A stretch of 48,997 bases of DNA, taken from assembly GCA_946414315.1 (NCBI GenBank), contig CAMKNZ010000016.1:1-48997 (forward strand), given 5' to 3'. The translations under genes and the position numbers were made by a program. Source of the stretch: an uncultured Clostridia bacterium. GTDB lineage: Bacteria; Bacillota; Clostridia; Christensenellales; Aristaeellaceae. This document shows, in pieces, positions 1-48,997 of the stretch. A model generated the notes under the pieces. That model worked only from the letters and a program-made list of their open reading frames with translations, searched no databases and was not told the origin of the DNA. Every line of letters begins with the position of its first letter. Positions within the stretch are counted from its first letter, which is position 1.

Positions 1-93
1 TCGTGACTCCACACTGTGGAGATCACTCCCTTTCGGTTGACCTCACCTCTGACGAAAATTCCGCCACCGGCGGTCGTCAGAGGTTCGCCCTCT
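1..93. repeat. Hairpin repeat copy A, running into the 5S rRNA
   Basis: This stretch aligns without gaps, at roughly three quarters identity by eye, to 515-607. Both copies contain a CTCCA-loop-TGGAG hairpin, then a CTTTCG/TTTCGA stretch, then a CCGCC-AC(C/T)-GGCGG hairpin, in the same order and spacing. The similarity fades at about position 93, where 5S rRNA sequence becomes recognisable. Copy A therefore occupies the place where the 5' strand of the 5S gene should be. Confidence 0.65.
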
Positions 94-178
94 TCCATAC
101 CGAACACAGAAGTTAAGCCCTTCAGTGCCGATGGTACTTGGCTGGTAACGGCCCGGGAGAGTAGGTCGCCGCCGGATT
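66..178 (+). rRNA. rrf: 5S rRNA, 3' portion intact, 5' end chimeric
   Basis: The segment from about 93 to 178 has the conserved 5S core: CCATACCGAACAC, AGAAGTTAAGCCC, GATGGTACTTGG and GGGAGAGTAGGTCGCCGCCGG. The 3' strand of helix I (CCGCCGG, 170-176) can still pair with CCGGCGG at 67-73, but that 5' strand is also part of a repeat hairpin. The bases between about 74 and 92 do not complement the helix II 3' strand (CCCTTCAGT). Position 66 is the start implied by helix I pairing. No 23S or 16S sequence precedes it. It is either a truncated or recombined 5S copy or an assembly junction at an rRNA operon. The gene is on the plus strand left of the origin, which is opposite to the inferred replication direction. 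Confidence 0.7.
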
Positions 179-184
179 CCAAAT

Positions 185-213
185 ATAACTGCCGCATAAG
201 CGGCAGTTATTTT
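185..213 (+). terminator. Rho-independent terminator after 5S rRNA
   Basis: An 11-bp perfect stem (ATAACTGCCGC with GCGGCAGTTAT) closes a four-base ATAA loop and is followed by TTTT. It begins seven bases after the end of the 5S sequence and would end an rRNA transcript. Confidence 0.8.
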
Positions 214-229
214 GTCATTAGCCGGCGGA

Positions 230-405
230 CCGCAATCTCAGTCGGCGCAGCGGGCATCGCTGGCGCTTCAGCCCGCCGCTTGCTTCGATTGACTCACTCG
301 GGTCGCTTCCTGCTTCGCAGGATAGCCCACCGGGCTACCGCTTCCCTCGCTCCCCGGATTCCAATAGATCACCTGCGAAAGCAGATGATTTTTTTCTATT
401 GGGAT
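230..405. repeat. Hairpin repeat copy B, no gene seen
   Basis: This GC-rich stretch has no credible coding region. Its last 50 bases before 363 match copy C before 655, ending in the shared CCCCGGATTCCAA. It carries CCTGC-TTC-GCAGG (309-321) and GCCC-ACC-GGGC (325-335) hairpins. It ends in a long hairpin from CCAATAGA (361) to TCTATTGG (396-403), with an inner CTGC-GAAA-GCAG stem and a T-run. The inner stem keeps a C.A mismatch at the same place as the copy C hairpin, which supports common descent. Confidence 0.6.
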
Positions 406-653
406 CTCGGCGGCGCGCCTCCGCAACCTCAATCGTCGCACTGCTCACTTGGAGCGCTTCGCATTGCTCGTTTCGGTTGACTCGCTAACCTCGTTTTTTC
501 CGCATTCTCAATGGTCGCCACTCCACACTATGGAGATGGCTCTCTTTCGAATGACCTCGCGCCCGGCGATATTTCCGCCACTGGCGGTCGCCGGCTGCTC
601 GCCCTTCGGCAAATGCCCCACTGGGGCACCACTCGTATCGCTCCCCCGGATTC
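406..653. repeat. Hairpin repeat copy C, no gene seen
   Basis: From 515 this aligns to copy A, and its 3' end aligns to copy B. It carries a series of small hairpins whose stems differ but whose apex is the same: CTCCA-CACTA-TGGAG, CCGCC-ACT-GGCGG and TGCCCC-ACT-GGGGCA. The stretch from 406 to 514 is more degenerate, with a possible GCTC-ACTTG-GAGC hairpin. Open frames crossing it have no recognisable protein features. Confidence 0.6.
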
Positions 654-680
654 CAAAAAACCGCCTGCTGAAGCAGACGG
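654..680 (-). terminator. Terminator for the minus-strand operon ending with the YhhN-like gene
   Basis: On the minus strand the sequence reads CCGTCTGC-TTCA-GCAGGCGG followed by TTTTTT. The stem has one mismatch. It lies 21 bases past the stop codon of the gene that ends at 701. It doubles as the terminal hairpin of repeat copy C. Confidence 0.75.
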
Positions 681-700
681 TAAATTACTTTTTCCTTGTA

Positions 701-1333
701 TTAGATTAAGCAGGAGATGCCGATCAGCAGCTGTGCGCAATAGTAAAGGATCATGATCGCCCAGTCGACGGCGCGGCTGGCTGAAAAGAGCAAGCGGCCG
801 AAGATGAAGGAATCGCTGATAAAGAACAACGCACCGCCCAAGGCAATCAGCTGACCCTGAAGAGTATTGCCTGAAAGGCATCCGATGGCACAGGCGGTTG
901 TAACAGCCAGAATTGCCGCGTAAACGGAAAAGGGAAGCATCCGGTCTCCGATGGTTTTTCTCCAGCGCCAGAACAGATATGCAGTCACAGCAAGCAGAGA
1001 AACCGCTATGATCAGATGGATCGCAGTAACAGGAAAAAGACGGGTGAAGAAAGCGATGTAGCAAATGTGTCCAGCCAGGAAGAAACCTTCTCCCCAGTAA
1101 AGGTTAAACTCCAGCAGATAATCCGCGACAGCATGAAGAACCAGCGCCGCAAAACAGATCCAGTAATGGGGATCCAGACGAAGGGCCGCCGTCAATGCAA
1201 GACTGGCGGCACCAAGCGTGCCAAGCGCCTTAAAGGAAGAAGCGAGTTTATAGTGCAGCGCCTTTTTGTAATGCATAAAGAAGGGCAGACAGACGAGCAG
1301 GGTCAGTGCGCATACCGCGTACACCCATAACAT
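701..1333 (-). CDS. YhhN/TMEM86-family integral membrane protein
   Basis: This 210-residue protein is almost wholly hydrophobic, with seven to eight predicted membrane helices. The pattern near the C-terminus, ALGGALFFISDS followed by a small-residue helix, is typical of the YhhN (TMEM86) family. Animal members of that family hydrolyse the vinyl-ether bond of lysoplasmalogens. Many anaerobic Clostridia make plasmalogens, so a lysoplasmalogenase role is possible, but bacterial members are mostly untested. The ATG at 1333 has an AAGGAGG ribosome binding site nine bases upstream on the minus strand. It is the last gene of the minus-strand run and is followed by a terminator. Confidence 0.75.
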   Translation of the reverse strand: MLWVYAVCALTLLVCLPFFMHYKKALHYKLASSFKALGTLGAASLALTAALRLDPHYWICFAALVLHAVADYLLEFNLYWGEGFFLAGHICYIAFFTRLFPVTAIHLIIAVSLLAVTAYLFWRWRKTIGDRMLPFSVYAAILAVTTACAIGCLSGNTLQGQLIALGGALFFISDSFIFGRLLFSASRAVDWAIMILYYCAQLLIGISCLI

Positions 1334-1425
1334 GGTTGAAAGCCTCCTTCCGTAAGAACTGCGCTGTACAGGAGAGCTATTGCTTCATAAAAATACAAAT
1401 CAGACTCAGAACAAGATGTTCTCAA

Positions 1426-2181
1426 TCATTCGGTTTCGGGCACCCAGGGCATGAGGAAGGTGTTTACATACCAGCCCTGTTCTTTCTTTCCGTGCTGTTT
1501 GTATGTAAAAATCCTTGATTCTTCTTCTGTTCTTTCCTCCTGGGGAACCAGCCGGATGTTTTTTTCTCTTTTGGCATAGGGATCATAATCATAGACATAC
1601 ATCCGCACAGTGTTCAGAACGGCTCCTTCAATACAACTGAGCCTGTAGGTGCCGTCGGCATTCGGAACAACGTCGTAAACAAAACCTACATGGGTATAGC
1701 GATTGTTTTTCTGTCCGTACTGGACGATGAATCCCTTCTGTGGGATTTCAGAAGTCCGGTGCATATGCAGATAGCCCGGAACCATGGTTGTGGGTTTGGA
1801 GCTGGTGACATGATAAAACTTTTCCGGGGCGACTCCTTCTTCAAGGGCCATAACATCTTTTTCATAAGCCTGGGGAATACCCGCTTCGAGCATGCACCAG
1901 GTTACAAAACCGGCGCACCATTTATTTTTTCCCCATGGATAGTCATTGTACCAGGCAGTATATTTATTCTTTTTCCCCTGATCCTTTCCGTTGACGGTCT
2001 GCCATTCATTATAAACGATTTCAAGCAGATGCTGGATTTCTTCAGGCGGTTCAACAATTTCCTTTGTAATCTCCGCAGGTGGGGGCGTGTGTGTCGCTTT
2101 GGGCTTTGCCGCCAGCGCAGAGGATGAAAACAACAGGGTCAGGACGAGCATTATTGAGATCAGGTGTTTGGTACGGATCAT
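1426..2181 (-). CDS. Secreted CHAP-like cysteine hydrolase
   Basis: The 251-residue product starts with a signal peptide (hydrophobic residues 7-24, likely cut after SALAA). A short Pro/Thr linker follows, then a domain with the hallmarks of an NlpC/P60-CHAP cysteine amidase or peptidase. These are a WCAGFVTWC motif (candidate nucleophile Cys89, with Cys96) and a THVGFVYDV motif with candidate base His164. Such enzymes cut peptidoglycan peptides or amide bonds outside the membrane. The start has AAGGAAGG seven bases upstream. It lies 27 bases after a small secreted-protein gene and downstream of FtsW-like and FHA genes, which points to cell-wall work. The target bond cannot be told from sequence. 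Confidence 0.65.
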   Translation of the reverse strand: MIRTKHLISIMLVLTLLFSSSALAAKPKATHTPPPAEITKEIVEPPEEIQHLLEIVYNEWQTVNGKDQGKKNKYTAWYNDYPWGKNKWCAGFVTWCMLEAGIPQAYEKDVMALEEGVAPEKFYHVTSSKPTTMVPGYLHMHRTSEIPQKGFIVQYGQKNNRYTHVGFVYDVVPNADGTYRLSCIEGAVLNTVRMYVYDYDPYAKREKNIRLVPQEERTEEESRIFTYKQHGKKEQGWYVNTFLMPWVPETE

Positions 2182-2208
2182 CAGGCAACCTTCCTTTCGG
2201 GGAAAAGA

Positions 2209-2502
2209 TCAAAGACCAAAGATATTATACTCCGGAACCGGCGAATTGTCAGTCCCCGGGCCCGGAGATCCGTCAGCAGGAAGACCGGATGGCGCCGGGG
2301 TGGGTCCTTCTGCATGTGTAATATCCGGAGAAACGGAAGCTTCAGGGGACGGCGTTACACCGGTGATTGACTGAATGGAAATGGATGAAAAGGATATACC
2401 GGCTGTCTTCAGCGCGTTTCCGACACACAGGGACAGAGTCAGCACAAAGGCGCAGACCAGCAGCAATGTGATCAGACGGAAACGGGAACGCATTTGTTTC
2501 AT
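2209..2502 (-). CDS. Small membrane-anchored or secreted Pro/Ser-rich protein, unknown function
   Basis: The 97-residue product has basic N-terminal residues, one hydrophobic segment (about 10-30) and then a low-complexity Pro/Ser/Thr/Gly tail that would lie outside the cell. No enzyme domain is visible. In FHA-FtsW gene clusters this position is often held by a penicillin-binding protein that begins with a similar short transmembrane segment. This could be a remnant of one, but no transpeptidase motif remains. The ribosome binding site is weak. A second in-frame ATG lies three codons downstream at 2493. Confidence 0.5.
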   Translation of the reverse strand: MKQMRSRFRLITLLLVCAFVLTLSLCVGNALKTAGISFSSISIQSITGVTPSPEASVSPDITHAEGPTPAPSGLPADGSPGPGTDNSPVPEYNIFGL

Positions 2503-2576
2503 GGAAGCCGGGTATCCTTTCAGGATTTAGTATGAGATATACCGATTTTGGCTGGTTTGACAGGCTGTAAGCCTTG

Positions 2577-3719
2577 TCACTTTGCCAGCATGGCCAGGTG
2601 GGCGTCTTCGGCCAGGTCAGCGTCGTTGCGGCCGGAAACGCCGCAGAGAATTCCTGCAAGGAAACCTTCCGCACAAAGATCCGGAAGTGCGCCTGTCAGG
2701 AAGGGAAGCCTGAGCCTGGATAAAGGCATGAATCCGAAAACGGACAGGAGCGCAGTCAGTGCATGAAGCGACAGCAGCAGGACAGCACCCATCGCCAGCA
2801 CAGCATGGAAACGGGTGCGCGCAAATGTCGCTACCGCACCGCCACGCAGCGCAAAGGGAAGGAAAAGAAGCACCGTCAGACCGGCGAAAACCAGACCGAA
2901 GTGACCGGCCAGTGGGAAGAAAAACGATTCATGATCCAGGACCGTGAAAGCCTCGGGCAGCGGTTCTGTTCCGACCCATCCCGCAGATACCAGCACTGAT
3001 AAGGGGGAAGAGGCCTGAAAAGCTCCGGGCGGAGCCAGAATATACGCGCCGAAAAAAGCCAGCACCGCTACCGCGAGGGCGGGGAAAACAATCACAAGCC
3101 TTCCGTCGGCAGCAAAGATCAGGAGCAGCACGGTGATTCCCCAGAAGACTGCGTTCGCATAATCCCGGCAGAGAAGCAGCAACGCCAGTCCGGCAGCACC
3201 CAGGAGAAGCGCGGAGACCGGGCCCTGACGGGCGAGCAGCGAAGCGAAGGCGACCAGCAGCAGCGCCAGGGCAGCTTCGTTCAGTCCCAGATCCAGGGAA
3301 GAAGAAATCAGCCTGCCGGCGAGAATCAGAAGCCCAAGGAAAGCTGTACAGGCGGACGTCAGCAGAGAAGGAGAAAGGGAACGCATCATGATTCCGCCAA
3401 TCAGAAGCGCGACGACCGCAGCTCCGCAGCGCAGGGCCTGGGCCAGGGCTGCGTCAGCGTCAGACATCGCCAGGGCTGCGATCCCGACGGAGCAAAGCCA
3501 AAGTGTGAGCGCCATGATCATCCGGTCCAGCGCAAACATGCGTGCCAGTACGGTTTCACATAGCAGCATTACGCAGGGGACCAGTACAGCCAGAAGGTAA
3601 AGGGCATGGACGACCGGTTCGTCCTGCTTATGCAGAACGGCAGGAACCAGGAAGACCAGGGCGGACAGCAGGACCGCTGCTGCGGAAAACCGGAACCGGC
3701 CGGAGGATTTTTTCTTCAT
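2577..3719 (-). CDS. Divergent FtsW/RodA/SpoVE-like polytopic membrane protein
   Basis: This is a 380-residue protein with about ten membrane helices. The C-terminal PLSRLRLPFLTG segment resembles the family signature (P-x-x-G-x-x-LPF-x-S-Y-G-G), but the SYGG part is missing. SEDS proteins polymerise glycan strands of peptidoglycan from lipid II, and the altered signature suggests reduced or changed activity. The start used is the ATG at 3719, which overlaps the TAA stop of the FHA gene as TAATG and implies translational coupling. An upstream in-frame TTG at 3731 sits too close to the AGGAGG to be preferred. The FHA partner and the CHAP-like hydrolase nearby support an envelope role. Confidence 0.6.
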   Translation of the reverse strand: MKKKSSGRFRFSAAAVLLSALVFLVPAVLHKQDEPVVHALYLLAVLVPCVMLLCETVLARMFALDRMIMALTLWLCSVGIAALAMSDADAALAQALRCGAAVVALLIGGIMMRSLSPSLLTSACTAFLGLLILAGRLISSSLDLGLNEAALALLLVAFASLLARQGPVSALLLGAAGLALLLLCRDYANAVFWGITVLLLIFAADGRLVIVFPALAVAVLAFFGAYILAPPGAFQASSPLSVLVSAGWVGTEPLPEAFTVLDHESFFFPLAGHFGLVFAGLTVLLFLPFALRGGAVATFARTRFHAVLAMGAVLLLSLHALTALLSVFGFMPLSRLRLPFLTGALPDLCAEGFLAGILCGVSGRNDADLAEDAHLAMLAK

Positions 3720-4465
3720 TATTCGCTCCAATCCTCCTTCCAGCGGTCAGCGCGTTTCCGACGCGGCTCAGACTGCGGCTGCCGGGCAGGATCCCGGGAG
3801 GGCTGGTCCGGTACGGATGAATCAGCTGCCGAAGACTGAAGCGGCGGGGGAATGGGCGGCGCAGGATATGCCGGAGCAGATGTATACGGATCCTGTACGG
3901 GCGGCTGCATCGGCTGCTGAACAGGCGGGAACCATTGCGCCGATCCGGAACCGGGGGCAGGCGTCTGAGGCACAAAAGGCCGGTTGGTATGAGACAGGGC
4001 CGAGAAAAGCTGCAGACGGAGCACTGCGCTGCCGATCTGAAGTACAGATCCGTGGAGCAGGGGCGTGTCCGCATATGCGCCGCGACGGGATACGGGAACG
4101 CCGTCAACGAGCACTTCGCAGCCGACGCGCGGGCGGATCAGCAGGCCGGTTCCGTCTTGCCAGGAAAAATCCAGATGCTGGGAACGGACACCCGGACAGG
4201 GAACCACCAGGTCACAGGAACGCAGCGAACCAAGGATTCCTTCCCGGGGAACCGGGAACCAGGTATCCGGCGGAAGTTCATTGCTGCCGGAGAGGACGAC
4301 CAGTTCACCGATCGTTCCGGCACCGGGCAGGTTTTTAAAACGATCTTTTCGCTCTTTACGGTCGGCATGATGCCAGGAGAAGGCAAAGAGCAGGAGCATC
4401 AGGGCAAAAAAGACAAAAAGCCAGTGTGAAGCGAGAAAGACGGCGTTATACGTTTCCTGGCTCAC
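3719..4465 (-). CDS. FHA-domain membrane protein
   Basis: The 248-residue protein has one N-terminal membrane helix (about residues 10-30). A forkhead-associated-like domain follows (about 50-155), with GxLGSLRSCDLVVP, VRSQHLDF and LLHGSVLQIGSAVL, the usual strand pattern around the phosphothreonine-binding face. A Pro/Gln/Ser-rich disordered tail ends in basic residues. FHA domains bind phosphothreonine. In Gram-positive bacteria such proteins often sit with SEDS genes and PASTA kinases and help control wall synthesis, but no kinase lies in this window. The start is GTG at 4465, with AGGAG six bases upstream. It is translationally coupled to the FtsW-like gene. Confidence 0.75.
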   Translation of the reverse strand: MSQETYNAVFLASHWLFVFFALMLLLFAFSWHHADRKERKDRFKNLPGAGTIGELVVLSGSNELPPDTWFPVPREGILGSLRSCDLVVPCPGVRSQHLDFSWQDGTGLLIRPRVGCEVLVDGVPVSRRGAYADTPLLHGSVLQIGSAVLRLQLFSALSHTNRPFVPQTPAPGSGSAQWFPPVQQPMQPPVQDPYTSAPAYPAPPIPPPLQSSAADSSVPDQPSRDPARQPQSEPRRKRADRWKEDWSE

Positions 4466-4523
4466 GCTGGACTCCTTTCAGAATCAAATCAGAATTCAGG
4501 ATTATGATGAGAGCAAAAGATTA

Positions 4524-5408
4524 TTACAGTGCATCCTGCAGGGCTTTCATGTTTTGGATCATGACGGTCTCGTAATAATCCAGGGGCGGATCTTCGGGGC
4601 CGGAAGTCATAGGATCAAGCTCGCAGACAGAAACGCCGGTTTCATTTACCAGGGTGTTGACAGCGGGATCTTCCTCGGCGGATTTCAGGATCAGCGGCAT
4701 GCTTTCCCCGGTCTTGATCAGCTCTGCGACACGGACCAGCTGGGCTGTCGGAAGCGAATCTTCGGGTTCCTTGTTGATGACAGCCGCGACGGGAAGGCCG
4801 CAGGCTTCCGCAAAATAGGGAAAAGCCTCATGGAAGATGATCACTTTTCGCTGTGTTCCGGAAAGTGCTTCCCTGAGCGTTTCATCCAGCGCAAGCAGAC
4901 GGTCCCGGTAAGCGTTCAGGTTTTCGGTGATCTGCTGTTCGCAGTCAGGGAAAAGGCGGATCAGCCCGTCCGCAAGGTTGGACGCCATTCCGGCTGCACG
5001 CTGCGGATCAAGCCAGAGATGCGAATTGACTTCTTCGCCTTTTTCCGCTTCGCCGATCTCTACGATGTCTGATTCGCTGAGAAACGGCAGGCCGGCTGTC
5101 GCGTCGATAACAGGAAGTTCCGGATAAGCGGAGGTGATGACCGGCAGAAATGACTCCATCCCTGATCCGTTGATCAGCAGGGCGTCGGCTCCGGAAAGGA
5201 CTGCCATATCGGAGTTCTGCAGGGAATAATCGTGCAGGCAGCCGGTGGTGTTTTCAGCCAGATTGAGTACTTCCAGATCTTCAATCCCATTCGTCAGGTT
5301 GAGGGTCAGAATCCAGACAGGGTAAAAGCTTGTTACGACCGTTTCTGCGCAGGCCAGGGCAGGAAACAGGAGCAGCAATGAAAGCAGAAGGGACAGAATC
5401 TTTTTCAT
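4524..5408 (-). CDS. ZnuA-like metal ABC transporter substrate-binding protein
   Basis: The mature part of this 294-residue protein matches cluster A-I metal-binding proteins (ZnuA/MntA/TroA). Candidate ligands are His59 (GCLHDYS), His130 (NSHLWLDP), His193 (IFHEAF) and Asp265 (CELDPM), which is the three-His plus acid set of this family. A signal peptide covers about residues 1-21. The His-rich loop seen in many ZnuA proteins is replaced by a short Glu/Lys segment. ATG at 5408 is preferred over in-frame starts upstream because AGAGG lies just ahead of it and the signal peptide begins there. No permease or ATPase gene is adjacent, so its transporter partners must be encoded elsewhere. Zinc or manganese is the likely cargo. 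Confidence 0.8.
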   Translation of the reverse strand: MKKILSLLLSLLLLFPALACAETVVTSFYPVWILTLNLTNGIEDLEVLNLAENTTGCLHDYSLQNSDMAVLSGADALLINGSGMESFLPVITSAYPELPVIDATAGLPFLSESDIVEIGEAEKGEEVNSHLWLDPQRAAGMASNLADGLIRLFPDCEQQITENLNAYRDRLLALDETLREALSGTQRKVIIFHEAFPYFAEACGLPVAAVINKEPEDSLPTAQLVRVAELIKTGESMPLILKSAEEDPAVNTLVNETGVSVCELDPMTSGPEDPPLDYYETVMIQNMKALQDAL

Positions 5409-5450
5409 GACATAACCTCTGAGCAGCAAAAAATCAGTTTTCCCATTGTA

Positions 5451-5954
5451 TCAACGGGGAGAAGGGGGAAGATCTTCCGGATCAAGCCAGTTTTCCCAAT
5501 CCGCCCTGGGGCGGCTGTCCCGGATGACCCGCGCGAGGATTTTCCGCTCGGGAGCAGGCATGAATTCCGTATAGCGCGTATAGAGAACGCGCATGGCAGC
5601 AAACGAGCCGGCGGACATACAGTATTCATGCAAGGAATCGTATGTGACAGAGTAGACCTTCAGCTGTTCAAAAAGAACGCCCATGACATCGTCAGCGGCG
5701 TCTTTCATTTCCGCGGAACGGATCCGCCGGACGGTGCCGTCTTCCATCTGAGCGCCCATGGACGGGCCCAGCTGTTCATAAACCGAATTAAAAAGAATGT
5801 CTTCCAGACGGGCAGCCAGGTCAGCAAAGGTATCCCGATAGGGAGCATAGTTCCGAAGGAGGGCAGCGGCACGGTCCCAGATGCCCGGGATATCGACCAG
5901 CGCGGATCCGAAACGGGAACGCAGGGCTTCCCTTACATGCCAGGACTCAATCAT
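5451..5954 (-). CDS. Uncharacterised helical protein next to oriC
   Basis: I do not recognise this 167-residue product. It has no signal peptide or membrane helix, so it should be cytoplasmic. It is mostly amphipathic helix with a Pro-rich C-terminus (DPEDLPPSPR). It is the first gene of the minus-strand run, with a good promoter at 6025-6053 and GGAGG seven bases before its ATG. The ZnuA-like gene starts 42 bases downstream and is probably cotranscribed. Its place directly beside the origin, opposite dnaA, is the only functional hint. Confidence 0.6.
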   Translation of the reverse strand: MIESWHVREALRSRFGSALVDIPGIWDRAAALLRNYAPYRDTFADLAARLEDILFNSVYEQLGPSMGAQMEDGTVRRIRSAEMKDAADDVMGVLFEQLKVYSVTYDSLHEYCMSAGSFAAMRVLYTRYTEFMPAPERKILARVIRDSRPRADWENWLDPEDLPPSPR

Positions 5955-6024
5955 GACGATCCCTCCGAACAGAATTGCTTATATATAAATAAATAGGAAC
6001 CTTTCCATTGCTCAGGATGACTTC

Positions 6025-6053
6025 ATCATACCATAAAATGAAGTAATTGTTAA
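6025..6053 (-). promoter_or_regulatory. Sigma-A promoter for the minus-strand operon left of oriC
   Basis: On the minus strand this reads TTAACA, a 17-base spacer, then TATGAT. It would start transcription at about 6018, roughly 65 bases before the ATG at 5954. Confidence 0.65.
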
Positions 6054-6201
6054 CTTTTCAAAGGGAAAATGTCAAAGAACACAGAGAACAGTAAAAAAAC
6101 GAACAATGGAAACATCCAAAACCATAAATCTTGTGGAGAGTGGAAAAAGCGGCACAAAACCTTGTTCGAACAAATGAAGAATTCCTTACAATTTCATCAA
6201 T

Positions 6202-6311
6202 TAATCCACATTTATCCACAGGGCAGAAAGCCTTGAAATTCCGTAATGTTTTTGATATTATAGTCGAGCCGGTTTGGCAAAGGACAGTTATCCACAGTCC
6301 GGTTATCCACA
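6202..6311 (+). promoter_or_regulatory. DnaA-box cluster
   Basis: Three perfect TTATCCACA boxes lie at 6212-6220, 6288-6296 and 6303-6311, all in the same orientation. A one-mismatch box (TAATCCACA, 6202-6210) is directly next to the first. A weaker, inverted match is at 6132-6140. The cluster brackets the dnaA promoter, an arrangement that lets DnaA repress its own gene. Confidence 0.9.
6233..6261 (+). promoter_or_regulatory. Promoter of dnaA
   Basis: TTGAAA at 6233-6238, a 17-base spacer and TATTAT at 6256-6261. DnaA boxes lie both upstream and downstream of it, consistent with autoregulation. Confidence 0.7.
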
Positions 6312-6416
6312 GCTCAAGCATCCGCTGTGTGCTTTTTTTGCCGCCTGACCGACATGATCCGTCATGATCACCGCAGACGCGGTTTACATCTTTATCACCG
6401 AATGGAGAATGACCGA

Positions 6417-7745
6417 ATGAACATCGAGTCGCTCTGGGAGCAGACCTGTGCCCTGCTGTCGCGGGATATGCCCTATGTGTCTTACAACACATGGGTAGAG
6501 GGCAATATGGTTCCGGGTATCCTTGAAGACGATACGATGTTTATTACCGTCAAAATGGATCGGATGATCTCCATGATCCAGAGCAAATATGCGGATCTGA
6601 TCGAAAAACGCCTGAGCGAAGCGGCCGGAAGGCCGATGAAGATCGTGCTGCTCGGCAAGGATGAAATGGCGGCCCGGCTGTCTTCAGACGAAAACGACGA
6701 TTCACGGGATGATAACGATCCCCATCTGAATCCCAAATATACCTTTGAAAGCTTCGTGGTGGGCAATGCCAACCGCTTTGCGCAGGCTGCGGCGCTGGCT
6801 GTCGCCGAGAGCCCGGGCGAAGCCTATAACCCGCTGTTTATCTATGGCGGTGTGGGTCTCGGAAAGACCCACCTGATGCAGGCAATCGGCCATTTCATCC
6901 ACCAGGCAGATCCGAAGAAGAAGATCCTGTATATGACCAGTGAGAACTTCACCAACGAACTGATCAGCGCGATCCAGCAGAAAAAAACTTTTGAATTCCG
7001 GGAAAAGATCCGGAAGGTCGACGTGCTGATGGTGGACGATATCCAGTTTATTGCCGGCCGTGAAAGCACCCAGCAGGAGTTCTTCAACGCTTTCAACGAA
7101 CTGCATAACGACAATAAGCAAATCATCCTGACCAGCGATAAACCGCCGAAGGATATCCAGCGCCTGGAGGAACGGCTGTGCAGCCGGTTTGAGTGGGGAC
7201 TGGTGGCCGACATCCAGCGACCCGACGTGGATACCCGGGTGGCGATCCTGCGGGAAAAGACCGTACAGGAACATATTGAAGTGCCGGACGACGTGCTGCA
7301 GCTGATTGCCAGCAAGATCGACAGCAATATCCGGGAACTGGAAGGCTGCCTGACCAGGCTTGTCGCTTATTCCAGCCTTGTGAAGGAACCGATTACGCTG
7401 GATCTTTGCGAGAGCGCGCTCAAGGAAGTTTTCGACAACAGAAGGCATAAACAGATCACGGCTGAGCTGATCATGAATACGGTCAGCGATTACTACGGAC
7501 TGACGCTTGACGATATGACCGGTCCGACCCGGAAACGGGAGATTACGGTGCCGCGCCAGATTGCGATGTTCCTGACGAGGGAAATGACGGGCATGAGCCT
7601 GCCCCAGATCGGCAACGTATTCGGCGGCAGGGATCATACGACGGTGCTCCACAGCTGCAAGACAGTGGAAGGGAACATGGCGGCAAACACGGATGTGAAA
7701 GCCGTGGTGGAGGACATTAAAACACTGGTGAAGAACGCCCAATAA
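6417..7745 (+). CDS. dnaA: Chromosomal replication initiator protein DnaA
   Basis: The 442-residue protein has all four DnaA domains. They are: an N-terminal helicase-loading domain; a short acidic linker; an AAA+ core with Walker A GGVGLGKT at about 144-151, Walker B VLMVDDIQF and an arginine-finger region (LEERLCSRFEWG); and a C-terminal DNA-binding domain with GGRDHTTVLHS at about 403. It binds the TTATCCACA boxes just upstream and opens the origin. The start chosen is ATG 6417, nine bases after GGAG. Upstream in-frame ATGs at 6327 and 6402 lack a suitable site and would extend the protein beyond family alignments. The gene is followed by pheST, not by dnaN. Confidence 0.97.
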   Translation: MNIESLWEQTCALLSRDMPYVSYNTWVEGNMVPGILEDDTMFITVKMDRMISMIQSKYADLIEKRLSEAAGRPMKIVLLGKDEMAARLSSDENDDSRDDNDPHLNPKYTFESFVVGNANRFAQAAALAVAESPGEAYNPLFIYGGVGLGKTHLMQAIGHFIHQADPKKKILYMTSENFTNELISAIQQKKTFEFREKIRKVDVLMVDDIQFIAGRESTQQEFFNAFNELHNDNKQIILTSDKPPKDIQRLEERLCSRFEWGLVADIQRPDVDTRVAILREKTVQEHIEVPDDVLQLIASKIDSNIRELEGCLTRLVAYSSLVKEPITLDLCESALKEVFDNRRHKQITAELIMNTVSDYYGLTLDDMTGPTRKREITVPRQIAMFLTREMTGMSLPQIGNVFGGRDHTTVLHSCKTVEGNMAANTDVKAVVEDIKTLVKNAQ

Positions 7746-7747
7746 GA

Positions 7748-7777
7748 TTGACAATACAACCTTTTGCGTGATATAGT
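7748..7777 (+). promoter_or_regulatory. Promoter of pheST
   Basis: A consensus TTGACA at 7748-7753 and TATAGT at 7772-7777 are separated by 18 bases, starting three bases after the dnaA stop codon. pheST is therefore transcribed independently of dnaA. Confidence 0.75.
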
Positions 7778-7813
7778 GACGCTTGATATCGCAACGATCA
7801 AAAGCGGTCACAG

Positions 7814-7845
7814 AACGCGGTTCCGTTGCATCGGAACCGCGTTTT
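7814..7845 (+). terminator. Leader terminator hairpin upstream of pheS (candidate attenuator)
   Basis: A perfect 12-bp stem (AACGCGGTTCCG with CGGAACCGCGTT) closes a six-base loop and is followed by TT-C-AATTT. It lies between the pheST promoter and the pheS ribosome binding site. The leader before it is only about 30 bases, too short for a T-box, and contains no start codon for a Phe-rich leader peptide. Confidence 0.65.
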
Positions 7846-7868
7846 CAATTTATCAAGGAGAGATGATC

Positions 7869-8891
7869 ATGGAGCAGAGGATCAAGGCGCTGCAGGAGCA
7901 GATGATGCAGAGGATCGGCCAGATCGATACCAAAGAGAAACTGGCTGCATTCTGGCAGGATTTCCTGGGGAAGAAGGGCGCCGTTGCGGACCTGATGAAG
8001 GGCCTGGGCGCTGTCGCCAAGGAAGACAGGCCGGCCATGGGCAAGGTGATCAACGAGTTCAAGGTAATGGTGGAGAACCAGTACCAAGGCCTGAGCGCGA
8101 AGATGGATGAACTGGAGCTTGCCGCCCGGAACCGCCGGGAGCAGGTGGACATCACCCTGCCGGGGAAAGAAATGCCGCTGGGCGGGCTTCATCCCCTGAC
8201 GCTGGTAAAGAATGAGATGATCAACGTCTTTGCCGGTATGGGTTTCGAAATCTTTGAAGGCCCCGAGATCGAGGACGACGATCACAACTTCACGCGGCTG
8301 AACGTGCCGAAGGACCATCCCTCCCGCGATATGCAGGATACTTTCTACCTGGAAAACGAACTGCTGCTGCGGACCCAGACCAGCGGCGGGCAGATCCGCG
8401 TGATGGACATGGAAAAACCGCCGATCAAGGTGCTGGTGCCCGGACGGGTATTCCGGTCCGACAGCGACGCGACCCATTCGCCCATGTTCCACCAGATGGA
8501 AGGCCTGGTGGTGGATAAAGGAATTACGCTGTGCGACCTGCAGGGCATGCTGGACAAGTTTGTACAGCAGATCTTTGACGCGGACGTCCGGACGCGCCTG
8601 CGGCCGAGCTATTTCCCGTTCACAGAGCCGAGCGTGGAAGTTGACGTAAGCTGCTTCGAATGCGGCGGCAAGGGATGCGGCCTGTGCAAACACACCGGCT
8701 GGATCGAAGTGCTCGGCGGCGGTGTGGTGCATCCGCATGTGCTGGAAAACTGCGGGATCGACCCGAATGTGTATTCGGGGATCGCGTTCGGCATCGGCAT
8801 TGAACGCATTACGATGCTGAAATACGGAATCAATAATATCGGGCTGCTGTTTGAGAATGACATGAGGTTCCTGGAGCAGTTCAGGGAATAA
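7869..8891 (+). CDS. pheS: Phenylalanyl-tRNA synthetase alpha subunit
   Basis: The 340-residue protein matches the usual PheS length. It has an N-terminal coiled-coil tRNA-binding segment (about 1-85). The class II catalytic core carries motif 2 (FRSDSDATHSPMFHQMEG) and motif 3 (GIAFGIGIERITML). The enzyme is an alpha2-beta2 tetramer that charges tRNA-Phe, and this subunit holds the active site. ATG 7869 lies eight bases after AGGAG. The in-frame ATG at 7863 is too close to that site. pheT follows after 67 bases. Confidence 0.96.
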   Translation: MEQRIKALQEQMMQRIGQIDTKEKLAAFWQDFLGKKGAVADLMKGLGAVAKEDRPAMGKVINEFKVMVENQYQGLSAKMDELELAARNRREQVDITLPGKEMPLGGLHPLTLVKNEMINVFAGMGFEIFEGPEIEDDDHNFTRLNVPKDHPSRDMQDTFYLENELLLRTQTSGGQIRVMDMEKPPIKVLVPGRVFRSDSDATHSPMFHQMEGLVVDKGITLCDLQGMLDKFVQQIFDADVRTRLRPSYFPFTEPSVEVDVSCFECGGKGCGLCKHTGWIEVLGGGVVHPHVLENCGIDPNVYSGIAFGIGIERITMLKYGINNIGLLFENDMRFLEQFRE

Positions 8892-8922
8892 TTCATCATT
8901 CGGAATTCACAATTCAGAATTT
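8889..8922. repeat. AATTCA-type intergenic repeat between pheS and pheT
   Basis: This short AT-rich stretch is built from AATTCA/GAATT blocks separated by a few bases. It resembles the tandem repeat between fusA and tuf at 48877-48914 and seems to be a dispersed small intergenic repeat. Confidence 0.45.
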
Positions 8923-8958
8923 TATTGTTTGTCCGGATGCGGGCAAGGGAGATGCAAT

Positions 8959-11367
8959 ATGAAGGTACCATACAGTTGGTTAAAGGAATATGTGGATATC
9001 GATATTTCCGCTGAAGAACTGGAAGAGAAGCTGTTCGGATGCGGATTTGAAGTGGAAGAGCTGATCGATCTTGGGAAGGAAGTCAGCCGCGTGGTCGTGG
9101 GTGAAGTGCTCGCCTGTGAACCGGTGGAGGGGACGCATCTGCAGATCTGCCAGGTGAACTGCGGGGAATACGGCAACCCGATCCAGATTGTGACCGGCGC
9201 GCCGAACGTCTACGCCGGTATGCATACGCCTGCCGCACTGGACAATTCAACGCTGCCCGGCGGTGTGACCATCAAGGCGAAGCCCCTGAAGGGAATTCCT
9301 TCCGACGGGATGCTGTGCTCCGGCGAGGAACTGGGCCTGAACGACGACCTGTATCCCGGCGCGGAGGTCTACGGACTGATGGACCTGCCGAAGGATACCG
9401 TTCCCGGAACGGATATCCGCGAGGTTGTCGGCCTGAACGACTATATCTTTGACATCTCCATCACGGCGAACCGGCCGGACTGCCAGAGCGTTCTGGGAAT
9501 TGCCCGGGAAGTTGCCGCCGCGCTGGGGAAGGAACTGAAGATGCCCGCGACGGACTATACCGCAAGCGATTACGTATTCCCGGGCCTGGAGATTACCGTT
9601 GAAGCGCCGGACCTGTGCCCCCGTTATCTGGGACACGGCGTACGGAATATCACCGTCGGGGAGAGCCCGCGGTGGATGAAGCGGCATCTCGCACTGTGCG
9701 GCCTGCGGAGTATCTCCAATGTGGTGGACATCACCAACTATGTGCTGCTTGAGATCGGCCAGCCGATGCATGCGTTCGATATGGACCAGCTGCAGGAGAG
9801 GCGGATCATCGTGCGCCGGGCAAAGGACGGAGAGAAGATCCAGACGCTGGACGAGAAGGAATTCTCCCTGACGCCTGAAAACCTCGTGATCTGCGACGGA
9901 AACCGCCCTGTGGCCCTGGCCGGTATCATGGGCGGTCTGAACAGCGAGATCACCGAAAACACAACACAGCTGCTCTTTGAAGCGGCGAAGTTCGCCCGGG
10001 ACAACGTGCGGAAGACTTCCCGCGCCCTGGGCCAGAGCAGCGACTCTTCCGCCCGGTTTGAAAAAGGCATCAGCGAATATACCACAGAGCTGGGCATGGC
10101 CCGTGCCTTGCACCTGATCCAGGAACTGGGCTGCGGCGAGATCACGTCGAGCGCCTTCGACTGCAGCGCGGGCGCGCCGCGGGAGGGGAAACACTTTACC
10201 GCGAGCCTGAAGCGCATCAACGCGATCCTCGGTATCGAAGTACCGGCGGAGGAAGTGCTGCGGATCCTGAAGAACCTGAGTTTTGAAGTTGTCCGTGACG
10301 GCGACATACTGGACGTGACTGCGCCCCGTTACCGCGAAGATATTGAAGTCGGCGAACCGGACCTGGCGGAAGAAGTGATCCGCGAATACGGCTATGACCA
10401 TGTGACGCCGACCTTCCTGAAGACCGCGATGGTTACCAGCGGCGGCAAGACGCCTGCCCAGCAGCGCAAGGACCGGGTTTGCCGGATCCTGTGCGGACAG
10501 GGCTATCATGAAATCTATACGCTGTCCTTCTACGCAGACAGTGATCTGGATTTTCTGCGGATCCCCGCGGACGCACCGGAACGGAACGTGCTGCGCATCC
10601 GCAACCCGATTTCCGCCAATCTTGCGATCATGCGGCCCCTGCTTGCGCCCAGCATGATGAACATCGTTGTTGAGAACCTGAAGAAGGGAAACAACGAAGG
10701 ACGGATCTTTGAAATCAGCAATATCTATGTGCCGCGGGAGGGCGGAGAACTGCCGGACGAACGGCCTCATCTGGGCTTTGCAGCATTCGGGGACCAGGAA
10801 GACTTCTTCACGGTCAAGGGTACAGTTGAAGCGCTCGGCAAAGCGCTGGGGCTGACATTTGACGTGGAACGGGCTACAGATGTATCCTGGCTCCATCCGG
10901 GCATCGCCGCCTATATCCTGTGCGAAGGGGAGCGGATCGGTTACTTCGGCAAACTGGCCAATGAAGTGACCGGCGAACTGAAGCTGCACAAGGACGCCAA
11001 GTCCAACCACAAGATCTTCCTGGGCGAGATCGACTACGGAACCATGATGAGCCACATGGCGGCCAGTTTCCGCTACCGCCCGCTGTCCGTATTCCCGGCG
11101 GTGGTCCGCGACCTGGCGCTGACCGTGGCGGAGGAGACACCCTGCGGCGAGCTGATGCACGAGATCGCTCGCGCCTGTCCCCGTGTCAGCGACGTGGAAC
11201 TGTTTGATATCTACCGGGGCGAACAGATCGGCGAGGGCCGGAAGAGCATGGCCTTCAAGATCACCTTCGAGCCGGAGGACAAAGCGCTTCAGCAGGAAGA
11301 AATTGACAAATACATCAAAAAGATTCTCGGCAATCTGAAGTTCAAACTCGGCGCTGAGATCAGATAA
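8959..11367 (+). CDS. pheT: Phenylalanyl-tRNA synthetase beta subunit
   Basis: The 802-residue protein has the standard PheT order. It has an N-terminal EMAP-like tRNA-binding domain (about 40-150, with GxVLACEPVEGTHLQICQV), the B3/B4 editing domain, the B5 domain, a catalytic-like core, and a C-terminal FDX-ACB anticodon-binding domain (from about 700, FRYRPLSVFPAVVRDLAL). It edits Tyr-tRNA-Phe and binds the tRNA. The start at 8959 begins MKVPYSWLKEYVDI, as in homologues, with a GGGAGA site seven bases before it. A terminator follows at 11407. Confidence 0.96.
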   Translation: MKVPYSWLKEYVDIDISAEELEEKLFGCGFEVEELIDLGKEVSRVVVGEVLACEPVEGTHLQICQVNCGEYGNPIQIVTGAPNVYAGMHTPAALDNSTLPGGVTIKAKPLKGIPSDGMLCSGEELGLNDDLYPGAEVYGLMDLPKDTVPGTDIREVVGLNDYIFDISITANRPDCQSVLGIAREVAAALGKELKMPATDYTASDYVFPGLEITVEAPDLCPRYLGHGVRNITVGESPRWMKRHLALCGLRSISNVVDITNYVLLEIGQPMHAFDMDQLQERRIIVRRAKDGEKIQTLDEKEFSLTPENLVICDGNRPVALAGIMGGLNSEITENTTQLLFEAAKFARDNVRKTSRALGQSSDSSARFEKGISEYTTELGMARALHLIQELGCGEITSSAFDCSAGAPREGKHFTASLKRINAILGIEVPAEEVLRILKNLSFEVVRDGDILDVTAPRYREDIEVGEPDLAEEVIREYGYDHVTPTFLKTAMVTSGGKTPAQQRKDRVCRILCGQGYHEIYTLSFYADSDLDFLRIPADAPERNVLRIRNPISANLAIMRPLLAPSMMNIVVENLKKGNNEGRIFEISNIYVPREGGELPDERPHLGFAAFGDQEDFFTVKGTVEALGKALGLTFDVERATDVSWLHPGIAAYILCEGERIGYFGKLANEVTGELKLHKDAKSNHKIFLGEIDYGTMMSHMAASFRYRPLSVFPAVVRDLALTVAEETPCGELMHEIARACPRVSDVELFDIYRGEQIGEGRKSMAFKITFEPEDKALQQEEIDKYIKKILGNLKFKLGAEIR

Positions 11368-11389
11368 CGTTTTTCCGCAGATTGTGCGG

Positions 11390-11401
11390 TTGTACGTACA
11401 A
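11390..11401. promoter_or_regulatory. Palindrome TTGTACGTACAA, possible operator
   Basis: This is a perfect 12-bp inverted repeat between pheT and the first gene of the glycan-uptake locus. GTAC-containing inverted repeats also occur in the terminator just downstream and directly ahead of the promoter of the second binding-protein gene (23500-23513). A shared regulator is possible but unproven. Confidence 0.3.
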
Positions 11402-11406
11402 AAATA

Positions 11407-11450
11407 TGCAGGACAAGTACAGGAAATGTACTGTCCTGCATTTTCGTTTT
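11407..11450 (+). terminator. Terminator after pheT
   Basis: A long stem with one bulged base (TGCAGGACAAGTACA with TGTACTGTCCTGCA) and a GGAAA loop is followed by TTTTCGTTTT. Confidence 0.85.
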
Positions 11451-11451
11451 A

Positions 11452-11480
11452 TTGACACTAAATGGATAAAACGATATAAT
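11452..11480 (+). promoter_or_regulatory. Consensus promoter of the glycan-uptake operon
   Basis: TTGACA (11452-11457), an exact 17-base spacer and TATAAT (11475-11480) make a perfect sigma-A consensus. The expected leader is about 88 bases long before the ATG at 11575. Such a strong promoter in front of a catabolic operon suggests control by a repressor or high basal need. Confidence 0.88.
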
Positions 11481-11574
11481 CATTCAGGTATTATTCTGGT
11501 AATATTCACTCCAATTTCACAATCCGGACACAAGAATTTACGGCGCGTCAGCGTCGTGAACGGGAGATGAACAC

Positions 11575-14460
11575 ATGTCAAGAAAATGGCGGAACACACT
11601 CATCGGCGTCCTCGTGGCTGCCCTTGTGGTCGTCGGAATCTGGCTGCTCAGCCGGGCTCCCAGTGATTTCAAGGATAAGTACGAGGGCGTAAATCTGTCT
11701 TCGGATGTCACGGGCATAGGACGGAGCAACACTTATGACTCCTATGTGGCGCAGTACGCGGATATGCCGGCTGTTACGGAAACGATTGAAGTGGATCTTG
11801 CTTCCTTTGAGGGGAAGGGCGGTTCGATCTGCGCCGACGGCGTGATGACCGAAGATGAATCCGATCTAACCTGGAAAGTGGAAGTGCCCAAGGCCGGACT
11901 GTATAATATTCGGCTGGAATACCTGACCACGGAAAGCCGCGGGGTGGATATTGAGCGTGAAATCGCCATCAACGGGGAAGTGCCCTTTTTCGGCGCGAGC
12001 ACGCTGTCTTTCCCGCGCCTGTGGACGGACGCCGGTGAGATCCGCAAGGACAACCAGGGCAACGATATCCGCCCCACTCAGGTAGAACGCTTTGAAAAGC
12101 AGAGCGCCTTCTGCATGGACGACATGGGTTATCAGACCGAGCCATATGCCTTCTATTTTATGGAAGGTGAGAACGATCTGACGATCCGTGCCGTGAACGA
12201 ACCTGTGATTCTCTGTAAAGTATCGCTGACGCCGATTACGAAGTATCCGAGCTATACGGAATATGCAGCCACGCACCCGGAAACCTCCATGAGTGAGGAA
12301 GCGAAGAACTACAGCGTGACGATCCAGGGCGAATCCGCCAGACTGCGCAGCGAGCCGAGCCTTTATGCCCGGTACGACCGTGCATCCTCCATGACGGAGC
12401 CTTATTCCGTTACCAACACCATCCTGAACTATATCGGCGGCGACCCCTGGACCCATCCGGGTGAATGGATCCAGTGGGACTTTGACGTGCCGGAAGACGG
12501 ATATTACAACATCTCCATCAAGGCGCGACAGATGTACCAGCGCGGCGCCCTGTCCGCCCGGACGATCTATATCGACGGAGAGGTTCCCTTTGAAGATCTC
12601 GAGGCGGTGGAGTTCGGATACAATACCAGCTGGGAGATGCGGACGCTTTCCGACAAGGAAGGCAATGCTTTCCGTTTCTACCTGAAAGCAGGCAGCCACT
12701 CTATCCGGATGGAAGTGACGCTGGGCGAGATGGGTCCGGTGCTCAAAGAGGTGGAGGACAGCATCTTCCGCCTGAACCAGATCTACCGGAAGCTGCTGGT
12801 GCTGACCGGCGTTAACCCGGACCGGTTCCGCGACTACAAGCTGGCCCAGACCTATCCGGAAGTCATCGAGGCCATGGATCTGGAAAGCAAGCGGTTGTAT
12901 AAGATCGTGGACGAGATTGTGGCCACTACGGGCGAAAAGAGCGACCGGGCGGCAGCTGCCCAGACACTGGCCGTACAGCTGGAGCAGTTTGTGGAATACA
13001 ATGAGCGCATTACCGAATCTTTCGTCAATTTCAAAAACAATATCACCTCCCTGGGTACGGCCATGCAGAACATGTCCGAGAGCAAGCTGGATGTGGACCT
13101 CATCATGGTCACGGGCGAAAGTGTCAAAGTGCCCGACGTACATGAGAATATCTTCCAGAGCATCGGGCATGAAATTCGCAGTTGTGCCAGCTCCTTCTTT
13201 GTGGACTACAACTCCCTGGGCGACAAGTATGAAAGCACAGACGAAGTGCTGGACGTCTGGATCGTCACCGGCCGTGACCAGAGCACGGTGCTGAAGACGA
13301 TGGTGGACGATACCTTCACTGCCAGGACAGGCATCAAGGTCAATGTCAAACTGGTGCTGCAGGACGCCGTGCTGCCGGCAGTGGTGGCGGGGAACGGCCC
13401 GGACGTGGTCATGAGCATCAGCGGCTGGTTCGCAGTGAACTACGCGATGCGCAACGCGGTCGAGGACCTGACCCAGTTCGCGGACTTTGCCGAAGTGACA
13501 GCTCCCTTCCAGCAGAGCATCCTGGATCCGCTGACTTATAATGACAGCAAACACAAAGGCATCTACGGCCTGCCGGAAACCCAGGACTTCCCGGTGCTGT
13601 TTTACCGTTCCGACATTATGGAGGAAATGGGGCTCAAGATCCCAGACACCTGGGCCGAGCTGATCGCAGAGCTTCCGACCATCCAGGGCAACAGCCTGAC
13701 GGTCGGCGTACCCTTCCCGGATGTCGCCATCGCGGATACGCCGGTGTTCAACTCGATGGTGTATCAGAACGGCGGTGAGATTTACGACGAAGAAGCTAAG
13801 CGCACGCTGATCGACAGTGAGGCCGGCGTGGCCGCTTTCAAGCAGTATACGAGTTTGTACAACGACTATGGCCTAGATGTGGTATACGACTTCCTGAGCC
13901 GCTTCCGCTCGGGCGAAATGCCGCTGGGTGTCGCGAACTACTCAACCTACAACACACTGATGGTTTCTGCACCGGAGATTAAGGGACTGTGGGACTTCAC
14001 CTTGTTCCCCGGCACGGAGCAGGAAGACGGAAGCATTGACCGGACCACCCATACCGCGGGCCTGTGCTGCATGATGGTCAAGACGGACGACGAGACCACC
14101 AAGAAGAACGCATGGGAATTCATGAAATGGTGGGTCGGTGCTGAAGCGCAGGTGCGCTTCGGCCGGGAGATGGAGGCAATCCTCGGCTCCTCCGCCCGGT
14201 ACCAGACCGCCAACCAGGACGCTCTGAAGCAGTTGGCCTGGTCCAACAAGCAGCTGAAGGTGCTGTTAGAGCAGATGGCGCACACCCACGGTTTCCCGGA
14301 AATCGCCGGCGGCTACTCCACCACGCGCCACATCACCAACGCGATCCGTAAGGTCATCAATACCAAGGAAGACCAGCGGGAGACGCTGCTGACTTACGCG
14401 CGGACGATCAATGAAGAGATCAGGATCAAACGGCGGGAATTCAACCTGCCGCTTGACTGA
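11575..14460 (+). CDS. Membrane-anchored solute-binding protein fused to two beta-sandwich modules
   Basis: This 961-residue protein has one N-terminal membrane helix (about 8-27) with no clear cleavage site or lipobox. Two related beta-sandwich modules resembling carbohydrate-binding or galactose-binding-like folds follow (about 65-220 and 245-390). Both contain a W-x-V/F-x-VP-x-x-G-x-YN-I pattern. A helical segment (about 395-545) leads to a type I extracellular solute-binding domain (about 555-961) of the CUT1 sugar class, with GNGPDVVMSISGW and YGLPETQDFPVLFYRSDI. Ordinary binding proteins are 400-550 residues, so half of this one is extra. It probably captures an oligosaccharide outside the membrane for the permeases downstream. 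ATG 11575 has GGGAG eight bases upstream. Confidence 0.85.
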   Translation: MSRKWRNTLIGVLVAALVVVGIWLLSRAPSDFKDKYEGVNLSSDVTGIGRSNTYDSYVAQYADMPAVTETIEVDLASFEGKGGSICADGVMTEDESDLTWKVEVPKAGLYNIRLEYLTTESRGVDIEREIAINGEVPFFGASTLSFPRLWTDAGEIRKDNQGNDIRPTQVERFEKQSAFCMDDMGYQTEPYAFYFMEGENDLTIRAVNEPVILCKVSLTPITKYPSYTEYAATHPETSMSEEAKNYSVTIQGESARLRSEPSLYARYDRASSMTEPYSVTNTILNYIGGDPWTHPGEWIQWDFDVPEDGYYNISIKARQMYQRGALSARTIYIDGEVPFEDLEAVEFGYNTSWEMRTLSDKEGNAFRFYLKAGSHSIRMEVTLGEMGPVLKEVEDSIFRLNQIYRKLLVLTGVNPDRFRDYKLAQTYPEVIEAMDLESKRLYKIVDEIVATTGEKSDRAAAAQTLAVQLEQFVEYNERITESFVNFKNNITSLGTAMQNMSESKLDVDLIMVTGESVKVPDVHENIFQSIGHEIRSCASSFFVDYNSLGDKYESTDEVLDVWIVTGRDQSTVLKTMVDDTFTARTGIKVNVKLVLQDAVLPAVVAGNGPDVVMSISGWFAVNYAMRNAVEDLTQFADFAEVTAPFQQSILDPLTYNDSKHKGIYGLPETQDFPVLFYRSDIMEEMGLKIPDTWAELIAELPTIQGNSLTVGVPFPDVAIADTPVFNSMVYQNGGEIYDEEAKRTLIDSEAGVAAFKQYTSLYNDYGLDVVYDFLSRFRSGEMPLGVANYSTYNTLMVSAPEIKGLWDFTLFPGTEQEDGSIDRTTHTAGLCCMMVKTDDETTKKNAWEFMKWWVGAEAQVRFGREMEAILGSSARYQTANQDALKQLAWSNKQLKVLLEQMAHTHGFPEIAGGYSTTRHITNAIRKVINTKEDQRETLLTYARTINEEIRIKRREFNLPLD

Positions 14461-14483
14461 GAGAGAAAGGAGGAAGAGCAAGC

Positions 14484-15428
14484 ATGCAGTCACAGTCCTT
14501 CGCTAACAGATACCTGACCATGCGGCGGGAGAAGATAGCTCACGGCTGGACACTGGCCAAGCGGAACAGGGGATGCTACCTGTTCCTGGCGCCCTATGCG
14601 ATTCTGTTTTTCATGTTCTTTATTCTGCCGATCGGCACTTCCATCTGCCTCAGTTTTACCTATTACAACATGCTGGAGCCGCCGCGGTTTATCGGCTTCC
14701 AGAACTACATCAACCTGGTTCTCCAGGATGAGGTCTTCCTGACGGCTATCAAGAACACTTTTGTGGCGGCGGTCATCGTCGGACCGGTGGGATACATCCT
14801 GTCATTCCTGTTTGCCTGGTTCATTAACGAGCTGCCGAAATGGCTGCGGGCGGTGGCGGTCATCATTTTCTACGCTCCCTCAATCGGCGGCGCGGCCTTC
14901 CAGGTGTTCGCGATCATCTTCCGCGGGGATAACTACGGCTGGTTCAACTCGATCCTGATGGAGCTGGGTATCATCTCGGAGCCGTATCTATGGCTGACGG
15001 ATCCCCGGTACATGATGACGATTGTCATTATCGTCAGCCTGTGGATGAGCATGGGTACCGGCTTCCTGAGCTTCGTGGCCGGCTTCCAGGGCATCGACCG
15101 GAGCATGTACGAAGCAGGTTATGTGGACGGCGTTCGCAACCGCTGGCAGGAACTGTACCACATTACCCTGCCGAGTATGAAGCCGATGCTGCTGTTCGGC
15201 GCGGTCATGAGCATCACTTCCTCTTTCAACATCAGCGACGTGCCGCGGGCTCTGTGCGGCTATCCTTCCACGGACTACGCGGTCCGCACGGTGGTTACCC
15301 ATCTTTTCGACTACGGCTTCAGCCGGTTCGAGATGGGCTACGCCAGCGCCATCGCAACAATCCTGTTCCTGATCATGATTCTGAGCAAAAAAGCAATCGC
15401 CGCATTGCTGGGAAGGGTGGGTACCTGA
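14484..15428 (+). CDS. Sugar ABC transporter permease, first pair, LplB/UgpA-like
   Basis: The 314-residue protein has six membrane helices and the EAA loop that contacts the ATPase (YEAGYVDGVRNRWQELYHITLPS, starting at about 209). It belongs to the CUT1 MalF/UgpA side of carbohydrate importers. AGGAGG lies ten bases before the ATG. It starts 23 bases after the binding-protein gene and is separated by one base from its partner permease, so the two should form a heterodimeric channel. The operon supplies no ATPase. A shared MsmK/UgpC-type protein encoded elsewhere is the usual solution in Gram-positive bacteria. Confidence 0.92.
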   Translation: MQSQSFANRYLTMRREKIAHGWTLAKRNRGCYLFLAPYAILFFMFFILPIGTSICLSFTYYNMLEPPRFIGFQNYINLVLQDEVFLTAIKNTFVAAVIVGPVGYILSFLFAWFINELPKWLRAVAVIIFYAPSIGGAAFQVFAIIFRGDNYGWFNSILMELGIISEPYLWLTDPRYMMTIVIIVSLWMSMGTGFLSFVAGFQGIDRSMYEAGYVDGVRNRWQELYHITLPSMKPMLLFGAVMSITSSFNISDVPRALCGYPSTDYAVRTVVTHLFDYGFSRFEMGYASAIATILFLIMILSKKAIAALLGRVGT

Positions 15429-15429
15429 G

Positions 15430-16656
15430 ATGAGTGAAATCAATACGGTCAGATCCAAAGGTACCCTTCAGCTGATCAACGGCAAAAAATTCAAGGGCGA
15501 GCTGGTCGCGAATGAAACCGGCGCCGCGTTCTATGCCAAGGGGCAGAAGGAGCCTATGGCCGAGTGGCACTACGCCCGGATGAACCGGATGGACAATATC
15601 CGCCGGGGCGGCACCTCGAGCCAGATTACAGTCATCCTCAAGGACGACGCCCGGTATGTGTTCGACCTGAACCAAGGCCTGAAGCTCTACAGCCATATGG
15701 ACAAAAACTGGGCGGATAAGCCGGTGCGGGCCAAGACCCGGGGCGATATCCTGCATGAGCAGGCGGAACGCCTGGGCCAAAAGATCGAGGTGCCAAAGAA
15801 GCACCTGATTACCCGGCGCCATCCGAACCGCTCCATCGGCGGCGATATCGTGATCTACCTGCTGCTGCTCCTGGTGGCTGTGGCGATGGTATTCCCGCTG
15901 GTTTACCTGGTCGGTTCCTCCCTGAAACCGCTGGATGAACTGTTCCGTTTCCCGCCGCCCGTATGGCCCAGCCATCCGACGATGGACAACTTCGCCGACT
16001 TGTTTGTAACGATGGGCCAGAGCTGGGTGCCATTCAGCCGTTACCTGGTGAACACCCTGTTCATCACCGTAGTTGGTACCTTCGGTCATCTGGTGGTGGC
16101 AGGCATGGCGGCCTTCGTACTAGCCAAGTATGAATTCCCCGGTGGCCGGATGTTCTTTGGCGTGGTTACCACCTGCCTGATGTTTTCCGGCTACGTAACA
16201 GGCATTCCGAACTATCTGATTATGAGCAAACTGGGCATTGTCGACACCTACTGGGCGCTGATTCTGCCTGCGTTTGCCGCGCCTATCGGCCTGTTCCTGA
16301 TGAAGCAGTTCATGGAAGGCCTGCCCACTGCCCTCATCGAGGCAGCCACCATCGACGGTGCCAGCCGTTTCCGGGTGTTCTGGAGCATCGTGATGCCCAA
16401 CGTCAAACCCGCGTGGCTCACCATGATCATCTTCAGCGTCCAGGCCTTGTGGAACAACAACGCCGCTACGATCATCTACTCTGAGGCGAAGAAGACGCTG
16501 GTCTACGCCCTGGGCCAGATCCTGGCCGGCGGCGTTGCCCGGACGGGTCAGTCTGCCGCGGCCAACGTGATTATCGTCGCGGTCCCGATCCTGATCTTCG
16601 TGTTCAGCCAGAGCCGGATTCTGGAGACCATGGCCTCCTCCGGCATCAAGGACTAA
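15430..16656 (+). CDS. Sugar ABC transporter permease with N-terminal PH/GRAM-like domain
   Basis: This 408-residue protein is about 130 residues longer than usual CUT1 permeases of the MalG/AraQ type. The C-terminal 270 residues are the ordinary six-helix permease with its EAA loop (IEAATIDGASRFRVFWSIV, from about 303). The extra N-terminus (about 8-85) is predicted beta-rich: KGTLQLINGKKFKGELVA and a later SSQITVILKDDARYVFDL segment. This is the strand pattern of PH/GRAM-like domains. It is followed by a basic linker (about 95-137) before the first helix. The domain would lie in the cytoplasm. It may contact the ATPase, a lipid or another subunit. The gene begins one base after its partner permease stops. 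Confidence 0.85.
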   Translation: MSEINTVRSKGTLQLINGKKFKGELVANETGAAFYAKGQKEPMAEWHYARMNRMDNIRRGGTSSQITVILKDDARYVFDLNQGLKLYSHMDKNWADKPVRAKTRGDILHEQAERLGQKIEVPKKHLITRRHPNRSIGGDIVIYLLLLLVAVAMVFPLVYLVGSSLKPLDELFRFPPPVWPSHPTMDNFADLFVTMGQSWVPFSRYLVNTLFITVVGTFGHLVVAGMAAFVLAKYEFPGGRMFFGVVTTCLMFSGYVTGIPNYLIMSKLGIVDTYWALILPAFAAPIGLFLMKQFMEGLPTALIEAATIDGASRFRVFWSIVMPNVKPAWLTMIIFSVQALWNNNAATIIYSEAKKTLVYALGQILAGGVARTGQSAAANVIIVAVPILIFVFSQSRILETMASSGIKD

Positions 16657-16672
16657 GAGGGGAGAGATGACA

Positions 16673-18205
16673 ATGAAGAAAACAATCTCCTTTCTGCTGG
16701 CTTTCCTGCTGCTGATCCCTGCCGCCGGCGCTTTTGCCGACGACAGCGCGAGCCTCAAGGAGGACGGCTTCAGCACATCCTACACATACAACTATGACTA
16801 CTGGGGAGACGTGCAGATGTCTCCGGATCCGTACCGCGTCGAAACGATCATCGACTCGATGACGCTGGGACTGGAAAACCTGGATGGAAAGCTGATTACC
16901 AAGCCTCAGAGCATCTTTATCCGCAACAATGACGTCTATCTGGCCGACTCCGGCAACAACCGCATTCTGCAGATCCGCTACAAGGACGGGGAGGCAACGC
17001 TAACCCGCGTAATCTCAGAAATCACCGGAACGGAGCCCGCCGGCTTCAACAATCCGACGGATATCTTCGCAGATGAAAAAAACAATATCTATATTGCTGA
17101 CCAGAACAACAACCGTGTAGTCATGGTCGACAAAGACCTGAATTTCATCCGTGAGTTTGTCAAACCGGATGACGCAACATTCAACCAGGCGTCCGCCTTC
17201 CTGCCCAGCAAGATCGCAGTGGACGTCGCAGGGCGCGTCTATGTGCTGGCGGTGAACGTGAACAAAGGTTTCATGAAATATGAAAACGACGCGACGTTCA
17301 CAGGATATATCGGCGCCAACGCCGTCAAGGTCAACATGGCGGACTACATCTGGAAGCGGTACTTCATGTCCAAGGAACAGCGGGCGGCGAGCGAGAGCTT
17401 TGTTCCGACGGAATACGAGAACATGTACATGGACGAGAAGGGCTTCATATACGCGACAACCACGGTGTTCAAGGAATATGAGCTCCTTTCCGACTCCGCC
17501 AAGCCGATCCGCCGCCTGAACGGCATCGGGAACGATATCCTGATCAAAAACGACCGGTATCCGCCCATCGGTGACCTGGACTGGAAATCGGAGAGCCTGC
17601 AGTACGGCCCGTCGAAACTTGCGGACATCACGGCGATGAAGAACGAGATCTACGTTGCGGTGGACCGGATGCGCGGCCGGCTGTTCGGCTACGACAGCCA
17701 GGGTGTCATGCTATGGGCCTTCGGTACCAAGGGCAGCCAAGACGGAACCTTCAACCGGGCGATCGCCCTGGATCACATGGGCTACGACCTGTTCGTGGTC
17801 GATGAGATGAAAAACAGCATTACCGTGTTTACCCCGACGGAATACGGACAGATGATCTATGACGCGACGGACGCCTACCTGTCGGGCGACTATACGGCCA
17901 GCGATGAACTGTGGCAGCAGGTCATGAAGCTTAACGCCAATTATCCCCTGGCGTTCCGGGGCATCGGGCGGTCGCTGCTGCGGCAGGAAAAATACGAGGA
18001 AGCGATGGATTATTTCGAACGGGCCCACGCCCGGGAGGAATACGGCCGGGCCTTCAAGCAATACCGGAAGTACTGGGTGGAAAAGAACATCTGGTGGGTC
18101 TTCCTGGTCATCGGGCTGCTTCTGATTGTTCCGCTGATTCTCGGACGCATCAAGAGAACGAAATGGGAGGTGATCATGCATGAGCACAGCAAAGTCCGCA
18201 AGTAA
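16673..18205 (+). CDS. Secreted NHL-type beta-propeller with TPR and C-terminal membrane anchor
   Basis: The 510-residue protein has a signal peptide (MKKTISFLLAFLLLIPAAGAFA). Repeated NHL-like blades follow, such as NDVYLADSGNNRILQI, NNIYIADQNNNRVVMV and YDLFVVDEMKNSITVF. A TPR-like helical pair lies at about 398-465, one membrane helix at about 473-492, and a basic tail would be in the cytoplasm. Propeller and TPR modules usually bind glycans or proteins. Here they would sit on the outer face of the membrane beside the transporter, so a scaffold or sensor role is likely. The start is ATG 16673, eight bases after GGGGAG. The ATG at 16667 is too close to that site. The 3' end overlaps the Yip1 gene by 26 bases. 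Confidence 0.75.
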   Translation: MKKTISFLLAFLLLIPAAGAFADDSASLKEDGFSTSYTYNYDYWGDVQMSPDPYRVETIIDSMTLGLENLDGKLITKPQSIFIRNNDVYLADSGNNRILQIRYKDGEATLTRVISEITGTEPAGFNNPTDIFADEKNNIYIADQNNNRVVMVDKDLNFIREFVKPDDATFNQASAFLPSKIAVDVAGRVYVLAVNVNKGFMKYENDATFTGYIGANAVKVNMADYIWKRYFMSKEQRAASESFVPTEYENMYMDEKGFIYATTTVFKEYELLSDSAKPIRRLNGIGNDILIKNDRYPPIGDLDWKSESLQYGPSKLADITAMKNEIYVAVDRMRGRLFGYDSQGVMLWAFGTKGSQDGTFNRAIALDHMGYDLFVVDEMKNSITVFTPTEYGQMIYDATDAYLSGDYTASDELWQQVMKLNANYPLAFRGIGRSLLRQEKYEEAMDYFERAHAREEYGRAFKQYRKYWVEKNIWWVFLVIGLLLIVPLILGRIKRTKWEVIMHEHSKVRK

Positions 18206-18875
18206 GCCCGCTGTCCGGGCAGATGACGGAAAAGCGAAAGCGTGGCTGAGCCGGTACAGGCAGTCTCTGCGCTATGCCCTGTATGTCATCACGCATCCCT
18301 TCGACGGATTCTGGGACCTGATTCACGAAAAAAAGGGCTCCATCGCCGCAGCGAACACCTTCCTGATCCTGTTTCTGCTGATCCGGGTGCTGAAGCTGAT
18401 CGCGACGAACTTTCAGTTTATCTCCGCGCCGATTCAGCATATCAACGTGTTCGAGGAGATGGGCTCCCTGCTGCTGCCCTTCATCGTGCTGTGCGTCGCA
18501 AACTGGGCAATGACCACGCTGTTTGAGGGTAAAGGCCGGTTTAAAGATATCTACATGGGCATGTGCTACGCGCTGGTGCCCTATATCCTGATTCAGCTAC
18601 CGATGATCCTGGTCAGCAACATGCTGACCTATGAAGAGGGAAGCTTCTACAGCGTACTGCTGGCTTTCTCGGTGATCTGGTGCTTCTTTCTTGTGTTTGT
18701 CGGCTTGATGGAAATCCACGATTACGGTCCCGGAAAGACATTCATCTTCCTGATCGTCACGGTGGTCGGTGCCTGCGTGATCCTGTTCCTGATGCTGGTG
18801 TTCTTCAGCCTGCTCTCGGACGCGGTGGCCTTCTTTGTCAGTTTCTACCGTGAGATCGTATTCAGACTGAATTAA
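18180..18875 (+). CDS. Yip1-family integral membrane protein
   Basis: The 231-residue protein has a basic cytoplasmic N-terminus and about five membrane helices. The first helix is preceded by the ITHPFDGFWDLIHEK motif, typical of bacterial Yip1-domain (YIP1/DUF1282-type) proteins. Their function in bacteria is not established, though they recur beside carbohydrate transporters. TGGGAGG lies nine bases before the ATG, inside the end of the propeller gene. The overlap implies tightly linked translation and probably physical partnership with the propeller protein, whose tail ends just inside the membrane. Confidence 0.75.
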   Translation: MSTAKSASKPAVRADDGKAKAWLSRYRQSLRYALYVITHPFDGFWDLIHEKKGSIAAANTFLILFLLIRVLKLIATNFQFISAPIQHINVFEEMGSLLLPFIVLCVANWAMTTLFEGKGRFKDIYMGMCYALVPYILIQLPMILVSNMLTYEEGSFYSVLLAFSVIWCFFLVFVGLMEIHDYGPGKTFIFLIVTVVGACVILFLMLVFFSLLSDAVAFFVSFYREIVFRLN

Positions 18876-18886
18876 GGAGGGGGAAG

Positions 18887-21469
18887 ATGATGGAAAGGCA
18901 AAAGAAAAAAGTCATCCGCAACCTGATCCTCTGGCTGGTCGCGCTGATTGCGCTGGCCTGCCTGGTGCTGTTTGTGTTCGTGCCCATTTACTCCGAAAAG
19001 GAAGTATCCTCCGGCAGGGAACCGCATCTGGTCTTCTATGAGGGAGACGGGGAGAACGTGGTGATTGAAAACGATCACCTGCTGCTGGAAATGGACGCGG
19101 CCACAACCCAGTTCACCGTGACCAGCAAGGATAACGGGAAAGTCTGGTACTCCAATCCGGAAGGCCGGGACAAGGATCCGATCGCCCACGGCGTGAACAG
19201 CGAACTGCTCTCTTCCACGCTGAACCTGACCTATACCGTATCCGGCAACGAAACGGAACTGAACAACTACCGGTATTCCATGATGAACCGGAACTTCAAT
19301 ATCTATAAGGAAGACGATCAGACAATTCGGATCGAGTATGCCATCGGTCAGATTGAACGGACCTATACCATCCCGCTTGCCATTACGGTAGACCGCTACA
19401 AGGAACTGACAGGGCAGATGTCCGGCGGGGACAAGAAGAAGGTCAAGAGCTTCTACACCCTGTTCGACGCCAAACAGCTGGGCAAGGCGAACAACCTTGA
19501 TGAACTGAAGGCACTGTATCCCAACATTGAGGAAGGCAATCTCTACATCCTGAAATCCGGGGTTGAGGCCTCCAAAAAGGAACAGTTGGAAGGGTATTTT
19601 TCCAAGGTCGGTTACGATCAGGAACAGTATGAGATCGATATGCAGAACGTGGCGCAGACGGAAGAAAACCACGGCCCGTTCTTCAATGCCGTGATGATTC
19701 TCCGCCTGGAAGGGAACCAGCTGGTGGCCGAGGTGCCCTACAATGAGATCACCTATGACGCGGCTTATCCCCTGACGTATATCTCCGTGCTGCCGATGTT
19801 CGGCGCGGCCGGCACCGATCAGGAAGGGTTTATCTTCATTCCGGAAGGCAGCGGCGGCGTGATCAAGTACAACAACGGCAAGCTGTCCCAAAACGCCTAT
19901 TACGCCAACCTGTATGGCTGGGACTACGGCATGGAGCGGACAGAGGCTGTCAGCGAGACGGAGGACACCTTCGCGGTCTTCGGCATGGGGCAGAAGGACG
20001 GCTCCTTCATCTGCGTGCTGGACGGCGCCAGCTCCTACGGCGCCATCTACGCGGACATCTCCGGACGGTTCAACAGCTTCAACACCGTTTACTGCAAATA
20101 CAACCTGATTCATTACGGCCAGTTCAAACTGTCCGGCCGGACCAATGAGCAGGTGCTGATGTACGAGAACACGATTCCGGACGACACGATCATTCAGCGC
20201 TATTGCTTTGTGGATACGGACAGCTACGTCGGCATGGCGGAAGCCTATGGCGATTATCTGCGGAGCCTGCCTGAGTTCAAGCAGGAAGCGGCCGATCCCG
20301 AGGTTCCGGTGCATGTGGAACTGATCGGCGCGATCAACAAGACGATCCCGAAGCTGGGCGTTCCGGTGGATTCCGTGGTGCCTGTCACAACCTTCAGCGA
20401 AGCGCAGGAGATTATGGACGAACTGCTGGACAGCGGCGTGAAGCACCTGAACATCCGGATGACCGGCTGGAGCAACGGCGGAGTTCTCCAGAAGGTGCTG
20501 ACCGGCGTCAACACGGTCGGACCGCTGGGCGGGGACAAGGGCCTCAAACAGCTGATCGAGGACGCGAAGGCGAAAAATGTATCCGTTTATCTGGACGGAA
20601 TCAGCTGCTTTGCCTACGACAGCGGCCTGCTGGAAGGCTTTGTGCCGACGCTTCACGCTGCCCGCTTTACGACACGTGAGCTGGTCAAGCTGTATCCGTA
20701 CTATATCGTTACCTATCAGCAGCAGGACTGGTCCGATCCGTACTATCTTGTCAAGCCGAGAATCGCGAATGACTATGCGAACAATCTGGTGAAGGCGGTC
20801 AGCGGTAAGGGAGCCGCCGGCGTCGCTTTCCGGGATATCGGCAATCTGCTCAGCGCGGACTATTACAAAAACGAGACCGTGACCCGCGAGCAGGTCAAGG
20901 CCATGAACGTTCAGGTGCTTCAGAACGCCGTGGAACAGGGACTGAAGATCAGTGTCAAGAAGGGCAACGATTACGCCCTGCCTTACGCGGATCTGATCAC
21001 GGACATGAACCTGACCGGACGAAAATACACGATCATCGACCAGGCAGTGCCCTTCTACCAGATCGCGTTGCACGGCCTGAAGAACTACACCGGCGAAGCC
21101 ATCAACCTCTCCAGCGATTTCAAGAATTCTCTTCTGGAGAGCGCGGAATTCGGCGCCGGGCTGAGCTTCACCTTCATGAAAGCGGATACCAGCATCCTGC
21201 AGGATTCCGCATACAGCTGCTACACAGCCGGATCCTATGATCGCTGGAAGGACGAAGTGATGCCGATGATCCTGAGATACCAGCAGGAGATGTCCGGGCT
21301 GAACAGCCAGCGGATCTCCGGCCATGAATTCCTGACAGGCGAGGTTCATGTGACCACCTATGAGGACGGAACAAAGGTATACGTCAATTACGGCGGTACC
21401 GAATACAAAAAAGGATCCGTCCGAATTCCCGCCCGTGACTATCTGGTAGAAAGGGGGAACGCGCAGTGA
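18887..21469 (+). CDS. DUF5696-type membrane-anchored protein, candidate glycosidase
   Basis: This 860-residue protein has an N-terminal membrane helix (about 10-32) and a long extracellular part. The first half is beta-rich (HLLLEMDAATTQFTVTSKDNGKVWYSNP), like the N-terminal beta-sandwich of several glycoside hydrolase families. The second half alternates helix and strand, with VKHLNIRMTGWSNGG, NVSVYLDGISCFAYDS and GVAFRDIGNLLSADYY. That pattern suggests a TIM barrel with acidic residues at strand ends. I match it from memory to DUF5696, which has no assigned function. A membrane-bound glycosidase that trims glycans before uptake is a reasonable guess. AGGAGG precedes two adjacent ATGs, at 18887 and 18890. 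Its stop overlaps the next GTG start. Confidence 0.65.
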   Translation: MMERQKKKVIRNLILWLVALIALACLVLFVFVPIYSEKEVSSGREPHLVFYEGDGENVVIENDHLLLEMDAATTQFTVTSKDNGKVWYSNPEGRDKDPIAHGVNSELLSSTLNLTYTVSGNETELNNYRYSMMNRNFNIYKEDDQTIRIEYAIGQIERTYTIPLAITVDRYKELTGQMSGGDKKKVKSFYTLFDAKQLGKANNLDELKALYPNIEEGNLYILKSGVEASKKEQLEGYFSKVGYDQEQYEIDMQNVAQTEENHGPFFNAVMILRLEGNQLVAEVPYNEITYDAAYPLTYISVLPMFGAAGTDQEGFIFIPEGSGGVIKYNNGKLSQNAYYANLYGWDYGMERTEAVSETEDTFAVFGMGQKDGSFICVLDGASSYGAIYADISGRFNSFNTVYCKYNLIHYGQFKLSGRTNEQVLMYENTIPDDTIIQRYCFVDTDSYVGMAEAYGDYLRSLPEFKQEAADPEVPVHVELIGAINKTIPKLGVPVDSVVPVTTFSEAQEIMDELLDSGVKHLNIRMTGWSNGGVLQKVLTGVNTVGPLGGDKGLKQLIEDAKAKNVSVYLDGISCFAYDSGLLEGFVPTLHAARFTTRELVKLYPYYIVTYQQQDWSDPYYLVKPRIANDYANNLVKAVSGKGAAGVAFRDIGNLLSADYYKNETVTREQVKAMNVQVLQNAVEQGLKISVKKGNDYALPYADLITDMNLTGRKYTIIDQAVPFYQIALHGLKNYTGEAINLSSDFKNSLLESAEFGAGLSFTFMKADTSILQDSAYSCYTAGSYDRWKDEVMPMILRYQQEMSGLNSQRISGHEFLTGEVHVTTYEDGTKVYVNYGGTEYKKGSVRIPARDYLVERGNAQ

Positions 21470-22476
21470 GCAAAGACAGAAAGCATAACCACTGGTATGA
21501 GGGCATTACTGAAGCGGTTCAGATGTATATCCCGGGTAACAGGATGTACAGGACTATTCAGGCACGGCGCGCCCGGACCGGTACGCTTTTCATCCTCCCG
21601 CTGATTATCGGCTTCCTGGCCTTCATGGTCCGCCCGCTCTTCCTGTCCCTTCAGATGAGTATGAGCAAGGTGGCTGTGGTGGAAGGAACGATGAGCCCCT
21701 TCAATATCACAATGAACCTGTTCGGGCAAAACATTGTGGTTCCCTTCGGCAATTACAACTACGCATTTGTTTCCGATCCGGATTTCTCCAAGATGCTGGT
21801 GAGCGAAATCGGGCGCATGGCGATCAACACGATCGCGACGCTGGTTATGAGCTTCGTTATCGCGGTCATCCTGAATCAGAACTTCAAGGGCAGAACCCTC
21901 TGCCGGGTGATCTTCTTCCTGCCGGTCATCCTTTCTTCCGGCGTGCTGCCCGGCATAGAGAGCCAGAATGCCTACTTCAACTTGATGACCAGTATCTCGG
22001 ATGCGGTGGGCGAGTCCTCGGGAGTCAACCTGTCGCAGGCACTACAGAACCTGCTGAGCGTCTCGGGCGTGGCCAAAGACGTCTTTGACGTGATCTTCCA
22101 GATGATCGACGCGATCTATGATATCATCATGGCCAGCGGCATCCAGATCATCGTGTTCCTGACGGGCCTTCAGTCCATCTCCCCCTCGCTGTATGAGGCG
22201 GCGGACGTGGAAGGCTGCTCCGCCTGGGAATCCTTCTGGAAGATCACCTTCCCGATGGTCAGCCCGCTGCTGCTGGTGAACTGCATTTACACGATCATCG
22301 ACTTCTTCATGAAAAACGACAACCAGGTCATGGAACACATCAACAGCGTGATGTACGGTACCCAGATGGACTTCGGCGCGGCCTCAGCTGAGAGCTGGAT
22401 TTACTTCGGCGTCGCCCTGCTGTTCATCGGGATCAGCACGTTCATCATTACAAGGGCGGTGAAGTCCTATGAGTAA
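21466..22476 (+). CDS. Sugar ABC transporter permease, second pair, LplB/UgpA-like
   Basis: The 336-residue protein is a CUT1 permease with six helices and an EAA loop (YEAADVEGCSAWESFWKITFP, from about 243). A longer insertion of about 60 residues lies between helices in the middle (IESQNAYFNLMTSISDAVGESSG...), which would be extracellular and might contact the binding protein. Translation starts at GTG 21466, overlapping the stop of the DUF5696 gene as GTGA. It overlaps the next permease gene by eight bases, so the two are made as a pair. Confidence 0.92.
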   Translation: MSKDRKHNHWYEGITEAVQMYIPGNRMYRTIQARRARTGTLFILPLIIGFLAFMVRPLFLSLQMSMSKVAVVEGTMSPFNITMNLFGQNIVVPFGNYNYAFVSDPDFSKMLVSEIGRMAINTIATLVMSFVIAVILNQNFKGRTLCRVIFFLPVILSSGVLPGIESQNAYFNLMTSISDAVGESSGVNLSQALQNLLSVSGVAKDVFDVIFQMIDAIYDIIMASGIQIIVFLTGLQSISPSLYEAADVEGCSAWESFWKITFPMVSPLLLVNCIYTIIDFFMKNDNQVMEHINSVMYGTQMDFGAASAESWIYFGVALLFIGISTFIITRAVKSYE

Positions 22477-23479
22477 AGGCAATACGGTTTTCATCGGAAA
22501 GAACAAAAGCTTCCGGGAACGGAACCGCCGAAGCAACGGCTATCTGCTGAAACGCACAACCGGACGGATCGCTATCTCCGTGATCCGCGGCTTGCTGATG
22601 TTCGGCCTGTGCTTCATGATCATCCAGCCCCTGATCACCCGCTTTTCTGTGAGCCTGATGGCGGCGGAGGACATCTATGACTCGACGATCCGGCTGCTGC
22701 CGCGGCATGTGACGCTGGATAACTACCGGATCGTAGCAGAACTGACTTCCATGCCGACCTCCATGATCAACACCGCGTGGATTTCGTTCGTGATGTCCAT
22801 CTGCCAGGTGGTTTCCACGACGCTCGTGGCCTACGGCTTCGCCCGATATGAATTCCCGCTGAAGAAATTCTGGTTTGCCTGTGTGGTCATGCTGATCATT
22901 ATCCCCCCGCAGACGATCCAGACAGCGCTGTTCATGTCCTTTACGCACTTTGATATCTTCGGGATTTTCAAGGCGACAACCGGCAGTGATATCAACCTGA
23001 GGTCCTCGCTGATCCCTTATACGGTAATGTGCCTGACCTGCATGGGCCTGAAGGACGGGCTGTACATCTACATGCTGCGGCAATATTTCAAGAGCGTCCC
23101 GGTCAGCCTGGAAGAGGCGGCCTATGTGGACGGCTGCGGCACGATGCATACCTTTGTAAAGATCATGCTGCCGGACGCAGTGCCGACCATCGCCAGCTGT
23201 TTCCTGTTCAGTTTTGTCTGGCAATGGACGGACCTGTTCTACACCCGGAATTTCATCTCCGGCTACAAGATCTATTCCCGGGAGCTGAGCAATATTACTT
23301 CCATTATGAGCAAGTATTTTGCCAGAAACTCGACGGAAAATGTCACAGTGCCGCTGGGAAGGCAGATGCAGCTGATCGGTATCGGCGTGTTTATCTGCTG
23401 CGTTCCGCTGATCATTCTCTACGCATTTACGCAGAAGACTTTCGTGCAGAGCCTGACAATGACTGGTTCGAAGGAATAA
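22469..23479 (+). CDS. Sugar ABC transporter permease, second pair, AraQ/UgpE-like
   Basis: The 336-residue protein has six helices and the EAA loop EEAAYVDGCGTMHTFVKIMLPD (from about 214). It is the MalG/AraQ-side partner of the permease encoded just upstream, with an eight-base gene overlap. Unlike the corresponding permease of the first pair, it lacks the PH/GRAM-like extension and has only a short basic N-terminus. It is the last gene before a new promoter at 23514. Confidence 0.92.
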   Translation: MSKGNTVFIGKNKSFRERNRRSNGYLLKRTTGRIAISVIRGLLMFGLCFMIIQPLITRFSVSLMAAEDIYDSTIRLLPRHVTLDNYRIVAELTSMPTSMINTAWISFVMSICQVVSTTLVAYGFARYEFPLKKFWFACVVMLIIIPPQTIQTALFMSFTHFDIFGIFKATTGSDINLRSSLIPYTVMCLTCMGLKDGLYIYMLRQYFKSVPVSLEEAAYVDGCGTMHTFVKIMLPDAVPTIASCFLFSFVWQWTDLFYTRNFISGYKIYSRELSNITSIMSKYFARNSTENVTVPLGRQMQLIGIGVFICCVPLIILYAFTQKTFVQSLTMTGSKE

Positions 23480-23499
23480 AGCGCACAAAATGCGGGAAA

Positions 23500-23513
23500 T
23501 GTACAGACTTGTA
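23500..23513. promoter_or_regulatory. Inverted repeat GTACA-GACT-TGTAC abutting a promoter
   Basis: This 14-base inverted repeat ends directly at the -35 box of the promoter for the second binding-protein gene, a position suited to an activator or repressor. Related GTAC palindromes lie upstream of the first binding-protein gene. Confidence 0.35.
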
Positions 23514-23542
23514 CTTGATAAAATGTCAAAAGCGGTCTATAA
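23514..23542 (+). promoter_or_regulatory. Promoter of the second solute-binding-protein gene
   Basis: TTGATA (23514-23519), 17-base spacer, TATAAT (23537-23542). The leader of about 90 bases contains a 9-bp hairpin (ACAGATTTC with GAAATCTGT, 23586-23608) shortly before AGGAGG. A separate strong promoter is expected because binding proteins are needed in excess over permeases. Confidence 0.8.
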
Positions 23543-23637
23543 TAATCCTGAACAGCGGGTGTAACCGCATTAACAACGTACCTATACAGATTTCGGTAGG
23601 AAATCTGTAAGGAAATAAAAAAGGAGGTTTTCTCATT

Positions 23638-25125
23638 ATGAAGAAAATCATGGCTCTGGTTCTGGCGGCTCTGATGCTGCTGGGCTGCTGCAGCTTCGCT
23701 GTGGCGGAAGACGTCCCGGAAGGCTATCCGGCAAAGATCGAAGGCCTGGATCTGGGCGGACAGACTGTCTACATTTACGACTGGTGGTCCAATGACGACG
23801 AAGCGCATTCCAGCCGTAAGGCCGATCCGGACGAAGAAGAGCAGCTGCTCTACGAGTACCGTGACTGGCTCGAAGCCACCTACAACTGCAAGATCGTGAA
23901 CTGCGCCTGGGACAAGGGCGGTTGGGCAGAAAGCCCCCAGGAACTGGCCAACATGGTGAATGACGGACATGCCGATCAGCTGTGCTGCATCGTGATCGAT
24001 CCGAACTTCGCGGGCGGACCTCTGGCCAACGGCCTGCTGGAGCCCTGGGACATCGATCTGAGCGGATCTCAGTGGCTGACCTCCGTTTCCGACCTGATGA
24101 CCAAAGACGGCAAGGTTTACGGCGTGTTCGCCGGAGACCAGGAACCCCGTGAAGAAATCTTCTTCAACAAGAAGGTTCTGGAAGACGCCGGTATCGACTA
24201 CAACGAGATCTATGACCTGGCCGAAAAGGGCGAATGGACCTGGGCTGCGTTCGAAGGCTACATGGAAAAGGTTCTGCAGGATACCGACAACGACGGTATC
24301 TATGACATCTGGGCTCTGACCGGCAACGGCGACCGCCTCTTCCGTGGCTGCGTGTACGGCAACGGCGGCACCCTGTTCGACATGGTCGACGGCAAACTGG
24401 CCATCACCGCTGACAGCGACAAGACCCTGAAGGGCATCAAACAGCGCCAGGATTGGGATCGGTTCATGCCCCAGAAGGCTGACTTCGCTCCCGACGGTGA
24501 ATGGAACTGGTTCGAAGGCTTCTGGAAGCAGGGCACCACTGCCTTCTTCGTAGGCCAGAACTATGAAGGCTTCGGCGATGAGAGCTGCCTGATGCGGAGC
24601 TGCGACTTCGAGTGGGGCTGCGTCCCGTTCCCGAAGGGACCCGATGCTGACGACTACTACTATGCTGCCGTGAACAACATCGTTGTTGTTCCCGCCAAGT
24701 GCTACGACGCTGACACCGTGAAAGCGATCGAGCAGATCTACGCTCTGTACACCTATCCCACCCCCGGTATTGATCCCGAGACTTCCTGGATCGGCGATAA
24801 GTACACCTTCGCGGATGAGAAGGCTGTTGACATCACCTTCGCGACCCTGCGTGATCCCAAGCGTGCTGTTGGTAACAAGACCTACCTGCTGGGCGATGAG
24901 AACACCGTCCTGGGCAGCACCCTGATGTGGAACCTCGGCAGCGGAACCCCCGCTGAAATCGTCGAAGCTGCCCGTGAAGTGTGGCAGTTCCGCTGCGACG
25001 TCTTCAACGGCGACAAGACCAACGCCGACTTCGAAGAATATCAGGAGCAGAAGCAGAAGGAAGCTGAAGAAGCTGCCGCTGCTGCCGCTGCTGCTGAAGA
25101 AGCTGAAGAAGCTCCCGCTGAATAA
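23638..25125 (+). CDS. Sugar ABC transporter solute-binding lipoprotein
   Basis: The 495-residue protein has a short signal sequence ending in LMLLGCC, a plausible lipobox, so it is probably anchored by lipid. The body is a CUT1 type I solute-binding domain (GGQTVYIYDWWSNDDE, EEIFFNKKVLEDAGID, KGEWTWAAFEGYMEKVLQDTD). The C-terminal 30 residues are an Ala/Glu/Lys-rich tail ending EEAEEAPAE, which is unusual for the family. It has its own promoter and an AGGAGG ten bases before the ATG, and its codons look biased toward a preferred set, as in highly expressed genes. It likely feeds the second permease pair just upstream. Confidence 0.92.
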   Translation: MKKIMALVLAALMLLGCCSFAVAEDVPEGYPAKIEGLDLGGQTVYIYDWWSNDDEAHSSRKADPDEEEQLLYEYRDWLEATYNCKIVNCAWDKGGWAESPQELANMVNDGHADQLCCIVIDPNFAGGPLANGLLEPWDIDLSGSQWLTSVSDLMTKDGKVYGVFAGDQEPREEIFFNKKVLEDAGIDYNEIYDLAEKGEWTWAAFEGYMEKVLQDTDNDGIYDIWALTGNGDRLFRGCVYGNGGTLFDMVDGKLAITADSDKTLKGIKQRQDWDRFMPQKADFAPDGEWNWFEGFWKQGTTAFFVGQNYEGFGDESCLMRSCDFEWGCVPFPKGPDADDYYYAAVNNIVVVPAKCYDADTVKAIEQIYALYTYPTPGIDPETSWIGDKYTFADEKAVDITFATLRDPKRAVGNKTYLLGDENTVLGSTLMWNLGSGTPAEIVEAAREVWQFRCDVFNGDKTNADFEEYQEQKQKEAEEAAAAAAAAEEAEEAPAE

Positions 25126-25147
25126 GCAACAAGTTCAATGGTTTCCC

Positions 25148-25177
25148 GGACCGCCCGCAAGGGCGGTCCTTTCTTTT
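25148..25177 (+). terminator. Terminator after the second binding-protein gene
   Basis: A perfect GGACCGCCC-GCAA-GGGCGGTCC hairpin is followed by TTTCTTTTG. It closes the transporter locus before the GH10 gene. Confidence 0.9.
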
Positions 25178-25187
25178 GCAAAAAGAC

Positions 25188-25216
25188 TTGAAGAAATGAT
25201 TCCTAACGGGTAGAAT
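25188..25216 (+). promoter_or_regulatory. Promoter of the GH10 xylanase gene
   Basis: TTGAAG (25188-25193), 17-base spacer, TAGAAT (25211-25216). The -35 region TTGAAGAAAT is identical to that of the GH5 gene promoter at 27081. Confidence 0.65.
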
Positions 25217-25263
25217 ATGTACGAACAAGTCAGAACGACGAGCGGAAGAAAGGATGGGAAATC

Positions 25264-26820
25264 ATGACCAAGAGAATCCTGGCTTTATTGATGATTCTGT
25301 CTCTCCTGTGCGGATGCGTATCTGTGCTGGCAGACGAAGCTGTCACTGTTTACACTTCTGATTTCAGCGCAGATGAAGACGGTTGGTACGGCCGCGGATG
25401 CCAATCCTACCGTACCAATGAAAACACGCTGAAAAGTATCGGGCGCATGTCCGCATGGAACTCTCCAGGACGCGATTTTGACCTGATCGAGGGCGGGAAG
25501 TACGATCTGAGCGTTGAAGTAAAGCAGGACGATCTGGACAGCGCTGACTTTATGATCTCTATCGCACATTCCACAGAGGGCACGGAGACTTACGAAAACC
25601 TGGCTTACGGGACTGCAAAAAAAGGCGAATGGACGACGCTGAGGGGCACCTACTCAGCCGGCGCATTTGAGCGGTATGTGCTGTATGTGGAGACGACCGG
25701 CGCGGATACGCTGGATTTTGAAATCCGGAATTTTACCGTCACTGCACCGGAACCACTGCCTGAACCCAAGCCGACCGAACCCCCGATGGAGATTGAGGTA
25801 GCCGACAGCGTTCCCAGCCTGAAAGAAATCTATGCCGGCAAATTTGACTTCGGTTCCGCCGCTCCGCAGAGTGTATTTTCAAATCCCACCTGGACCAACC
25901 TGATCAAGGAACAGTTCAGCATCCTGACCCCCGAGAACGAGATGAAACCGGATTCGGTTCTTGACGTGGCGAAGAGCAGGAAACTGGTCGAACAGACCGG
26001 GGACGAAACGGCGGTTGCCGTTCACTTTACAGCCGTTCAGCCGCTATTGCGGTTTGCCAAGGAAAACGGTCTGAAGGTTCATGGCCATACACTGCTCTGG
26101 CACAGCCAGACTCCCGGCTCGCTGTTCCATGAAGGATATGACGCGATGAAACCCCTGGTCACGCGGGAAGTCCTGCTGGGCCGGATGGAAAACTATATCA
26201 AGGGCGTTATGGAATACCTGAAGGAGAACTATCCCGGCGTCGTGGTTTCCTGGGACGTGCTGAACGAAGCGGTGGACGACGGCGCAGGCATACTGCGGAA
26301 CAGCAACTGGAAAAAGATCATCGGTAATGATTATCCGAATTATGCTTTTGCCTTTGCCCGGAAGTACGCCGAAGAAGGAACGCTGCTGTATTACAACGAC
26401 TATAACACTGCCTATGGGAACAAGCGGAAGGGCATCCTGAAGCTTCTGAACAGCCTGATCCCTGAGGGAAACATCGACGGATATGGCTTCCAGATGCATC
26501 ACAGCGTCGGCGAACCGAGCAACGGGATGATCAAGGCAGCTGTGGATGAGATCGCCGCAACCGGGCTCCGACTTCGCGTCAGCGAGCTGGATATCGGCGT
26601 GAACAGCAAAACAGAAAAATCGTTTACGAATCAGGCAAAGAAATACGCCGACGTGATGAAGATCATCCTGTCTCACGCCGATCAGTTTGAAGCCGTTCAG
26701 GTTTGGGGGCTGACGGATATGATGAGCTGGCGTGCCAGTAACTCTCCATTATTGTTTGACGGGAGAGGCAATCCGAAACCGGCCTTCTGGGCGGTAGCCG
26801 ATCCGTATTCAGTGAAGTAA
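25264..26820 (+). CDS. Secreted GH10 endo-beta-1,4-xylanase with N-terminal carbohydrate-binding module
   Basis: The 518-residue protein has a signal sequence (about 1-23; LCGC may serve as a weak lipobox). A beta-sandwich module of CBM4/9/22 type (about 27-160, DFSADEDGWYGRG ... LDFEIRNFTV) leads through a Pro/Glu linker to a complete GH10 barrel (from about 185). The catalytic acid/base is Glu335 in WDVLNEAVDD and the nucleophile is Glu441 in RVSELDIG. GH10 enzymes cut xylan internally and tolerate substituted chains. It has its own promoter and lies between two terminators. Products would be xylo-oligosaccharides, fitting the importers upstream. Confidence 0.93.
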   Translation: MTKRILALLMILSLLCGCVSVLADEAVTVYTSDFSADEDGWYGRGCQSYRTNENTLKSIGRMSAWNSPGRDFDLIEGGKYDLSVEVKQDDLDSADFMISIAHSTEGTETYENLAYGTAKKGEWTTLRGTYSAGAFERYVLYVETTGADTLDFEIRNFTVTAPEPLPEPKPTEPPMEIEVADSVPSLKEIYAGKFDFGSAAPQSVFSNPTWTNLIKEQFSILTPENEMKPDSVLDVAKSRKLVEQTGDETAVAVHFTAVQPLLRFAKENGLKVHGHTLLWHSQTPGSLFHEGYDAMKPLVTREVLLGRMENYIKGVMEYLKENYPGVVVSWDVLNEAVDDGAGILRNSNWKKIIGNDYPNYAFAFARKYAEEGTLLYYNDYNTAYGNKRKGILKLLNSLIPEGNIDGYGFQMHHSVGEPSNGMIKAAVDEIAATGLRLRVSELDIGVNSKTEKSFTNQAKKYADVMKIILSHADQFEAVQVWGLTDMMSWRASNSPLLFDGRGNPKPAFWAVADPYSVK

Positions 26821-26846
26821 TGAATAACCCAATATATGTTCAAAAA

Positions 26847-26878
26847 GGGGGAAGAGCATTGTCTCTTCTCCATTTTTC
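26847..26878 (+). terminator. Terminator after the GH10 gene
   Basis: A nine-pair stem (GGGGAAGAG with CTCTTCTCC, one G.U pair) closes a CATTGT loop and is followed by ATTTTT. Confidence 0.8.
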
Positions 26879-27080
26879 GTAAAAAACCAAGATACACAAA
26901 TGCAGGTTTCCCAAAGGGACAATAAATATGTCACTGGGGGAAAATGAAACTATTATAATGGGATATCAAACTTTGGACGGAGCTGTCCCAGGCTCGAATG
27001 AAGATAGAAACCACCGAGTGCGGGGAGAGATAAGGAAATAAAGTTGATCATAACTTCTGCATTTTTTGCTTTATGACGGA
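26879..27080. other. AT-rich intergenic region upstream of GH5 with a possible second promoter
   Basis: No gene is visible here. A perfect TATAAT at 26954-26959 lacks a good -35 box. GGGACAATAAATATGTC at 26916-26932 resembles the GGGACA-ATAA-TGTCCC hairpin ahead of serC. The stretch from 26975 to 27050 is richer in G and could be a structured leader if the upstream TATAAT is used, but I see no known riboswitch. Confidence 0.35.
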
Positions 27081-27109
27081 TTGAAGAAATACGGTGAATC
27101 GATTATAAT
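27081..27109 (+). promoter_or_regulatory. Promoter of the GH5 endoglucanase gene
   Basis: TTGAAG (27081-27086), 17-base spacer, TATAAT (27104-27109), 35 bases before the ATG. It shares TTGAAGAAAT with the GH10 promoter. Confidence 0.75.
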
Positions 27110-27143
27110 GACAAAAAAACAGAAAACGAAAGGAGATAAATGA

Positions 27144-28394
27144 ATGCGGGGCAGAAGTCTTTGTGCACTGATCCTTATGATTGTAATGGCGATCTGCGCG
27201 ATTCCTGGACTGGCGGATATGCCGGTTCAGACGGAGGAGATTACGATCCCGGTGATCGATGATCTGGAAACGTTTGATATTCCAGACAATGATGCGATGG
27301 CGTTGATGCGGGACATGAAGTGCGGATGGAATCTGGGAAATACGTTTGACGCATATAACGGTTATACCGCTTATTACAGCGGGATAGAGATGGAATCGAG
27401 CTGGGTTGGATCAAAAACCAGAAAAAAACTGATCCAGACCATCAAGGATGCAGGATTTGGAATGATTCGAATTCCGGTAAGCTGGCATAACCATGTGGAT
27501 AAGAATGGAATAATCAACCAGGAATGGATGGATCGGGTGAAACAGGTAGCCAGCTGGGCACTGGAATCGGATATGTATGTGATTGTTAATGTACATCATG
27601 ACAATCATAAACGTTTTTTTTATCCTGATGAAGCACATTATGAACAATCCGCGGTTTACCTGACCAATGTATGGACACAGATGGCAGAGGCATTTGGAGA
27701 GTACGATGATCATCTGATCCTAGAATCTTTGAATGAACCCAGGCTTGTAGATACGCCGCTGGAATGGAACTGGTCGGCTAACAACGCCCAGTGCCGAGAA
27801 GCAGCTGAATGCATAAACAAGCTGAACCAGTTATTTGTAGATACGATACGCGCCACAGGAGGCAATAATGCAACACGTTATCTGGCTGTTCCAGCCTATG
27901 ATGCCTCCCCATGGTATGCCTGCAATGAACTGTTTAAACTTCCGGAAGATCCTGCCGATAACAGGATTATCGTGGAAGCTCACGCTTATACACCATACAA
28001 TTTTGCACTGAACCTGAAGAGCACGGACAAGGATTTTGATCTGGTAAAAAGCGGGAACAAGAAAAAGGAAATCGATAGTTTTCTGAACGGCCTTTATCAG
28101 CGATTTGTTTCAAAAGGTATACCTGTCATGATGGATGAATTTGGTGCGCTTGAAAAAGACGGGAACCTGCAGGATCGTGTGAATTTCGCTGCGTACTATG
28201 TTGCAGCAGCTGCTGCTCGTGGAATCCCTTGTGTGTGGTGGGATAATCATTGTTTTACAGGAGTGGACAGCGAACGATTCGGCCTGATCAGAAGAGGTAT
28301 GTCGGAATGGGTCTATCCGGATATCGTCCTGGCGATCCAGAGAAACTGCCTGTATAACCGGGAAGAAAACGCGGAGGAAGCGCCTGCGGCCTGA
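27144..28394 (+). CDS. Secreted GH5 endo-beta-1,4-glucanase (subfamily 4-like)
   Basis: The 416-residue protein has a signal peptide (about 1-24) and a single GH5 barrel, with no carbohydrate-binding module. KCGWNLGNTFDAY near the N-terminus is characteristic of subfamily GH5_4. The acid/base is Glu198 in LNEPR, the nucleophile Glu332 in MDEFGA, and VHHDNH holds conserved His residues. GH5_4 enzymes cut cellulose, mixed-linkage glucan, xyloglucan or xylan. The C-terminus ends AEEAPAA, like the tail of the solute-binding protein at 23638. The gene is visibly richer in A and T than its neighbours, which may mean later acquisition. AGGAG lies eight bases before the ATG. Confidence 0.92.
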   Translation: MRGRSLCALILMIVMAICAIPGLADMPVQTEEITIPVIDDLETFDIPDNDAMALMRDMKCGWNLGNTFDAYNGYTAYYSGIEMESSWVGSKTRKKLIQTIKDAGFGMIRIPVSWHNHVDKNGIINQEWMDRVKQVASWALESDMYVIVNVHHDNHKRFFYPDEAHYEQSAVYLTNVWTQMAEAFGEYDDHLILESLNEPRLVDTPLEWNWSANNAQCREAAECINKLNQLFVDTIRATGGNNATRYLAVPAYDASPWYACNELFKLPEDPADNRIIVEAHAYTPYNFALNLKSTDKDFDLVKSGNKKKEIDSFLNGLYQRFVSKGIPVMMDEFGALEKDGNLQDRVNFAAYYVAAAAARGIPCVWWDNHCFTGVDSERFGLIRRGMSEWVYPDIVLAIQRNCLYNREENAEEAPAA

Positions 28395-28402
28395 GCATAC
28401 AG

Positions 28403-28433
28403 GGCCGGTTCTGTAATGAACCGGCCTGTTTTT
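28403..28433 (+). terminator. Terminator after the GH5 gene
   Basis: A perfect GGCCGGTTC-TGTAAT-GAACCGGCC hairpin is followed by TGTTTTT. Confidence 0.9.
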
Positions 28434-28438
28434 CATGG

Positions 28439-28467
28439 TTGCATGTAAACGTTTGCTGTGATAAGAT
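28439..28467 (+). promoter_or_regulatory. Promoter of the GH94 gene with a cre/LacI-type operator in the spacer
   Basis: TTGCAT (28439-28444), 17-base spacer, TAAGAT (28462-28467). The spacer is filled by TGTAAACGTTTGCT (28444-28457). This has the AAACGTTT palindromic core of LacI-family operators and two mismatches to the CcpA cre consensus. A protein bound there would block polymerase, so carbon catabolite or substrate-specific repression is likely. Confidence 0.6.
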
Positions 28468-28506
28468 GATAACAGAATTACGGGACACAATACAGGAGGA
28501 ATACAG

Positions 28507-30894
28507 ATGAATTACGGGTATTTTGACGAAAAAGCCAGAGAGTATGTCATTACAAACCCCAACACCCCGGCACCCTGGGCCAACTATCTGGGATCGCCGG
28601 AATACGGCGCGATCGTGACGCAGAACGCGGGCGGATACAGCTTTGTGAAGAGCGGGGCGGCCGGCCGGATCCTCCGTTATACATTCAATCAGTTTGACGA
28701 GCCCGGAAGGTATATCTATCTGCGGGACGAAGAGACAGGCGATTTCTGGTCCGCAAGCTGGAAACCGGTGGCAAAACCGCTGGATGAATACAAGACAGAA
28801 TGCCACCACGGCACAAGCTATACCGAAATCGTCAGCGAATACAACGGCATCCGCAGCCGCGCACTGTATTACGTTCCCATGGGGGCGACCCATGAGGTGT
28901 GGCGGATCAGCCTGGAAAACCTGACGGACAAGCCGAGGAAGATCAGTGTTTTCGGTTATGCCGAGCTGACGACCGAAAGCCTGTATACACAGGACCTGGT
29001 AAACATGCAGTATACGCAGTTTATCACCAAGACTGAATTCCACGACAGCTTTATCCTGGAGCAGATCAACGAATTCAACTATCCGAGACCAGACGGCACG
29101 ACGGGCAGGGAACGGTTCTTCGGCCTGGCCGGCGCGCCTGTGGCCAGCTATACCGGGCGGCGCGAGCAGTTCCTGGGAAGAAACCGCTTTGACAAACCCC
29201 AGGCGGTACTGGACGGAAAATGCGACAACAGCCTGAACTACAACGCGAATCCCTGCGGCGCCCTGCAGTGCAGCATCGCGCTGAAACCGGGTGAGAAGCA
29301 GACAGCCGCCTTCCTGCTTGGCCAGAAGACCGTGTTTGAAGCCAAAGAGATCATGGACCGGTATGCCAGGACAGCAGAGACAGTGGATAAAGAGCTTCAG
29401 GAGCTTATCGCCTACTGGCACGGCGAACTGGAGAACCTGAAGATCGCCACGCCTGACAAGAACTTTGACGCGATGATCAACACCTGGAATGCTTTCCAGT
29501 GTTTCACCACCTTTGTATGGAGCCGGGCTGCCAGCCTGGTATACTGCGGAGAACGGAACGGATACGGATACCGGGACACCGTGCAGGACATCCAGGGCAT
29601 TATGCACCTGGATCCGGAACTGGCAAGGAAACAGCTTACGTTCATGCTGAGCGCTCAGGTACATCACGGAGCGGGCCTGCCGCTGGTTAAGTTTAACCAT
29701 AACGCCGGGCATGAGGATACGCCTGAACAGGAGAGTTATGTGAAGGCGACAGGGCATCCGAGCTACCGGGCGGACGACGCGCTGTGGCTGTTCCCGACGG
29801 TCTACAAGTATGTGGCTGAAACCGGAAACACCGCGTATCTGGACGAAGAGATCCCGTTTGCGGATAAGGATAGCGGCACGGTAAAGGAACACCTGAAACG
29901 GGCGATCAATTTCAGCATGACCCATCTGGGACCGCACGGAATGCCGGCGGGCCTGCATGCGGACTGGAACGACTGCCTGGTACTGGGCGATCAGGGAGAG
30001 AGCACGTTCGTTGCTTTCCAGCTGTATTACGCGCTGAACATCATGAAGGAGTTCTGCGAGGACGAGCCGGAATATGTGGCATATCTGAACGAGACCTCTG
30101 ACAAACTGCTGAAGATCCTGAACGACCTGTGCTTTGAAGGCGACAGGTTTATCCGCGGCTTCCGGGATACGGGCGATATCATCGGCAGCAAGAAAGACAA
30201 TGAAGCGGCAATGTGGCTGAACCCCCAGAGCTGGGCCGTGATCAGCCGTGCAGCCACGCCGGAGCAGGCGGAGCAGATCCTGAATACTGCGAACGAGAAA
30301 CTGAATACGCCGTACGGCCTGGAACTGATGCAGCCCAGCTACCGGTATGAGTATTTCGAAGGCGCCCGGATGAGACTGTTCAACCCCGGAACCAAAGAGA
30401 ACGGCGGCATTTTCTGCCAGCCCCAGGGCTGGGCGATCCTCGCGGAAGCGCTGTGCGGACACGGAAACCGGGCGTTCAAGTATTACGAAGAGAGCAGCCC
30501 CGCTTCCTTCAACGACGACGCCGACCGTAGGGTGATCGAACCCTATGTGCATGGCCAGTTTATCGAAGGACATGAGAGTCCCTTTGCCGGACGGAGCCAT
30601 GTACACTGGCTGACGGGAACCGCGAGCACCGTTATGGTCGGCTGTGTGGAAGGAATCCTGGGCCTGCGGCCGACAACGAAGGGCATTGAAATCTGTCCTG
30701 CGATTCCGAGCGAATGGGACGGGTTCACGATGGAGAAGGTCTTCCGCGGGAAGAAGCTGCATATCAAGGTGGATAATGCAGCGCATAAAGAGGGAAATCC
30801 CACTAAGATCATCCTGAACGGCGCTGAGAGGCCTGCAGGGCTGATTCCGGAGAACGAGCTGAAGGCAGAAAATGAGATCACTGTCGTGATGTGA
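28507..30894 (+). CDS. GH94 disaccharide phosphorylase, cellobiose phosphorylase-like
   Basis: The 795-residue cytoplasmic protein has the length of cellobiose and chitobiose phosphorylases and lacks a signal peptide. It starts like both families (MNYGYFDEKAREYVIT, NAGGYSF, YIYLRDEETGDFWS). It carries the catalytic DWNDC motif at about 486-490, and GYGYRDTVQDIQG in the substrate region. These enzymes split beta-linked disaccharides with phosphate and so save ATP. Neighbouring beta-glucan and xylan enzymes favour cellobiose or another plant-derived disaccharide. The substrate-loop residues differ from characterised cellobiose enzymes, so the exact sugar is open. AGGAGG lies seven bases before the ATG. 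trmO follows after one base. Confidence 0.85.
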   Translation: MNYGYFDEKAREYVITNPNTPAPWANYLGSPEYGAIVTQNAGGYSFVKSGAAGRILRYTFNQFDEPGRYIYLRDEETGDFWSASWKPVAKPLDEYKTECHHGTSYTEIVSEYNGIRSRALYYVPMGATHEVWRISLENLTDKPRKISVFGYAELTTESLYTQDLVNMQYTQFITKTEFHDSFILEQINEFNYPRPDGTTGRERFFGLAGAPVASYTGRREQFLGRNRFDKPQAVLDGKCDNSLNYNANPCGALQCSIALKPGEKQTAAFLLGQKTVFEAKEIMDRYARTAETVDKELQELIAYWHGELENLKIATPDKNFDAMINTWNAFQCFTTFVWSRAASLVYCGERNGYGYRDTVQDIQGIMHLDPELARKQLTFMLSAQVHHGAGLPLVKFNHNAGHEDTPEQESYVKATGHPSYRADDALWLFPTVYKYVAETGNTAYLDEEIPFADKDSGTVKEHLKRAINFSMTHLGPHGMPAGLHADWNDCLVLGDQGESTFVAFQLYYALNIMKEFCEDEPEYVAYLNETSDKLLKILNDLCFEGDRFIRGFRDTGDIIGSKKDNEAAMWLNPQSWAVISRAATPEQAEQILNTANEKLNTPYGLELMQPSYRYEYFEGARMRLFNPGTKENGGIFCQPQGWAILAEALCGHGNRAFKYYEESSPASFNDDADRRVIEPYVHGQFIEGHESPFAGRSHVHWLTGTASTVMVGCVEGILGLRPTTKGIEICPAIPSEWDGFTMEKVFRGKKLHIKVDNAAHKEGNPTKIILNGAERPAGLIPENELKAENEITVVM

Positions 30895-30895
30895 T

Positions 30896-31558
30896 ATGAA
30901 GATCATTGCAAGAATCCGGAACGCATATGACGGGAAGTTCGGAGTGCCGCGTCAGAGCGGGCTGGTGGAACAGGTTGTATCCACGATCGTGTTTGAATCG
31001 GAATACCGGGTGGCAGAGGCACTGAGGGGAATCGAAGAGTTTTCCCATCTGTGGCTGATCTGGGCCTTTGACCGGGCGGAAAGGGAAGAATGGTCTCCGA
31101 CTGTCCGGCCACCCCGCCTCGGCGGGAACCAGCGGGTAGGCGTGTTCGCGACAAGGTCACCGTACCGGCCCAACGCCATCGGGCTCAGCTGCGTCAGGCT
31201 GCTGGGCATGGAAAAAAGCGGCGAGGGAACGGTGCTGAAAGTGGCCGGGGCGGATCTGATGAACGGGACGCCGATCTATGATATCAAACCGTATCTGCCA
31301 TATGCTGACTGCCGACCGGAAGCCACGGGCGGATTTACGGACCGGACCGAGAAACGAACGGTAAAGGTCGATATTCCAGGAAAGACCGCAAAAGGAATCA
31401 ACGCGCAGGAACTGGAAGCGCTGAAAGCAGTGCTGGAACAGGATCCGCGGCCGGCCTACCAGGACGATCCGGAAAGGGTATATGCCTTTGAATTCGGCGG
31501 AAAGCATGTGGAATTCAAAGTAAATGACCATGTGCTGACGGTAACAGAGATCAGGTGA
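30896..31558 (+). CDS. trmO: tRNA (m6t6A37) methyltransferase TrmO/TsaA family
   Basis: The 220-residue protein has the TrmO fingerprint: GVPRQSGLVEQ, EEFSHLWLIWAF, RPPRLGGNQRVGVFATRSPYRPNAIGLS and the LMNGTPIYDIKPYLPYAD strand. TrmO uses S-adenosylmethionine to N6-methylate t6A37 in tRNA-Thr and improves decoding of ACC/ACU codons. The C-terminal extension after the core domain is typical. It starts one base after the GH94 stop codon with no separate promoter visible, so it is cotranscribed with a sugar enzyme for no obvious reason. A terminator ends the unit at 31647. Confidence 0.88.
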   Translation: MKIIARIRNAYDGKFGVPRQSGLVEQVVSTIVFESEYRVAEALRGIEEFSHLWLIWAFDRAEREEWSPTVRPPRLGGNQRVGVFATRSPYRPNAIGLSCVRLLGMEKSGEGTVLKVAGADLMNGTPIYDIKPYLPYADCRPEATGGFTDRTEKRTVKVDIPGKTAKGINAQELEALKAVLEQDPRPAYQDDPERVYAFEFGGKHVEFKVNDHVLTVTEIR

Positions 31559-31646
31559 CTTACTACAGGGGATTCCGATTCCCTGAAATCGTCCGGAGTG
31601 TTCCAACGATCATCAGATGAATGACGTTATCGGTTGACAGGATCAG

Positions 31647-31680
31647 GAGAAGCTGACGCAAAACGCAGCTTCTCTTTTTT
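31647..31680 (+). terminator. Terminator after trmO
   Basis: GAGAAGCTG and CAGCTTCTC pair around a ten-base loop and are followed by TTTTTT. Confidence 0.85.
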
Positions 31681-31758
31681 GTATTCCTGTTGATTTTAGG
31701 GTTGCTTTTTTGGACAAGGTATGGCATACTACATCATGTGGTTGAAAAATAACCCTGT

Positions 31759-31774
31759 GGGACAATAATGTCCC
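31759..31774 (+). promoter_or_regulatory. Small hairpin GGGACA-ATAA-TGTCCC upstream of serC
   Basis: This perfect six-base stem with a four-base loop ends nine bases before the AGGAGG of serC. It could be an operator or a translation-control hairpin. A diverged copy lies at 26916-26932. Confidence 0.35.
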
Positions 31775-31795
31775 AGTTAGTAAGGAGGATGAACT

Positions 31796-32872
31796 ATGGA
31801 ACGTGTTTATAACTTTTCCCCGGGACCTTCCCAGCTGGCTCTGCCTGTGCTTGAAAAAGCCCAGAAGGACCTGGTTTGCTACGGCGATACAGGCATGTCT
31901 GTGATGGAGATGAGCCATCGCAGCAAGATGTATACTGATATCTATGACAAGACGGTTGCCGATCTCCGTGATCTGATGAATATCCCGGAAGATTATGACG
32001 TCGTGTTCCTTCAGGGCGGTGCGACCCAGCAGTTCTCCGCTGTTCCGCTGAATCTGATGGTGAACAAAAAGGCTGATTACATTGACAGCGGCAATTTTGC
32101 TCATCTGGCCGCCGAAGAGGGAAAACGCTATGGCGAAGTGAATGTGGTTGCTTCCAGCCGCGAAGATGTTTATACCTATATTCCGGATCTGGACGCCATC
32201 AAGTATGACGATGACGCTGACTATGTCCATATCACCCAGAACAACACGATCTACGGGACTCGCTTTGTGGAACTGCCCAAGTGCAAGGCACCCATCGTCT
32301 GCGACGCGAGCAGCATGATCCTTTCCGAAGAAATGGACGTGACCAAATACGGTGCGATCTACGCCGGCGCCCAGAAGAACATCGGACCCAGCGGACTGTG
32401 CGTGCTGATCGTGAAGCATGACCTGGTAGGCCATGCGATGGATATCTGCCCGAAGCTGCTGAACTGGCAGATCCAGGTTGAAAAGGGAAGCATGTACAAC
32501 ACGCCGAATACCTGGGGCATCTACCTGGCCGGCCTGACCTTTGAATGGCTGAAGAGCATCGGCGGTGTGAAAGCTGTTGAAGCAGTGAATATCGAAAAAG
32601 CAAAGATGCTGTATGAATTCCTGGACAACAGCAAGCTGTTCAAGGCAACAGCCCAGCCGAAATACCGCAGCCGGATGAATGTGACCTTCGTGACCGGCGA
32701 CGCCGATAAGGACGCTGCGTTTGTGAAGGCTGCCGCGGCTGAAGGACTGGTGAACCTGAAGGGCCATCGTTCCGTTGGCGGCATGAGAGCGAGCATTTAT
32801 AACGCTATGCCGATTGAAGGAGTGCAGAAGCTGGTAAACTTCATGAAGAAGTTTGAAGCAGAAAATGCATAA
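31796..32872 (+). CDS. serC: Phosphoserine aminotransferase
   Basis: The 358-residue PLP enzyme converts 3-phosphohydroxypyruvate and glutamate to phosphoserine. It begins VYNFSPGPSQLALPVLEKAQ. The PLP lysine is Lys194 in GAQKNIGPSG, as in class V aminotransferases of the SerC family, and it shows VVFLQGGATQQFSAVPLNL and the C-terminal GHRSVGGMRASIYNAMP. AGGAGG lies seven bases before the ATG. serA follows in the same orientation 178 bases later, so two successive steps of serine synthesis are encoded together. serB is not in the window. Confidence 0.96.
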   Translation: MERVYNFSPGPSQLALPVLEKAQKDLVCYGDTGMSVMEMSHRSKMYTDIYDKTVADLRDLMNIPEDYDVVFLQGGATQQFSAVPLNLMVNKKADYIDSGNFAHLAAEEGKRYGEVNVVASSREDVYTYIPDLDAIKYDDDADYVHITQNNTIYGTRFVELPKCKAPIVCDASSMILSEEMDVTKYGAIYAGAQKNIGPSGLCVLIVKHDLVGHAMDICPKLLNWQIQVEKGSMYNTPNTWGIYLAGLTFEWLKSIGGVKAVEAVNIEKAKMLYEFLDNSKLFKATAQPKYRSRMNVTFVTGDADKDAAFVKAAAAEGLVNLKGHRSVGGMRASIYNAMPIEGVQKLVNFMKKFEAENA

Positions 32873-33050
32873 TCAGGGGATAAGCCCTTTTCCCCTTCTC
32901 CGCGCAGCGATATAACATATATTGTAAATCGGTATGCACGGGGACGGGGATTATTTAGTTAGCAGGGGCTTCGCCCCTATACCTTGAAAATGAATAAGCG
33001 ATTCGGCTTTCGGTTCAGAACAGGAAACAGAGAGAAGGAGAAAATACAGA

Positions 33051-34226
33051 ATGTATAAAATTCAGACGCTGAATGCGATTTCGGATATCATTCATACACA
33101 GCTGAGCGCCGACAAATATACGGTCAGCAAAGAAGAACCCATGCCTGACGCGATCCTGGTGCGGAGTGCTGCGATGCATGAGATGGAATTCGGCAAGGAA
33201 CTGCTGGCAATCGGACGTGCTGGCGCCGGCGTGAACAACATTCCGATCGAACGCTGCTCCAAGGAAGGTATCGTCGTCTTCAATACTCCCGGTGCCAACG
33301 CGAACGCAGTGGCAGAGCTGGTGATCGCAGGCCTGATGATGAGCGGCCGGAAGATCGCCGACGGTATCGACTGGGTGAAGAGCCTGAAGGGCAAAGGGGA
33401 TGAAGTCGGCAAGCTGGTTGAAAAAGGAAAGAGCCAGTTCGTCGGCGCTGAACTTCGGGGCAAAACCCTGGGCGTCATCGGCCTGGGCGCAATCGGCTCC
33501 ATCGTGGCCAACGCTGCCAGCCGCGGCCTTGGTATGAACGTTGTCGGTTTCGACCCCTTCATCTCTGTCGAGAGCGCCTGGAGCCTGAGCACAACGATCC
33601 ACCGCGCCGCTTCTGAAGACGAAGTGATCGCCCAGGCGGATTTCCTGACGATCCATATGCCCCTGAACGACAAGACCCGCGGTTCCTTCAATGCCGAGAA
33701 ATTCGCGAAGATGAAGGACGGCGCTTGCCTGCTGAATTTTGCCCGTGGCGAACTGGTGAATACTGCGGATCTGCTGGCGGCTCTTGAAAGCGGCAAGCTT
33801 GACCGCTATGTTACAGATTTCCCGAACGACGACCTGATCGGTGCGGACAAGGTGGTCTGCATCCCGCATCTGGGCGCCAGCACGCCTGAGAGCGAAGAAA
33901 ACTGCGCCAGGATGGCGGCAGCCGAGATCCGGGATTACCTGGAGAACGGCAGCATCCACAACAGCGTGAACTATCCGGAAGTCCAGCTGGGCGATCCGGA
34001 AGCGGTCCGCGTACTGGTACTGCATGAGAACATCCCGAATATGATCAGCAACATTACCGCTGCGGCGGCCAAGGAAGGCATCAATATTGAAAACATGGTC
34101 AACAAGAGCAAGAAAGACATGTCTGTGACCGTGATGGAAATGGCTGAGCTGCCGAGCAAGCACGCGCTGGATACGCTGAGTGAACTGCCCGGGATTATCA
34201 GGATCAGGACATTTACGAAAGAGTAA
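33051..34226 (+). CDS. serA: D-3-phosphoglycerate dehydrogenase, short ACT-domain form
   Basis: The 391-residue enzyme oxidises 3-phosphoglycerate with NAD, the first step of serine synthesis. The Rossmann motif GVIGLGAIGSIVAN is at about 141. The catalytic Arg is in NFARGELVN and the catalytic His in PHLGASTPES. A C-terminal ACT-like domain (from about 320) with HENIPNMISNITAAAAKEGIN probably senses serine. The intervening domain of the long SerA form is absent, which is common in anaerobic Firmicutes. AAGGAG lies ten bases before the ATG. The 178-base gap upstream carries an AGGGGC-TTC-GCCCCT hairpin at 32965-32979. Confidence 0.94.
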   Translation: MYKIQTLNAISDIIHTQLSADKYTVSKEEPMPDAILVRSAAMHEMEFGKELLAIGRAGAGVNNIPIERCSKEGIVVFNTPGANANAVAELVIAGLMMSGRKIADGIDWVKSLKGKGDEVGKLVEKGKSQFVGAELRGKTLGVIGLGAIGSIVANAASRGLGMNVVGFDPFISVESAWSLSTTIHRAASEDEVIAQADFLTIHMPLNDKTRGSFNAEKFAKMKDGACLLNFARGELVNTADLLAALESGKLDRYVTDFPNDDLIGADKVVCIPHLGASTPESEENCARMAAAEIRDYLENGSIHNSVNYPEVQLGDPEAVRVLVLHENIPNMISNITAAAAKEGINIENMVNKSKKDMSVTVMEMAELPSKHALDTLSELPGIIRIRTFTKE

Positions 34227-34249
34227 GAGTGGAGACTAATCCATAAGAA

Positions 34250-34278
34250 AAGGGAATGCTTTCATGCATTCCCTTTTT
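34250..34278 (+). terminator. Terminator after serA
   Basis: A perfect ten-base stem (AAGGGAATGC with GCATTCCCTT) and six-base loop, followed by TTT. Confidence 0.85.
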
Positions 34279-34312
34279 CCGGTCATAATGAAAGAAAGTT
34301 ATTCTTAACAAG

Positions 34313-34342
34313 AAAAGAGGAAAGCGTCAGCTTTCCTCTTTT
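34313..34342 (-). terminator. Terminator after rpoC
   Basis: A perfect 13-base stem (AAAAGAGGAAAGC with GCTTTCCTCTTTT) around GTCA lies nine bases past the rpoC stop. It is flanked by A and T runs, so it could act on both strands. Confidence 0.85.
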
Positions 34343-34350
34343 GATTTGCC

Positions 34351-37920
<3,570 letters not shown>

Positions 37921-37964
37921 AAGGGGCACACTCCCTTCGATAAAATCGAGTCGATTTAGGTGAA

Positions 37965-40900
37965 TCAGATATCGTCATCCAGATCGAGATCTGACAGATC
38001 ATCTACGCTGAAGTCTTCCAGGTCTTCCGCGGTGTCATCAGCAAGGGAGAAGTCATCGCTGCTGTCAGCGCTTTCTTCATCCGCACCGAAGGACAGGTCG
38101 TCCTCGGACATGCTGAAGGCTTCGTCCGCGGCCTGCTCCAGCTCTTCGCTCTCTTCAGCGCCGATCGGTTCGTCGTCATCCGCTTCGGTCTTACCCATGA
38201 GATTGGCGCGCATGGTTTCAGGCTGCGGCATATCTTCCGGATCGAGCTCGGGAATTTCGATTTCGTTTCGGGCGGCGTCGAGCACGCGGATATCGAGGCT
38301 CAGAGCCTGCATTTCCTTCAGGAGAACCTTGAAGCTCTCTGGAACGCCGGGGTTCGGAATGTTCTGGCCCTTGATGATCGCTTCGTAGGTCTTGACGCGG
38401 CCGACGGTGTCGTCGGACTTCACGGTCAGGATTTCCTGGAGGGTGTTGGCGGCGCCGTAGGCTTCCAGCGCCCAGACTTCCATTTCACCGAAGCGCTGGC
38501 CGCCGAACTGGGCTTTACCGCCCAGAGGCTGCTGGGTAACAAGGCTGTAGGGGCCGGTAGACCGGGCGTGCATCTTGTCATCTACCAGATGGTGCAGCTT
38601 CAGGAAGTACATGATACCGACGGTAACGGGGTTTTCGAAGTAGTCGCCGGTGCGGCCATCGCGCACGCGGATTTTACCCTGACGGAAGAGGGCTTTGCCT
38701 TCTTCGTCCAGATCCAGACGCAGGGGCTTTCCGTTATGGAAATGATACTCATTCACATGAGGATCGTTTTCATCTTCGGGAGCGGCCATTTTCTTTTCGG
38801 CCAGTTCCAGATGTTCCAGAATCTCCTCGTAGGTGGCGCCGTCGAAGACCGGGGTGGCGATGTGCCAGCCCAGGGCCCGGCAGGCCAGGCCGAGATGCAC
38901 TTCCAGCACCTGACCGAGGTTCATACGGGAGGGAACGCCCAGCGGGTTCAGCACGATCTGCAGGGGTGTGCCGTCGGGCAGGAAAGGCATATCCTCTTCG
39001 CGCAGGATGCGGGAAACAACACCCTTGTTGCCGTGACGGCCGGCCATCTTATCGCCGACGGAGATCTTTCTCTTCTGGGCGATATAGATACGGACCATCT
39101 GATTGACGCCGGGGGAGAGCTCATCCTTGTTCTCACGGGTGAAGACCTTGACATCGACGACGATACCGCCTTCGCCGTGAGGTACGCGCAGGGAAGTATC
39201 CCGGACTTCGCGGGCTTTTTCACCGAAGATGGCGCGCAGGAGGCGTTCTTCAGCAGTCAGTTCGGTTTCACCCTTCGGGGTAACCTTGCCGACCAGGATA
39301 TCGCCGGCGTGCACTTCGGCACCGATACGGACGATTCCGCCTTCATCCAGATCCTTGACAGCGTCGTCAGAGATATTCGGGATGTCGCGGGTGATTTCTT
39401 CCGGTCCGAGCTTTGTCTCACGGGCTTCGGATTCGAACTCCTCGATGTGGATCGAGGTGTAAATGTCTTCCTTGACCAGTTTTTCACTCAGCAGGACAGC
39501 GTCTTCGTAGTTGTAGCCTTCCCAGGTCATGAAGCCGATCAGAGCGTTGCGGCCCAGACCGATCTCTCCCTTTTCAGTGGAGGGACCGTCCGCCAGCAGG
39601 TCGCCGGCTTCAATCTTCTGACCCGCGGAAACCACGGGATGCTGGTTGATGCAGGTGGACTGGTTGGAACGGGCAAACTTGGTGAGGTTGTAGGTATGAC
39701 GCTCGCCGAAGTTGTCCCGGATAATGATCTGGGTGGCGTCGACTTTTTCCACAACGCCGTCTTCCTTGGCCAGGATAACAACGCCGGAGTCGTGGGCGGC
39801 ACGGTATTCCATGCCGGTAGCGACGAGGGGAGCTTCAGGCACGAGCAGCGGCACGGCCTGGCGCTGCATATTGGAACCCATCAGAGCGCGGGTGGCGTCG
39901 TCGTTTTCCAGGAAGGGAACCATGGCGGTGGCCACGGAAACGACCTGGCGGGGACTGACGTCGATGAAGTCCACCTGGGAAACGGGAACTTCGATAATAT
40001 CGGCCTTGTCGCGGACGGTGATGCGGTCCTTGACAAAGGTGCCGTCGGGATTGAGGGGTTCGTTCGCTGTGGCGACCTTGTACAGGTCTTCCTCATCAGC
40101 GGTCATATAGTCGATCTCGTCGAGGACGCGGCCCTTTTCCTTGTCCACACGGCGGTAGGGGGCCTCGATGAAGCCGTACTCGTTAATGCGGGCATAGGTA
40201 GCCAGGGAGCCGATCAGACCGATGTTGGGACCTTCAGGCGTCTCGATCGGGCAGATACGGGCGTAATGGCTGTAATGCACGTCACGGACTTCGAAGGAAG
40301 CACGGTCACGGTTCAGACCGCCGGGGCCCAGGGCGCTCAGGCGGCGCTTGTGGGTCAGCTCGGCCAGGGGGTTGGGCTGGTCCATGAACTGGGACAGCTG
40401 GGAAGAACCGAAGAATTCCTTGATCGCGGCGCTGACCGGCCGGATGTTGATCAGATCGCCGGGCTTGATATCGGTGGAATCCTGGATGGACATCCGCTCA
40501 CGAACGACGCGCTCCAGACGGCTCAGGCCGATGCGGATCTGATTCTGGAGGAGTTCGCCGACGCTGCGCAGACGGCGGTTGCCCAGATGGTCGATGTCAT
40601 CGGTGGAACCGATGCCGTAGGGCAGGCCCAGCATATAGTTGACAGAGGAAATAATATCGTCAGGGATGATGTGTTTCGGTACGAGTTCGGAGACGTTTTC
40701 CTTCACAGCGTCGAAGAGCTGGTCCGGCTCTACGGAAGCGAGGATCTCCTTCAGGGTGGGCAGGTGGACCATTTCCAGGATGCCCGCGTCCTTCGGATTG
40801 AAGGGCAGATAGGCAGACGCGTCAACGAAGTTGTTGCCGACGACCTTGCGGATCTGACCGTCGCAGTCCAGCAGGACAGAGTTGACACCGGCATTCTGGA

Positions 40901-41852
40901 TCTCGCGGGCCACATCCAGCGGGATGGATTCGCCCTTCTTGATCATAACTTCGCCGGTCTGGGGATTGATGATATCTTCCGCCGCCACGTGGTTATGGAT
41001 CCGGGTGGCAATGGAAAGCTTCTTATTATATTTATAGCGGCCGACACGCATGAGGTCGTAACGCTTGGGATCGAAGAAGAGGGAATTGAAGAGATTGGTG
41101 GCGCTTTCAAGGCTGGCAGGTTCGCCGGGCTTCTGGCGCTTGTAGATCTCGATGAGGCCTTCTTCCCTGGTCTTGGCGTTGTCACCCTTCTGGATGGTGG
41201 CCATGAGACGCTCGTCTTCACCCATGAGCTCAATGATCTCGGCGTCGGAACCATAACCGAGCGCGCGGATGATCACGGTGATGGGTAGTTTGCGGGCACG
41301 GTCAATACGGACCCACAGCACGTCGTTGGAGTCCGTCTCATATTCAAGCCAGGCACCGCGGTTCGGGATGATCTGGGAAGAATAGAGCTTTTTGCCGGCT
41401 TTGTCGTACGCAACGTCGAAATAGACGCCAGGAGAACGAACCAGCTGGCTGACGATTACGCGTTCGGCACCGTTGATGATAAAGGTGCCATGGTCGGTCA
41501 TGAGGGGAAAGTCGCCCATAAAAACGTCGGATTCCTTGATTTCACCGGTCTCCTTATTCTTCAGGCGGACAAACACCTTCAGCGGCGCCGCATAGGTAAT
41601 ATCCCGTTCACGGCAGCGGGCGATGGAGTTTTTCGGTTCGTCCAGAGAATAGTCTACGAATTCCAGGACCAGGTTCCCATTGTAGTCGGTAATGGGAGAA
41701 ACGTCGGCCAGGACTTCGCGCAGATCGGTATCGAGAAAGCGCTGATAGGAGTTCTTCTGTACCTCAATCAGGTTGGGCATCTCAAGAACTTCATCAATGC
41801 GTGAGAAGCTCATCCGTTCACGGAGCTTCCCCATGTGGACCTCGTGTACCAT
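37965..41852 (-). CDS. rpoB: RNA polymerase beta subunit with acidic C-terminal tail
   Basis: The 1295-residue protein is a normal bacterial beta subunit. The rifampicin region [33 protein letters not shown] keeps the sensitive-type Ser, Asp, His and Ser residues at the usual sites, so rifampicin sensitivity is expected from this gene. The last 85 or so residues form a Ser/Asp/Glu-rich tail ending [12 protein letters not shown], beyond the conserved core that ends around [13 protein letters not shown] 41852 has AGGGGTGAT ten bases upstream. rplJ and rplL are not upstream. The gene instead has its own promoter and faces a divergent gene. Confidence 0.97.
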
Positions 41853-41939
41853 GTTATGAAATCACCCCTTATTTTGTCCGACCAGATACGTCCGGGAGGC
41901 CGGTCAAAAATGGACTTGCGTTTCACACAGAAGCTGTGT

Positions 41940-41968
41940 AAAATAGGGAAGTCAACGGGCTTTGACAG
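41940..41968 (-). promoter_or_regulatory. Possible promoter of rpoBC
   Basis: On the minus strand this reads CTGTCA, a 17-base spacer and TATTTT, with four of six matches in each box. A hairpin (ACACAG-AAG-CTGTGT, 41925-41939) would lie at the transcript start. The match is moderate, and an overlapping TTGACT offers an alternative -35. Confidence 0.4.
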
Positions 41969-42033
41969 GCACCAAGACGATACTGATGCAATTATAAATG
42001 ATAACATAGTATCAGACGAAAGTCAACGACATT

Positions 42034-42062
42034 TTGCCCGATATTATGGTTTTTATTATATT
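42034..42062 (+). promoter_or_regulatory. Possible promoter of the MBL-fold gene
   Basis: TTGCCC, 17-base spacer, TATATT. The predicted leader is only about 15 bases, starting just at the AGGAAGG ribosome binding site. Confidence 0.4.
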
Positions 42063-42083
42063 TATAATAGGAAGGAAAACAGT

Positions 42084-43073
42084 GTGAGCAAAAAGGGACT
42101 GCTTCTGGCAACGGCGATCATGATACTGGCACTGATGACGCCGCTGATGACGGGGACCGCCGAAGAAGTGCTCCCGCCTTCGCCGGAACCGCCGTCCGGA
42201 TATATTGACGGCCGCCCCACACCGGCACCTTCTCCTGTTCCCGATATTACAATCATTGACCATGTTCATAATCCGGAATCATATCCGAGATTCTTTTTCC
42301 AGAAAAACAGGAAACTGCTTGAAATCTGGTTTCCGAACATCCGGGACGCGGACGAAGCGATCCTGATGTACGACGGCCAGGTCTGGATGATTGACTGCGC
42401 GGACGAAAAGATGGGCCAGCGAGGCGCCGCACTGCTGAAACAGCTGGGCATTACGAAAATAGATATCCTGTTTAACAGCCACCTGCATCACGATCATATC
42501 AACGGTCTTGCCCTGACAGACGACGTGGCCAGGGTCGGGGAAGTCCGGATCTGTTTCTCTCCTGATCTGACAGACAGCGGCCTGCGGATGCTATGGGTTG
42601 CAGAAGAACGCGGAATCCTCATTAAAGAATACAGGGACGGGGACCGTTTCTCCATGGGTGACGGAGCTGTTGAACTGCTGTTTCTGAAAAACAATGAAGA
42701 ATATCTTGATATGAACAATCAGAGCGCGGTGACAAGGATCACATATGGTGAGCGGACGATCCTGTTCACGGCGGATATGGAGCAACCCGGCCAGCAGGCG
42801 ATGATTGAGCGGATTGACCCGGAACTGCTGAAATGCGATATCGTGAAGTATCCGCACCACGCGAAAAGCGATATGTACACTCCGTTCTATGAGGCGCTTG
42901 GCGCCGGACTTGCCGTTGTAACGTCCGTGGAAGGACGGGGAGACGCCGGACAAATCGCAATCGCCAACCGCGGAATGCCGGTGGTTTATACATCGGTCAA
43001 AGACCAGTTCACCCATCTGGTAACCGACGGGGAATACTGGCTGGTGGAACAGGTGCCGATCCAGGCGCAGTAA
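42084..43073 (+). CDS. Secreted metallo-beta-lactamase-fold hydrolase, ComEC-C-terminal-like
   Basis: The 329-residue protein has a signal peptide (about 1-26), a Pro-rich linker and a metallo-beta-lactamase-fold domain. The metal motif is NSHLHHDHINGL (His133, His135, Asp137, His138). FTADMEQPG and KYPHHAKSD supply later metal ligands. The layout resembles the free-standing form of the ComEC/Rec2 C-terminal domain, whose members are proposed nucleases acting outside the membrane. The substrate is unknown. The start is GTG 42084, eight bases after AGGAAGG; a longer open frame upstream would destroy the signal peptide. It is divergent from rpoB and ends at a terminator. Confidence 0.8.
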   Translation: MSKKGLLLATAIMILALMTPLMTGTAEEVLPPSPEPPSGYIDGRPTPAPSPVPDITIIDHVHNPESYPRFFFQKNRKLLEIWFPNIRDADEAILMYDGQVWMIDCADEKMGQRGAALLKQLGITKIDILFNSHLHHDHINGLALTDDVARVGEVRICFSPDLTDSGLRMLWVAEERGILIKEYRDGDRFSMGDGAVELLFLKNNEEYLDMNNQSAVTRITYGERTILFTADMEQPGQQAMIERIDPELLKCDIVKYPHHAKSDMYTPFYEALGAGLAVVTSVEGRGDAGQIAIANRGMPVVYTSVKDQFTHLVTDGEYWLVEQVPIQAQ

Positions 43074-43079
43074 CAGAGC

Positions 43080-43114
43080 AGACAGATCAACCTGCAGGCT
43101 GATCTGTCTTTTAT
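43080..43114 (+). terminator. Terminator after the MBL-fold gene
   Basis: AGACAGATCA pairs with TGATCTGTCT around a ten-base loop, followed by TTTTAT. Confidence 0.85.
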
Positions 43115-43143
43115 TGATATGATACACAGTATTATGGTAAAAT
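43114..43143 (+). promoter_or_regulatory. Promoter of the DHHW gene
   Basis: TTGATA (43114-43119), 18-base spacer, TAAAAT (43138-43143), 39 bases before the ATG. Confidence 0.65.
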
Positions 43144-43182
43144 ATGTCCGAATTTTTCAGACCGGGTATCGGGAGGCAAAGA

Positions 43183-44151
43183 ATGAAACGGCGTTGGATC
43201 GCGGGAATCCTCGCAATACTGCTGTTGCTACAGGGTGCGGCGTTTGGCGAGGAAAAAGACACAGTCTACCAGGTGGCCAGCAAGAAGCTGAGAATTTACG
43301 ACCTGGCCGGTACAGGCTGGCTGATCGAACCCTGGAAGATCTACTTTCTGCCTGAAAAAACAAAAACGCAGGCGAAAAGCTTTAACAAAGTCACCGGCGC
43401 ATTCAAGAAACTGGATACCTATGTATACCTGGTGGAATCTTCCCGCAGTATGAACATGGATGAAATGGACGCTGATTCCGCCCTTTGGATGCTGATCCGG
43501 GAAAGCTATCCGAACAGTACGATCGGGCATCTGGAGATCAACTCGATTGAAACTTACTGCCAGTATTTCTACAAAACGGATCATCACTGGAATTACCGGG
43601 GCTCCTATGAAGGGTACAAAGCGGTTATCCGGATGATGCTGGGTGAAGATGAACCGTTGCTGGAGCCGATTGAAACGGTGGAATTCCCGGTGAATTTCAA
43701 CGGATCGTTCAACAAGCAGATGAAAAGGAAAAACAGTGACGAACCTTTTACGGTATACCGGTTCAACTATCCTGAGATGTCTGTCAAAATCAACGGAAAA
43801 ACCAGCAAAACATATGGCATGCAGGAAAAGTATTTCCAGGGAAAGATCAACAAGCAGCCACTGACAAACCATTATGAAGGATTCTACGGCGGAGATGAGG
43901 GCCTGGTCGAATTCTGCACGGGCGACGACAGCAAAGAGAACGTCATCATCTTCAGCAATTCTTTCTCAAATGCGCTTGATATGCTTGTGGCCAGTCACTT
44001 CAATCATACCTATTTTATCGATATGCGCCATTACAAAGACGATATGGGAGAGAAACTTGACCTTACCGCTTCCATCAAGAAATGGAAGATCAGCAAAGTG
44101 ATGCTGCTGGGCGATCCTTATTTTTTCAAATGGGGAACAACTTACCGCTGA
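43183..44151 (+). CDS. Secreted DHHW-family protein (AlgX/SGNH-like)
   Basis: The 322-residue protein has a signal peptide (about 1-22) and the motif KTDHHWNYRGSY (Asp133-His134-His135-Trp136) that names the DHHW family. The family is related to AlgX/AlgJ-type SGNH acyltransferases that put acetyl groups on extracellular polysaccharides. IFSNSFSNALD near the C-terminus may supply the serine block. No membrane O-acyltransferase (MBOAT) gene is nearby, so the acyl donor is unclear. GGGAGG lies six bases before ATG 43183, which is preferred over an upstream in-frame ATG that lacks a site. The next gene starts 62 bases downstream without its own promoter. Confidence 0.75.
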   Translation: MKRRWIAGILAILLLLQGAAFGEEKDTVYQVASKKLRIYDLAGTGWLIEPWKIYFLPEKTKTQAKSFNKVTGAFKKLDTYVYLVESSRSMNMDEMDADSALWMLIRESYPNSTIGHLEINSIETYCQYFYKTDHHWNYRGSYEGYKAVIRMMLGEDEPLLEPIETVEFPVNFNGSFNKQMKRKNSDEPFTVYRFNYPEMSVKINGKTSKTYGMQEKYFQGKINKQPLTNHYEGFYGGDEGLVEFCTGDDSKENVIIFSNSFSNALDMLVASHFNHTYFIDMRHYKDDMGEKLDLTASIKKWKISKVMLLGDPYFFKWGTTYR

Positions 44152-44213
44152 TCCTGCTTTTGCCATGGACAAGATCAACTGACAGAAAACAGATGACAGG
44201 AGTGTTGAAAGGT

Positions 44214-45131
44214 ATGAAAAGGAACGGTCGTTTCCTGCGTGCTGTTTGTGTGATAGCTATATCAATCATGCTGGTGTGCTGTTCGGCTGCGGCAGCGGCT
44301 GCAGACGAAATCGTCGCACCATACGATGAGGACGGCGCGGAGGGCAGGATCGCCCGACTGCTGGCAGACCTACTGAAGCTGCCTGTTACCCTGACCGGGA
44401 ACGGGACAAGCGATGAGGCTGCAAACCGGATGCTGTCCGAACCGGGAGTTTTCCTGCTTGATTCCCAGGCGGCTCCGATTGCCGGCCTCCAGGGCTATAC
44501 GGATGAGGACCTGCGGACGGCGATGGTCCCCGTGTGTGTGATGGCTGAAAGCCCGCTGTATATCGTGATGGATGCACATAAAGCTGAAGAATACGGCATC
44601 AGCGACGCTGAAACCCTGGCCGGCTATATCAGCGAGCATGAATATGAACTGACTTTTGCACGGCACATCGGCGCAGACGTGATTGACCGGGCTGTAACGC
44701 TTCTTGGAAACAATATCGCCGTTCTGACCGATTATTTCATGCCGGAAGAGATTCCGGAAATCCTTCATACAGGGGAAGCGGACGGGACAGTGATGACCGG
44801 GGCGGAACTGGCGAACAATGCGGATGAACTGTTGATCCTCTGCTGCCTTGGCGAAAACAGAAGCGAAGCGTTTCCGGACGTTTCCTGCGCGGCGGAAGCC
44901 GGATTCCCTGTGTGCAGAGGAGAGACCATGTGGATCTTTACTTCTGTTAAAACCGATTCTGACTTAATCGAACAATATGCGCGGAAAATATCGGAAGCGG
45001 AACTGGAACTGCCGGACGGATTTGAAAGGCGGAACCTGACCGGCGACGCGCTGCAGGAAGACCTGCAGACACTCTTTGCAGATCTCAAGAGCTATATGAC
45101 CTCTGAAGGATTGTTCTTTTACGAGGAATAA
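44214..45131 (+). CDS. Orphan TctC/Bug-family-like periplasmic-type binding protein
   Basis: The 305-residue protein has a signal peptide with a cysteine pair and an Ala run (VCCSAAAAAA, possibly a lipoprotein). Its mature part follows the tripartite tricarboxylate receptor pattern: IVAPYDEDGAEGRIARLLADLL, SEPGVFLLDSQA, AEAGFPVCRGETMWIFTSVKTDSDL. These proteins bind small carboxylates for TctAB membrane partners, which are absent here. Similarity is low and function may have drifted. ATG 44214 is used, with AGGAG eleven bases upstream. It is probably cotranscribed with the DHHW gene and ends at a terminator. Confidence 0.6.
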   Translation: MKRNGRFLRAVCVIAISIMLVCCSAAAAAADEIVAPYDEDGAEGRIARLLADLLKLPVTLTGNGTSDEAANRMLSEPGVFLLDSQAAPIAGLQGYTDEDLRTAMVPVCVMAESPLYIVMDAHKAEEYGISDAETLAGYISEHEYELTFARHIGADVIDRAVTLLGNNIAVLTDYFMPEEIPEILHTGEADGTVMTGAELANNADELLILCCLGENRSEAFPDVSCAAEAGFPVCRGETMWIFTSVKTDSDLIEQYARKISEAELELPDGFERRNLTGDALQEDLQTLFADLKSYMTSEGLFFYEE

Positions 45132-45138
45132 ACCGGAT

Positions 45139-45164
45139 TCCGGCACCGAGGTGCCGGATTTTTT
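45139..45164 (+). terminator. Terminator before the rpsL operon
   Basis: TCCGGCAC and GTGCCGGA pair around CGAG and are followed by TTTTTT. Confidence 0.88.
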
Positions 45165-45202
45165 CATCCTGCATTTCGGTATAAAGATGAATAAAGAAAA
45201 CG

Positions 45203-45231
45203 TTGACAAGCCTTTACAACAATGATATGAT
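45203..45231 (+). promoter_or_regulatory. Strong promoter of the rpsL-rpsG-fusA-tuf operon
   Basis: TTGACA (45203-45208), exact 17-base spacer, TATGAT (45226-45231). The leader to the first start codon is about 75 bases. Confidence 0.85.
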
Positions 45232-45252
45232 AGTCGAGTTGCAGTATGCTCC

Positions 45253-45273
45253 GGGTGAAGTGCGCCCTTTTTT
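45253..45273 (+). terminator. Terminator-like hairpin in the leader of the rpsL operon (candidate attenuator)
   Basis: GGGTG-AAGTG-CGCCC followed directly by TTTTTT lies between the promoter and the first gene. The CGGG at 45252-45255 can instead pair with CCCG at 45280-45283, which would break the terminator. The two forms are mutually exclusive. Confidence 0.5.
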
Positions 45274-45312
45274 GAGGTGCCCGAACCGGTGGCGGAAGGA
45301 GGCTTGAGACGC

Positions 45313-45561
45313 ATGGAGATGCTGAAGGCGGCCGGCAGCCGGAAGGTAGTCGGAACGAAGCAGGTGCTCCGCGCGCTGAAGGCCGGCACCGTATCCAGGG
45401 TGTATATCTGCAGCGACGCTGACACCTTCATCTATCAGCAGGTGGTGAGAGCGGCCGAGGAGGCCGGGATTCCCTGCGTGAGGGCAGCGAACATGAAGGA
45501 ACTCGGAATGATCTGCGGAGTGGACGTACCCACCGCCGCCGCGGGTCTGGTGAGGGAATAA
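45313..45561 (+). CDS. L7Ae-family ribosomal RNA-binding protein (YbxF-like)
   Basis: The 82-residue protein has the L7Ae/L30e fold sequence: SRKVVGTKQVLRALKAGTVSRVYICSDAD, VRAAEEAGIPCVRAANMKELGMICG, then a hydrophobic end. Bacterial members bind kink-turn RNA. It is the usual first gene ahead of rpsL in Firmicutes. The start is ATG 45313, ten bases after AGGAGG, giving the normal family length. It could regulate its own leader, since it is an RNA-binding protein encoded right after a possible attenuator. Confidence 0.88.
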   Translation: MEMLKAAGSRKVVGTKQVLRALKAGTVSRVYICSDADTFIYQQVVRAAEEAGIPCVRAANMKELGMICGVDVPTAAAGLVRE

Positions 45562-45649
45562 AGTTCCACTCAAAACGGGTTCCACTCAAAAAGCCTTTCA
45601 GATCCTGAGGGTTGCGGGATCTTGAGGATATCATTCAGGAGGTGCTGAA

Positions 45650-46024
45650 ATGCCCACAATTAACCAGCTTGTCCGTAAGGGCCGCGAACGGGCGACCAAA
45701 AAGCCCACCGCTCCTATTCTTCAGGGATGTCCCCAGAAGCGCGGTGTGTGCCTGAGCGTCAAGACACAGACGCCCAAGAAGCCCAATTCCGCTCTGCGGA
45801 AAATCGCGAGAATCCGCCTGACGAACTCCATCGAAGGTACCTGCTATATCCCGGGTATCGGCCACAACCTGCAGGAGCACAGCGTTGTGCTGATCCGCGG
45901 CGGCCGTGTGCGGGATCTGCCCGGTGTTCGTTATCACATCATCCGCGGTGCTCTGGATACCGCCGGTGTGGCCAAGCGGATGCAGGCGCGTTCCCTGTAT
46001 GGCGCAAAGCGCCCGAAGAAGTAA
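45650..46024 (+). CDS. rpsL: Ribosomal protein S12
   Basis: The 124-residue protein is a full S12, from [12 protein letters not shown] to [11 protein letters not shown]. It sits at the decoding centre. The streptomycin-relevant segments [11 protein letters not shown] and [13 protein letters not shown] are of the sensitive wild type. AGGAGG lies just before the ATG. An 88-base gap separates it from the L7Ae-like gene. Confidence 0.97.
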
Positions 46025-46235
46025 GTCTATTTGCTGCCGACGCAGCCTGAAACGGTGATGATCCGCGCCTGACCCCACATCATTCTTCGGAACAGGAATG
46101 ACGGGAGGACAGGAAGCAGGCGGAGGAAACCGGCCGGGCCTATACGGGACCGGGGCCGTGTGATGCTGACACAGGGCCGGAAGGAGAGGGAGCAGAACAA
46201 CTTACATCAGGATTATCAATTGAGGAGGGAAACCT
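46025..46235 (+). other. Long rpsL-rpsG spacer, possible structured regulatory RNA
   Basis: This 211-base gap is G-rich and contains several short complementary blocks (GGCCGGGCC, CCGGGGCCG, GTGT-GATGCTG-ACAC). No open frame or terminator is convincing. In enterobacteria the shorter rpsL-rpsG gap carries the S7 control site, so a similar role is possible. Confidence 0.35.
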
Positions 46236-46706
46236 ATGCCCCGTCGCGGTTTTGTACCGAAACGTGAAGTGCTGCCGGATCCCGTTTACGGAACCACGGT
46301 AGTTACCAAGCTTATCAATCAGATCATGCTGGACGGAAAGCGCGGAGTCGCGCAGAACGTCTGCTATCAGGCTTTTGAAGCCGTTGCCGAAAAGACCGGC
46401 AAGGCTGCCACCGACGTTTTCCAGGAAGCCCTGAACAACGTTGCCCCGCAGCTGGAAGTTAAAGCCCGCCGTGTCGGCGGTGCCACCTATCAGGTACCTA
46501 TTGAAATCCGTCCCGAGCGTCGTCAGACCCTGGCCCTGCGCTGGATCGTCGACTTTGCCCGGAAACGCGGTGAGAAGACCATGGCTGAGCGCCTGGCCGG
46601 CGAACTGCTCGACGCTTCCAATAATACCGGCGCCGCAGTGAAACGCAAGGAAGAAATGCACCGTATGGCCGAAGCAAACAAGGCATTCGCTCATTACCGC
46701 TGGTAA
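46236..46706 (+). CDS. rpsG: Ribosomal protein S7
   Basis: The 156-residue protein is a normal S7 ([18 protein letters not shown] ... [16 protein letters not shown]). It nucleates assembly of the 30S head by binding 16S rRNA, and in other bacteria it controls its own operon. GAGGAGGG lies before the ATG. fusA follows after 54 bases. Confidence 0.97.
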
Positions 46707-46760
46707 GCAGCATTTCACCTGCAGAATTCAAGCAGCTGTTGAAAGGAGCAATTGCCCAGT

Positions 46761-48872
46761 ATGCCCAGAAGCCATCCACTTGACAGAGTCCGGAACATCG
46801 GTATTATGGCTCATATCGATGCCGGAAAAACGACAACTACCGAGCGGATCCTGTTCTATACAGGTAAAAATCACCGCATCGGCGAGACGCATGAAGGTAC
46901 GGCCACCATGGACTGGATGGCCCAGGAGCAGGAGCGCGGCATCACGATCACATCCGCCGCTACCACCTGTTTCTGGCATGATCCGCATGATCCGGCCAAC
47001 ACCAACAAGCAGTATCGGATCAACATCATTGACACGCCTGGACACGTCGACTTCACGGTCGAAGTGGAACGCAGCCTTCGCGTGCTGGACGGCGCTGTGA
47101 GCGTCTTCTGTGCCAAGGGAGGCGTGGAACCCCAGAGCGAGACCGTCTGGAAACAGGCGGAAACCTACCGGGTTCCCCGTATGGCCTATGTCAATAAGAT
47201 GGATATCACCGGCGCGGACTTCTTCCGCGTGGTGGACATGATGAAGGACCGCCTCGGCGCCAACGCCGTTCCGATCCAGCTGCCGATCGGCAAGGAAAAC
47301 ACCTTCCGGGGCATCATAGACCTGGTGCGTATGCGCGCCGAGATCTACTATGACGACCTCGGGCAGGACGTGCGTGACGAAGACATCCCCGCAGACATGC
47401 AGGAGATCGCCGACGAATACCGTGCCAACCTGATCGAAAAAGTGGCTGAGACGGACGATACCCTGATGGAGAAATTCCTGGAAGGGGAAGAGCTGAGCGA
47501 AGAGGAAATCCGTAACGCCATCCGTAAGTGCACCATCGACTGCTCGATGAACCCTGTGCTGTGCGGTACCAGCTACCGCAACAAGGGCGTGCAGCCGCTG
47601 CTGGACGCGGTGATCGACTACATGCCGAGCCCGCTGGACATTCCGGCGATCGACGGTACCGACCCTGACGATCCCGAAAAGAAGATGGAACGCCATCCTT
47701 CCGATGACGAACCCTTCTCCGCACTGGCGTTCAAAATCATGGTCGATCCGTTTGTCGGCAAACTGGCGTTCTTCCGCGTTTACAGCGGAAAACTGAGCGC
47801 CGGAAACTATGTGATGAATTCCACGAAGCAGAAGCGGGAGCGCATCAGCCGCATCATGCTGATGCACGCCAACCACCGGGAAGAGGTCGAGACCATCTAC
47901 ACCGGTGAGATCGCGGGCGCTGTGGGCCTGAAGGATACCACGACCGGCGATACCCTGTGCGACGAGAATCATCAGATTATCCTGGAAAGCATGGTCTTCC
48001 CGGATCCCGTGATCGAAGTGGCCATTGAGCCCAAGACCAAGGCCGGTCAGGAAAAGATGACCTACGCCCTTCAGCGTCTTGCTGAAGAAGATCCGACCTT
48101 CAAGACCTACACCAACCAGGAAACAGGACAGACCATCATCGCCGGCATGGGCGAACTCCACCTGGAAATCATCGTGGACCGTCTGCTGCGCGAGTTCAAG
48201 GTCGAGGCGACCGTCGGCAAGCCCCAGGTCACCTATAAGGAAACCATCCGCAAGCCCGCCAAGGCTGAAGGACGCTACGTCCGGCAGACCGGCGGACACG
48301 GCCAGTACGGCCACTGCTGGATCGAGATCGAACCCCAGGAACCCGGCAAGGGCTACGAGTTCGAAAGCCGGATCGTCGGCGGCGTGATTCCGAAGGAATT
48401 CATCGGACCGATCGATCAGGGTATCCAGGAGGCCGCCAAGAGCGGCGCAATCGCCGGCTATGAGGTTGTGAACTTCAAAGCAGCGGTCACGGACGGTTCC
48501 TATCACGATGTGGACTCCTCCGAAATGGCATACAAGATTGCCGCGAGCATGGCGTTCAAAGACGCTGTCCGCAAGGCAGATCCCTGCCTGATGGAGCCCA
48601 TGATGAAAGTGGAGATCATCGTTCCGGATACGTACCTGGGCGACGTGATGGGCAATGTGTCCAGCCGCCGCGGCCGGGTGGAAGGCACGGAAGTGCGCGG
48701 CCAGGATCAGATCATCCACGCCTTTGTTCCGCTGAGCGAGATGTTCGGTTATACGACGGATCTTCGTTCCCGCACCCAGGGCCGCGGCATGTTCACCATG
48801 CAGTTTGACCACTATGAGGAAGTTCCGAAATCCGTTGCCGAAAAGATCATCGGCAAAAAGAACGTAGACTGA
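46761..48872 (+). CDS. fusA: Translation elongation factor G
   Basis: The 703-residue GTPase drives ribosome translocation. G1 is [13 protein letters not shown]3 is DTPGHVDF and G4 is NKMD, followed by domains II to V. A short insertion ([13 protein letters not shown]) precedes G3, as in many Clostridia. ATG 46761 is used, twelve bases after AAGGAG. The upstream in-frame TTG at 46752 is only three bases from that site. The gene lies in the str operon order rpsL-rpsG-fusA-tuf. Confidence 0.97.
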
Positions 48873-48876
48873 CAAT

Positions 48877-48914
48877 AATTCATAATTAAGAATCCAGAAT
48901 TCATAATTAAGAAT
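48877..48914. repeat. Tandem AATTCATAATTAAGAAT repeat between fusA and tuf
   Basis: Two identical 17-base copies (48877-48893 and 48898-48914) are separated by CCAG. The similar AATTCA blocks between pheS and pheT suggest a dispersed small repeat. Confidence 0.8.
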
Positions 48915-48943
48915 GATCAGACCAATTAAGGAGGTTTATAACA

Positions 48944-48997
48944 ATGGCAAAAGGACGTTATGAACGGACAAAGCCCCATGTAAACATCGGCACCATC
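48944..48997 (+). CDS. tuf: Translation elongation factor Tu, 5' end only
   Basis: The window ends after 18 codons (MAKGRYERTKPHVNIGTI), the universal start of EF-Tu just before the GHVDHGKT motif. AAGGAGG lies nine bases before the ATG. Position after fusA is the expected one. Confidence 0.93.
   Translation, partial: MAKGRYERTKPHVNIGTI

Follow-up and report, generated by a model that had tools for sequence, protein, structure and literature searches.

Nine adjacent genes from an uncultured Clostridia bacterium encode what is probably one conserved glycan capture-and-import system of Bacillota, with a putative scaffold and a DUF5696 protein that would not cut glycan. We put the probability of this reading at about 60%. 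The genes lie in a window of 48,997 nucleotides, which is the whole stretch of DNA that was analysed. This cassette is one old, co-inherited unit and not a set of chance neighbours.

Gene content and organization of the cassette

Genes at positions 11575 to 25125 were called from open reading frames, Pfam matches and reading of the sequence, and topology was predicted from hydropathy. All nine genes lie on the forward strand. SBP1 (11575..14460) encodes a substrate-binding protein with a predicted membrane tether, carrying two CBM35/Golvesin_C-like beta-sandwich repeats followed by an SBP_bac_1 domain. Next come the genes of two CUT1 permease subunits, permA1 (14484..15428, with a BPD_transp_1 domain) and permB1 (15430..16656). 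The N-terminal extension of about 130 residues of the latter was seen only in the named near relatives. Three accessory genes follow, encoding a protein with an NHL propeller and TPR (16667..18205), a Yip1 family protein (18180..18875) and a DUF5696 protein (18887..21469). A second pair of CUT1 permease subunits, permA2 (21466..22476) and permB2 (22469..23479), and a second secreted substrate-binding protein, SBP2 (23638..25125), complete the run. This gene content, as listed in an earlier note on the same DNA, was confirmed by open reading frames, Pfam and sequence.

The NHL/TPR and Yip1 genes overlap by 26 bases. The Yip1 start codon and the ribosome-site-like sequence GGAGGTGA just 5′ of it are therein contained in the NHL/TPR coding sequence. 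The DUF5696 gene and permA2 overlap in GTGA. Both overlaps, which the earlier note had pointed out, are real and recur as typical gaps in relatives. In the two locus sets described below, the median gap between NHL/TPR and Yip1 genes is −26 in each (76 named and 18 phylum pairs), and −26 is also the commonest value, with 45 of the 94 separate pairs. The median gap between DUF5696 and permA2 is −4 in both sets, and that between Yip1 and DUF5696 is 15 in the named set and 12 in the phylum set.

By hydropathy, SBP1 has a hydrophobic stretch at residues 4–31 whose start is basic, ahead of a large C-terminal part; no lipobox was found in the window protein by eye. An N-terminal hydrophobic stretch is present in 32 of the 36 SBP1 ORFs of the phylum sample and a lipobox-like motif in 4 of them. 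At E 0.01, Pfam CBM_35 matches 24 and Golvesin_C 28 of 35 SBP1 proteins, the matches of the window SBP1 itself falling under the curated cut-offs, and the two repeats align to each other with an hhalign probability of 99.1. Of the solved binding proteins, Lin1841 is nearest to SBP1, ranking first among the PDB matches of the SBP1 profile (E 4.2e-23), and the match covers only the C-terminal SBP part. Unlike SBP1, the solved Lin1841 chain of 397 residues is too short for tandem CBM-like modules. SBP2 had no Pfam match at E 0.001 and matched an arabino-oligosaccharide-binding protein in the PDB (6rjy, E 7.8e-5). The extracellular binding protein of a CUT1 importer was therefore recognized for SBP1 via Pfam and for SBP2 via the PDB match only.

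The NHL/TPR protein carries hydrophobic stretches at both termini; by hydropathy, the N-terminal one is signal-like and the C-terminal one is a predicted span with a basic tail behind it. The window Yip1 protein shows the features of a multispan member of its family, with a Pfam Yip1 domain (E 1.8e-14) and about five hydrophobic regions after merging of overlaps. The two proteins are fused in many relatives: in 34 phylum-set ORFs the Yip1 domain forms the C-terminal part of the NHL/TPR protein, and the three fused ORFs checked by Pfam each match all of NHL, TPR and Yip1. In Paenibacillus cellulosilyticus, an annotated plasmid encodes a 719-residue ‘YIP1 family protein’ that is also matched by the NHL/TPR profile. 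For the DUF5696 protein, a single N-terminal membrane anchor is predicted from a hydrophobic stretch at residues 7–40; as in SBP1, its start is basic and a large C-terminal part follows. Such a stretch was present in 49 of 55 DUF5696 ORFs of the phylum sample, and a lipobox-like motif in 5 of 55.

Conservation and co-inheritance across Bacillota

Two sets of loci were compared. The named set consists of the 80 best-scoring of 560 DUF5696 relatives from named genomes, among them Lachnotalea glycerini DSM 28816 and Clostridium sp. 12(A), and is biased toward near relatives, because the most similar matches were kept. The phylum set comprises 55 loci, all of at least 480 bits except the window's own, from 398 genomes spread evenly across Bacillota. 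At most three candidates were scored per genome, so further DUF5696 copies are missed. Weak DUF5696 matches were dropped; these came from two genomes whose scores near 26 bits reach the Pfam cut-off and from seven that match at E 0.001 but fall below it. Strong DUF5696 matches were found in 37 genomes of 16 families in the phylum sample, the window's own included. Iterated HMM search of the loci yielded a profile for each component; permeases were counted as pairs and not by label because their profiles cross-match, and loci on overly short contigs were excluded before counting.

In the phylum set, the NHL/TPR gene was found in 51 of 51 eligible loci and Yip1 in 50 of 51 (33 fused to NHL/TPR, 17 separate; the exception is L192), and a permease pair lies directly 3′ of DUF5696 in 52 of 52. 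The named set gave similar numbers for NHL/TPR (68/69, the exception being L091), Yip1 (69/69) and the permease pair directly downstream (65/65). The neighbourhood search suggested in the earlier note, for accessory genes together with CUT1 permeases, thus came out in its favour, and absence of the accessory genes from most homologous loci, which the note had set as the outcome that would speak against it, was not observed. Since the permease pair follows DUF5696 in all 52 loci, pair 2 is the primary partner of the accessory genes.

SBP1 and a permease pair lie upstream in 60 of 60 eligible loci of the named set. Among phylum-set loci with more than 7.5 kb upstream, SBP1 was found in cis in 35 of 44, in 29 of them upstream. 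Searched across genomes (E 1e-100), SBP1 was present in 40 of 396, namely in all 37 genomes with a strong DUF5696 match versus 3 of the other 359; in one genome (G163) the SBP1 gene is cut by the contig end. Two of the three exceptions (L246, L247) lie on contigs some 4 kb long that stop inside permA1, and the third is G140. A selection of 14 genomes, made so as to cover loci that lack SBP1 in cis, had SBP1 in all 14. Among 20 further SBP1 regions, 12 have accessory genes, 6 do not and 2 are at contig ends; SBP1-permA1-permB1 without accessory genes was seen in L230, L234, L238, L240, L241 and L244. Because SBP1 is out of cis in 9 of 44 loci and 6 of 20 regions lack the accessory genes, the cassette consists of two halves that are usually together. 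Some families carry several cassette copies per genome.

Permease lineages and the ATPase

BPD_transp_1 gave four Pfam matches in two pairs, that is, the two permease subunits per transporter that characterize CUT1 importers. In all four permeases we read by eye EAA/EAG...DG-like stretches, a putative form of the EAA loop, which we take to be the ATPase-contact motif of CUT1 permeases. A permease tree was calculated from 20 loci selected because they contain both pairs; four flanking permeases were added as outside rows. A1, B1, A2 and B2 each occupy one side of a branch, with supports of 99/99, 98/93, 95/86 and 100/98, respectively, in a tree for which the program flagged some long branches. 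Having four separate clades, the pairs are distinct lineages and not recent duplicates.

The nine-gene run contains no ATPase gene by Pfam. This bears out the earlier note, yet it is ordinary for such importers, and passages in two papers describe shared ATPases as usual for them (PMC8579813, PMC7658222). A UgpC/MsmX-type ATPase gene is present elsewhere in the window genome. One MalK-type OB match lies above the cut-off (C1:203591) and a second one below, and the ORF at C1:203591 passes the NCBIfam UgpC cut-off (NF008653, 473 vs 432 bits). This ATPase may pair with the permeases of the cassette. In one named relative, a UgpC ATPase gene lies directly upstream of SBP1.

Flanking enzymes and likely substrate

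On the same strand downstream of the window cassette lie genes for a GH10 xylanase with CBM4_9 (25264..26820) and a GH5 enzyme (27144..28394), both with signal-like N-termini, and for a GH94 phosphorylase without a hydrophobic N-terminus (28507..30894). DUF5696 was found in 31 of 37 genomes searched of the window genus. Of these genus genomes, 23 were also searched for GH10, and 21 of them have DUF5696, at 30 loci. GH10 lies within 8 kb of 11 of the 30 loci versus 0.62 expected, an expectation derived from the GH10 number and approximate genome size with contig breaks ignored; 11 of the 21 genomes have such a neighbour. Because of this enrichment, we infer xylan-type hemicellulose as the likeliest substrate at the window locus.

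No single substrate enzyme accompanies the cassette everywhere. GH10 is frequent in the window genus and other families flank it elsewhere, and one fixed substrate enzyme was rejected. GH94 as a fixed partner was likewise rejected, with matches in 0 of 135 other loci. Near the 80 named loci, GH10 was found at 18, GH5 at 16 and at least one of both at 31, and GH10 lies near 5 of the 55 phylum loci. In two genomes of family f117 the genes after the cassette encode GH43 and CBM6 in one and GH26 and CBM27 in the other. The Butyrivibrio copy, which in Butyrivibrio fibrisolvens D1 is on plasmid pNP243, has GH43 upstream and genes of a two-component system, histidine kinase plus response regulator, alongside, and one relative sits among flavin-dependent oxidoreductases. 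For the phylum set, the survey of flanks left out seven loci judged to be near-duplicates and covered 76 of the 79 candidate ORFs with 430 residues or more. GH3, GH43, GH42, GH95, GH10, GH26, GH31, fucosidase, GH28 and others were found, and among the first 25 of 89 families listed none occurred in more than 5 of the 76 ORFs. For the named set, the survey covered 75 of the 104 candidate ORFs with 480 residues or more; GH10 came first with 5 of 75, and housekeeping genes such as pheT and Tex were also present among the first 25 of 71 families. Since the flanking enzymes vary by lineage and one relative lies among oxidoreductases, hemicellulose is no general rule, and the system in general is probably used for several glycans.

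Profile-level relationship of the DUF5696 protein to glycosidases

A profile of 36 diverse DUF5696 members matched the GH129 chains in the PDB with E-values of 2e-13 (5opq, 8rzg) and 1e-10 (5wzn). With 5opq, two significant collinear stretches were obtained, one N-terminal and one in the barrel, and a third, C-terminal one was weak (3 bits); 5wzn gave one matching stretch. An orphan protein of 623 residues (L225), from a genome of the same order as the window, is matched by Pfam DUF5696 (3.8e-20), GH101 (4.4e-9) and GH129 (3e-7) and aligns with the DUF5696 profile with an hhalign probability of 97.5. Searches of 61, 149 and 8 genomes for further GH129 relatives returned one genome with a match, found twice, and the comparison therefore rests on the PDB chains and L225. 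The link to GH129 is remote: a Pfam search of the 36 members with E-values up to 1 returned 22 families, GH129 (PF11308) not among them, and one member has a GH97 match (E 0.0084). By these profiles the DUF5696 protein is distantly related to GH129/GH101 glycosidases, and no catalytic residues are conserved in the alignments described below. This relationship is new here; the earlier note had given no fold.

Proposed mechanism and alternative readings

In the mechanism that we propose, secreted hydrolases (here probably the GH10 xylanase) would cleave hemicellulose outside the cell. SBP1, with its tether and two CBM-like modules, and the anchored DUF5696 protein would retain glycan on the cell surface but leave it uncut. 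The NHL propeller/TPR protein and Yip1 may form a membrane scaffold that links SBP1 and DUF5696 to permease pair 2. SBP1 and SBP2 would then pass oligosaccharides to the two CUT1 permease pairs, both presumably driven by a common UgpC/MsmX-type ATPase.

The assignment of a non-cutting role to DUF5696 depends on its catalytic positions, which in GH129 are the nucleophile, the acid/base and the Asp of LDGW. In a MAFFT alignment including L225, the GH129 nucleophile aligns with Asp650 of the window protein. As hhalign shifts the nucleophile by three residues from the MAFFT position, the alignment is uncertain near the catalytic sites and the catalytic positions are tentative. Alternatively, the DUF5696 protein could be a working extracellular glycosidase of the GH129/GH101 group, anchored in the membrane and trimming side chains ahead of uptake, which would agree with its relation to GH129. 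The Asp650 position is Asp in 50 of 55 proteins of the closer set and Asn in the other 5, so that catalysis could still occur in the window clade, and Asp718 (30/36) and Glu754 (34/36) are widely conserved. However, only 18 of the 36 diverse members have Asp at the nucleophile position, the residue before the conserved GW is Asp in none of the 36 and Glu once, and no conserved Glu was found in the acid/base region across the 36; Asp718 and Glu754 could serve some other role. What is found of GH129, then, is a sequence relationship, by profiles only, and neither its conserved catalytic residues nor its Pfam model. We consider an active enzyme unlikely. Because the catalytic residues of its GH129/GH101 relatives are not conserved, the DUF5696 protein is probably a membrane-anchored glycan-binding pseudoenzyme, binding being the simpler reading of these alignments than catalysis.

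It is also possible, although clearly less probable than a single system, that the operon encodes two importers that cooperate but are physically distinct, one made of SBP1 and pair 1 and the other of SBP2, pair 2 and the accessory trio, kept together for uptake of different products of the same polysaccharide. The separation of the halves in some loci and regions, the position of the accessory genes next to pair 2 in 52 of 52 loci and the EAA-like motif apparent by eye in all four permeases would fit such an arrangement. On the other hand, separated halves still occur in the same genome, as seen in the 14 of 14 chosen genomes. Loci that have the two halves in cis mostly carry the accessory genes in the middle, flanked by the pairs, and the permease tree shows no swapping of lineages. 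The earlier note had argued for one complex and against two importers. Its view of one conserved functional unit with three accessory proteins holds, but the unit is modular, and we infer its physical assembly. A system that is mainly a sensor or an envelope-maintenance assembly, in which the binding proteins and the propeller report glycans to regulators, appears very improbable. Some window-clade loci do lie beside pheT or Tex, no one enzyme always adjoins the cassette, and the Butyrivibrio copy has its two-component neighbours, yet two full permease pairs with binding proteins, the GH10 enrichment, GH43 or GH26 near the cassette in two f117 genomes and the several copies per genome in some families argue for import. 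We therefore retain the single capture-and-import system as the preferred reading.

Relation to known systems

The cassette belongs to the CUT1 ABC importers and is a variant for which we found no description in open-licence papers, though one may exist elsewhere. CUT1 importers that share an MsmX/MsmK ATPase, e.g. Athe_2052-2054 and Athe_0595-0598 of Anaerocellum bescii, resemble it, in the passages available, in having two permease subunits, an extracellular binding protein, no local ATPase and a plant glycan context (PMC12710961, PMC12838199, PMC8579813). The same passages describe one permease pair and one or two binding proteins for Athe-type importers, whereas the cassette has two distinct pairs plus the NHL/TPR, Yip1 and DUF5696 proteins and a tethered, CBM-bearing SBP. 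Among the open-licence PubMed Central papers, none names DUF5696, none was found on Yip1 together with ABC, SBP, PUL or Caldicellulosiruptor, and of those listed none describes the gene set by title or abstract start. A published characterisation of the same complex, which by the earlier note would have told against its proposal, was accordingly not encountered in the open-licence literature.

In the SusCD importers of Bacteroidota, surface capture proteins are coupled to an import gate and linked to secreted hydrolases. The cassette would resemble them in combining surface capture, an import gate and secreted hydrolases. It differs in having no outer membrane and no TonB-dependent porin, with ABC permeases instead; a TonB-dependent SusC porin with SusD was not found among the Pfam matches of the cluster genes. 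A more far-reaching and quite tentative idea is that of a Gram-positive SusCD counterpart, a two-pair supercomplex in which a dead GH129-fold protein and a propeller-Yip1 scaffold grip the polysaccharide and feed the importers. If true, this would be the first role for bacterial Yip1 and DUF5696 proteins. The capture and import of large plant glycans is much less clear in Gram-positive gut and soil bacteria than in Bacteroidota, and a nine-gene set that occurs in 16 families and combines a Yip1 scaffold with a probable pseudoglycosidase would be a widespread solution for Gram-positives. The cassette is easily overlooked, because its components bear unknown-function names.

For the DUF5696 family, the comparison provides a fold, predicted from profiles, and a genomic place. 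Its profile-level similarity extends to GH129/GH101 enzymes such as NagBb (PDB 5wzn) and a 3,6-anhydro-D-galactosidase (PDB 5opq), from which DUF5696 differs in its non-conserved catalytic positions, its predicted membrane anchor and its tie to importer genes. For the Yip1 family, a 2019 review, in the passages available, reports a function for no prokaryotic member (PMC6682643). The window protein shares the Pfam Yip1 domain with other bacterial Yip1 family proteins and differs from them in the fixed gene neighbour and fusion partner found here, by which bacterial Yip1 proteins gain a defined partner and a testable role.

Genomic context of the cassette and its copies

In the window, the cassette is flanked by housekeeping genes, since pheS/pheT immediately precede the gene of the tethered binding protein SBP1 and rpoC and rpoB lie on the other side, past the enzyme genes (34351-41852, minus strand). 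At 41835-44151, a protein with a metallo-beta-lactamase fold and the DHHW/AlgX-like protein that comes after it are possibly a surface acetylation pair.

Other settings were observed for further copies. On a Paenibacillus cellulosilyticus plasmid, the copy (L249:4552-26175) lies amid LLM flavin-dependent oxidoreductases, four in number; upstream are an aldo/keto reductase and a UgpC ATPase. These neighbours suggest a different substrate there. A complete nine-gene cassette together with a GH10 match was found in MT835587.1, an unverified database entry from human faeces that is labelled bacteriophage, but is more likely a bacterial contig. SBP1 is strongly expanded in one genome (G142), with 13 matches, part of them partial; this genome also carries at least three DUF5696 loci (three scored).

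Features of individual proteins

The permease subunit permB1 carries a soluble N-terminal extension of about 130 residues (window 15430-15828), for which no match was found in Pfam. Among strong permB1 matches, proteins of 400-419 residues occur at 22 loci, all from the named set (best 80 of 560 DUF5696 relatives in named genomes). In a genome of the same order, a 623-residue orphan protein (L225:577-2448) simultaneously matches the DUF5696, GH101, GH129 and DUF6259 models; it is a helpful bridge linking these families.
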